Of a stretch of DNA of 44,530 nt, positions 1 through 44,530 are shown piece after piece; within the stretch, counting starts at the first letter, position 1, and the number at the start of each line of letters is the position of its first letter. The position numbers and the translations under genes were made by a program. Source of the DNA: an uncultured Acholeplasmatales bacterium (lineage in GTDB: Bacteria > Bacillota_I > Bacilli_A > Acholeplasmatales > Anaeroplasmataceae); NCBI GenBank assembly GCA_944324705.1, contig CALUXI010000013.1, forward strand, positions 1 to 44,530. Reading direction: 5' to 3'. The notes under the pieces are model-generated. The model was not told the DNA's origin. It was given only the letters and a program-made list of their open reading frames with translations, and did no database searches.

Positions 1-75
1 TTTTGTGTTGGATTTAATAAATATATATTTTATATAGAAAATTATTTAATTACTACTTGATTTTTCTTATCTAAT

Positions 76-525
76 TTATAATTTAATTTTGTTTATACAC
101 TTATTATTTTTAATTAAATAAACCTCATCATTTATAATATAGGCATACTCATTATTCTTCCAAGCGCCTGGATTTAAATAAATTGTATTTTCTTTTTTCA
201 GTAATAATTGTTTATGAGTATGACCAAAACAAACAATATTATATTTATTAATAGTATTATTGATTAATAATTCTAAATCATCTTTAACATTATATAAATT
301 ACCATGCGTAATAAATATTTTTTTATTGTTCAAATTTAGCACTTTAGTTAAATCATAATTATTATAATCACAATTACCTCTAACATATATTATATTATCA
401 TATATATTTAAATAATCTAAATCATTACTTGAAATATCTCCACAATGAATTACATAATCATAATCAGTAAGCGGTAATTTTAAAATTGAATTATTGTGAC
501 TATCAGAAATTATCAATATTTTCAT
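76..525 (-). CDS. YfcE/MJ0936-family metallophosphoesterase
   Basis: This is a small (149 aa) cytoplasmic calcineurin-like phosphodiesterase. The dinuclear-metal motifs appear in family order: D8 and H10 in SDSH, D30 in HCGD, the GNCD motif near residue 52, THG near 74 and GHTH near 103. Members of this family hydrolyse phosphodiesters such as bis-pNPP in vitro, and the physiological substrate is usually unknown. The gene lies 2 nt downstream of the MATE gene, so the two are probably cotranscribed. The length fits the short YfcE-type proteins (about 150-180 aa). I see no clear terminator between its stop and the window edge (1-75). Confidence 0.88.
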   Translation of the reverse strand: MKILIISDSHNNSILKLPLTDYDYVIHCGDISSNDLDYLNIYDNIIYVRGNCDYNNYDLTKVLNLNNKKIFITHGNLYNVKDDLELLINNTINKYNIVCFGHTHKQLLLKKENTIYLNPGAWKNNEYAYIINDEVYLIKNNKCINKIKL

Positions 526-527
526 TC

Positions 528-1988
528 TTACTCACTTTTTAGCATGGCTAAATTTTCTTGATTTCTACTTCTTTTCAAAAAGTAAATATATCCTATTACA
601 AGGGGAATACAAGCAAATGTCCAAGAAAAGATATCGGCAGCTGAAGTCATAACATAAGACGCATCACTAGCCGCTCTAGTAATTGGTCCACCATTTATTA
701 ATTGTGGTAAAAATAAACAAACTAATGTTCTAGCAAGTAATTCTCCAACTCCAGCTAAGAAAGGGAATAATGGTTTTTCAACGCCCTGTAAACTATTTCT
801 TAAAATAAATAAAGTTCCTAAAATTGGATAAAATGGTAAAACAGTTTGTAGATATAAATTACCATATTTAATTGTTAAAGGATTAATTTTATCTTTTGAT
901 AAGAATATATATAAGTAAGCACCGTTAATAGTTAGTAGTAGACCAATTCCAGCAAATATTACATATAATACTAACATTATTAAAAATGATTGCTTTATAC
1001 CAGAACGAAGTCTTTTGTAATCTTGAGCACCTAAGTTTTGACCACAATAAGAAAGCATAGCTGTTCCTAAAGCATTAAACGGCGTCATTAAAAAGTTATT
1101 TAATTTACAAGCTGCCCCGTATCCCAACTGAGATTCATTAGCTAAAGTGCCATCAGGTAAGATGTCAAATTTAATAGTTGTAGCTTGCATAACAATTAAA
1201 CCGATAGCTAAAATAGAAAATTGTAAAGCTAAAGGTAAACCTAAAACTAAATGTTTTTTTATAAAGCCCTTAGGAAATTTAAAATCTTCCTTTTTAAATC
1301 TATATTCTTTTAATTTGCCAAAGATATAAATAAAACAACCAATAGCCGATAGAGCTTGAGCAAGAACTGTAGCAATAGCTGCCCCCTCTACTCCCATATT
1401 TAAAGGACCAATAAATAAAATATCTAAAACAATATTTAAAACTGTTGAAAAGGCTAAAAATAAAAGTGGAGTTATACTATTACCTAAACTTCTTAAAAAT
1501 GAACATGCTAAATTATAAAAAACTTGAGCTATAGTTCCTAAAAAGATGATAAAAGTATAGATGTAAGCTGCGTTATAAATTTCTAAATTCTTATCTTTAG
1601 TCACACCAATAAAATTAAGTAATAAATCAATACACAAAATAGCTATTATTGTAAGAACAATACTAATTATAAAAGACAAAATTATTTGTACTAACAAACT
1701 TTGTCTTGCCCCTTTTAAATCATTTTGACCAATTTTACTAGCTGAAACAACACTAAAACCAGCCGTACAACCAAAAGCAAATTGTAAAACTATAAACGTA
1801 ATATTAGAAGTATTATTAACTCCGGCAACTTGATTAGCATTTAAGAACTGGCCACAAATAGCAGCATCTGATATAGTATAAATTTGTTGTAATAAATAGG
1901 ATAATAAAATTGGCAAAGAAAAGAAAGTAATAACTTGCCAAATCTTTCCTTTTGTTAAATCTATAGAACCAAACATTTTTTTAAACAT
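528..1988 (-). CDS. MATE family multidrug/cation exporter
   Basis: This 486-aa polytopic membrane protein has about 12 predicted hydrophobic segments in two homologous halves. The N-terminus (GKIWQVITFFSLPILLSYL) and the QxxYTxxDAxxxGQF motif are typical of MATE transporters, which export cationic drugs or metabolites using Na+ or H+ gradients. The start ATG is preceded by GGAG about 8 nt upstream. It follows the yqeY terminator and is followed directly by the phosphoesterase gene. The substrate cannot be predicted from sequence. Confidence 0.93.
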   Translation of the reverse strand: MFKKMFGSIDLTKGKIWQVITFFSLPILLSYLLQQIYTISDAAICGQFLNANQVAGVNNTSNITFIVLQFAFGCTAGFSVVSASKIGQNDLKGARQSLLVQIILSFIISIVLTIIAILCIDLLLNFIGVTKDKNLEIYNAAYIYTFIIFLGTIAQVFYNLACSFLRSLGNSITPLLFLAFSTVLNIVLDILFIGPLNMGVEGAAIATVLAQALSAIGCFIYIFGKLKEYRFKKEDFKFPKGFIKKHLVLGLPLALQFSILAIGLIVMQATTIKFDILPDGTLANESQLGYGAACKLNNFLMTPFNALGTAMLSYCGQNLGAQDYKRLRSGIKQSFLIMLVLYVIFAGIGLLLTINGAYLYIFLSKDKINPLTIKYGNLYLQTVLPFYPILGTLFILRNSLQGVEKPLFPFLAGVGELLARTLVCLFLPQLINGGPITRAASDASYVMTSAADIFSWTFACIPLVIGYIYFLKRSRNQENLAMLKSE

Positions 1989-2006
1989 AATTTTACTCCA
2001 AATTAA

Positions 2007-2030
2007 AAATAGAGTGTGAAAACTCTATTT
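2007..2030 (-). terminator. Rho-independent terminator after yqeY
   Basis: A perfect 9-bp stem (2007-2015 with 2022-2030) has a 6-nt loop and is followed on the minus strand by a T-rich stretch. The yqeY stop codon (2025-2027) lies inside the stem. It separates hydrogenase-yqeY from the MATE gene, although I see no convincing promoter in the short gap before MATE, so some read-through is likely. Confidence 0.8.
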
Positions 2031-2456
2031 ATTAAACTCCTTTGCTAGTTTAGAAACTAAACCCATATCACATTTACCAGCATAATTAGATTTAAAGTAT
2101 TTCATTACATTTGGTAATGTTTTATCCTTTAAATTAGCAATTATATCATTAATTTCAGCCTCTGTTAATTGTTTAGGTAGATAAGCTTTAATTATATCTT
2201 TTTGTTTTGTTAAGGTATCTACTCTATCTTTATAAGCTTCACCCGCTTTAGTGAAAGATAAAATTTCCTCATCTAACTCTTTAACTGTTTTTTCAATGAT
2301 TTTTAAAACATCTTCATCAGTTAAAGTGCCATCTCCACCTTTTTCAACTTTTTTATATTTACATTTAGAAATAACACTTGCTAAAACTTCTTTAGCAACT
2401 TTATCTCTTACTTTAAAAGCTGTTATATGATCCTTATTTAAAGTATCAAATAACAT
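2025..2456 (-). CDS. yqeY: YqeY/GatB-tail domain protein
   Basis: This 143-aa helical protein has the YqeY layout: an N-terminal helix bundle (MLFDTLNKDHITAFKVRDK) followed by the QKDIIKAYLPKQLTEAEINDII segment and a C-terminal domain resembling the tail of the GatB amidotransferase subunit. The cellular role is not firmly established; the domain suggests tRNA interaction. It starts 1 nt after the hydrogenase stop, so the two genes are cotranscribed. A GatB-like tail protein is a thematic match to the non-discriminating-type AspRS encoded elsewhere in the window, but that link is inference. Confidence 0.9.
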   Translation of the reverse strand: MLFDTLNKDHITAFKVRDKVAKEVLASVISKCKYKKVEKGGDGTLTDEDVLKIIEKTVKELDEEILSFTKAGEAYKDRVDTLTKQKDIIKAYLPKQLTEAEINDIIANLKDKTLPNVMKYFKSNYAGKCDMGLVSKLAKEFNK

Positions 2457-2457
2457 A

Positions 2458-3987
2458 CTATACGCCTCTTTCCTCTAATTCTTCTAATTGATCTTTGAAA
2501 CCTGATTCTAAAGTATTTTTCAAAGGTGTTTCTTTTTGTGATACACCAACTAAAGCTTTAGTCTTAGTAGGTTGAGTAATAGTACCTGCCCCAGAAGCAC
2601 AGCCATAAGGACAAGCCATACCTTCAAGTAAGTAACCATCATAAACACCTTTTTTAGCTTCTTCTAACATCTTTTTACAATTTGCTAAACCTTGAACGGC
2701 CTTAACTTTTATTTCACGTTCTGGTTCTAAAACTTTACATGCATTTACAACTGCTTGCGCAACACCACCAGCTACAGCAAAACCACGACCATCAGCTGTA
2801 GTTTCATTCTTTAATGGTTTAGCATCTAATTTATTAAAGTCAACTTCTTTAGCAACAAACATGCCCATTAATTCTTCAAATGTTAAAACAAAATCAACAT
2901 CAGATCTTACAGATTTACGACTAGCTTCTAATTTTTTAGCTGAACATGGGCCAACAAAAACAATCTTAGCATCCGGGTGTTGTTTTTTCACTAAACGGGC
3001 AGTTAAAACCATTGGTGTTAAAGCCATTGAAATATTTTCCTTAAATTCCGGGAAAACAGTCTTAGCCATAACAGACCAGCTTGGACAGCATGAAGTACCC
3101 ATAAATTTAAGCTTATTAGGAACTTCTTCTAAGAAATCTTTTGCCTCTTCAATAGTACATAAATCAGCTCCAATAGAAACTTCATAAACTCCCGCAAAAC
3201 CAAGTTTAGCCATAGCGTCATCTATAGTTTTTAAATTAACCTTAGGACCAAATTGACCCACAAATGAAGGAGCCATAATTGCATAAACTGGAGTATCTGA
3301 TTTGATTGTATGAATTACTTGGAAAATTTGTGACTTGTCAGCAATTGCCCCAAATGGACAGTTTACTAAACACATACCACAAGATACACATTTATCATAA
3401 TTAATTTTAGCTTTTCCATATTCATCTGATTCAATAGCATCCATACCACAAGCTTTTTGACATGGTCTTTCACGATGAATAATAGCTCCATAAGGGCATA
3501 CGTCTTTACAACGTCCACATTTAATACATAAGTCTTGATTAATATGAGATCTACCATTAACAATACTAATTGCATTTTTAGGACAAACATTACGACATGG
3601 GTTAGCTAAACAACCTACACACACATCAGAAACATAGTATGAGTCTGTCGGACATGCGTTACATGCAAAATCTATAATATTAATTAGAGGTGGTTCATAA
3701 AATCTTTTAGTAGTAATAGCCTCTTCAATACCTTTTGAGATTGCTGAATGTTCATCAGCTGATCTAACTGGTAAACCAATTGCTAAACGTAATCTCTCAG
3801 CTACAATAGCTCTTTCTAAGAATATAGATTCACGATATTTAGCTTGGCCATTTTTCTTAGCCTCTGAATTTAATAAGGTATAAGGGATTTCCTCAATTCT
3901 TTCATAATCTCCATCATAAGCTAATTTTGCGACTTCTTTGAAAACACTTCTTCTAATTCTAACTAACGATTCAAAACTATCAAACAT
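2458..3987 (-). CDS. Monomeric [FeFe] hydrogenase, group B-like
   Basis: This 509-aa iron-only hydrogenase interconverts protons and H2. From the N-terminus there is a helical region; two CxxC..C[4Fe-4S] clusters at C123-C135 and C154-C164; a third at C200-C210; and extra Cys at 109/112 and 176/180. The catalytic H domain has L1 TSCCPSW (298-304), L2 VGPCSAKKLE (345-354) and L3 EGMACPYGCASG (455-466). The cluster ligands are therefore about C300, C348, C459 and C463. VGPC and EGMACP fit the poorly characterised group B rather than group A. I chose the ATG at 3987 because AGGAG precedes it; a longer reading from 4029 has no ribosome site. No electron-transfer subunit or HydEFG maturase is adjacent. 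Confidence 0.92.
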   Translation of the reverse strand: MFDSFESLVRIRRSVFKEVAKLAYDGDYERIEEIPYTLLNSEAKKNGQAKYRESIFLERAIVAERLRLAIGLPVRSADEHSAISKGIEEAITTKRFYEPPLINIIDFACNACPTDSYYVSDVCVGCLANPCRNVCPKNAISIVNGRSHINQDLCIKCGRCKDVCPYGAIIHRERPCQKACGMDAIESDEYGKAKINYDKCVSCGMCLVNCPFGAIADKSQIFQVIHTIKSDTPVYAIMAPSFVGQFGPKVNLKTIDDAMAKLGFAGVYEVSIGADLCTIEEAKDFLEEVPNKLKFMGTSCCPSWSVMAKTVFPEFKENISMALTPMVLTARLVKKQHPDAKIVFVGPCSAKKLEASRKSVRSDVDFVLTFEELMGMFVAKEVDFNKLDAKPLKNETTADGRGFAVAGGVAQAVVNACKVLEPEREIKVKAVQGLANCKKMLEEAKKGVYDGYLLEGMACPYGCASGAGTITQPTKTKALVGVSQKETPLKNTLESGFKDQLEELEERGV

Positions 3988-4009
3988 TTTTTCACTCCTA
4001 CTCGCTATA

Positions 4010-4037
4010 ATTATATAGAAAAAAAGCAATATTGCAA
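4010..4037 (-). promoter_or_regulatory. Sigma-A promoter for hydrogenase-yqeY
   Basis: On the minus strand, TTGCAA (4032-4037) lies 16 bp from TATAAT (4010-4015), and the ATG is 23 nt below the -10 box. Confidence 0.6.
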
Positions 4038-4060
4038 GCTATTTTTTATAATTTTAAATA

Positions 4061-4088
4061 AAAATAAAAGAGAGTCTTTTAGACCCTC
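4061..4088 (-). terminator. Terminator after stomatin operon
   Basis: A 7-bp stem with one G-U pair (4070-4076 with 4082-4088) has a 5-nt loop and is followed on the minus strand by a T-rich tract (plus-strand A run 4061-4069). Confidence 0.82.
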
Positions 4089-4101
4089 ATTTACCTTAAT
4101 T

Positions 4102-5070
4102 TTATTGTTTTTTATCTTCTTTATTATCTTTCAATACTTCACTGATTGTGCTAATGTTAGATACTAAATCTTGAACATTAGATGGGATAATTAATTTAGT
4201 AGCCTTACCATCAGCAACTTTTTCTAAAGCTTCATAACTTAACATTGTTAATACTTCTTGTGAAGCTTTAGCATCTCTTAATAATACTAAACCAGCTGCC
4301 TCAGCTTCTCTTAAAACCTTAACACCTTCAGCTTCAGCTTGTTTAACCTTTAAAATAGATTCAGCCTCACCTTCAGCCTTTTTAATCATAGCAAGCTTTT
4401 CAGCTTCAGCTCTTAAAATTTGTGATTCTTTGTCACCTTCAGCTTGTAAAATTTTTGAACGTTTATCACCTTCAGCAAGTAAGATTTTTTCTCTTCTTTC
4501 ACGTTCAGCACGCATTTGTCTTTCCATTGAATCACGAATATCTTGTGGAGGTAAAATATTTTTAACTTCTACTCTATTTACTTTAATACCCCATGGATCA
4601 GTCGCTTCATCTAAAATTGAACGCATCTTAGAATTAATAATATCTCTACTAGTTAAAGTAGCATCTAATTCTAATTCACCTATAATATTACGCAAAGTTG
4701 TAGCAGATAGTTTTTCAATAGCAAATATTGGATTTTCTACCCCATATGTATATAATTTAGGATCTAAAACTGTATAAAAGACTACTGTATCGATTTGCAT
4801 TGTAACATTATCTTTTGTAATAACTGGTTGTGGATCGAAATCCTTAACTTGTTCCTTCATTGAAACAACACTCGCAACCCTATCAACAAAAGGTAATAAA
4901 AAATGAATACCTACATTCCATGTCGCATGATATGCACCTAATCTTTCAATAATATACTTACTAGTTTGTTCAACTATTCTAATTCTTGTAATTAAATAAA
5001 CAATAATAGTTAGTACAATTATACAAATAACTACTATTCCAATTATTAAACCTGCATTAATTAAAAACAT
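4102..5070 (-). CDS. SPFH/stomatin-like membrane protein (QmcA/HflK-like)
   Basis: This 322-aa protein has an N-terminal membrane helix (about residues 5-28), an SPFH domain (about 30-190; QTSKYIIERLGAYHATWNVGIHFLLPFVDRV) and a long charged Ala/Glu/Lys-rich coiled coil (about 190-270; repeated AEGDK/AEAE heptads). Stomatin-type proteins assemble into ring oligomers in ordered membrane domains and work with NfeD partners. The NfeD gene lies just upstream (3-nt gap), which is the classic stomatin-NfeD pair. A terminator follows directly. Confidence 0.93.
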   Translation of the reverse strand: MFLINAGLIIGIVVICIIVLTIIVYLITRIRIVEQTSKYIIERLGAYHATWNVGIHFLLPFVDRVASVVSMKEQVKDFDPQPVITKDNVTMQIDTVVFYTVLDPKLYTYGVENPIFAIEKLSATTLRNIIGELELDATLTSRDIINSKMRSILDEATDPWGIKVNRVEVKNILPPQDIRDSMERQMRAERERREKILLAEGDKRSKILQAEGDKESQILRAEAEKLAMIKKAEGEAESILKVKQAEAEGVKVLREAEAAGLVLLRDAKASQEVLTMLSYEALEKVADGKATKLIIPSNVQDLVSNISTISEVLKDNKEDKKQ

Positions 5071-5073
5071 ACT

Positions 5074-5526
5074 TTAAATCTCCTTTTCTATATTTTTTAC
5101 TATTAGTTTGTTACCACTAATTGAAACTATTTCACAATATGAATTAGCCTCTATTTTATTTTCGCCCGGCATTAATACAGCACTATAAATAACATCATTG
5201 ATTTTAACTTCCCCTGGAATTTCACGTGTTATATCTTTTAAAGCTAATACTTCCTTACCAACAAATTCATCAACATTAGTTTTTCTAATTTGATTCTTTA
5301 ATACTTTTTTCACTAAAGGACGAGTTAAAACAAAAGTAATAGCTGTAACTACCACAAATACTATTATTTCAACCCAATAAGGAATATTATCAAAAATTGA
5401 TAGTATTAAACTTACTAAAGCACCAACACTAAACCAAATTGAAACTAAATCTTGGGTACATGCCTCAACAATAAAGGCTATAATAAATACTGCTAGCCAA
5501 ACCCATAACATATATGACTCAATCAT
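5074..5526 (-). CDS. NfeD-like membrane protein
   Basis: This 150-aa protein has three hydrophobic segments in the first 75 residues followed by a small OB-fold-like C-terminal domain (VGKEVLALKDITREIPGEVKI and onward). This is the short NfeD form lacking the ClpP-like protease domain, as found in bacterial stomatin operons. The domain is thought to bind or modulate the SPFH partner encoded next to it. It follows the unknown gene by 2 nt and precedes stomatin by 3 nt. Confidence 0.9.
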   Translation of the reverse strand: MIESYMLWVWLAVFIIAFIVEACTQDLVSIWFSVGALVSLILSIFDNIPYWVEIIVFVVVTAITFVLTRPLVKKVLKNQIRKTNVDEFVGKEVLALKDITREIPGEVKINDVIYSAVLMPGENKIEANSYCEIVSISGNKLIVKNIEKEI

Positions 5527-5528
5527 AT

Positions 5529-5906
5529 TTATTCCTCCTTTCCCACATCTACAATAATGACTTTATCTTGTTCATAATATTTAGCATTAAACTTTTTAAA
5601 ATCAGTTTTTTTCTCCAATCTAAAATTGAAACTATTTCCTATAAATTCAACTACACTCTTATTAGCTATTCTACCATAAGTCTTAAAAATAGACAACTTT
5701 AGTAAAGATGTTTCACTATAAATACCTGATAAAGTTTCATCTTTATCTAATTTATATATATATATTTTTTTATGTTCTTTATCACAAGCTATTCTTACTC
5801 TATACGCATCATTAAAACAATCTACTAGGTTTTTATTTATTAAAAGATAATTACTGTAAATAGATACATAACCTTGATTCTTATCATAATCAAAAAATTC
5901 CAACAT
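5529..5906 (-). CDS. Conserved-looking hypothetical protein, first gene of stomatin operon
   Basis: I do not recognise this 125-aa soluble protein. It is predicted to be rich in beta strand and mixed charge, with one Cys pair at C30 and C40, no signal peptide and no membrane helix. Its start is well supported by GGAGG upstream and by a promoter at 5925-5953. It lies 2 nt before nfeD, so it is probably functionally tied to the stomatin/NfeD membrane-domain pair, possibly as a cytosolic accessory or regulator. That role is inference from position only. Confidence 0.75.
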   Translation of the reverse strand: MLEFFDYDKNQGYVSIYSNYLLINKNLVDCFNDAYRVRIACDKEHKKIYIYKLDKDETLSGIYSETSLLKLSIFKTYGRIANKSVVEFIGNSFNFRLEKKTDFKKFNAKYYEQDKVIIVDVGKEE

Positions 5907-5924
5907 TTTACTACCTCCAATAAT

Positions 5925-5953
5925 ATTATACTCTTAAATACATAAAAATACAA
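5925..5953 (-). promoter_or_regulatory. Promoter of the hypothetical-nfeD-stomatin operon
   Basis: On the minus strand, TTGTAT (5948-5953) lies 17 bp from a perfect TATAAT (5925-5930). It is divergent from the HAD gene. Confidence 0.72.
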
Positions 5954-5975
5954 TAGAATATAAAAATAAATATGT

Positions 5976-5981
5976 TAGAAT
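5976..5981 (+). promoter_or_regulatory. Extended -10 promoter of the HAD gene
   Basis: TGTTAGAAT on the plus strand gives a TGn-extended -10 box (TAGAAT). There is no good -35. The leader would be very short (about 10 nt), with GGTGAT just before the ATG. Confidence 0.5.
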
Positions 5982-5996
5982 AAATCTGGTGATAAT

Positions 5997-6731
5997 ATGA
6001 TTATAATGCTAGATTTAGATGATACTCTATTAAATAAAGAGGGAAAAATAGATGAAATAACTTTAAATTATTTAAATGAAATCAAAAACAAACACTTAAT
6101 TGTCTTTAATACTGCTAGAGCTTTATCTAATACTTTAAATATCTTAGAAATTTTTAAACCCCATTATTTAATATTAAATGCTGGTAGTACTATTTATGAT
6201 AGTAATTTAAAATTAATCTATGAAGATCCCATTAAAAACGAAATTGCTAAAAAAGTAATTAAAGAATTAAAAGCTAATAATGTTTTTAATATTGAAATTG
6301 AATATGGTGATGGTTTTAAATCAGATAATTTAGAATTTATTAAAAATCACAATTATATTAAATATGAAAATTTAGAAACATTCTCTCAAGATGTTTATAA
6401 AATTGTCTACCATGATACTAAAAAATTATTAGGTCAAAAAATAGCCCTAAAATACAATTTAGATTTTACTAATTATATTAATTCTAACATTAATAAAATA
6501 AGTAAACATGATAAGGGTCATGGCTTATTAAAATTTAAAGAAATATTAAATATAAAAGACAAAATAATTGCTTTTGGTGATGATTTAGGCGATATATCTA
6601 TGTTAAAAGAAGCTGATATACCAGTTATTATGGCTAATTCCCAACCTGAATTATTCAAATATAATTTTAACCAAACTAAAAGCAATAACGAAAATGGTAT
6701 CTACTATTACTTAAAAAAAGAAGGCATTTAG
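5997..6731 (+). CDS. HAD-superfamily (Cof/IIB-type) sugar/nucleotide phosphatase
   Basis: This 244-aa cytoplasmic phosphatase has the HAD motif I DLDDT (D6 nucleophile, D8 acid/base), motif II NTAR at about 38, a C2-type cap insertion, motif III Lys near 180 (KHDKGHGL) and motif IV GDDLGD (about 198-203). Family members dephosphorylate sugar phosphates, PLP, FMN or pyrimidine intermediates, and the substrate is not predictable here. It is the only plus-strand gene in the window. Its last codons overlap the end of ssb by 4 bp, tail to tail. GGTGAT precedes the first ATG; a second ATG follows at codon 4. Confidence 0.88.
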   Translation: MIIMLDLDDTLLNKEGKIDEITLNYLNEIKNKHLIVFNTARALSNTLNILEIFKPHYLILNAGSTIYDSNLKLIYEDPIKNEIAKKVIKELKANNVFNIEIEYGDGFKSDNLEFIKNHNYIKYENLETFSQDVYKIVYHDTKKLLGQKIALKYNLDFTNYINSNINKISKHDKGHGLLKFKEILNIKDKIIAFGDDLGDISMLKEADIPVIMANSQPELFKYNFNQTKSNNENGIYYYLKKEGI

Positions 6732-6736
6732 CCTTC
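6711..6736 (-). terminator. ssb terminator embedded in the HAD coding end
   Basis: A perfect 6-bp stem GAAGGC/GCCTTC (6720-6725 with 6731-6736) has a 5-nt loop holding both genes' overlapping stop codons. The minus strand continues into seven T residues (plus-strand A run 6713-6719), so it would stop ssb transcripts. The plus-strand side lacks a T tract. Confidence 0.75.
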
Positions 6737-7066
6737 AACCTTAGTATCTACATTAGAAAAAAACACAATTCGTTCGCCAACTAATTCAGTTTGATAAACA
6801 TTAGTTCCGTCTTCTTTAGTTTTCTTGTTTGCAACAATACGACCTTTAATACCTACCATAGCTCCTTTGCGTACATTATCAGAAACTATTTCAGCTGTAC
6901 TTTCCCATAATGTTACTCGCAATAAATCGTTTTCATATTCACCATCTTGATTTCTAAACGGTCTTTGCACAACAACTAATATAGTAAGAACATTCCTTCC
7001 ATCTTCTAATGTTTTTATCTCTACTTCTTTAGCTACGCGTCCTACTAGCATAAAATAATTATACAT
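6728..7066 (-). CDS. ssb: Single-stranded DNA-binding protein, short SsbB-like form
   Basis: This 112-aa single OB-fold protein matches the SSB family: MYNYFMLVGRVAKEVEIK at the start, LVVVQRPFRNQDGEYENDLLRVTLWE for the central strands, and KGAMVGIKGRIVANKK. It coats single-stranded DNA. It lacks the Gly-rich linker and acidic DDDIPF-type tip used to recruit replication proteins, so it resembles the short competence or secondary paralogue (B. subtilis SsbB/YwpH) rather than the essential SsbA. AAAGGAGG lies 13 nt from the ATG. It is apparently monocistronic; a plausible but weak promoter lies near 7095-7122. Confidence 0.88.
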   Translation of the reverse strand: MYNYFMLVGRVAKEVEIKTLEDGRNVLTILVVVQRPFRNQDGEYENDLLRVTLWESTAEIVSDNVRKGAMVGIKGRIVANKKTKEDGTNVYQTELVGERIVFFSNVDTKVEG

Positions 7067-7317
7067 TAAGGCTTATTTTCCTCCTTTCACCCTTAATATA
7101 TCAAATTATTTTTTTAAAACAAAATTCACTTTTCTTAAATTTATTTTAAATTATTTTTACTTTAGGAAAAATTTAACCTTATTTATTTCAAAATATAATT
7201 TTTTTCAATTATTTTTTTCCTTTTAAGAAAAAATGACAAAAAATCTTATAATAACAACTTTTTTAATATTTTATTATTAATGGTAATTTAAAAATTATCA
7301 TTTTTTTATTAGACAAA

Positions 7318-7363
7318 AGAAAAAAAGCCTTATTTTTCTTAAATTTAAGAAAAAGTAAAGCTT
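7318..7363 (-). terminator. Terminator of the deoC-deoD operon
   Basis: A long AT-rich hairpin is built around a 22-bp perfect palindrome (7332-7353), closed by AAGC/GCTT arms (7325-7363) and followed on the minus strand by a T tract. The rest of the 7067-7393 gap is extremely AT-rich; I see nothing else certain in it. Confidence 0.78.
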
Positions 7364-7393
7364 AATTACAAAATATAAATGCTTTTGAGAAAA

Positions 7394-8119
7394 TTAACGT
7401 TTCTTAGAAGTAGCTAATTCTAAAGCTATCTTCATCATGTTAGTAAATGAATTTTGTCTTTCTTCAGCAGTGGTAACTTCATGAGTAACAAATGAATCAG
7501 AAATAGTTAATAGGCAACTTGCTTTTTTACCACAGGCTTTAGCATTGGCAAATAAAGCATAGCTTTCCATTTCTACACATTCACAACCATACTTATTTAC
7601 TGCCTCATCAGTTGAAGTTTCACGATAGAAAACATCAGATGAATGGCATACTGCAGGTTTTAATTCAATTCCTAGAGTTTCGGCTGCCTTAATTAATTTT
7701 GCATTAACAGCTTTATTAGATTTTAATTTCTTAGAACGCATACCATAAGCAACTTTAGCAAAATTAGATTCACTAAAAGCTTCTGTTACTAAAACTGTAT
7801 CATAAACATTCAAACGACTAACATATGAACCAGCTGAACCAATACGAACAATAGTATCTACATCATAAAATTTAAATAATTCATAAGAATAAATACCAAT
7901 TGATGGTTGACCCATACCAGAACCCATAACACTAATCCATTTGCCTTTATATTTACCTGTATAGCCTAACATACCTCTCGTATTATTAAATTCAACTACA
8001 TCTGTTAAGAATGTTTCAGCAATAAATTTAGCCCTTAAAGGATCTCCTGGCATAAGGACTACCTTAGCAATTTTATCAATATCTGCACAATTAATATGTG
8101 GTGTAGGGATTTTACTCAT
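7394..8119 (-). CDS. deoD: Purine nucleoside phosphorylase, DeoD type
   Basis: This 241-aa cytoplasmic enzyme phosphorolyses purine (deoxy)nucleosides to free base and (deoxy)ribose-1-phosphate. Hallmarks are [16 protein letters not shown] (phosphate site), [33 protein letters not shown] (ribose-binding Glu-Met-Glu) and the late TISDS acidic base contact. I take the second ATG (8119) because GGAGG is only 3 nt from the first (8125) and 9 nt from the second. It overlaps the deoC stop by 8 nt, so it is translationally coupled. Its product feeds DeoC after phosphopentomutase, a gene not in this window. Confidence 0.95.
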
Positions 8120-8765
8120 TATCATATTCCTCCATTATTTTAACTCCAGCTGAAGCTCCAATTCGATTAGCCCCAGCTTCAATCATTTCTTCCATCTCAT
8201 TTTTATTATGTATTCCACCAGATGCCTTAACACCTAAATCTTTTCCCACTGTTTCACGCATTATTTTAACATCACTAGCCTTAGCACCACCTGTGCCAAA
8301 ACCTGTTGATGTCTTAACAAAATCAGCTCCAGCAGCTTTAGATATTTCTGAAGCCTTAATAATTTCTTCTTTTGTTAAATAACATGTTTCTAAAATAACT
8401 TTTAAAGTGCGTGGGCCACAAACTTCTTTTATAACTTTAATTTCATTTTGAACATAATCATATAAACCATCTTTTAATGCTGCTACATTCAAGACCATAT
8501 CAATTTCATCAGCACCTTTTAAAATGGCATCTTTAGTTTCATAAACTTTAGTTTCTGTAGTATTTTGTCCTAAAGGGAAACCAATAACTGTACAAACTAA
8601 GACATCAGTATCTCTTAATACTTCTTTAGCATAAGAAACATAATAAGGGTTAACACATACTGATTTAAAATGATACTTTTTAGCTTCATCTAATAGCTTA
8701 GTTATATCACTTTTTATAGTCATAGCTTTTAAATTTGTGTGGTCAATATATTTTGCTTTATTCAT
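8112..8765 (-). CDS. deoC: Deoxyribose-phosphate aldolase
   Basis: This 217-aa class I aldolase cleaves 2-deoxyribose-5-phosphate to glyceraldehyde-3-phosphate and acetaldehyde. It carries the family motifs IDHTNL at the start, [16 protein letters not shown] (D89), the Schiff-base lysine K151 in VKTSTGF, and VKASGGI (K180). It sits between an unknown gene (8-nt gap) and deoD (overlapping). This matches the usual deoxynucleoside-salvage pairing. Confidence 0.96.
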
Positions 8766-8773
8766 AATTCCTC

Positions 8774-9634
8774 CTAAATATCTAAAACTTTACTAAAATC
8801 TACCTTCTTTAATTCTAATATTAATGGTGAGAAACTAGTTTTATTAATAATTTTATTAACCTTTCTTATTTCTTTTTGGGTTGTGTAATATAGACCAGCA
8901 ATACTTGATTCAATAGGATGAAAACATTTTTTAGTATGATTATATAATTCTTCACTAGAAATGAAAAATTGTTCTTCCGTGGTTACTACTCTAACCATAT
9001 CAACGAATAAAGGGAAAACAAATGGATCTATAGGATTTATTTCAATTGCTGTGTAAACCCTTCTTTTACCTTCTACACAATAAAAAGTAATTTTAGGAAC
9101 AACAACATTATCTATTTTTAATAAATCACTAATAATGCTTGATTGTTGTAAATAATCATATACTTTATTCAAATTTTCCCTATCTAAACGGTAATAACTA
9201 GCTATTTCAATTGGGTACTTATTTTTATATGCTAATTTTACAACATCATATGCTTTAAGCATTAAACTACGCTTAAATGGCGATACATCTTCAAATACCT
9301 CATTATAAATATAGAAATTAAACATCTTACAAATGTCTTCACAAATGTTTAAAATCAAATCTACATCATAAGTAGGTAAAGTAACATCAAATTCTACACG
9401 CAAATTTACTTCAACATACTTTGGATTAAGTCTTTCAATATTTGGCACACTAGATTTAGATGCAATGACAAAATCACAAGCAAAGTCTAAAGTAGGATTA
9501 AAATAATGAGCTACTTTTTCTGATTCATTTTTATTTAATATGTCAATATATGGGTTGGCATTTAGGTAGGTAATTAAATCAGCTACATCATAACGCCTTG
9601 AACCCTCTTTAAAAAAATAGTACCGAAATAGCAT
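8774..9634 (-). CDS. Hypothetical protein, first gene of deo operon
   Basis: I do not recognise this 286-aa soluble protein. It has no signal peptide, membrane helix or obvious catalytic motif. It reads as mixed alpha/beta with many aromatic residues, and a central segment (about 125-165, [20 protein letters not shown] and following) might be a helical or HTH-like region. Its start is secure: GAGGATG lies upstream and an extended -10 promoter precedes it. Transcription continues into deoC and deoD, so a regulatory or accessory role in nucleoside use is possible but inferred from position alone. Confidence 0.75.
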
Positions 9635-9653
9635 ATAATCATCCTCTTCGCTT

Positions 9654-9682
9654 ATTATAGCATTTTTTATTTTTTTTGTATA
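9654..9682 (-). promoter_or_regulatory. Promoter of the hypothetical-deoC-deoD operon
   Basis: On the minus strand, TATACA (9677-9682) lies 17 bp from a perfect TATAAT (9654-9659), preceded by TGC, which gives an extended -10. Confidence 0.7.
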
Positions 9683-9728
9683 GTCTTATTTTTTAGTCTT
9701 AATAGCGCCATTTTTTAGGTATTTTAAA

Positions 9729-9759
9729 AAGGTTAAGATTATTTTATCATCCTAACCTT
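9729..9759. terminator. Bidirectional terminator-like hairpin
   Basis: The AAGGTTA/TAACCTT stem (9729-9735 with 9753-9759) is flanked by T tracts on both strands. It separates the deo operon promoter from the decayed gene and lipoprotein to its right. Confidence 0.65.
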
Positions 9760-9923
9760 GCTTTTTTATTAATTTATAAAACATATTTATCTTAACTTAA
9801 ATAAATATATTATTAAAATTTTTCATTCAATTTAGTTTTTAAAAAATACTAGATTAAGACTTAATTTAATCTCTAAATCTATTGTTACTAAATATATCAA
9901 AGGAAGCTTTACATTAAAGTAGG

Positions 9924-10202
9924 CTATTTTATTATTTTCCATACCCCTGTCTTATCAGAACCACTTCTTTCAAGATACTTTTTTTCTTGCAACGCTTTTA
10001 AGTAACGTTCGACAGTTCTTTTACTTTTTTTAATTATCAAGGAAAGATTACCTGCCGTTAATGATGGATTTTTTAAAAGCTCTTCAAGAATCATTTTCTC
10101 CACATCATTTACACCGACATCAATCTTATTTAAGACTTCTTGTTCAAAAGGTATTGTAACTAAAATGTATGTATCTTGAATATTAAAAGCTTCTTTCCCA
10201 TT
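9924..10202 (-). pseudogene. 3' remnant of an AlbA_2/COG2865-type HTH regulator
   Basis: An open frame of 92 codons with no usable start encodes the C-terminal end of a helix-turn-helix protein: ILVTIPFEQEV, a linker, then a winged-helix (LTAGNLSLIIKKSKRTVERYL) ending in GSDKTGVWKIIK. This closing pattern is typical of the C-terminus of divergent-AAA/AlbA_2 ATP-binding transcriptional regulators. An in-frame TAG at 10203-10205 cuts off the upstream side, and the N-terminal ATP-binding domain is absent, so this is a degraded fragment. The remainder of the 9635-10234 gap holds only the promoter and hairpin listed separately. Confidence 0.75.
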
Positions 10203-10234
10203 CTATAATACTAAGTATATTAAATAAATACTTA

Positions 10235-12808
10235 TCAAGCTGGTATTAATATTACATTTATATTTGAAATGGCTGTTAAATTCATACTAACAATAGTTAT
10301 AACATCACCAGGATTTATAGTTATTGTGCAAGCCGCACTAATTTGATTTACCCCATTAATGTTAATTCTTTTATTAGTTGTTGATATAGTTTCACCATTA
10401 ACAATAATATTGAAATTACTTCTACCAATTAAATTATTACCATATAAAGCTATTGTATAGGTACCTGCAGCAACTGAATCAGCAACTACTACATCTATCG
10501 AACTACCAGAATCGCCACCAGAAACATTACCACCTTGCAATGTCCCGATATTACATCCTTCAACATTTGAAATTTTTGGAACCTCAGTTTCTTCAATAGT
10601 ATATTCAATATTTTGACTAGAATCAGCAGCACTATGGATTATAATCAAATACATAGCAGATGAATCAAGTTGTAATAAAGCTGATAATTCTGCAGCAGAA
10701 ACTATTACATCTTCAACAGCCCCATCACTAGAAATTAATGTCACAACAACATCTGATAAAGGTGACGTAATAGTAAATTTATAATATACTCCATCACTTG
10801 TATTACTTAAACCAATACCATATTTGGCCTCATCTAGAGTTGTATTTTTTCTAAGGTAAGTAGAACTAAATGTTCCATTATAAGAACCACTACTTAAATC
10901 TACCAATCTACCAACTGAATTAAATGTAGACAATTGAATAGAAAATTCTTTATGAATATTTAAGTCATCATTGTTATATATGTATATACCATTTCTTTTA
11001 CCGGAAATAGCAGATACTCTAGCAGCTAAAGCATAATCAACTCTATAATCATAGAAGCCATTATTATAGTTTTCTTCAACTAATTCAGGTAACACAATTG
11101 AATCAGCGACTCCACATACTGAACAACTTACAGCTATACTGCCTGCAGTACTAGCAGTTGGTTCAACAATTTCTCCAGCAACATATTTATGACTAGCTTT
11201 AATTACTACACCATCTTCACTGATTTCATTTTTGCCTTCAGCATCACTAAATAACTTATTACATATTGAACATTTATAATATTCAATGTTACCATCTAAT
11301 TCACAAGTTGCTTCTACTGCATCTACTTTAACAATACTATGACCTAAAGCAGCTATTATTATATCTGCTTCACTGATTTCATTCTTACCTTCAGCATCAC
11401 TGAATAACTTACCACATATTGAACATTTATAATACTCAATATTACCTGCAGATTCACAACTTGCCTCTACTACTTCAACTTTATCTAATTTATGACTTGC
11501 AGGAATTATTACATCCTCAGCACTAATTTCGTTTTTGCCTTCAGCATCACTAAATAACTTATTACATATTGAACATTTATAATATTCAATGTTACCATCT
11601 GATTCACAAGTTGCTTCTACTGCATCTACTTTAACAATACTATGACCTAAAGCAGCTATTATTATATCTGCTTCACTGATTTCATTCTTACCTTCAGCAT
11701 CACTGAATAGCTTACCACATATTGAACATTTATAGTACTCAATATTACCAGCTGATTCACAACTTGGACTTACAGCTTCTACCTTGCTTAGTTTATGACC
11801 AGCAGCTGGAATTATTACATCATCAGCACTTATTTCATTTTTGCCTTCTGCATCACTGAATAATTTATTACATACTGAACATTTATAATACTCAATATTA
11901 CCTGCAGATTCACAACTTGCCACTACTGCGTTAACTTTATCTAATTTATGACCAGTAGCTGGAATAATTACAGCATCCGCACTTATTTCATTTTTGCCAT
12001 CGGCATCACTGAATAATTTACCACATATTGAACATTTATAATACTCAATATTACCTGCAGATTCACAACTTGCCGCTACTGCTTCAACTTTATCTAACTT
12101 ATGACTTGCAGGAATTATTACATCATCCGCACTAATTTCGTTTTTGCCATCGGCGTCACTGAATAATTTACCACATATTGAACATTTATAATACTCAATA
12201 TTACCTGCAGATTCACAACTTGCCACTACTGCGTTAACTTTATCTAATTTATGACCAGTAGCTGGAATAATTACAGCATCCGCACTTATTTCATTTTTGC
12301 CATCGGCGTCACTGAATAATTTACCACATATTGAACATTTATAATACTCAATATTAGCAGATGATTCACAACTTGCCACTACTGCGTTAACTTTATCTAA
12401 TTTATGACCAGTAGCTGGAATAATTAAAGCATCAGCACTTATTTCATTTTTGCCTTCTGCATCACTGAATAACTTACCACATACTGAACATTTATAATAC
12501 TCAATATTACCAGATGATTCACAAGTTGAATCAATAGCTTCAGTTTTTACAAGACTATGGCCTTTAGAAGCTATCACAACACTGTTTTTATCAATCTCCT
12601 TTTCCCCTTTAGAATCACTGAAAAATTTATCACAACTACTACATTCATAGTAAGCAATATTTCCATCTTCAGTACAGGTTGCGTCTTTTTCTTTGACTTC
12701 AACTATGTCATGAACATGTTCTTCAACTACTTCCTTACAGGAAGTAATCTCTACGATAATAAAACTAGCTATTAGAGCTACACAAATTGATGTAAGTATC
12801 TTTTTCAT
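10235..12808 (-). CDS. Repeat-rich surface lipoprotein
   Basis: This 857-aa exported lipoprotein has a signal peptide with lipobox EITSC (lipidated C24). Ten tandem repeats of 50-51 residues span residues 45-551, followed by a partial eleventh (552-565) and a C-terminal beta-rich region (about 580-857). Each repeat has the pattern C-E-S-x-G-N-I-E-Y-Y-K-C-S-x-C-x-K-L-F-S-D, then ...GKNEIS and a GHKLDKV linker. The three Cys per repeat suggest a small metal-binding or disulfide module. Similar Cys-rich repeats occur in large secreted proteins of gut Clostridia, with unknown role. I start at the ATG at 12808, which has GGTG upstream and gives a proper signal peptide; the upstream TTG extension lacks this. 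Confidence 0.85.
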   Translation of the reverse strand: MKKILTSICVALIASFIIVEITSCKEVVEEHVHDIVEVKEKDATCTEDGNIAYYECSSCDKFFSDSKGEKEIDKNSVVIASKGHSLVKTEAIDSTCESSGNIEYYKCSVCGKLFSDAEGKNEISADALIIPATGHKLDKVNAVVASCESSANIEYYKCSICGKLFSDADGKNEISADAVIIPATGHKLDKVNAVVASCESAGNIEYYKCSICGKLFSDADGKNEISADDVIIPASHKLDKVEAVAASCESAGNIEYYKCSICGKLFSDADGKNEISADAVIIPATGHKLDKVNAVVASCESAGNIEYYKCSVCNKLFSDAEGKNEISADDVIIPAAGHKLSKVEAVSPSCESAGNIEYYKCSICGKLFSDAEGKNEISEADIIIAALGHSIVKVDAVEATCESDGNIEYYKCSICNKLFSDAEGKNEISAEDVIIPASHKLDKVEVVEASCESAGNIEYYKCSICGKLFSDAEGKNEISEADIIIAALGHSIVKVDAVEATCELDGNIEYYKCSICNKLFSDAEGKNEISEDGVVIKASHKYVAGEIVEPTASTAGSIAVSCSVCGVADSIVLPELVEENYNNGFYDYRVDYALAARVSAISGKRNGIYIYNNDDLNIHKEFSIQLSTFNSVGRLVDLSSGSYNGTFSSTYLRKNTTLDEAKYGIGLSNTSDGVYYKFTITSPLSDVVVTLISSDGAVEDVIVSAAELSALLQLDSSAMYLIIIHSAADSSQNIEYTIEETEVPKISNVEGCNIGTLQGGNVSGGDSGSSIDVVVADSVAAGTYTIALYGNNLIGRSNFNIIVNGETISTTNKRININGVNQISAACTITINPGDVITIVSMNLTAISNINVILIPA
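11156..12676 (-). repeat. Ten tandem ~150-bp coding repeats
   Basis: Ten in-frame units of 150 or 153 bp are very similar at DNA level (for example the units around 11990-12140 and 12290-12440). Units of 51 codons end in TGH or LGH and units of 50 codons lack the Gly, so two subtypes alternate irregularly. The array is expected to recombine and change copy number. Confidence 0.92.
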
Positions 12809-12854
12809 ACACTGCACCGAATACAATTTTGTATTTTTTCCTTTCTTTTATATT

Positions 12855-12872
12855 AAGTTAAGAAGTTAACTT
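12855..12872. promoter_or_regulatory. Inverted repeat, candidate operator
   Basis: A perfect inverted repeat, AAGTTAA-4 nt-TTAACTT, lies immediately downstream of the -10 box and over the expected transcription start of the repeat lipoprotein. It could be a repressor site or a 5' RNA stem. Confidence 0.5.
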
Positions 12873-12878
12873 GATTAA

Positions 12879-12907
12879 AGTGTAAATCTAATTCTATAAT
12901 ATGTCAA
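12879..12907 (-). promoter_or_regulatory. Promoter of the repeat lipoprotein
   Basis: A perfect TTGACA (12902-12907) lies 17 bp from TACACT (12879-12884) on the minus strand. The remainder of 12908-13022 is AT-rich with nothing recognisable. Confidence 0.6.
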
Positions 12908-13022
12908 GTTTTAATTAAAAATAACAATTATTATCGTTTTATATCATAAATATTAGAATTTAGTTTTAAATTATTTTAATTATATAGAATTTAATATATA
13001 ACTAAAAGTGATATATTTTTGA

Positions 13023-13059
13023 TAAAATAAAAGCGCTTAGAAAAACTAGTTTCCTAAGC
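13023..13059 (-). terminator. Terminator of the ileS operon
   Basis: The GCTTAG/CTAAGC stem (13035-13040 with 13054-13059) has inner AAA/TTT pairing and a T-rich tail on the minus strand. The stop codon of the last gene lies in the stem. Confidence 0.75.
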
Positions 13060-13242
13060 AGTCTTAAATTTACGATAGAAATAAACCGTTAATAAAATAA
13101 ATATTATTAATATAATAGCTATTAAAGTAATCCATAACCATAATAAATCTATAAATATAAAACAATTAATTACTATAGCTAAGGGACCAATTATAAATAG
13201 TAAAGCGATTAATAAACTTAATAGAATTGCTTTAAATTTCAT
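13054..13242 (-). CDS. Small two-TM membrane protein
   Basis: This 62-aa hydrophobic protein has two membrane helices (about residues 5-27 and 32-54) and a basic C-terminal tail (YFYRKFKTA). It overlaps the end of the ylbL-like gene by 11 nt and has its own GAGGTG ribosome site, so it is genuine and translationally coupled. No family is recognised. It may be an accessory to the membrane-bound YlbL-type protease, but only position suggests this. Confidence 0.65.
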   Translation of the reverse strand: MKFKAILLSLLIALLFIIGPLAIVINCFIFIDLLWLWITLIAIILIIFILLTVYFYRKFKTA

Positions 13243-14221
13243 ATAACACCTCTAAAGCATCATCAATATTACTAACTTCAATTAATAACATGTCTGTTTT
13301 AAGGGTGTTATAAACTTCTAATGCTTCTTCATAATTCGAACTAGGGCAGAAAAATATATCAACATCATTACTAACCGCTGTATATATTTTTTGTTTAATA
13401 CCACCGATAGCCCCAACATAACCAGTACTTGAAATAGTCCCAGTTCCTGCAATCTTTTTGCCACCTGTTAAATCATAGTCAAGTAAATCATCTATTAAAG
13501 ACAATGTCCTTAATAAACCACCAGAAGGACCATTAGTATAACCTCTATTAATTGTCAAACTAGGATATATAGAATCATAATTAATATCATAATATGGGTA
13601 ACAATAAACTTTCTCTTCTTTATCAATTTGAATTGTTTTAGTCTCATTATCACGAATATAGGTTATCTTATCCCCTATATTTAAAGAAAGATAACCTTCG
13701 CCATAACTTAAATTCAAATTATTTAATTTATTACCATTAATATCAATTATTTCATCACCTATTTTAAAGTTAGAATTAATGTCATAATAAGTTATAACTA
13801 ATGATTTTAAGCTATAATCGATTTTAATATTTTGATTATAGGCTTGTGCCTTAGTGTAAGCACAAATAATTGCCTGCATAACCGAAGTATTATGTTCGAT
13901 TTCACCCATTTTAAGATTTTCTAAATCACTGAATTTTGATTCATTTGTACTTAATTCTCTAATGCTCACTGATGGTATAAATTGACCTATAAAGTTTTGA
14001 AATAAGGTGGATTTAGAGAAAGATATAACATAAATTGTTGAAAAAGATCCTGTATTTTCCTTATGTTCATTGACTTCTATTATATCTCTTGCCTCAACTA
14101 AACCACCTTTACATGTTATTTCATAATTTGTTCTAAAGCAAGCAATTACAAGTAAAAATGTATTTATAACTACAGCACATAAAATGGCTATATAATGGCG
14201 TAAACTAAGCTTTTTTAGCAT
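13232..14221 (-). CDS. YlbL/SepM-type PDZ and Lon-like membrane protease
   Basis: This 329-aa protein has an N-terminal membrane anchor (about 10-28), a PDZ domain (about 140-200, FKIGDEIIDINGNKL) and a C-terminal S16 Lon-like protease domain with a Ser-Lys dyad: S233 in NGPSGG and K276 in GGIKQK. YlbL and SepM process secreted peptides or membrane substrates at the outer face of the membrane. The start overlaps the ileS stop by 17 nt and has only a weak ribosome site, so translation is probably coupled to ileS. The length is typical of the family (about 340 aa). Confidence 0.9.
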   Translation of the reverse strand: MLKKLSLRHYIAILCAVVINTFLLVIACFRTNYEITCKGGLVEARDIIEVNEHKENTGSFSTIYVISFSKSTLFQNFIGQFIPSVSIRELSTNESKFSDLENLKMGEIEHNTSVMQAIICAYTKAQAYNQNIKIDYSLKSLVITYYDINSNFKIGDEIIDINGNKLNNLNLSYGEGYLSLNIGDKITYIRDNETKTIQIDKEEKVYCYPYYDINYDSIYPSLTINRGYTNGPSGGLLRTLSLIDDLLDYDLTGGKKIAGTGTISSTGYVGAIGGIKQKIYTAVSNDVDIFFCPSSNYEEALEVYNTLKTDMLLIEVSNIDDALEVLYEI

Positions 14222-16913
14222 TTTTAACTATCTCGTGACAACGTGGACATAATCCATCAATTAATTCGTCTTCAACAATCATCCAGCATCTTGAACATGT
14301 ATGACCTTGAGCTTCTTTTACTTCAAAGTGAATTTTGTCATCTTCTTTTATTTCAAGTTGTGAAACAATTAAAACTTGGGCTAAATTACAATTTAAACTA
14401 TTTAATTCTTCTATAACATTTTTAGGGACATAAATTGTTAATCTAGCATTAAAGCTCTTACCAATTACTTTATTAGCACGAGCTTCCTCTAAAGCTTTTA
14501 AAATACCTTCTCTTAATTCCATAAATTTATCAAATTTTGCTTCTAAAGCCCGATCAATATTTTCAGGTAATTTGTCATAATTTAATAAATAAATATCTTC
14601 TTCACTCTTATATGGCATAGCATTATAAGCTTCACTTGTTGTGTGAGGAATAATTGGAGTTAAGACTTTTAATAAATTTAATAAGATATAATGTAATACA
14701 GTTTGTAAGCTCAAACGACGTTTATCATTTGGATCTAAAATATATAAAATATCTTTACTAAAATCTAAATAAAATGAACTTAATGTACTATTTATATATG
14801 TATTTGTTAAACGATATACATCACCAAAACGGAAAGTATCATAGGCTTTATAAATTTCGTTTAAATAATTAACGAATTTAATATACATATATTTATCTAT
14901 ATTTTCTAAATCTTCATATTTTAGGCTATTAGCAGGGTTAAAATCTGAAGTATTAGCTAAAATAAATTTAATAGTATTACGAATTTTACGATAAGTTTCA
15001 GAAATTTGTTTTAATAAATCATTACTAATAGGCATATCTGATTGATAATCAACAGAAGCTACCCATAGACGTAATACATCTGCCCCATTAGTTTTACATA
15101 CATTAGCCGGATCGATGACATTACCTAATGACTTTGACATTTTACGGCCTTCACCATCTAATGTAAAACCATGCGTTACAATTGTTTTATATGGTGCTTT
15201 ACCGAATAAAGCTGTGCTTGTAATTAAGCTTGAGTTAAACCAACCTCTATATTGATCTGCTCCCTCTAAATATAAATCAGCTGGGACATAAATATTATGA
15301 CGAAGTAAAGTCATATAACTTGAACCACTATCAAACCAAACATCCATGATATCCGTTTCTTTAGTAAATTTACCATTAGGTGAATGACTATTTTCATAAC
15401 CAGCTGGTAGTAGCTCTTTAGCATCTTTCATAAACCAAATATCAGAACCATATTCACCAAATAAATCAGCAATGTGCATGAACACTTCTTGTTCTAAAAC
15501 TGGAGTTCCGTCTTCACAATAGAAAATTGGAATTGGTACACCCCAAGCACGTTGACGACTGATACACCAATCATGACGATCTTTAATCATGTTTGTCATT
15601 CTGATATCTCCCCATTTAGGGTACCAAGTTACATCTTTAATATTATTTAATAATTTTGTTTTTATTTTATCAATTGAAGCAAACCATTGTGGAGTAGCTC
15701 TAAAAATTACTGGTTTTTTAGTACGCCAATCATGAGGATAACTATGTACAATTTTTAAAACTTTTAATAAATTACCACTAGCATCTAAATCTTTAATAAC
15801 TTCTTCATTACATGCTGTATAGAATAAACCTTCATACTTACCCGCTTCTTTAGTCATAACCCCTTTATTATCAACTGGACATAGTATATCTAAACCATAA
15901 GTTTTACCAACGTTATAGTCATCTTCACCATGACCTGGAGCTATATGAACTAAACCAGAACCATCTTCAGTTGAAACATAATCACCTAAAATACATGGTG
16001 ATATGCGGTCATATAAAGGATGTTTATATTTTAATCCTTCTAAATCTACACCTTTATACTCTTTGATAACTTCAACTTCACCCAAATCTAATAAATCTTT
16101 TAACTTATCTTTCAATTCTAAGCCAAAAATTAATTTACCTTTATTTGTATTAGCTAACACATAATTAATATCAGGACCAGCGCATACTGCTAAGTTAGCT
16201 GGTAAAGTCCAAGGAGTTGTAGTCCACACTAGGAAACTAGCATCTTTTAATTCTTCTTTTTCACTTATAATTGGGAAAGTAAAATAAATTGAAGAATCTT
16301 CTTTATCATGATATTCAATCTCGGCCTCAGCTAAGGCAGATTCACTTGATGGTGACCAATAAACTGGTTTTAAACCTTTATAAATTAAGCCAAGCTCTAC
16401 CATTTTTGCGAATACTTTAATTTGATCACGTTCAAATTCTTTTTGTAAAGTTAAATATTTTTCATCCCATTTAGCTAAAACACCAAGTCTTTTAAATCCT
16501 ATTTCTTGTCTAGCTACTTGTTTTAATGCATATTCATGGCAATGTTTTCTAAATTCAACAATAGATACTTCTTTGCGGTTAATTCCCTTTTTAGTAACTG
16601 CTACTTCAATAGGTAGACCATGAGTATCCCAACCTGGAATATAGTATGAATAAAAACCTTGCATATTTTTATATCTAACAACAAAATCTTTTAAAATTTT
16701 ATTTAAAGAGTGGCCTAAATGAATATCACCATTAGCATATGGTGGACCATCATGTAATGTATATGCCTTATTACCTTTGTTTTTTTCTAATCTTTTATCT
16801 AAAATTTTCTTTTCTTCCCAGCTAGCTTCAATTAATGGCTCTTTTTGTCCTAAATTACCACGCATTTCAAAACTAGTTTTACCCATATAAAGGGTATCTT
16901 TATAATCTTGCAT
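14205..16913 (-). CDS. ileS: Isoleucyl-tRNA synthetase
   Basis: This 902-aa class I synthetase charges tRNA-Ile with isoleucine. It has the HIGH-type motif HLGH (65-68), the CP1 editing domain (WTTTPWTLPANLAVC), WDTHGLP, the KMSKS loop (GRKMSKSLGN) and a C-terminal zinc finger (CSRCWMIVEDELIDGLCPRC). The architecture and length match the standard bacterial (IleS1) type. AGGAGG precedes the ATG. Expression is controlled by the T-box leader immediately upstream, and it is cotranscribed with ylbL and a small membrane protein. Confidence 0.98.
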   Translation of the reverse strand: MQDYKDTLYMGKTSFEMRGNLGQKEPLIEASWEEKKILDKRLEKNKGNKAYTLHDGPPYANGDIHLGHSLNKILKDFVVRYKNMQGFYSYYIPGWDTHGLPIEVAVTKKGINRKEVSIVEFRKHCHEYALKQVARQEIGFKRLGVLAKWDEKYLTLQKEFERDQIKVFAKMVELGLIYKGLKPVYWSPSSESALAEAEIEYHDKEDSSIYFTFPIISEKEELKDASFLVWTTTPWTLPANLAVCAGPDINYVLANTNKGKLIFGLELKDKLKDLLDLGEVEVIKEYKGVDLEGLKYKHPLYDRISPCILGDYVSTEDGSGLVHIAPGHGEDDYNVGKTYGLDILCPVDNKGVMTKEAGKYEGLFYTACNEEVIKDLDASGNLLKVLKIVHSYPHDWRTKKPVIFRATPQWFASIDKIKTKLLNNIKDVTWYPKWGDIRMTNMIKDRHDWCISRQRAWGVPIPIFYCEDGTPVLEQEVFMHIADLFGEYGSDIWFMKDAKELLPAGYENSHSPNGKFTKETDIMDVWFDSGSSYMTLLRHNIYVPADLYLEGADQYRGWFNSSLITSTALFGKAPYKTIVTHGFTLDGEGRKMSKSLGNVIDPANVCKTNGADVLRLWVASVDYQSDMPISNDLLKQISETYRKIRNTIKFILANTSDFNPANSLKYEDLENIDKYMYIKFVNYLNEIYKAYDTFRFGDVYRLTNTYINSTLSSFYLDFSKDILYILDPNDKRRLSLQTVLHYILLNLLKVLTPIIPHTTSEAYNAMPYKSEEDIYLLNYDKLPENIDRALEAKFDKFMELREGILKALEEARANKVIGKSFNARLTIYVPKNVIEELNSLNCNLAQVLIVSQLEIKEDDKIHFEVKEAQGHTCSRCWMIVEDELIDGLCPRCHEIVKNAKKA

Positions 16914-16929
16914 TTTTACCTCCTAAAAT

Positions 16930-17133
16930 ATATAAAAAGTCCTTAGATTAATATCTAAGGACGAATAAAACCGCGGTACCACCTTAATTCTAGTAACACT
17001 AGCACTTAAAGCTTTAACGCAGCTAACGTAGACCTTTTAAATCTAAATTAATCTAGTGATCCGAATATTAGTCTTTGCCTGTCTCACACCAAACACAGTT
17101 CGCTTTCAAAGGAATTAATATTCCGTCTAAATC
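16930..17133 (-). ncRNA. T-box riboswitch leader of ileS
   Basis: The conserved T-box sequence (minus-strand AAGGTGGTACCGCGG, 16971-16985) precedes a 10-bp intrinsic terminator (16939-16948 with 16953-16962) and a T tract. Stem I shows the AGCGA and GGTGTGAG distal elements. A specifier loop GGATCA is bracketed by GAATATTA/TAATATTC and ATTTAG/CTAGAT stems, placing the Ile codon ATC at 17058-17060. Uncharged tRNA-Ile would promote read-through into ileS. Confidence 0.92.
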
Positions 17134-17139
17134 GTTATA

Positions 17140-17168
17140 ATTATAATAAAATTTAATTTTAATTACAA
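17140..17168 (-). promoter_or_regulatory. Promoter of the ileS T-box
   Basis: TTGTAA (17163-17168) lies 17 bp from a perfect TATAAT (17140-17145) on the minus strand. Confidence 0.7.
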
Positions 17169-17177
17169 TATTTTTTC

Positions 17178-17501
17178 TTAATCTTCATCTAAATCATTTA
17201 AAAAATCATTTAAACTACCATCATTAAAATCAATATTGCGGGCAAATAAATAGGTTGTTTCATTAATTTTAATTGTTCTACCAGAACTAGCATAACAAGC
17301 ACCCGTAAAGAAAGCTAACATTTTATTTGCTGACATTAAATCTAATTTTTCAAAATTTAATACTAAAGGCTTACCTATTTGTAGTTCATCAACTAAATGA
17401 GCAGCGGCCTCATCATCATCTTCTAGTTGTTCCATTATAATTCTTTCACTAGCTAAACCTAAATCTTCCTTAACTTCCTTTTTACGACTAAACAGTCCCA
17501 T
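17178..17501 (-). CDS. sepF: SepF-like cell-division protein
   Basis: This 107-aa protein starts MGLFSRKK (an amphipathic membrane-targeting helix in SepF), then has a short acidic linker and a SepF core (about 27-100): AAAHLVDELQIGKPLVLNFEKLD followed by MLAFFTGACYASSGRTIKI. SepF polymerises on the membrane, binds FtsZ and shapes the septum. It is shorter than the B. subtilis protein (about 150 aa) because the linker is reduced. The ATG lies inside the end of jetC (14-nt overlap), with the GGTGAGG site formed by jetC codons, so it is translationally coupled to the condensin genes rather than sited in the usual ylm/div cluster. Confidence 0.85.
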   Translation of the reverse strand: MGLFSRKKEVKEDLGLASERIIMEQLEDDDEAAAHLVDELQIGKPLVLNFEKLDLMSANKMLAFFTGACYASSGRTIKINETTYLFARNIDFNDGSLNDFLNDLDED

Positions 17502-20500
17502 TTGCCTCACCTTCCTTTTTAATAATCGGCATTACTTGGGCTTTTACACCTTGACGTGCCATAATTAAAATAGTATCAGCATAATCTTGTAATAAGCTCA
17601 TTCTTTGTGGTGGACAAGCTATAATTGTTTGAAGTGGCATAGAAGTAATAAAGTCCATCATAGCACGCATTCTATTACTATCCATCTTATCAAATACCTC
17701 ATCAAACATAACAATACCGATTGGATCGCCACCAAAAGCTTGATTTTTAGTATAAATTCTAACAAAAGAAGCAATAATAGCTACATAGAATGGTACCTGT
17801 GTTTCACCACCGGATTTTTCTTTAAATACTTTAGAATATGACATAGATTCACCTGCTTGGTTTGTAATCTTAATATCATAATCCATATAAGTACGATAAT
17901 CTGTAAATTTATTAATAACCCCATGGGAATTAATTTCATCTACCGCTAATGAATCAAATAATTCTTTAATTTGAGCTTCATATTTAGCTTCAAAGCTATT
18001 AGTAAATAATCCTGTAGTTCCATCATCAACATCAGATTTAACCATTTCATAGAAAGCTCCATATTCACTAGATTTAGGGAAAATAAATTCATAAGTATCA
18101 TTACCAAATCTAATATGACTTAAAGTATCATTAATCTTACCAATTTCAATTTCAGCTTGTTCAATATTAGCTCTTAATTTAGCTATAAAGTCTTCTTTAA
18201 AAATTAATTCAGCTTCTTCTCTAGCTGTTCTTACTTTTTGTTCATATTTAACAAGTTCTGTCTTCTCTAATTTATTTAATTCTGCATAATAAGCTGGCAT
18301 CTCATTAATACCAATTGAGAAACTTGAATCATAGTCATTAATATACTGATATTGTTTTGTTACTAAAGCTTCTTGCAATGTATCAAAGGTATTATCATTA
18401 ATATTATATTTTTGACCAAACAAATTGTAAGCTTCTTTATAAGAATGACCTTCCATAAATTCTTTAAATTCATTATTAGCTTTATCAATTAATGTAATAT
18501 TATCCTTACCTAATTTAGCTAACTCTTCTTTCTTAACAAGCAATAATTCATTTTGTTCTTGTACTTTTTCTTGTAAATTTAAAATACTTTGTGTTATACG
18601 ACCAATTTCTAAAGTAATAGAACTCTTCTTTTCTTCATTATTTTTAATTGTTTGTTCAATATGTTTATAATCATCTTCAACATCTTTAAGGCTTGAAGTA
18701 TTTAAATGTTCTTTTTGAAGATTTAAACCTTTTAATGTATCTTTCTCATACTCTAATTTTAAAGCTCCATCAATACCTACTAAAATGGCTTGGAAATCTA
18801 AACTATCAAGCAATGTTAAATCTTCTTCTAAACTATTAATTTCATTTTGAATTCTTTCATATTCGGCAGTGGTAGTTTTACCCTTTTCTTCCCATAATTT
18901 TTGTTGAGATTGATAGGCATTCTTACCACAGAACGGTTTTTCAATATTAGGGTTCATACTTCTAACTGTATATTGACTATATAACAAATAATCATTAGTA
19001 ATAGCTGTATTATAGTTTTCTAATTCTAATTCATTAGAACACATAATAACATTACCACAAGTCATATTAATATAACGGCGAGCATCTTCATTTTCAGATG
19101 ACATAATACTAGCTAAAGAATTAGGTTCAAACTTGTTAAAATTAGTAATTTTCTTCGTATTTACTAAACCAATACCATAGAATTGATATCTATCTTTAAC
19201 TCTGGCAAAAATTTGTAAAGCTTGATCATAATAACGTGGTTCAACAATCATATTGAAACGTCTATTTCCTAAGAATACCTCAATAGTATCTTGCCATTTT
19301 GGATCAGTTATTTCAACAAGTTCAGCAAAAATAAACACCGGTATATCATAATTATAAATACGTTTTAAACCTTCTTGTATTTCATCACGCAAACCTAATA
19401 ATTTACTAGGGAAATTAACCTTATTTTGACCTATTTTCTTTAATGCTGTAGCTATTTCATTGACATTAGCTATAACATTAGATTTTTGTAAGGTTAAAGC
19501 ACCTAAATCTTGGTTATCTTTTTGTTTATATTGTTCAACAAGGTTTCTTGCTTCTGTCAATTTTAATCTCGTAAAATCAACTTCATTTTGATTTAAATTA
19601 ATTAAAGACATATTAGCTAATTCATTAAAGATTTTTCTTTGACTGTTTTTCTTTCTTAAAGCATTTAAATTATCTTTAAACTCTGTAACATACTTTAAGA
19701 ATTTAGCATTATCTTCTTCTAATTCTTCAACATTTTTTTCTCTAGTTTCAATTTCTTTAGTGATATTTTCATTATTTTTAAATGTATCATCATTAGCTAA
19801 AACATTATATAATTCTTTACTACGTTGTTGTAAAGCACTAATTTCTCTTTCAATTTGTCTTAAATCACTTTCACGATTATTCTTCTTAACATTTTCTTTT
19901 TCAATATCATTTTTTAAATTTTTAATATCATTATTTACTTTTTCTTTAGCAAATAAAGTTTCTAAATATTCAATGTAATTCTTATTCTCTAAGATTTTTT
20001 CAAGTTCTTCATGAACACTTGTAATATCTTTTAAATCAGTTATCTTTTTCTTAATTAAATTTAAAGTATTTTCTAATTCTTTATAAGAACGAATAGTATC
20101 TTTAATAGCTGATACATCAATTTCTTTTTCTTCTAAGACATTTTGATAAATAAATTCTTTAACATCAGCAATAGGTTTAAAAGCCAAAGCTTTAGGTATT
20201 AATTTAAAGAAATCTTCATTAATTGAACCAAAGGCATTACGATATGCACGTTTAGCTTCTTTTTTAGTTAAGTAATACTCAAAATCAGGATTATTTTTTC
20301 TAAAAACAACAGTTGAATAAATCATACCTTGAGGTGAAACAAACCAACTATCAGAAATTTTACTATCCACTTTATAAAATAGAGACTTTACTGGCATTAA
20401 TTCACCAAAGGCATCGATTACAACCCCAACCGTGAAGTCTAGATTTGTTTTTTCATCATGAAACTCTAAGGCAACATGACCAGTCACATCTCCATCACGT

Positions 20501-20745
20501 AAATATTCCTTGTCATCTAAACCTAATTTACATTTAACATAACCACGCAAGTCTCTTTTTGACTTTTCATTAGCGGCCATGTTAAAGTTAGTTTCCCCAG
20601 CCGTAATAACATACATAATGGCATCCATAATTGTAGATTTACCACTAGCATTAGGTCCTGTTAATAAAACATGATTAGAAACATTAATTGTTTCATTAGC
20701 TAAATAGTGCCAATTAATTAGTCTTATTTTTGTTAACTTTTTCAT
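17488..20745 (-). CDS. jetC: JetC/MksB-like SMC ATPase
   Basis: This 1085-aa SMC-like ATPase of the Wadjet/MukB type has Walker A GPNASGKST (30-38), two long coiled-coil arms around a central hinge-like region (about 440-600), an ABC signature KSGGE (977-981) and Walker B VMFDEVFDKMD (D1015-E1016). The N-terminal LINWHYL segment is typical of JetC. In known JetABCD systems this subunit extrudes DNA loops and senses small circular plasmids, which JetD then cuts. Here it follows jetA and jetB with a 4-nt overlap and no jetD follows. It could act in plasmid defence with a distant nuclease or as a housekeeping condensin. Confidence 0.9.
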   Translation of the reverse strand: MKKLTKIRLINWHYLANETINVSNHVLLTGPNASGKSTIMDAIMYVITAGETNFNMAANEKSKRDLRGYVKCKLGLDDKEYLRDGDVTGHVALEFHDEKTNLDFTVGVVIDAFGELMPVKSLFYKVDSKISDSWFVSPQGMIYSTVVFRKNNPDFEYYLTKKEAKRAYRNAFGSINEDFFKLIPKALAFKPIADVKEFIYQNVLEEKEIDVSAIKDTIRSYKELENTLNLIKKKITDLKDITSVHEELEKILENKNYIEYLETLFAKEKVNNDIKNLKNDIEKENVKKNNRESDLRQIEREISALQQRSKELYNVLANDDTFKNNENITKEIETREKNVEELEEDNAKFLKYVTEFKDNLNALRKKNSQRKIFNELANMSLINLNQNEVDFTRLKLTEARNLVEQYKQKDNQDLGALTLQKSNVIANVNEIATALKKIGQNKVNFPSKLLGLRDEIQEGLKRIYNYDIPVFIFAELVEITDPKWQDTIEVFLGNRRFNMIVEPRYYDQALQIFARVKDRYQFYGIGLVNTKKITNFNKFEPNSLASIMSSENEDARRYINMTCGNVIMCSNELELENYNTAITNDYLLYSQYTVRSMNPNIEKPFCGKNAYQSQQKLWEEKGKTTTAEYERIQNEINSLEEDLTLLDSLDFQAILVGIDGALKLEYEKDTLKGLNLQKEHLNTSSLKDVEDDYKHIEQTIKNNEEKKSSITLEIGRITQSILNLQEKVQEQNELLLVKKEELAKLGKDNITLIDKANNEFKEFMEGHSYKEAYNLFGQKYNINDNTFDTLQEALVTKQYQYINDYDSSFSIGINEMPAYYAELNKLEKTELVKYEQKVRTAREEAELIFKEDFIAKLRANIEQAEIEIGKINDTLSHIRFGNDTYEFIFPKSSEYGAFYEMVKSDVDDGTTGLFTNSFEAKYEAQIKELFDSLAVDEINSHGVINKFTDYRTYMDYDIKITNQAGESMSYSKVFKEKSGGETQVPFYVAIIASFVRIYTKNQAFGGDPIGIVMFDEVFDKMDSNRMRAMMDFITSMPLQTIIACPPQRMSLLQDYADTILIMARQGVKAQVMPIIKKEGEANGTV

Positions 20746-21326
20746 TCTTCATCACCGCCTTGATTAATTCTATTAATTGTTTGATATAAAGAATTGATAT
20801 CTTCACCTGGAATAGCAAGTAATATAGTAGGCATTAAAACAATTCGGCAAGTTGAAGTTGATAAGTCACCTGTAGCTTCAATTAAATTATATCTTCTAAA
20901 TAATCTTAAAGAGGCAACTAAATCTGTTTTATTTAACTTTTTCTTTATCTCTAAGTTATCATATTTTTCATGGATGTCCGCAACTTGACAGACAACATTT
21001 TCATTTAATGATGTTTCTTTTAATTTTTCATGATATAAAAGACGCATAATTAACAATATTAATGTTTCATCTCTTTTTAAATGTAATGTTTGACCAACTG
21101 TAAAACCACCAAGCATAACTGAACCTTGTTGTTGATTTAAAGTTAATTCAAGACCTAAAATCTTAAAAAATTCATCAAAAACATCTTTATAACTCATCAA
21201 AAAATAATAAGCTTCTTTATTATCTTTTTTATCTCTTGCTAAAAAGTTATAGGTTAGTAGTTTATTAGCTACATCTTTAAACATTTGTTGTTGAGGATTA
21301 GTCATCTTTTCTAAGCTTTCTAACAT
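20742..21326 (-). CDS. jetB: JetB/MksE-like condensin subunit (DUF4194 type)
   Basis: This 194-aa winged-helix-type protein has the size and position of JetB (MukE/MksE-like kite subunit). Recognisable segments are FFKILGLELTLNQQQGSVML, LKRDETLILLIMRLLYHEK and a C-terminal wHTH-like stretch LVASLRLFRRYNLIEA. Such proteins bind the kleisin JetA and DNA. It sits 1 nt after jetA and overlaps jetC by ATGA, so the three are one operon. The assignment rests on gene order as much as on motif reading. Confidence 0.85.
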   Translation of the reverse strand: MLESLEKMTNPQQQMFKDVANKLLTYNFLARDKKDNKEAYYFLMSYKDVFDEFFKILGLELTLNQQQGSVMLGGFTVGQTLHLKRDETLILLIMRLLYHEKLKETSLNENVVCQVADIHEKYDNLEIKKKLNKTDLVASLRLFRRYNLIEATGDLSTSTCRIVLMPTILLAIPGEDINSLYQTINRINQGGDEE

Positions 21327-21327
21327 T

Positions 21328-22743
21328 TTAAACCTTCTTCCTAATTAAAAAGTCTTTCATTCTTAATCTTATATTTTCAATTTTCTTATCTAATACTAAT
21401 ACTTCAAAATCTTTTTCATTATCTAATGCATATAATATAGCATAAATAGCTAACATACATGTATCTTTATCAGTATTATATAAAATAACATCACTACCAT
21501 AGAAACGATCATCTTTTAAATGTTCATATAAGAAACTCTTAGCTATATCTTCACTATAAGGAGTTTGATATTGTTTAATAAAATCTGATTCAATATCAAA
21601 ATCAAACAAAACATTATCATCTAACATCAAATTATAATTATGTTTATAAGCTCCTCGTGGAATATAAATTGATGATTCATTTATTGCTCTATTATTTTTA
21701 AGTTTATAAAGACCATTGATTTGACTGATAGCCTTATCAATATGACCTTCTTTATTACTTTTTCTAACATATTTTAATAAGCCATTTAGTTTACCGATAA
21801 TATTATCGTCTTCAGATACTAAGAATTTGATTCTCGCAATTGTACTATTTACATAAGTTTTGCTCTTCTCATCTATTTCTGTAATCAAGCCATCTAAAGA
21901 ATTAAAAACATCAATAATTTCATCAATATTTCTAATCGCCATCATCATTCTTTTTTCTTCCGGAACTTTTGGGAAGTTTGTCCCTATAGCTGTTAAGATA
22001 AGTTCACTAGTTTCATATTCTTCTAATCTAGATACAATTCTTAATCTATATCTATTAATGTTATCAGACATTTTTAATTTTGCATATCCTTGTTCAACAA
22101 AGTTTTCTCGATAAGAAACTAAGTTTTCCATTAAATCTTTAACTTCTACTTGATCTAAAACTCCACTAATATAGTTCTTTAATCTAGCATCTAGCCTTCT
22201 AATAGAACGTAATAATAATTTAGTATTACGATTTACTTCTTGCATAATCACTGCATAATCAACAGAATCCATATTATTTAATAGAGCATAAATCGTATAA
22301 ATATATCCTTGATATTCTTTATTATCAATATTACTTATATCCTCATTATCGCTATGATCAACATAATTAGAATTGTAAACATGCATTAAAGCTTCCGTAA
22401 TAATAATACCTACATCAGAAAAATTTAGGACTTCAACATAGTCATTTGTGATGTCAACATAAATCCAACCACACTCTTCCATTCTTCTTAAAACATAATT
22501 AGCCAACTCACGGTTAGATTTAGGATTTGCTTCTTCATCATTTACATCTTCAACATCATAACTATATTTGTTTGTTTCTAAATAATGAACTAATTCATCA
22601 GTAATAATCTTTTTTTCAATACCTAATAAAGATCCTGTTTCATAAACCTTAAAAGCTTCGATAATCAAAGCTGCATAAACTCTTTTATTTTTAGAACTTA
22701 AAAGTGAAAAAAAGTTATCAGGAATAACGTTAAATACATCCAT
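21328..22743 (-). CDS. jetA: JetA/MksF-like kleisin subunit (DUF5716 type)
   Basis: This 471-aa protein is predicted to be the kleisin-like (MukF-type) subunit of a JetABC condensin. The N-terminus MDVFNVIPDNFFSLLSSKNKR and the following winged-helix region with LANYVLRRMEECGWIYVD are typical of the Wadjet JetA family, and long helices follow (about 150-330). I start at the ATG at 22743 because GAGGTG lies 7 nt upstream; the 18-residue upstream extension has no ribosome site. It is the first gene of the operon, with a strong extended -10 promoter just upstream. Confidence 0.87.
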   Translation of the reverse strand: MDVFNVIPDNFFSLLSSKNKRVYAALIIEAFKVYETGSLLGIEKKIITDELVHYLETNKYSYDVEDVNDEEANPKSNRELANYVLRRMEECGWIYVDITNDYVEVLNFSDVGIIITEALMHVYNSNYVDHSDNEDISNIDNKEYQGYIYTIYALLNNMDSVDYAVIMQEVNRNTKLLLRSIRRLDARLKNYISGVLDQVEVKDLMENLVSYRENFVEQGYAKLKMSDNINRYRLRIVSRLEEYETSELILTAIGTNFPKVPEEKRMMMAIRNIDEIIDVFNSLDGLITEIDEKSKTYVNSTIARIKFLVSEDDNIIGKLNGLLKYVRKSNKEGHIDKAISQINGLYKLKNNRAINESSIYIPRGAYKHNYNLMLDDNVLFDFDIESDFIKQYQTPYSEDIAKSFLYEHLKDDRFYGSDVILYNTDKDTCMLAIYAILYALDNEKDFEVLVLDKKIENIRLRMKDFLIRKKV

Positions 22744-22767
22744 TAATTTCACCTCAATCTTTATTAA

Positions 22768-22797
22768 ATTATAGCATACTTGACTTAATATATACAA
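22768..22797 (-). promoter_or_regulatory. Promoter of the jetABC-sepF operon
   Basis: A perfect TATAAT (22768-22773) is preceded by TGC (extended -10), with a weak -35, TTGTAT (22792-22797), 18 bp away. Transcription would start about 20 nt before the jetA ATG. Confidence 0.65.
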
Positions 22798-22822
22798 ATG
22801 TTTTTTTTGTTTCAGTGTAAAT

Positions 22823-22857
22823 AATAAAAAACCCCCAAATATTAAGGGTTTTTTTAC
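22823..22857. terminator. Bidirectional terminator after the ABC exporter genes
   Basis: An AACCC/GGGTT core stem (22830-22834 with 22846-22850) lies between T tracts on both strands. It ends the long leftward operon from 33008 and insulates jetA. Confidence 0.8.
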
Positions 22858-22876
22858 ATTACTTATTAAAATAAAG

Positions 22877-24607
22877 TTAATTAACTTTTAAAAATTGAGC
22901 TTCATAAATTTCTTTATAAAAACCACCTTTTGTTAATAACTCTTTATGAGTTCCTACCTCAACAACGTGACCTTTATTTAAAACAATTATTTTATCGGCA
23001 TCAATTATTGTTTTTAAACGATGTGCTATTACAAAACTTGTCCTACCTTCCATTAATTTACTAAAAGCTTTTTGAACTAAAACCTCAGTTCTAGTATCGA
23101 TATTTGAAGTAGCTTCATCTAATATTAATATTGGTGGTTTTTTTAACATTAACCTTGCTATACAAAGTAACTGTCTTTGACCTTCTGATAAATTAGTTTG
23201 TTTATCTAAAACCGTGTCATATGAATTACTTAATCTACTAATAAAACTATCAGCATAAGCTTCCTTAGCAGCCTTTATTATATCTTCATTTGTTGCTGAT
23301 AAGACACCATAACTTATATTTTCTTTAATGCTTCCATTAAAGGTCCAAGTGTCTTGTAAAACCATTCCAACATTATCTCTTAACTCTTTAATACTAATAT
23401 CTTTAATATTCTTATTATCAATTAATATTTCTCCTTTATTAACTTCATAAAACCGCATTAATAAATTAATAATTGTAGTTTTACCAGCCCCTGTCGGACC
23501 TACTATTGCTACCTTAGATCCTTTTTTAACCTCTAAATTAAAGTTTTCAATTAATGGTTTAGTAGGTAAATAACTAAAATAAACATTATTAAAAGTGACA
23601 TTTCCTTCTACCTCACCTAATTCTTCTTTAACTACATAATCATATTCTAGTTCATCTATTATTTCAAAAATTCTTTTAGCTGAAGCTAAACTATTTTGTA
23701 ATTCTGTCATAACCTGACTTATATCATTAAAAGGTTTAGTATAACTTTGAGCATAATTTAAAAATACCGTTAAATCACCAGGAGTTATTAAACCACTCAA
23801 AGCTCTAAGTGAACCATAAATTCCAACGCTTGCATAAACTAAACTATTAATTAATCTTGTTGTTGGGTTAACTAAAGCTGATAAGAATTGAGCTTTTACT
23901 CCTACTTTATATAATTCTTTATTAATCTCTTCTTCTTTTTTAAAGGCTGTAGCTTCATAATTATAACTTTTTACAATTTTTAACATATTAAAAGTTTCAT
24001 TATAGTGTGCAGATAAAAGACCTTTAATTTGAGCTTGTTTCCTAAATGTTTTATAACTCATTTTAGCAATAAAATAAGCAGCAAATAAACTTATCGGTGT
24101 CAAACATACAACAATTAAACCTACTTGATAAGAAACTACCATCATAAATGTTAAAGTCAAAACTATTGTAATTACTCCACTAATTAAGTTAGTCAATGCT
24201 TGTTGCATACCATCCCCTAAGGTATCTGCATCACCAATTATTCTCATTAAAATATCCCCTTCCTGATGGGAATCAATATAACTAATTGGCAATTTATCAA
24301 TTTTTTTAAATAAAGAATCTCTTATATCTTTAATTGTGACATTAGTAATATAAGCCATTAGATATTGCATCAAATAACCAAAGCCAGCTTGTAATAAACC
24401 TAAAATAGCCACATAAATAATTATTTTATTAAGCTCGTTAAAATTAACATTTGCTGGTCCTATTAAACTATCAATACCATCAGCTACAACAATAGGAATT
24501 AATAAAGTAGAAACTACTTGAATAATACTTGCTATAATAGCAATTATCAAAAGCAATTTATGTCTAAATAAAACTTGCAATACTCTTCTTAATGTACTTT
24601 TTTTCAT
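22877..24607 (-). CDS. ABC exporter half-transporter, catalytically complete NBD
   Basis: This 576-aa fused TMD-NBD exporter subunit has six membrane helices in about residues 15-300, then Walker A GPTGAGKTT, Q-loop, signature LSEGQRQ, Walker B ILILDEATSNID with the catalytic Glu, and an H-loop AHRLK. It pairs with the upstream half-transporter as a BmrC/D- or LmrC/D-type heterodimer exporting drugs, lipids or peptides. I use the internal ATG (24607), which has GTGAGG 8 nt upstream, rather than the longer frame from 24640. The gap to the upstream gene is 1 nt. Confidence 0.93.
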   Translation of the reverse strand: MKKSTLRRVLQVLFRHKLLLIIAIIASIIQVVSTLLIPIVVADGIDSLIGPANVNFNELNKIIIYVAILGLLQAGFGYLMQYLMAYITNVTIKDIRDSLFKKIDKLPISYIDSHQEGDILMRIIGDADTLGDGMQQALTNLISGVITIVLTLTFMMVVSYQVGLIVVCLTPISLFAAYFIAKMSYKTFRKQAQIKGLLSAHYNETFNMLKIVKSYNYEATAFKKEEEINKELYKVGVKAQFLSALVNPTTRLINSLVYASVGIYGSLRALSGLITPGDLTVFLNYAQSYTKPFNDISQVMTELQNSLASAKRIFEIIDELEYDYVVKEELGEVEGNVTFNNVYFSYLPTKPLIENFNLEVKKGSKVAIVGPTGAGKTTIINLLMRFYEVNKGEILIDNKNIKDISIKELRDNVGMVLQDTWTFNGSIKENISYGVLSATNEDIIKAAKEAYADSFISRLSNSYDTVLDKQTNLSEGQRQLLCIARLMLKKPPILILDEATSNIDTRTEVLVQKAFSKLMEGRTSFVIAHRLKTIIDADKIIVLNKGHVVEVGTHKELLTKGGFYKEIYEAQFLKVN

Positions 24608-24608
24608 T

Positions 24609-26324
24609 TTATATGACCTCACTTTCTGTTTGTGAATCATATATTTCCTTATATATTTTAGAATTATTTAATAAATCAGTATGTTGACCCATACCTACTA
24701 TCTCACCATTATCTAAAACAATAATTAAATCAGCACTTTTAATTTGTTCTATTCTTTCTGTTACTAAGATAGTAGTTAAATTTAAATTTTTCAAATTATT
24801 TCTTATTTCATAATCAGTTTTAAAATCAAGCGCTGATAAAGAATCATCTAAAAATAAGATGTGTGGTTTTAAAGCTAGGGCTCTAGCTATACTAAGTCTT
24901 TGTCTTTCCCCACCTGATAAGTTTTTTCCTCCTTGATAAATTAATTTATCTAACTTATCTTCATCATTTAAAATAAAATCAGCCTTACTTATCTTTAAAC
25001 TACTAATTAATTCTTCTTCACTTAAATTAGGATCTTTCCAATTCAAATTGGCTTTAACACTTAAATTTGCTAACATAGCCTTTTGGAAAACAAAACCTAT
25101 TTCTCTATTTAAAAAAGTCTTATCATATTCTTTAATATTTCGATTTCCTAAATAAACATCCCCCGAATTTGGATCATAAAATCTTGCTAACAAATATAAT
25201 AATGTACTTTTACCAGAACCAGTACCACCTAAAATACCAACAAAATCTCCTTCTTTTATTTTAAAACTTATGTTACTTAAACTAGGTTTTAAAGCTTTAG
25301 GGTAAGTAAAACTTAAATTATTAACTTCATATAAGTAATCCCCTACTTCTAATTTTTTAACTTCCCCATATTGTAACTTATTTTTTGTGTTAAATACTTC
25401 ATTAATTCTAATACTTGCAGAAGCTGCTTTACCAAAAATTTGAATTAAATTACAAACTACAAATATTGCTACTAGTATTTGATTTAAATAATTAACTAAA
25501 GCTGTAACATCACCTTGAGTTATAACAGCTTCATTGACCAAATTACCACTTAATTTCAATACACCTAAAATAGCTAGCGCAATAATAATACTAGATATTG
25601 GATTCAATAAGGCAGCTATTTTAGCTACTTTATTAGCATCATTTTCTAAATTTAATGTAGCTTCATTTAATCTTTTATTTTCATATTCTTCTTTATTAAA
25701 TGCCTTAACTACTCTAATACCACTTAAATTTTCTTTTGTAATAGTAGTTACTTTTTCTAAATCTTTTTGAACAATCTTATTACGAGGAATAGTTAAACGC
25801 ATAATAATTAAAGCAAAAGCTAAAATTAAAATACCCACTAATAAGAAAATAAGGCCAACATATATATTGATAATAAATGCTAAAACTATTGAACCAATAA
25901 CAATAAAAGGAGCCCTAATAACTAATCTTATTAACATAGCTACACTTACTTGTACTTGATTTATATCATTATTCATTCTCGTTAACAATTCAGATACTCC
26001 AAATGAATCTAATGTTAAAAAATCTAATGATTCAATATGTTTAAACAAATCATCTCTTATTTTAGTTCCTACCCCTTGACTAGTTATAGAAGCAAAATAT
26101 TGACAAACTAAAGTTGAACAAAACCCAACTACAGCTACTAAAAATAAAAGACCACCCATTTGAAATATATATGTTGAATTATTACCATTTATACCTTTAT
26201 CTATAATAGATGCCATAATTAAAGGAACAATAAGTTCAAATACAGCCTCTAATAATTTAAAAAGAGGGCCTAAAATGACCTCTTTTTTATAATATTTTAA
26301 ATACTTTTTATATAAACTAAACAT
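24609..26324 (-). CDS. ABC exporter half-transporter, degenerate NBD
   Basis: This 571-aa TMD-NBD subunit has six membrane helices, Walker A GGTGSGKST, signature LSGGERQR and Walker B LFLDDSLSALD. Asp replaces the catalytic Glu after the Walker B Asp, and the H-loop His is replaced (VTERIEQ in place of VTHR). These changes mark the non-hydrolysing site of an asymmetric heterodimeric exporter. The ATG at 26324 has GAGG at a 9-nt spacing and overlaps the preceding HAD gene by 8 nt. The HAD-exporter pair belongs to the operon that begins with the ECF sigma cluster. Confidence 0.93.
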   Translation of the reverse strand: MFSLYKKYLKYYKKEVILGPLFKLLEAVFELIVPLIMASIIDKGINGNNSTYIFQMGGLLFLVAVVGFCSTLVCQYFASITSQGVGTKIRDDLFKHIESLDFLTLDSFGVSELLTRMNNDINQVQVSVAMLIRLVIRAPFIVIGSIVLAFIINIYVGLIFLLVGILILAFALIIMRLTIPRNKIVQKDLEKVTTITKENLSGIRVVKAFNKEEYENKRLNEATLNLENDANKVAKIAALLNPISSIIIALAILGVLKLSGNLVNEAVITQGDVTALVNYLNQILVAIFVVCNLIQIFGKAASASIRINEVFNTKNKLQYGEVKKLEVGDYLYEVNNLSFTYPKALKPSLSNISFKIKEGDFVGILGGTGSGKSTLLYLLARFYDPNSGDVYLGNRNIKEYDKTFLNREIGFVFQKAMLANLSVKANLNWKDPNLSEEELISSLKISKADFILNDEDKLDKLIYQGGKNLSGGERQRLSIARALALKPHILFLDDSLSALDFKTDYEIRNNLKNLNLTTILVTERIEQIKSADLIIVLDNGEIVGMGQHTDLLNNSKIYKEIYDSQTESEVI

Positions 26325-27189
26325 TATCATCTGCCTCAAATTTATTTTGAAAATTTTGTAATTGTTTGATTTCTTTCTGTCTTAATTTTTCATATAAAAC
26401 CATGTTTTCCATACTCATTAATACAAATTTTTCTAAACTTGAATTCTCTCTATAATCAGCTAAACATACAAAATTAATTCTTGAATCATGAACTAATTTA
26501 GCTACTTTTTCCTGATCTTTAGTTCTATATACCGCAATAGATTTACCACCTTTATCTTTAACTACTTGCATACATGGAATATCTGTCATCCCGTCGCCTA
26601 TATAAATCATATTACGATAAAAAACATGTCTTCTATTATCTGGAGTGTCAGAATTTAACTTTTCTTCGTCAATAATATCAAATGCTCCTTTTGAAATACG
26701 GAAAATAAATTGAGTTTTTAAAGTAAAATTAATTGCCATTTTTGGCCATATAGCTTCCTTGGTTTTTTCATCATACAAAAATTCACAACCATAAATTTTC
26801 TTAAATTCATGAGCTATGCTGCTACCTTCAATAATTTCTTTAGTTCCAGAAGAAACAATATAATGTTCTACTTTAACTCCTAATTTTTCTCCATAACTGT
26901 TAATTCTATTAAACCAAGTTGAAACACCAGGAAAATATTTGATATTTTTACCTAAAGAGTTTAAATATTCCTTAGTTAATTTGATATTTTTTTCTTTACA
27001 CATATGAACCATTTCATACATATAAGCTAAAATTTTATCCATATGATGATTATTACCTAAAATCCCTGTCTTGCCCCAAAATTCGGCTGGCGTTAAACCT
27101 AGATTCGGAATAAAACTATAGTTTTGCATATCTTCTGTACATAAAGTTTTATCAAAATCATATAATATAGCAATTACTGGTTTTATCAT
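26317..27189 (-). CDS. HAD-superfamily phosphatase (PSP-like)
   Basis: This 290-aa soluble hydrolase has HAD motif I YDFDKTL (D11 and D13), motif II SSGTKE (about 120), a Lys-containing region, and motif IV IGDGMTDIPCM. The helical cap and the TKEII spacing recall phosphoserine-phosphatase-like proteins, but the substrate is unknown. The gene starts 3 nt after the lipoprotein gene, using a ribosome site within that gene's final codons, and its end overlaps the first ABC gene. It is thus embedded in the sigma-factor operon, possibly acting on an envelope or lipid precursor (inference). Confidence 0.88.
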   Translation of the reverse strand: MIKPVIAILYDFDKTLCTEDMQNYSFIPNLGLTPAEFWGKTGILGNNHHMDKILAYMYEMVHMCKEKNIKLTKEYLNSLGKNIKYFPGVSTWFNRINSYGEKLGVKVEHYIVSSGTKEIIEGSSIAHEFKKIYGCEFLYDEKTKEAIWPKMAINFTLKTQFIFRISKGAFDIIDEEKLNSDTPDNRRHVFYRNMIYIGDGMTDIPCMQVVKDKGGKSIAVYRTKDQEKVAKLVHDSRINFVCLADYRENSSLEKFVLMSMENMVLYEKLRQKEIKQLQNFQNKFEADDNV

Positions 27190-27192
27190 AAT

Positions 27193-29307
27193 TTACCTTC
27201 TTTCTTCTAAATTAATCTCATAAGTATAAGAATATATATAATCTAAATCTTCATTTATAAAATTAATTAATAATTCTATTTTACCTAATTCATATACATA
27301 TTCTAATACTATATTACCATCACTAATATTAGTTGGGAAAAAAACTCCATTAATTTTTATATTTATAATTTCATACGAATCAAAATCTACTAAATCCGGA
27401 TTCAAATTTAAAATTAATCTATCATCTATATAAGTATAATCTAAATTTAATTCTGGTTTATTAAACGGATAGCGATACGTTTGATAAGCAAAACTATTTT
27501 CCTCTTTTTCATTTAAATCAACATTAAAATAACTATAATATAAAAGAAAATCATACGTGAAACCTGGAATTGCATCTAATTCTAGCCTAAAATAATTACC
27601 ATCTTCAATAAAATCAGTCCGTGTATATTCTATTCCTTCACTTGTTTTAATAACCAATTTATCTACCTTTAAGCTCGGTAATAAATTTGAAAAATAAAAA
27701 CTTACTTCTAATTTATTACTATCTTTGACCTCATAACTAATTTCTGGTGTTATTCTAGGTGTTTGTGTAACTACTTCATAATGATAAACTATAGTATCTA
27801 AACCACCTTGACTATCATTTACATAAATAAAGAAATAAATATCATAACGTGTCCCAAAATCAAGATTAGTAATATATCTATTATCCCCTGTTAAATAGTT
27901 AACATAATTACTATTATAAGGTGAATAGGCAATATGAATACTTTCTAAAATATTATCTTTATCAATTATTTCATAATTACATAAAATAGAATTGTCTCCT
28001 GTTTCAATTAAAGGATTAAATATAATATTTTCTTTAGCCTTAGTTTTAATAGTTTTAACTTCTTCCTTATTTTCTTCTAAATACTGATAAGAAAATTTTA
28101 TTTTATAAATAGTATTAGCTTTTAAATTCGTAAAACTACCAACTAAATCTGAGCTAGACATTACTAAATTATCATAAACATCGTATAAATTGATACTATA
28201 ATTACTAACAATATTATCAATATCATTTAAAACTATTTCATAACTTATACTTGTCTTATCACTTTCCACTTGAAAACTAGTTAAACTTGGCATTGTCAAA
28301 CTTAAAGTTTTAACCAAATATTTAACTTCTTTCATCTCATCAAACATATTAAATGATAAAACTATTTCATAAGTAGTTTCAGGTTCTAAATACAATATTT
28401 CCTTACTATTTGTTACATCACTGCCATTACATAAAACTTTAATATCATTACAATTAGAATGATAAATAATTTCATAACTTATCGAAGTTGCATAAACTTT
28501 AAACTCCAATTCTACATCCGAATATGTCCTAACTTCATCCTCATACATTAAATAAGAAGAAACTCCATTTCCATCAAAAAAATCAGCATAACATATTAAA
28601 ACTATTTTATAAGTACTGCCATAATCTAAATCAATAAATTCAACCGTTTCATTATTTTTACTAAAATCTTTGACATTAAGAATTTCATCATCTTTAATTA
28701 AATACCACCTATAACTTCCTTCTAAATATAAATTATCTTTAATAACATAATCATACTTTATACTATAAGTTGTTTTAAATATATTTTTAATATAAATTTC
28801 AGGTCTAGTTGTTTCCTTAACTCCAACCTTAATTAAAGTATCTTTATTAGTTAAATCAACATCTAAAATACTATTACCATAAACATATTTAATCCCATTT
28901 AAATCATAATTATAACTACCAGCTTCACTTGGTGCTTTAATTTTAATAATTATTTCTTCACTAGTTGAAGTATCTAAAAATTGATAACTTTGATATTTAA
29001 CGTCTAAAACCGTAATTGATAATATTTCATAAGATTCCTTATTATTTAATAAAATGTGTAAGTAAAAATCTTCATTAGGATTGACATAATGATCAACCTG
29101 TTCCTCACTAACTATAACATCATCAGGAATTTCATAACCTAAATTTCTTTTATTACTACTAGTAGTAGAAACATATAAGGATTCATAAGTCGGAGGAGTT
29201 AGAGGAACTTGATTTGGTTTCTCAATTTCAGTTTTATTTTTACAAGCAGTTAAAAGAAACAAGAAAATAATTACTAGAAAACTAAGTTTGATAGATAATT
29301 TCTTCAT
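27193..29307 (-). CDS. Surface lipoprotein with FN3-like beta domains, paralogous to the upstream membrane protein
   Basis: This 704-aa lipoprotein has a signal peptide with lipobox LLTAC (C22). The remainder is a chain of about six beta-sandwich (fibronectin-III-like) units of about 90 residues, marked by repeats of x-YxIxFSYxY and LxxGTxYxIxL segments. Its N-terminal portion (VDHYVNPNEDFYLHILLNNK, then SYEILSITVLDVKYQSYQF) matches the ectodomain of the preceding membrane protein. The ATG at 29307 has GGGGAGG upstream and overlaps that gene by 26 nt. Expected location: anchored outside the membrane. Function unknown; ligand sensing or competition with the membrane protein is inferred. Confidence 0.82.
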   Translation of the reverse strand: MKKLSIKLSFLVIIFLFLLTACKNKTEIEKPNQVPLTPPTYESLYVSTTSSNKRNLGYEIPDDVIVSEEQVDHYVNPNEDFYLHILLNNKESYEILSITVLDVKYQSYQFLDTSTSEEIIIKIKAPSEAGSYNYDLNGIKYVYGNSILDVDLTNKDTLIKVGVKETTRPEIYIKNIFKTTYSIKYDYVIKDNLYLEGSYRWYLIKDDEILNVKDFSKNNETVEFIDLDYGSTYKIVLICYADFFDGNGVSSYLMYEDEVRTYSDVELEFKVYATSISYEIIYHSNCNDIKVLCNGSDVTNSKEILYLEPETTYEIVLSFNMFDEMKEVKYLVKTLSLTMPSLTSFQVESDKTSISYEIVLNDIDNIVSNYSINLYDVYDNLVMSSSDLVGSFTNLKANTIYKIKFSYQYLEENKEEVKTIKTKAKENIIFNPLIETGDNSILCNYEIIDKDNILESIHIAYSPYNSNYVNYLTGDNRYITNLDFGTRYDIYFFIYVNDSQGGLDTIVYHYEVVTQTPRITPEISYEVKDSNKLEVSFYFSNLLPSLKVDKLVIKTSEGIEYTRTDFIEDGNYFRLELDAIPGFTYDFLLYYSYFNVDLNEKEENSFAYQTYRYPFNKPELNLDYTYIDDRLILNLNPDLVDFDSYEIINIKINGVFFPTNISDGNIVLEYVYELGKIELLINFINEDLDYIYSYTYEINLEERR

Positions 29308-30562
29308 AATTACCTCCCCATAACTCATAATTAATAATTATTTCACCAATTATAGAATTAGCTATATAGGCATAATAAGCTAAATCTCCATTACTTGTCA
29401 CTTCAATCCTTTCTGAATTAACCATTAAATAATTGACTTTAATATTAGGTAAAGTATTAAATTTAAATAGATAACTTTCTGTTAATTTAGTTAATTCAAC
29501 ATTTAAAAAATTACTATCTTTAGTTTTAATCGTTAAATCTGTTAAATAATCTTCACCATTATAATTATATTTTAAACTTATATTGTAAGTAGTATCAGCT
29601 TCTAACCCAAACACTTGTTTGCCATAATCATTATTGTTCAAAATTAAACTTAAATCATAATCAGTATTAATAACAAGGCCATTACTATAAATATCTAAAC
29701 TATATGTAAATGGTAACGGGGTAGTTATTTCTTTATTAGTTAAGGTAATATTCCTTAAACCTAAACCATCTAACAAATCAAAATTACCTGTAATGACTAT
29801 TAAATATGAAGTCCCTGGCTTTAAATCATTAAATAAATAACTTGTATTATCTAAATAATAATCTTTTATTTTAATATTTTCTTCATATAAACTAATTACT
29901 ACACTGTTACTGCTATACTTAATTAAATCAGTATAACTGATATTAAAACTTATACTATTAGGGTTTTTAGTAATATTTAATAATTCAATACTAGGACTAG
30001 GATAAGCAATAGCCAAACTAACTTCTCTACTACCGGCATAAACACATTCTTTAATATTAGTTCCATCAATATACTTGATACTATTAATATATAATTTTTC
30101 AACCCCAGATGTATCTTGGCACTTATAATTTAAATAAATAGTATCAATGTCTGAACCACTATCAAATTGATAACTAGTAAACTTAATATTATTGATTTCA
30201 ACTGATAAGATTTCATATTGATCAGGATTAGCTAATTCAATACTTAAAACAATTTCCTCATCTGGAGTAAAATAATAATCAAAATCCGTAACTTGATTAT
30301 TTGTTTCTTTAACATTTAAACTCATTTCCTGTTTAACTTTACTGCTAGCCGCAAGAGATAAAAAGGTAACCTTAGCCGTATCAATAAAAATTATACAAAG
30401 TAATATAACTATTACAATAACAGAAATTGTACTAAAAATATATGGGAATATTTGACCAAAATGAAGACGTTTTTTAAGATTTATTTGATTTTTAATATTC
30501 TTTAATTCTTCTTTATTACTAACTTCATTTAAGTAAGTTTTCTTTAAATCTTTAAGCTTCAT
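29282..30562 (-). CDS. Single-pass membrane protein in the anti-sigma position
   Basis: This 426-aa protein has a short charged cytoplasmic segment (about 1-35), one membrane helix (about 40-62) and a large extracellular beta-rich region. It is encoded immediately after the ECF sigma gene and overlaps it by 11 nt, the standard place for an anti-sigma factor. The cytoplasmic part is helical and lacks the zinc HxxxCxxC motif of ZAS-type anti-sigmas. Its ectodomain (DYYFTPDEEIVLSIELANPD, then YEILSVEINNIKFTSYQF) is paralogous to the lipoprotein encoded next. I take the second ATG (30562), which has GGGAG at an 8-nt spacing. An anti-sigma function is inferred, not seen as a known domain. Confidence 0.72.
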   Translation of the reverse strand: MKLKDLKKTYLNEVSNKEELKNIKNQINLKKRLHFGQIFPYIFSTISVIVIVILLCIIFIDTAKVTFLSLAASSKVKQEMSLNVKETNNQVTDFDYYFTPDEEIVLSIELANPDQYEILSVEINNIKFTSYQFDSGSDIDTIYLNYKCQDTSGVEKLYINSIKYIDGTNIKECVYAGSREVSLAIAYPSPSIELLNITKNPNSISFNISYTDLIKYSSNSVVISLYEENIKIKDYYLDNTSYLFNDLKPGTSYLIVITGNFDLLDGLGLRNITLTNKEITTPLPFTYSLDIYSNGLVINTDYDLSLILNNNDYGKQVFGLEADTTYNISLKYNYNGEDYLTDLTIKTKDSNFLNVELTKLTESYLFKFNTLPNIKVNYLMVNSERIEVTSNGDLAYYAYIANSIIGEIIINYELWGGNYEEIIYQT

Positions 30563-31070
30563 TTTTTTCATCTCCCTTCAAATAATTTTTTACTTTATTT
30601 AAGGCATTTTTATAAATATTATAACAGGTTGTTTTACCCTTATTTAATTCTTTAGCAATATCTTTAAAATTAAAATTATAAATAAAATGCAACATAAAGA
30701 TATATAATTCTTCTGAATTTAATACTTTACTAACACTTTCCCAAACTTCATTGGCAATTGGTAATTTATTTTCTAAATACTTTTGTTCTTCTATGTATTT
30801 GTTTTCATATTGTTTCTTTCTTAAAATTAATCTCGCCTCGTTTTTAGCAATTTGTAATAAATAATATTTTAAATTTCCTCCCCTAAAATTATCAATATTA
30901 TCAATCAGCTTAATAAAAACAGTTTGACAAATATCTTCAACTTCATCAATATCCTTAATTATCTGTAAAGCAACATACTTAACTAAACCAACATATTTAT
31001 AATAAACTTCCTCAAAAGCTTTATCATCTCTCTTTTTTAAACGATTAATTAAAATCTTTTCATTCAGCAA
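30552..31070 (-). CDS. ECF-type RNA polymerase sigma factor
   Basis: This 172-aa sigma-70-family factor has region 2 (DDKAFEEVYYKYVGLVKYVA, with the -10 recognition stretch DIDEVEDICQTVFIKL) and region 4 (LNSEELYIFMLHFIYNFNFK, then DIAKELNKGKTTCYNIYKNA), with nothing between, as in ECF sigmas. It would redirect RNA polymerase to an envelope-related regulon. The start is probably the TTG at 31070, 8 nt after AAGGGG; a GTG at 31079 overlaps the ribosome site. It sits between a lipoprotein gene (12-nt gap) and the putative anti-sigma gene (overlap), so it is coexpressed with its likely regulator. Confidence 0.85.
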   Translation of the reverse strand: MLNEKILINRLKKRDDKAFEEVYYKYVGLVKYVALQIIKDIDEVEDICQTVFIKLIDNIDNFRGGNLKYYLLQIAKNEARLILRKKQYENKYIEEQKYLENKLPIANEVWESVSKVLNSEELYIFMLHFIYNFNFKDIAKELNKGKTTCYNIYKNALNKVKNYLKGDEKNEA

Positions 31071-31082
31071 GTATATCACCCC

Positions 31083-33008
31083 TTAAACTACATAAATTGT
31101 CTTTTCAAAAGTATATAACTCATCATAATATGTATATGTATATTCTATTTTAATCTCTACATAATTATAACCACTAACATCACAAGTAATACTATTTCCT
31201 TCTGTTTGCTCTATTACTACTCCTAAATGCCATAAAACCGCTATTTTTATAATATTACTTGCCCCACTAACAGTTAAAATATTATTTTCTAAATAATAAT
31301 CACAGATAACATCTGGTTCTTCTTCTGTTTTAAATTGAATATATTCTTCTATAGTTACAGAAGTTGAATAAACATTATAATAATATGTAACATTATAATA
31401 TTGACCTGGATTTAAGCCTTTAATTATACCCTTTAAATCACTACTTTCATAACGATAAGTCAAATAATTATCCGTAATAACAAAATAGAAATTAGTAAAT
31501 GTACTTCCTTCAACTACATTTTTAAATTCATACGAAATCCCTATTGGTGTACTTTCATAAATAAATTCTAATTTAGCATCTTCTTCCGGAATATTTAAAT
31601 AATAGACATCTATTCCTTCAAAAGGTTGATAGTGACTAAGTTCATTATTTTTATATTTTACTTTTATAGTATAATAACCAGGTTTTAAATTTTTAAAAAT
31701 ATTATTACATTCGCTAATAATCAATTCATTAGCTAAATAAATCTCAACATTAATCAAATCATAACTATAGTTAGGATTAATATTAATGATATTATTATAA
31801 GTATCATAATAATAACTAATAGGAGATTCCTGGGTAGTAGGAACTCCAGTATGGTAGTTTCCACTAGTTTCTAGGCACTTTTCTTCTAATGTAAATATAT
31901 CTTTATAATAAACTCTATAAATAAATTTATAGTCTGTATCATACATATAATTTTTAAAACTTAAAGTGCCCCAAAAACTTGATAGTGTATCTACTAATTT
32001 ATCTCCTTCATAGATTAGAACTTCATATTTAGTAACATTATCACTTTGACAATTAAAACCAAAAAGTAATTCATCATCATAACTTGTATCAATAAAAACA
32101 TTTAAATTTTGAGGATTATTATTAGTAAAACTAATATTTAATTCACTAAAATAAATTTTATTTTTATATTTAAAATTTATTTTAACCATATATTCTAAAA
32201 TACTACCCTTAGGTTTTGAAATTATAAAATTAGCACTATCAACTAAATATTCTTTGCCACCAATCTCATAAGATATAACTTCTACATCACTGAAATTAGA
32301 AGTCACACTACAACTATAAGTAAAATTATCAATAGAAACAGCATTCACATTAATAGGAATTATACCACTTAAACTATCACTTTTTATTTGATAAACACTA
32401 CCATTATTTAATTTTAAATAATAAGAAAGATTAAAAATTGTAGGAATATTCGCTAAATCTATTTTTAAATTTGACTTTAACAAATCATCATACACTATTT
32501 TTTCATAATCAGTATTAACACTAACATAAATTGGAATATTTAAATCATAATTACTAGCATCAATAAGTAAACTATCAATATTTATAGTATAAATAGGATC
32601 ATTTAATTTAAAATCAGTTAAATCAATTACTTCATATTCATAAATTTTATTAATATTATAATAATTATCATCATAGACGTAACTTGTAATATTTATAGTA
32701 TTTAAACCAACTTTATTCAATTTATAATCAACACAGTTATTAACTAAATTATAATAATTATTATTAATAATAAGACCTGTAATTTGATTTTTACTTAAAA
32801 CATTAATACTTACTACTTCACCAATTAATACATAATTAGTGTCAGCTATATTATCTACTAAAAGTTCAAATCTAAGATCATTATTCTCTAAATCAGTTAA
32901 ATTATCATCATTTTCTATTATTTCATTATCAGAAGTGTCATCAATTGAATTATTATTACAACTTACTAAAAAGAAAAAACAAAAGAAAAATAATAATATT
33001 TTAAGCAT
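31083..33008 (-). CDS. Surface lipoprotein, first gene of the ECF operon
   Basis: This 641-aa lipoprotein starts MLKILLFFFCFFFLVSCNN: lipobox LVSC with C17 lipidated, followed by an Asn/Asp-rich linker (18-45). The rest is beta-rich, Tyr/Asn-rich and looks like FN3- or Ig-like units, similar in style to the other two ectodomain proteins of the operon but more divergent. AGAGGTG precedes the ATG at 33008. I recognise no enzyme motif. It may be a sensor or structural surface protein whose expression is linked to the ECF factor. Confidence 0.78.
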   Translation of the reverse strand: MLKILLFFFCFFFLVSCNNNSIDDTSDNEIIENDDNLTDLENNDLRFELLVDNIADTNYVLIGEVVSINVLSKNQITGLIINNNYYNLVNNCVDYKLNKVGLNTINITSYVYDDNYYNINKIYEYEVIDLTDFKLNDPIYTINIDSLLIDASNYDLNIPIYVSVNTDYEKIVYDDLLKSNLKIDLANIPTIFNLSYYLKLNNGSVYQIKSDSLSGIIPINVNAVSIDNFTYSCSVTSNFSDVEVISYEIGGKEYLVDSANFIISKPKGSILEYMVKINFKYKNKIYFSELNISFTNNNPQNLNVFIDTSYDDELLFGFNCQSDNVTKYEVLIYEGDKLVDTLSSFWGTLSFKNYMYDTDYKFIYRVYYKDIFTLEEKCLETSGNYHTGVPTTQESPISYYYDTYNNIININPNYSYDLINVEIYLANELIISECNNIFKNLKPGYYTIKVKYKNNELSHYQPFEGIDVYYLNIPEEDAKLEFIYESTPIGISYEFKNVVEGSTFTNFYFVITDNYLTYRYESSDLKGIIKGLNPGQYYNVTYYYNVYSTSVTIEEYIQFKTEEEPDVICDYYLENNILTVSGASNIIKIAVLWHLGVVIEQTEGNSITCDVSGYNYVEIKIEYTYTYYDELYTFEKTIYVV

Positions 33009-33032
33009 TTTTGACACCTCTCTTATTTAATT

Positions 33033-33061
33033 ATTATATCTTAAAATTAGCTAAAACAAAA
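33033..33061 (-). promoter_or_regulatory. Candidate promoter of the ECF operon
   Basis: A perfect TATAAT (33033-33038) lies on the minus strand; the -35 at 17 bp (TTTTGT) is poor. A factor-assisted or ECF-recognised promoter is possible. Confidence 0.4.
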
Positions 33062-33062
33062 G

Positions 33063-33080
33063 AAAAAACCGCAAATGCGG
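33063..33080 (-). terminator. Terminator after the rluD-like gene
   Basis: The CCGC/GCGG stem (33069-33072 with 33077-33080) has a 4-nt loop and six T residues on the minus strand. It begins 2 nt past the stop codon and separates the hisS operon from the ECF operon. Confidence 0.8.
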
Positions 33081-33082
33081 CT

Positions 33083-33973
33083 TTATAAACTTAAATTATT
33101 TAACTCATTTTTAAAATAATCCGGTAAATCTACCTCAAAAGTCATCAACTCATTAGTTGTTGGGTGTCTAAAAGTTATCTTTTTAGCATGTAAATATTGA
33201 CCAATATTACCATAAACTTTCTTAGGTCCATATAAAGGATCACCCAAAATAGGTTTTTTAATATAAGCTAAATGAACCCTTATTTGATGGGTTCGCCCTG
33301 TTTCTAAAATACACCTAATATATGTATTATTTTTAAATCTTTTAATAACTTCAAAATGGGTAATAGCCGGTTTACCATCACTTACAACTGCCATTTTGGT
33401 TCTCTCTTGTTTATCTCTGCCAATAGGAGCAACAATTTTACCCTTATCTTCAGCAATTTGACCAATTGTTATAGCATGATATTCTCGGTACATTATATGT
33501 TCTTTTAATTGATTAGCTAAATTTAAATGAGCTTTATCATTTTTCGCAATTACAATTAAACCTGATGTATCTTTATCTAAACGATGAACAATACCTGGTC
33601 TTATTACACCATTAATTGCACTTAAATCTTTAATTTGATACATAATTCCTGATACTAAAGTATCATTATAATGACCAGGTGCCGGGTGAACGACTAAGCC
33701 TTTAGGTTTATTAATAACAGCTAAATCACTGTCTTCATATACTATCTCTAAATTTAAATTTTCTGGTTTTAAATTTAAAACTTCTTCTTTTTTAAATTCA
33801 AAATCAATCTTATCATCTAATAAAACAATATAACTTAATTTAACTTCTTTTTGGTTAACTTTTAAATAAATTAAGTTTTCTTTAATGTAACTTCTTGTCT
33901 TATTAGTTACTTCACTTAAATATTTATCAAGGCGAAGACCTACATGTTCTTTCCCAACTACAATACTAGGCAT
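33083..33973 (-). CDS. RluA/RluD-family 23S rRNA pseudouridine synthase
   Basis: This 296-aa protein has an N-terminal S4-like RNA-binding domain (LRLDKYLSEVTNKTRSYIKE) and a catalytic domain with the signature HRLDKDTSGL (130-139); D133 is the catalytic Asp. It isomerises uridines in structured RNA, as in RluD or the Bacillus paralogue YlyB. It directly follows lspA with an 8-nt overlap, the usual Bacillota lspA-ylyB pair. It is the last gene before a terminator. Confidence 0.95.
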   Translation of the reverse strand: MPSIVVGKEHVGLRLDKYLSEVTNKTRSYIKENLIYLKVNQKEVKLSYIVLLDDKIDFEFKKEEVLNLKPENLNLEIVYEDSDLAVINKPKGLVVHPAPGHYNDTLVSGIMYQIKDLSAINGVIRPGIVHRLDKDTSGLIVIAKNDKAHLNLANQLKEHIMYREYHAITIGQIAEDKGKIVAPIGRDKQERTKMAVVSDGKPAITHFEVIKRFKNNTYIRCILETGRTHQIRVHLAYIKKPILGDPLYGPKKVYGNIGQYLHAKKITFRHPTTNELMTFEVDLPDYFKNELNNLSL

Positions 33974-34469
33974 CTTTTTTCCTACGTTCTTCTAAAAAAA
34001 TAATATCAATAACAAGTAAGATTACCCCAATAACTAAACACATATCAGCTACATTGAAGACCGGGAATTGATAAGTTCCAAAGTTAAAACTTAAAAAATC
34101 AATAACACCATCTAGAACTTTAAAAACTGTCAGGAAGCGATCAATCATATTTCCGTATGCTCCAGCCACAATTAAGCATAGCGCAATAGAATAAATTTTT
34201 CGCTTACTAAAGTCATTTTTTGTAGAAAAATAGATGGCAACTAAACCAGCTATTAAAGATATTATAGCTAATATTAAGGTATAATTATCTCCCATACCCC
34301 AGGCTGCGCCTTTATTAAAAACTAAAGTTATGGCAAAGAAATTACCAATAACTGGAATATCAGTACCCGCTATTTTTAAGTTTTCTAAAACTGAAACTTT
34401 GCTTACTTGATCAAGAATTATTAATAAAGCTATTATTATAAATGTTATAAAAAAATTCTTTTTAGTCAT
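33966..34469 (-). CDS. lspA: Lipoprotein signal peptidase (signal peptidase II)
   Basis: This 167-aa membrane protease has four transmembrane helices and the aspartic dyad motifs GNMIDR (D110) and FNVADM (D142), plus N52 in VFNKGAAWG. It removes signal peptides from prolipoproteins after lipidation, so it processes the several lipoproteins encoded in this window. It overlaps the dCMP deaminase gene by 8 nt and is followed by its usual RluD-family partner. AGGAGG lies before the ATG. Confidence 0.97.
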
Positions 34470-34935
34470 TATAACCTCCTACTATAATATTTACTTTTTT
34501 CATTTGTTTATAAGTTACTCCTGCCGCATCAAACATTCTTCTACTAGCAATATTACTATCATTATCTTTATATTTATCATCCATATAAATTATATGTTTA
34601 ATACCACTTTGAATAATTAATTTAGCACATTCATTACAAGGAAATAAAGTAACATATAATGTAGAGCCTTTAAGAGAGGTTGTTGAATTTAAAATAGCAT
34701 TAGGTTCAGCATGAACAACATAAGGATATTTAGTATCTAAATCTTTACCTTCTTTTCCCCAAGGAAATTCATCATCTGAACAACCAAAAGGAAAACCATT
34801 ATAACCAATACCAATTATTCTTTTATCCTCATTAACAATACAGGCACCTACTTTAGTTGATGGGTCTTTTGAACGATAGCTAGATAAAATAGCTACCCCC
34901 ATAAAATATTCATCCCAAGATATATGTTTTGTCAT
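34462..34935 (-). CDS. dCMP deaminase (ComEB-like)
   Basis: This 157-aa zinc-dependent deaminase converts dCMP to dUMP for dTTP synthesis. The zinc site is H75-A-E77 (HAEPNAI; E77 is the proton shuttle) with C100 and C103 (PCNEC), and YNGFP and DPSTKVG match the dCMP-specific family. It starts 8 nt after the aspS stop with AGGTGA ahead and overlaps lspA. It is cotranscribed with the hisS-aspS operon; no functional link to aminoacylation is expected. Confidence 0.95.
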
Positions 34936-34943
34936 AATTTCAC

Positions 34944-36245
34944 CTACGGATTTAGTCTATCTGGACCACGGAAAATAAACATAGACTCCTTAATGCCTTC
35001 ATTAAACAACAACATAGTTATTCTATCTACCCCAATACCAAAACCACCATGAGGAGGGCAACCATATTTAAAGAAATCTAAATAAAACTTAACATCTTCA
35101 TCTAAACCCTTTTCAGCAGCTTGAGCTTTTAATATTTCATAACGATGTTCTCTTTGGGCACCTGTTGTTATTTCACAGCCCTTCCAAATTAAATCATAAC
35201 CACAAGGCACACCATGTTCATCTCGCATATGATAGAATGCTCTATTTTCTTTACTATAACCTGTTACAAATAAGAATTCATGTCCATAAGCTTCAAGACT
35301 AAATTTTTGACATAATCTTTCACCTTCAGTTGTCAAATCACCTTTTTCTTCTTCACTTACTTTATAGCCATAACGTTTTTCAAGTTCAGCATATAGATCA
35401 TGTAGATCAATAACAGGGAATGGTAAAGTCGGAACAACTACTTCAATATCATAAACCTTCTTAATTTCTTCGCCATATTTTTCTTTGACTGCTTTTAAAG
35501 CATAAGTTAACATTTCTTCTTCTAAATGCATTACATCTTTATATGATTCAATATAAGAAAATTCTAAATCAAAACCTGTAAATTCTGTAGCATGTTTACG
35601 GCTAGCAAATTTTTCTGCTCTAAATACCGGACCAGATTCATAAATTCTTTCAAAACCGGCTGCCATTGCCATTTGTTTATAAAATTGTGGTGATTGAGCT
35701 AAATAGGCATTACGATCAAAATAATCTACTTTAAATACACCAGCTCCTGATTCAGACTCAGCTCCAATTAATTTAGGTGTATGTATTTCAATAAAATCTC
35801 TCTTATTTAAAAATTCACGACAAGAATTAATGAAATAAGATTGTACTTTAAACATTAATGTATTTTTATCTGTTCTTAAATCAATCCAACGATAATCAAG
35901 TCTTAAATCAATATTAGTTTCTTCACCTTTAGGAGCTACAATCGGACTAGGTTCAGCGATTGATAATATTTCTAATTTATCAGGATACATTTCCATATGA
36001 TTTAATTTAACATATTCTGACTCCATAACTTTTCCTTCTACTTCAATTACTGAATCAATAGTTAATTTATCTAATAATTCATTAAACTCTGGATGTTTTT
36101 CTTTTTCAATTGTTATTTGTAATTTGCCAGATACATCTCTTAAAACAATGAAACACATTGTTTTTTTGTTTCTTAAATTTTCAATATATCCAGCTAATTT
36201 ATTAACTTCATTTAATTTTAAATCTTTAATTTGACATCTTTTCAT
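34944..36245 (-). CDS. aspS: Archaeal-type aspartyl-tRNA synthetase (likely non-discriminating)
   Basis: This 433-aa class IIb synthetase has an N-terminal OB-fold anticodon-binding domain (about 10-100) and catalytic motif 1, motif 2 ([20 protein letters not shown]) and motif 3 ([14 protein letters not shown]). It lacks the roughly 110-residue GAD insertion of bacterial AspRS (about 590 aa) and instead has the archaeal/eukaryal form with [12 protein letters not shown]. Such AspRS2 enzymes usually charge both tRNA-Asp and tRNA-Asn and require GatCAB. The ATG (36245) has GGAGG at 7 nt and overlaps hisS by 20 nt. The hisS-aspS neighbourhood is the usual bacterial one, although the enzyme is not. 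Confidence 0.93.
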
Positions 36246-37536
36246 GACACTTTCCTCCACAATTATGACATTTATTTATTTCTTTTAACATATACTCTGT
36301 TAATTCATTAATTTTAATAGTTACCTGTTCATCTGTTAAATTATTTTTGACATTAATATTATCTTCCTTTAATTCATTGTCACCTAAAATCAAAGTGAAA
36401 TGACTATTATTTTGATCCGCTTCTTTAAATTGGGCTTTTAAAGATGAACTTGCGTAAGACATATCACACATAAAACCTTGTAATCTTAAATTATAGATTA
36501 AACCTAGACCATATTCTTTAGCTTCTTCTCCTAAAGTAATCAAGAAAGCATGTAAGGCTCTAGGCTTTACAATGTTAATATTTTCATTTTCTAAAGCTAA
36601 TAATAGTCTATCCATTCCAAACGCCAATCCTACACCTGGAATATCAGGTCCACCTAAATCTTTAACCAAATCATTATATCTACCACCAGCACAAATTACA
36701 TTTTGATTACCCAAAACATCTGATTCATATTCAATCTCAAATACTGTATCAGAATAATAATCAAGTCCTCTTACTAAATGATTATCAATAACATAGTTAA
36801 TCTTTAATTCATCTAGTAAATTTAAAACTTGCTTAAAATGTAACTTTGAAGCTTCGTTTAAATAATCACTAATCAAAGGAGCATTCTTTAAGATATCACT
36901 ATCTTTATCAACCTTACAATCTAAAATTCTTAAAGGATTTTTTTCAAGTCTAACTTTACAATCTTCACATAGATCATTGATATGCTTACTAAAATAATCT
37001 ACTAAAACATTTCGGTAATTATCTCTTGATTCACTATCCCCTAAAGTATTAATTCTGACTCTTACTTTACTTAAACCAACAGCTTTTAATAACATAACAG
37101 CTGTACTAATAATATCAACATCTAATAGAGCTGATTTAGGACCATATGCCTCTAAACCAAATTGACTAAATTGACGATATCTACCTTTTTGTTGCCTTTC
37201 ATAACGAAACATCGGACCTAAATAAAATAACTTCGTAACTTTATTATTAACATATAATTTATTTTCTACATAAGCCCTAACACAACCGGCTGTCCCTTCA
37301 GGTCTTAAAGTCATTTTTCTATCCCCACGATCAATAAAATCATAGGTTTCTTTATTAACTAAATCTGAACTATCACTTTGATCTCTATGAAATGTTTCAT
37401 ATTGTTCAAAAATTGGTGTTCTAATTTCTAAATAATTACTTAATTCACAAACTTTACGAATAATTTGTTCTAACTTTACCCAAACCCTACTATTTGTAGG
37501 TAACACATCATAAGTTCCTTTTGGTTTGCTTAACAT
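36226..37536 (-). CDS. hisS: Histidyl-tRNA synthetase
   Basis: This 436-aa class II synthetase has motif 1 (KPKGTYDVLP... with RTPIFEQYE), motif 2 (FYLGPMFRYERQQKGRYRQFSQ), the histidine-A motif LVRGLDYYSDTVFE, motif 3 (GVGLAFGMDRLLLAL) and a C-terminal anticodon domain. The C-terminal tail ends with an extra Cys/His cluster, CHNCGGKCH, that I do not know from standard bacterial HisRS and that could bind zinc. AAGGAGG precedes the ATG. Expression is controlled by the T-box upstream. It is the first gene of hisS-aspS-dCMP deaminase-lspA-rluD. Confidence 0.96.
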   Translation of the reverse strand: MLSKPKGTYDVLPTNSRVWVKLEQIIRKVCELSNYLEIRTPIFEQYETFHRDQSDSSDLVNKETYDFIDRGDRKMTLRPEGTAGCVRAYVENKLYVNNKVTKLFYLGPMFRYERQQKGRYRQFSQFGLEAYGPKSALLDVDIISTAVMLLKAVGLSKVRVRINTLGDSESRDNYRNVLVDYFSKHINDLCEDCKVRLEKNPLRILDCKVDKDSDILKNAPLISDYLNEASKLHFKQVLNLLDELKINYVIDNHLVRGLDYYSDTVFEIEYESDVLGNQNVICAGGRYNDLVKDLGGPDIPGVGLAFGMDRLLLALENENINIVKPRALHAFLITLGEEAKEYGLGLIYNLRLQGFMCDMSYASSSLKAQFKEADQNNSHFTLILGDNELKEDNINVKNNLTDEQVTIKINELTEYMLKEINKCHNCGGKCHEKMSN

Positions 37537-37557
37537 ACTTTTACCTCCTTAAATATA

Positions 37558-37740
37558 TAAAAAGTCCCTAGATATAAATCTAAGGACGAATAACCGCGGT
37601 GCCACCTTAATTCTAGATAATTCTAGCTCTCAAACCGTTAACGCCTGGTACGTTTACTTTTAAGAATTGTCTCCCTTAAAAAATCAATCAATGCTTTCAC
37701 CAACCATTGTCGCTAATAATGATTTATAATTAAGGCTTTT
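37558..37740 (-). ncRNA. T-box riboswitch leader of hisS
   Basis: A T-box core (minus-strand AAGGTGGCACCGCGG, 37594-37608) precedes a 10-bp terminator with one G-U pair (37564-37573 with 37578-37587) and a T tract. AGCGA and GGTGAAAG distal stem I elements are visible. I could not place a His (CAC or CAT) specifier loop with confidence, because the basal part of stem I looks unusually compact. The antiterminator/terminator region is almost identical to that of ileS. Confidence 0.88.
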
Positions 37741-37777
37741 TTCTTTTTGTAATCACTAAATTTTAACAAATATTTAG

Positions 37778-38872
37778 TTAAGATACAAGATTATGTTCTA
37801 ATTTATTATCATTATTTATGATAAATTTATAATAATCATCTTCATTATTACTTAAAATATTAAAATCTGGATCATAACCTTCTAAATAACACTGTCTAAT
37901 AAAATCTAATGTCTTACTTAAATAAGTACTAAATGGAATATTTATTTGAGTTTCATTTTTAAAATAGCTACTAATAAAATTTGCCAAATCACAATTCATT
38001 TTATTTTGTTCAAAACCATAACGTTTAAAATAAACTTTTACACCCAACTTTTTTAAATAAGCATTTAATAAACAATATGTATCAAAATCTGTCACATATA
38101 GAGATTCTGGTAAATTATGTTTTTTTAATATAGGAATTAAATATGTCCAAATATCATCATTCTTTTTATAATCATAAACACATAATTCTTGATATATATC
38201 AGTCTTAAAACCATAACCTAGAACTGTTTTAAAATATGGTGTGCCATACATTTCTGTACAATCTGATAAATGAGCCAAATATAATAAATAACTACCAGAT
38301 TTATCTAAACCCTTTAATTCTTTAATTATATTTTCGTCAACCTTAATGCCTTTTCTTTTATAAATTAAAGGAATTCTTTCTATAGTTTCAAAACTATATG
38401 TATCATTTATAGTATCAATTTCTAATTCATAATATTTATTTTGTCTTTTATAACCTTTTTTTCTATCATCTAATAAACTAATTAATATAGGAATAATTGT
38501 ATTTAATTCCTCTAACCAAATAGATTTAAAGCTAAATGATAAAACTAATCTTCTTGCTGTTTCACAATCAATACTTATTGCTTGATCATTATCAAATAAA
38601 AAAGAAATATTAATAAATTCATCTTCACAAACATCAGTATAATAATTAAATTGCCTATCAAAATAACTAATCAAACCATAGTTTGAAGGATAAATACAAA
38701 TATTTACTCGATCTTTACTAGTTTTAGGTTCAAAAGTTATTATGTATGGATGTAGTTTATTACCATTATTACAAATTACTAAAGTAGAAATAGTATTTGT
38801 AAACTTTTTCTTTTTTAATAATGAAGCTAAAACTAATAAATATTCTTTTAATTCTAAAGGAAATTTATTCAT
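37778..38872 (-). CDS. Hypothetical protein, downstream of rsmD
   Basis: This 364-aa soluble protein has no signal peptide or membrane helix. A C-terminal segment, PESLYVTDFDTYCLLNAYLK with KLGVKVYF after it, resembles the LYVxDxxTxxLLxxxLKxLGI pattern I associate with DUF6930/DUF7309-type proteins of unknown function; this is a weak visual match. The central part (about 150-250) is Tyr-rich with mixed alpha/beta character. The start overlaps the rsmD stop by 8 nt, so it is cotranscribed with rsmD. The hisS T-box follows without a clear terminator in between. Confidence 0.72.
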   Translation of the reverse strand: MNKFPLELKEYLLVLASLLKKKKFTNTISTLVICNNGNKLHPYIITFEPKTSKDRVNICIYPSNYGLISYFDRQFNYYTDVCEDEFINISFLFDNDQAISIDCETARRLVLSFSFKSIWLEELNTIIPILISLLDDRKKGYKRQNKYYELEIDTINDTYSFETIERIPLIYKRKGIKVDENIIKELKGLDKSGSYLLYLAHLSDCTEMYGTPYFKTVLGYGFKTDIYQELCVYDYKKNDDIWTYLIPILKKHNLPESLYVTDFDTYCLLNAYLKKLGVKVYFKRYGFEQNKMNCDLANFISSYFKNETQINIPFSTYLSKTLDFIRQCYLEGYDPDFNILSNNEDDYYKFIINNDNKLEHNLVS

Positions 38873-39401
38873 AATCTACCTCCATAAAGACTACTTTTTT
38901 CTTACCATATACTTTTTCTTTAATTAAAGTTATGCCTTCTGGTAAAGTATATTTAGTAACACTAGCCATTTCAAAGATAATTTTAGTTTTAGTCTTTGCC
39001 ACGTTACTATTTAAAATTTGTTCCAATATCTCACATACATTAACAAATGCGTAGGGAGGATCTAAAAATATATAATCAAAAGGTTTTAAATAGTTTTTTA
39101 AAAAATCTATATAATTTAAATTATATGCTTCATAATCTTTAATGCCCAAAGATTTAAAATTATCCTTAGCAACTTCTAAAGCTTTAATATTTAAATCATT
39201 TATAACTACATGATCTAAACCCCTGCTATAAGCTTCAATCGCCATAGCTCCACTACCACAAAACAAGTCTAATCCACTACCATATATTTGTCCTAGAGAA
39301 TTAAAGATAGCCTCTCTAATTCTATCTTGTGTTTCTCTTGTTGTTTCTAAATTTGTCATTTTAATTATTCTATGTCTTAATCTGCCTGCAACTACCCGCA
39401 A
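38865..39401 (-). CDS. rsmD: 16S rRNA m2G966 methyltransferase RsmD
   Basis: This protein of about 178 aa is a Rossmann-fold methyltransferase with the SAM motif LDLFCGSGAMAIEAYSRG and the catalytic IFLDPPYAF motif of RsmD, which methylates G966 of 16S rRNA. The N-terminus RVVAGRLRHRII matches the family start RVVxGxxRGR. The start is probably the TTG at 39401, 6 nt after GGTGAT; a GTG at 39413 is possible. It follows the ncRNA terminator and overlaps the next unknown gene. In many Bacillota coaD follows rsmD; here it does not. Confidence 0.93.
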   Translation of the reverse strand: MRVVAGRLRHRIIKMTNLETTRETQDRIREAIFNSLGQIYGSGLDLFCGSGAMAIEAYSRGLDHVVINDLNIKALEVAKDNFKSLGIKDYEAYNLNYIDFLKNYLKPFDYIFLDPPYAFVNVCEILEQILNSNVAKTKTKIIFEMASVTKYTLPEGITLIKEKVYGKKKVVFMEVDYE

Positions 39402-39423
39402 AATAATCACCACTTCTAAAAAG

Positions 39424-39603
39424 AAAAAGGCTATAAAAGCCTAAATAAAGTTGCTAGGAAGTCCATGAAGAACAAGTTTCTTCAAAGACAGAGTCCTCAT
39501 GGTAATATAATTAGGATTCTTAAAAATTTAAGCATTCAACACATATAAAACCTTAGACTCAAATAATATATAATTTGGGTTCCACGGGCTTCTTCCTAGC
39601 AAC
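39424..39603 (-). ncRNA. Stand-alone structured RNA, 6S-like candidate
   Basis: An independent transcription unit of about 180 nt. A perfect 12-bp stem (39592-39603 with 39450-39461) closes the RNA. Inside are a small hairpin CTTAAA-3 nt-TTTAAG and an AAGAA-5 nt-TTCTT hairpin extended by CCATG/CATGG. A 5-bp-stem terminator (39428-39442) with a T tract follows. A strong promoter begins it at the first base of the closing stem. Length, closed-stem form and isolation fit 6S RNA, but I cannot confirm 6S consensus bases. It has no tmRNA, SRP or RNase P hallmarks. Confidence 0.55.
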
Positions 39604-39606
39604 TAA

Positions 39607-39635
39607 AATATACCACATTTTTAAAATTTTGTAAA
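39607..39635 (-). promoter_or_regulatory. Promoter of the structured RNA
   Basis: TTTACA (39630-39635) lies 17 bp from TATATT (39607-39612), with TGG just upstream of the -10 (extended -10). Transcription would start within a few bases of the RNA's closing stem. Confidence 0.72.
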
Positions 39636-39639
39636 GTGT

Positions 39640-39993
39640 TTAGAGGTATGAGAAAATAATTGTCCCAATTCCAAATAAAATTAATAGAGCTCCTACAATC
39701 TTCATCACATTATCGCCTCTATCACTTGAATTTACATTATACTTATTTAAAATCGTCATAAGTATAGCTGTTAACCCTACCATAGCCAACGATAAACCAA
39801 CACCAAAATGGTCAACAAAAGGAGGAACTTTGTCTGGTTCAACTGTAAATATTATAATCATCATACAAATTGCTAAAGCTAAACAAGCCACAATAATAAT
39901 ACTAAAAATAATTTTTAAGACTTTATATTTAGGACTTTCTGGAATATCACCTTTACTAGCCCGAACTGGTCTTCTACTTCTTTTATCTTCCAT
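39640..39993 (-). CDS. Three-TM membrane protein of unknown function
   Basis: This 117-aa protein has a basic cytoplasmic N-terminus (KRSRRPVRASKGDIPESPKY) and three predicted membrane helices (about 24-48, 62-80 and 95-115). No family is recognised. It has its own promoter (40028-40056) and an ATG with GAGG about 9 nt upstream. Its stop lies just beside the promoter of the structured RNA, and I see no terminator between them. Confidence 0.7.
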   Translation of the reverse strand: MEDKRSRRPVRASKGDIPESPKYKVLKIIFSIIIVACLALAICMMIIIFTVEPDKVPPFVDHFGVGLSLAMVGLTAILMTILNKYNVNSSDRGDNVMKIVGALLILFGIGTIIFSYL

Positions 39994-40027
39994 TTTATTA
40001 ACCTCATTATTTCTTTAATATGTTGAC

Positions 40028-40056
40028 ATCATACTATTTTTTATTTCTCTTTGCAA
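40028..40056 (-). promoter_or_regulatory. Promoter of the three-TM protein gene
   Basis: TTGCAA (40051-40056) lies 17 bp from TATGAT (40028-40033) on the minus strand. The rest of 40057-40284 is AT-rich and I see nothing supportable in it. Confidence 0.6.
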
Positions 40057-40284
40057 GTATAAACTAATTAAAAATGAGATAAATAAAGACTTTTTTAATA
40101 TTTAAAATATAATTTTTATTTCCTTAACATTATGTTTATTAATTTAAATAATAAGATAAATTCATTAGTAAAAAATACATCACTACCTAGAATTCTTTCA
40201 CTATAATTTTTCTTGTTTTATTTATCATAACGACATTATAAATAACTATACTTATATTAAATCTTAATAAAACTTATGACTTCC

Positions 40285-41136
40285 CTAATTATCTAATTTA
40301 AATAACTCAATTAATCTACCACTATAAACTAAATTTATACCATCAATTACTTTAGTTACTACTATACCGGCCTCGTTTTCTAGACTAGAATCAATCCTAA
40401 TAGCATAATAATCATTATACATACCATAATAATAAATAGTTAAAGAATTATATTCTTCTATGGTGTTTGCATAACTAGATTTAATCATATTTTCAATTTC
40501 CGAATTTAATAAATCTTTCTTAATTAAATTAAAATCATTATAACTATCTTCATTATAAAAGATACCATCATTATTATAGTAAGCAATATTTAATAAATCA
40601 TTACGACTTAATTTGCCTGTATCATATATTTCTTCTAAATTATAAAAAGAACCATAATCTTCTACACTCGGAGAACTTTCTTCTTTACTTTCTCGCCATA
40701 ACTTAATTTCATTACCAATATATTCTAAAGTTATACCTCCTATATGTCTATAACTAATATTAGTTTTAGTCGTGTCTCTTACTTTAATAGCATAATAATC
40801 ATTATATTCCCCATAATAAGCTAAATCTAAATTATTATATTCCGCAATGTTATTAGCTAAACTAACTTTAATTTTATGATTAATATCTGAAGGAATACTA
40901 CCAATATCTTTTATCATGAAATTATCAAATAACTCCCAATTTAAGTCTGTACCATCATTATTATAATAACTAATATTTAAGAGGTCATCATAAGAAATAT
41001 TACCTAAATGAAATTCTTTTCTTAAATCATAAAAATGACCGTAATCTTGATTAAAATCAATCGTATCATTATCACTATTGGCACTACAAGCACTTAAAGC
41101 AAGTAATAGTAAACTTAATGCAACTACTTTTAGCAT
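40285..41136 (-). CDS. Lipoprotein with an internal duplication
   Basis: This 283-aa lipoprotein has signal peptide MLKVVALSLLLLALSAC with C17 lipidated. The mature protein is two copies of a domain of about 120 residues (about 28-150 and 158-283). Each has Y-G-x-F-Y-x-L, L-L-N-I-x-Y-Y-N-N-D-G, a ...ANxIxEYNxLxxxYYGxYNDYYAI segment and an IxGIxLxYxGxxIxLxx end. The family is not recognised. It follows the frameshifted small lipoprotein by 29 nt, with GGAGG about 11 nt before the ATG, and is probably cotranscribed with it. Confidence 0.78.
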   Translation of the reverse strand: MLKVVALSLLLLALSACSANSDNDTIDFNQDYGHFYDLRKEFHLGNISYDDLLNISYYNNDGTDLNWELFDNFMIKDIGSIPSDINHKIKVSLANNIAEYNNLDLAYYGEYNDYYAIKVRDTTKTNISYRHIGGITLEYIGNEIKLWRESKEESSPSVEDYGSFYNLEEIYDTGKLSRNDLLNIAYYNNDGIFYNEDSYNDFNLIKKDLLNSEIENMIKSSYANTIEEYNSLTIYYYGMYNDYYAIRIDSSLENEAGIVVTKVIDGINLVYSGRLIELFKLDN

Positions 41137-41165
41137 ATAGATTAAACCTCCGTTAATAAATCACC

Positions 41166-41508
41166 CTATTCTACAATTAATTTTCTTAATTCTTCAATAG
41201 AGACTTCATTTCCATTTTTAAGTCTTACTTTTAATATTTGATTGTATTCACCATTTGTACTAGCACTATCATCTAAATGAAAAACACTTTGTATATCTTC
41301 AACTCCAACATCTTCTAATACATTAATTACTGCATTTGAAATTTCACCTCCGTAGAGACTAAAATCATCATCTAAAGTAACTAACAAATTCCCATTTGTA
41401 TAATTTAATACATCATTATGTGCATCAACTATACAGTTAAACAAAAAAAATACAAACTATAAAACTCAAAAATATAAATACTTTCTTTTTAATATTCTTA
41501 ACTTCCAT
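41166..41508 (-). CDS. Small lipoprotein gene split by a frameshift in an A8/T8 tract
   Basis: From the ATG at 41508 the frame encodes a signal peptide (MEVKNIKKKVFIFLSFIVCI) and then reaches TAA at 41437-41439, just after an eight-base T tract (plus-strand A8, 41443-41450). The +1 frame continues open from 41444 to 41166 for 92 codons, beginning LFNCIVDAHND. Removing one T joins them into a continuous lipoprotein of about 113 aa with lipobox LFNC. The gene is therefore frameshifted here: decayed, phase-variable, or a sequencing indel. The mature part is acidic and ends with an IEELRKLIVE helix. A good promoter lies just upstream. Confidence 0.72.
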
Positions 41509-41520
41509 TATCTTACTTTA

Positions 41521-41549
41521 ATGATACCATATTTTAAGTAGTTTCACAA
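41521..41549 (-). promoter_or_regulatory. Promoter of the small lipoprotein pair
   Basis: TTGTGA (41544-41549) lies 17 bp from TATCAT (41521-41526), with TGG making an extended -10. The ATG is only about 13 nt below the -10 box, so the leader is very short. Confidence 0.6.
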
Positions 41550-41733
41550 TTAATTGTTTAGAAAACATTAGAAAATAAAGAATATAATTAGTTATATTAA
41601 ACTATAAGGAGTATGTGATTTTTAAAAAGAACAATTTTATATAATTAGTTGCAGATAAATAAAGGATATAATTTATGTCAAGTAGATAATTAATGGTACT
41701 ATTATCCTTTTGAGTTTGAATATTAGAAAGTTC

Positions 41734-41759
41734 AAAAAAAACAGGACAAATCGTCCTGT
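41734..41759 (-). terminator. Terminator of infC-rpmI-rplT
   Basis: A perfect 7-bp stem (41741-41747 with 41753-41759) has a 5-nt loop, with eight T residues following on the minus strand. Nothing else is recognised between 41550 and 41733. Confidence 0.88.
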
Positions 41760-41763
41760 CAAA

Positions 41764-42411
41764 TTATTTATTTAATAATTCAATAATTTCAGCTTTCTTT
41801 AAAGTTGAATAGCCTTTAAGACCCTTTTCTTTACATAAAGCCTTTAAATCAGCTAATGTCATACTGTCATAATCAACAGATTTAGCTTTAGGAGCTTTTT
41901 TTGGAGTTTCTTTAACTTCAATTTTAGCTTCCTTTTTAACTTCTTCTTTAACAACTGGTTTAACAGCTTCTACATGTTTAGCATGATTTGCAGTTCTTTC
42001 AGCTTTAGGAGCTGATTTAACAAATACATGTTCAACAACTTCTTTAGCTTTTGGATTTGCTAAACCTTCTTTAGCTACAGCTACTAAATCAGCAAAACCT
42101 TTAGCATCATTTACAGCTAATTCAGCTAACATCTTTCTATTAACAATAACGTCTTTATGTTTTAAACCATTAATAAATGCTGAATAAGTAATGTCATTTA
42201 AACGGCAAGCTGCATTAATACGGCTAATCCATAACTTACGGAAATCTCTTTTTCTAACTTTACGATCTCTATAAGCATATTGTAATGAACGCATTACTTG
42301 TTCATGAGCTGTTTTATATAATGTGTGTTTTGAACCATAATAACCTTTAGCAAGCTTTAATACGGCCTTACGACGACGTCTTGCTACATATCCACCTTTA
42401 ACTCTTGGCAT
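41764..42411 (-). CDS. rplT: Ribosomal protein L20 with C-terminal SAP-like extension
   Basis: Residues 1-118 are a standard L20 ([20 protein letters not shown]... [20 protein letters not shown]... [10 protein letters not shown]), needed for 50S assembly and, in Bacillota, autoregulation of the infC operon. The normal protein ends near residue 119, but this one continues for about 97 residues: a Lys/Glu/Ala/Pro-rich linker (119-180) and a SAP/Rho-N-like helix-extended-helix (183-214, [19 protein letters not shown] followed by [10 protein letters not shown]). SAP-type motifs bind nucleic acid. There is no frameshift or stop, so this is a true fusion. A terminator follows the stop closely. Confidence 0.95.
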
Positions 42412-42423
42412 CTTCGTTTCCTC

Positions 42424-42624
42424 CTACATCATATTACTGATTAAGCTTTTAATACGCTTTTCATCAGTTTTATCTACTAAACCTGGTTTATGAAGATTGC
42501 GGTTTTGTTTGTGAGTTTTGTTAGTCTTCATATGTCCAGTAAAGGCATGACCACGTTTGATCTTGCCAGTTGCAGTTATTTTAATTCTTTTCTTTAAACC
42601 GCTATGTGTCTTTTGTTTTGGCAT
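42424..42624 (-). CDS. rpmI: Ribosomal protein L35
   Basis: This 66-aa basic protein has the canonical L35 start MPKQKTHSGLKKRIKITATGK and KRGHAFTGHMKTNKTHKQNR. The ATG at 42624 has AGGAG upstream; reading further upstream (42681) runs into infC without a ribosome site and is rejected. It lies 1 nt after infC and 12 nt before rplT. Its translation is normally regulated together with rplT by L20. Confidence 0.97.
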   Translation of the reverse strand: MPKQKTHSGLKKRIKITATGKIKRGHAFTGHMKTNKTHKQNRNLHKPGLVDKTDEKRIKSLISNMM

Positions 42625-42625
42625 G

Positions 42626-43162
42626 TTAATTATTCTCCTTTTGTTTTTTTGGTGCGATTGTGGCAAATAATAATTTACCATCTAACTTTATATCGCTTTC
42701 AAGTGTTGAAGTTTGAGCCAACTGGTCAACAAATTTTTGAATTACTTCTTTAGCTAATTCTTGATGAACAATCATTCTACCTTTTAATCTTAAAGTAATT
42801 TTAACTTTGTTGCCCTTATCCAAAATGGTTTGGGCTTTTCTTGCCTTAGTGTCAAAATCATGTTTTTCAATAGTTGGACTAAGTTGAATTTCTTGAACAG
42901 TTATAACTTTTTGTTTTTTCTTCATTTCTTTTAATTTCTTTTGTTGTTCAAATCTATATCTAGAATAGTCCATCATTTTAGCTACCGGCGGGTTAGATTC
43001 AGCCGATACTACAACTAAATCAAGTCCTCTCTTATAGGCTTCATCGATTGCGCGAGCCTTCGGTAATAGACCTAATTTTTCTCCCTTGTCTGTAATGACA
43101 AGCATTTCTTTTAATTTGATACTTTCATTAACCATTTCTTCTGGTTTTTTTAATGTGCTAAT
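42626..43162 (-). CDS. infC: Translation initiation factor IF-3, ATT start
   Basis: This 178-aa protein binds the 30S subunit and enforces start-codon fidelity. The two-domain layout is visible: an N-domain (MVNESIKLKEMLVITDKGEK), a Lys-rich linker helix (RYRFEQQKKLKEMKKKQK) and a C-domain (TVQEIQLSPTIEKHDFDTKA... KVKITLRLKGRM). The best start is ATT at 43160-43162, because the strong GGAGGTGG site (43168-43175) is 5 nt upstream. GTG and ATG codons further up overlap or precede that site. Non-AUG (often AUU) starts are known for infC and allow autoregulation. Confidence 0.93.
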   Translation of the reverse strand: MSTLKKPEEMVNESIKLKEMLVITDKGEKLGLLPKARAIDEAYKRGLDLVVVSAESNPPVAKMMDYSRYRFEQQKKLKEMKKKQKVITVQEIQLSPTIEKHDFDTKARKAQTILDKGNKVKITLRLKGRMIVHQELAKEVIQKFVDQLAQTSTLESDIKLDGKLLFATIAPKKQKENN

Positions 43163-43194
43163 GTGCTCCACCTCCATAATCACTTATTAGCAAA

Positions 43195-43317
43195 TAAAAA
43201 AGGGACGTCAAGCGCCCCATTAAATTTCATCATTAAAAAACTTAAATGTGACCTTTTTGCCTACCGACTAAATCGATCAGGCGAGAACGGGGGTTCTGCT
43301 TTTCACCTTTTTTATTA
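43195..43317 (-). ncRNA. L20-type leader of the infC operon
   Basis: The 5' untranslated region of about 120 nt folds into a GC-richer domain (GCAGAACCCCCGTTCTCGCCTGATCG area, 43265-43305) and ends in an intrinsic terminator (43202-43218; 6-bp stem with one G-U pair, T tract). Position and layout match the Bacillota L20 leader, where L20 binding promotes termination ahead of infC. Confidence 0.75.
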
Positions 43318-43324
43318 CGTGTCA

Positions 43325-43353
43325 ATTATACAGTTTTTTTGAGATTTTGTCAA
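43325..43353 (-). promoter_or_regulatory. Perfect sigma-A promoter of infC operon
   Basis: TTGACA (43348-43353), 17 bp, TATAAT (43325-43330): both hexamers match consensus exactly. The TGA stop of the upstream gene is embedded in the -35 box. Confidence 0.9.
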
Positions 43354-44258
43354 GAATTTTCTACATCTTTTTCTACTATTTTCTTACTTTTTTTCTTTTT
43401 CTTAATATAATGAACTACAACAACTATTACAACTACAAGAATTATTAATCCTATAATTATAAATGGAGCTAACATTAATAAATTCATCATAAGATATGGA
43501 CTATTAAAATAACCAATAAATTTTTGCCAAGTATTTAAACCTAATTCTATTTCTAAATTTTCATTTGGTAAACTAGTAGATTCATATCGATAATGTTTGC
43601 TACTAATTTTTTCAAAATCTAAATTAGATGATTTTAAAACTGGCATATTATCATCTAAATATAAGTTAATAGTCAAATTATCAAAATCTTCCCACATTGC
43701 AGCCGGAGTTAAATAATATGTTAAACTTCCACGTTTATAATTATCCGTTCGACTTGGATATCCTCCTAAAGCATATTTATAATTAACTATAATTTCAGCT
43801 TCTTCATTAGCTTTAAAATCTAAATCAAAATTAATAGTTTGAACTTTAAACCCATATTCGTCTAATTCCTCATCTAAAATAACGAATTGCCAATCTTCTA
43901 AATCCAATTCTTCCTCAGATGATATAGAATAAATTTCTGTTTGATATTCTAAACTATTGCCATTTTGAATGACAGAAATAGAACTACCAGAAATGTTAGG
44001 TGAAATAAACATTGATGGTGTACTTACTTCATAGTCTTGTTTATTTTTCATAACATAGGTAGCTGTAATATCAGCTAAATCATTTTGCATCCGTATATCT
44101 AAAACTTCACTTGTAACAGCTATATCTTTATTTTTAGCAAAAGTAATAGTTGTAGCATATAAATCTGGCATAGGTGCTGCCATATTAGCATCTACATAAC
44201 CTCTACCTATTAAGAATGTAAATATTAATAATATTATACTAATTCCTATTTTTCTCAA
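43350..44258 (-). CDS. Membrane-anchored surface protein of unknown function
   Basis: This protein of about 302 aa has an N-terminal signal peptide or helix (about 3-20, ISIILLIFTFLIG), a beta-rich extracellular region (about 30-255), one C-terminal membrane helix (about 262-288) and a Lys-rich cytoplasmic tail. The mature N-terminus (ANMAAPMPDLYATTITFAKN) recalls secreted DUF4424-type proteins, a weak match I cannot verify. The start is most likely the TTG at 44258, 6 nt after AGGTGGTG; a GTG at 44270 overlaps that site. It ends inside the infC promoter without a terminator. Confidence 0.72.
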   Translation of the reverse strand: MRKIGISIILLIFTFLIGRGYVDANMAAPMPDLYATTITFAKNKDIAVTSEVLDIRMQNDLADITATYVMKNKQDYEVSTPSMFISPNISGSSISVIQNGNSLEYQTEIYSISSEEELDLEDWQFVILDEELDEYGFKVQTINFDLDFKANEEAEIIVNYKYALGGYPSRTDNYKRGSLTYYLTPAAMWEDFDNLTINLYLDDNMPVLKSSNLDFEKISSKHYRYESTSLPNENLEIELGLNTWQKFIGYFNSPYLMMNLLMLAPFIIIGLIILVVVIVVVVHYIKKKKKSKKIVEKDVENS

Positions 44259-44293
44259 ATCAATCACCACCTAATTTATTATAACATATTTAC

Positions 44294-44323
44294 TAAAAAA
44301 AGCACATCATATAAATGACATGC
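44294..44323 (-). terminator. Terminator after the truncated gene
   Basis: A 9-bp stem with two G-U pairs (44302-44310 with 44315-44323) has a 4-nt loop and seven T residues following on the minus strand. Confidence 0.78.
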
Positions 44324-44463
44324 TACATATTGTTCCTTCTTCTAATTTCTGCATCCTCAGCTAAGTTTTTCATATAAGATACATCTTTAGCTAATGTTTC
44401 TGATGAAACACTAATTCTACTTATTAATGCATTATTTAATTCTTTATTATAATTACCTGAGTT
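44323..44463 (-). pseudogene. 3' remnant of an unidentified gene
   Basis: A 46-codon open frame ends at TAG (44323-44325), exactly at a terminator, and encodes a helical, charged C-terminus (ELNNALISRISVSSETLAKD, ending EIRRRNNM). Its upstream side meets an in-frame TAA at 44464-44466, and the base composition changes there. No start codon precedes the conserved-looking part, so it looks like the tail of a gene whose front has been replaced. The function cannot be identified. Confidence 0.55.
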
Positions 44464-44482
44464 TTACAGTTGTTATGCTACA

Positions 44483-44528
44483 AAAGCCGATTACCTACTC
44501 GATTAAGTAAGTGACCGGCTTTTTTTAT
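44483..44528. terminator. Strong hairpin in foreign-looking edge sequence
   Basis: A 17-bp imperfect stem (44483-44499 with 44506-44522) has a 6-nt loop and seven T residues on the plus strand. It is more GC-rich than its surroundings and resembles the terminators that flank mobile elements, but no transposase or terminal repeat is visible. Confidence 0.6.
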
Positions 44529-44530
44529 GG

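What the first reader, a model, noticed from the sequence alone, without database searches (positions are those of the whole stretch)
17178..22797. JetABC condensin operon without JetD, coupled to sepF
Wadjet loci are normally jetA-jetB-jetC-jetD, with the topoisomerase-VI/toprim-like JetD nuclease last. Here one promoter drives jetA-jetB-jetC in overlapping order, and the fourth gene is a SepF-like cell-division protein whose ATG lies inside jetC. No JetD-like frame exists in the window. Either the nuclease is encoded elsewhere, or this is a nuclease-free MukBEF-like condensin tied to septum formation, linking chromosome organisation with Z-ring anchoring. The 14-nt overlap argues for coordinated expression.
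Basis: partly seen in the sequence, partly recalled or inferred. Interest (0 to 1): 0.85.

Follow-up and report, generated by a model that had tools for sequence, protein, structure and literature searches.

The report
Nuclease-free Wadjet motor as sole condensin
A DNA-looping motor normally known from an anti-plasmid defence system is carried here without its DNA-cutting subunit by bacteria that have lost the usual chromosome-organising machine, so it has probably taken over that job; its neighbour sepF is the ordinary division gene in its usual place.

Summary
jetA-jetB-jetC-sepF lies on the minus strand at 22743-17178, jetC and sepF overlap by 14 nt, and there is no JetD anywhere in the host genome. 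The genome also lacks Smc and ScpA. In the family (Anaeroplasma relatives) 36 of 36 sampled genomes keep jetC next to sepF. Smc and ScpA are absent from all 60 order-level relatives. In a 198-genome class survey, JetC+ genomes without Smc almost never have JetD (3/44), whereas JetC+ genomes with Smc usually do (8/11). Where a second, divergent jetABC occurs in the family, it is a complete jetABCD. JetC and JetA trees place the JetD-less complexes in at least five separate clades. A single origin of the window's clade and the Acholeplasma clade is rejected. Best reading: Wadjet-I cores, repeatedly stripped of JetD, serve as the only SMC condensin after loss of Smc-ScpAB, paralleling what is proposed for MukBEF and MksBEF. 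The sepF link is a family-specific insertion of jetABC upstream of the ancestral sepF-ileS pair; co-expression is likely, and physical coupling to the Z-ring has no support. New variant of a known kind; function inferred, not shown.

The parts
22826..22854 (-). terminator-like hairpin that ends the upstream ABC-exporter unit
21328..22743 (-). jetA, kleisin (470-471 aa), ATG start
   Evidence: PF18982 2.7e-64; model's best PDB matches are Wadjet-II JetA 9qe0 and MukF
20742..21326 (-). jetB, KITE subunit (194 aa)
   Evidence: DUF4194 7.8e-29, MksE 1.8e-6; model matches MukE and JetB structures, Foldseek E about 1e-6
17488..20745 (-). jetC, SMC ATPase (1085 aa) with intact Walker A GPNASGKS, signature SGGETQ and Walker B VMFDE
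   Evidence: PADLOC JetC1 1.7e-303; PDB JetC 8as8/9qxt; motifs
17178..17501 (-). sepF (107 aa), only copy in the genome, ATG inside the end of jetC
   Evidence: PF04472 1.8e-10; one match in the genome
16954..17144 (-). T-box leader of ileS, so ileS is separately regulated
   Evidence: RF00230 78.7 bits, E 1.5e-17, below the gathering score of 93
14205..16913 (-). ileS, isoleucyl-tRNA synthetase; ancestral downstream neighbour of sepF
   Evidence: ORF; sepF-ileS order in the other families

Best explanation
jetABC encodes a complete Wadjet type-I SMC core (kleisin JetA, KITE JetB, ATPase JetC) that has permanently lost the JetD nuclease and works as the cell's only SMC condensin. Inferred mechanism: JetA-linked JetBC motors load on chromosomal DNA, use ATP to extrude loops, and compact and resolve sister chromosomes, as Smc-ScpAB or MukBEF do elsewhere. 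Without JetD, completed extrusion has no cutting outcome. In this lineage the operon sits directly upstream of the ancestral sepF-ileS pair, so the condensin and the Z-ring membrane anchor are probably expressed from one mRNA with translational coupling. Shown here: gene content, absence of JetD, Smc and ScpA, conservation, intact ATPase motifs, phylogeny. Inferred: loop extrusion, chromosome role, essentiality, co-transcription.
For: (1) No JetD, Smc or ScpA in the genome. Smc over cut-off 0/60 and ScpA 0/60 relatives, against 10/14 and 9/14 control genomes. (2) JetC in 36/36 genomes of the family and in most of the order-level set (51/60). The window's clade in the JetC tree comprises f1, f2, f4, f23 and f24 and follows family boundaries. 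(3) Class survey of 198 genomes: JetC in 55, Smc in 95, ScpA in 97 with essentially the same genomes as Smc, JetD in 16. JetD is present in 8/11 JetC+Smc+ genomes but 3/44 JetC+Smc- genomes (Fisher p 1.9e-5, not corrected for kinship). (4) Second, divergent jetC copies in G003, G025, G027 and G029 are complete jetABCD operons, so JetD loss is specific to the core copy. (5) JetC ATPase motifs are intact, and dN/dS of 0.08-0.18 is like that of ileS, 0.11-0.20. (6) The JetB N-terminal F-x3-[YF]-x2-L motif is present in 10/10 JetD-linked JetBs but only 2/34 of this clade; JetD is reported to contact the JetB N-terminus (PMC10586767). (7) JetA and JetB models resemble MukF/JetA and MukE/JetB.
Against: No experiment. 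Sister family f5 lacks Smc, ScpA and, in 9 of 10 genomes, JetABC, so a condensin is not strictly required in this order. f12 carries JetD-less jetABC together with Smc, so JetD loss alone does not imply replacement. Only two changes of Smc are counted on the RpoC tree, too few for a kinship-corrected test. The JetB motif is kept in several other JetD-less clades.
Confidence: 0.78

Rival explanations
1. JetABC is still a defence complex: it entraps or silences plasmids or phage DNA without cutting, or works with an unrelated nuclease encoded elsewhere.
For: It is homologous to Wadjet-I; PADLOC calls all three subunits. JetD-less systems coexist with Smc in f12.
Against: It is core, in 36/36 family genomes, whereas Wadjet is described as sporadic (PMC10586767). 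It evolves as slowly as ileS. True jetABCD occurs separately and patchily in the same family.
Confidence: 0.12
2. JetABC and SepF form a physical unit that ties condensin to the Z-ring.
For: Adjacency in 36/36 family genomes and stop-start spacing of -14 to +10 nt in 63 of 66 loci, some of which are duplicate records of one species.
Against: The link is absent in families f2-f5 and f23-f24. In f2-f5 sepF follows ychF-ylmE, or ftsZ-ychF-ylmE, and precedes ileS. SepF is the ordinary single copy, and no fusion was seen. Operon proximity alone is explained by insertion.
Confidence: 0.08
3. The matching JetD is encoded in trans, or lies in an assembly gap.
For: The assembly is 97.4% complete in 55 contigs. 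JetD occurs in 5/36 family genomes.
Against: 31/36 family genomes lack JetD. In four of the five that have it, it lies beside its own divergent jetABC. In G018 the partner was not found.
Confidence: 0.03

Closest known systems
Wadjet type I (JetABCD / MksBEFG / EptABCD)
   Same: Same three subunits, same gene order A-B-C, PADLOC JetA1/B1/C1, intact ATPase
   Different: No JetD; core and vertically inherited rather than sporadic; hosts lack Smc-ScpAB
MksBEF of Pseudomonas aeruginosa
   Same: JetABC-like condensin thought to derive from JetABCD by JetD loss, with a chromosome role (PMC10586767)
   Different: There it coexists with Smc-ScpAB; here it is the only SMC condensin found
MukBEF of enterobacteria
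   Same: Replaced Smc-ScpAB in a lineage (PMC10586767); kleisin and KITE folds match
   Different: Much closer in sequence to Wadjet-I JetC; MukBEF partners such as MatP were not looked for
sepF-ileS division cluster of Bacilli
   Same: sepF directly upstream of ileS
   Different: ychF-ylmE upstream of sepF is replaced by jetABC in this family

Membership tests
Wadjet type I defence system | JetA, JetB and JetC of type I | tested here: met
Wadjet type I defence system | JetD Toprim nuclease in the operon or genome | tested here: not met
   genome; window
Wadjet type I defence system | Restriction of plasmids | not testable with these tools
   needs a transformation assay
SMC-kleisin-KITE condensin (MukBEF-like) | SMC ATPase with Walker A, signature and Walker B, plus kleisin and KITE | tested here: met
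SMC-kleisin-KITE condensin (MukBEF-like) | Acts on the chromosome | not testable with these tools
   inferred from absence of Smc and ScpA and from core inheritance
Smc-ScpAB | Smc and ScpA present in the genome | tested here: not met
SepF | SepF domain (PF04472), single housekeeping copy before ileS | tested here: met

The most novel reading that the evidence does not exclude
Wadjet defence cores were converted several times independently, in Acholeplasmatales and related lineages, into the sole chromosomal condensin by loss of JetD and of Smc-ScpAB. If so, these lineages are living replicates of the step proposed for the origin of MukBEF and MksBEF, with Smc-plus-JetABC intermediates still extant.
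Probability: 0.6. Interest if true: 0.85.

Novelty: new variant of a known kind. Interest (0 to 1): 0.75.

Why it matters
Reviews suggest that MukBEF and MksBEF descend from the Wadjet defence system by loss of its nuclease, but the transition is an inference from distant sequences. Here whole families carry a Wadjet-I core without JetD, as their only SMC complex, in at least two lineages that lost Smc-ScpAB. Culturable relatives exist (Anaeroplasma bactoclasticum; probably Acholeplasma laidlawii), so the hypothesis that a defence motor became housekeeping is directly testable. It also warns that defence-finding tools will label a likely core chromosome gene as 'Wadjet'.

Tried and rejected
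JetD elsewhere in the genome: none. Hidden Smc: only sub-threshold coiled-coil and ABC hits, the best in many genomes being JetC itself; ScpA independently absent. One JetD-less origin for the window's clade and the Acholeplasma clade: rejected (AU test, log-likelihood 127 lower; the 72-row version did not finish). Kinship-corrected association of JetD-less jetABC with Smc loss: too few independent events. JetB against solved structures by sequence: nothing relevant; the fold comparison worked instead. A paper reporting this replacement in Acholeplasma or Mollicutes was not found, but the library lacks most subscription journals.

Full report
What is there. On the minus strand the window carries jetA (22743-21328), jetB (21326-20742), jetC (20745-17488) and sepF (17501-17178), followed by a T-box leader and ileS. 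Pfam and PADLOC identify JetA, JetB and JetC of Wadjet type I, and Pfam identifies SepF. The 14-nt jetC/sepF overlap is real. The jetC ATPase motifs are intact. AlphaFold models of JetA (pLDDT 73) and JetB (pLDDT 81) have as their best PDB relatives Wadjet-II JetA and MukF, and MukE and JetB. The JetA model is of modest quality, and its overall superpositions are loose.

No nuclease, no Smc. JetD (PF09983) is absent from the host genome, and so are Smc (no hit over the cut-off) and ScpA. The assembly is fragmented (55 contigs, 97.4% complete), but the same three absences recur in close relatives. Smc over cut-off is 0/60 and ScpA 0/60, while the control genomes are positive as expected. JetD is found in only 6/60.

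Conservation in the family. All 36 genomes of the family (f1, which includes Anaeroplasma bactoclasticum, L051) have JetC, and in all 36 the coordinates put sepF directly after it. In 66 fetched loci, some being duplicate records of one species, jetC and sepF are adjacent on one strand; spacing is -14 to +10 nt in 63 of them. jetC, jetB and jetA evolve under purifying selection of the same order as ileS, although synonymous sites are near saturation.

The sepF link. In families f2-f5 sepF lies away from jetABC, in the order ychF-ylmE-sepF-ileS, with ftsZ just upstream in f3 and f5 (gene names read from the sequences). The window's family therefore has jetABC inserted upstream of an otherwise ancestral sepF-ileS pair. 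This supports co-expression, not a physical partnership.

Second copies. G003, G025, G027 and G029 carry an additional, divergent jetABC (about 30% identity), and each is followed by jetD. G045 of family f5 has only such a jetABCD. The family thus contains both a core nuclease-free complex and occasional ordinary Wadjet. G018 has a JetD match without a second jetC found.

Class-wide pattern. Among 198 genomes, JetC is in 55, JetD in 16, Smc in 95 and ScpA in 97. The agreement of Smc and ScpA shows that the negative calls are reliable. Families with JetC and no Smc are f1, f3, f7, f11, f21, f23 and f24 (plus G045 of f5); families with JetC and Smc are f12 and f17. JetD is in 8/11 JetC+Smc+ genomes (one of them, G066, weak and on another contig) and in 3/44 JetC+Smc- genomes. 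Fisher p is 1.9e-5, but genomes are related; on the RpoC tree Smc changes state only twice, so a kinship-corrected test has no power. Roughly a quarter of the genomes lack Smc without having JetC, so Smc loss does not always come with JetABC.

History. In the RpoC tree the families f1, f2, f3, f4, f5, f7, f23 and f24 form one clade (SH-aLRT 100), all without Smc. f11 and f21 form a second, separate Smc-less clade. In the JetC tree the JetD-less complexes fall into separate, fully supported clades: A (f1, f2, f4, f23, f24), B (f3), C (f12), D (f11, f21) and E (f7, next to the f12 jetABCD copies); a few long rows (L116, L135, L138, L139) stand outside them. The JetA tree gives the same clades. 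Holding A and B together is rejected. G054 of f3 is a single contig of 1,496,992 bases, which from memory is the size of Acholeplasma laidlawii PG-8A; that identification is an inference. The most economical account is that Smc-ScpAB was lost at the base of the large clade and once in f11/f21, and that Wadjet-type cores without JetD serve instead, with at least one replacement (f3) and one loss (f5). The trees are unrooted 'quick' trees with some long branches, so the exact number of JetD losses is uncertain.

A possible trace of JetD loss. JetD is reported to contact the N-terminus of JetB through an IFDR motif (PMC10586767). In the loci here JetD-linked JetBs begin with F-x3-[YF]-x2-L (10/10). 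Clade A has F and Y/F at these places in 2/34, clade B in 7/14, clade E in 0/3, while C and D mostly keep them. That fits relaxed selection on a docking site in clade A but is only suggestive, since the motif was defined here after the fact and is not shown to be the IFDR site.

Compared with what is known. The complex is Wadjet-I by subunits but fails the defining JetD test, so it should not be filed as a Wadjet defence system. It works, by inference, like MksBEF and MukBEF. PMC10586767 states that MukBEF apparently replaced Smc-ScpAB in enterobacteria and that P. [quoted passage not shown] What is new is a set of lineages in which a close Wadjet-I relative is the only SMC condensin found. 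No paper reporting this was found in the held library.

Noticed in passing
relatives of family f5 (e.g. G049, G042, G051): Nine of ten f5 genomes lack Smc, ScpA and JetABC alike; which complex, if any, organises their chromosomes is unknown.
   Followed up: partly
L116, L118, L119, L121, L123, L129 (family f12): Genomes with Smc-ScpA also carry a JetD-less jetABC; three of them also have a complete jetABCD. Possible intermediate state.
   Followed up: partly
window 10235-12826 (-): 863-aa protein with many C2H2/CCHC-like zinc-finger-type repeats, unusual for a bacterium.
   Followed up: no
window 41764-42411 (-): Ribosomal protein L20 with a roughly 100-aa C-terminal extension matching Rho_N/SAP domains.
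   Followed up: no
window 27193-33017 (-): Three long proteins (711, 429 and 644 aa) without any Pfam family.
   Followed up: no
JetC, residue just after the ABC signature: The residue after SGGETQ is V or I in nearly all of clades A, B and E, but T in most JetD-linked JetCs and in clades C and D.
   Followed up: no
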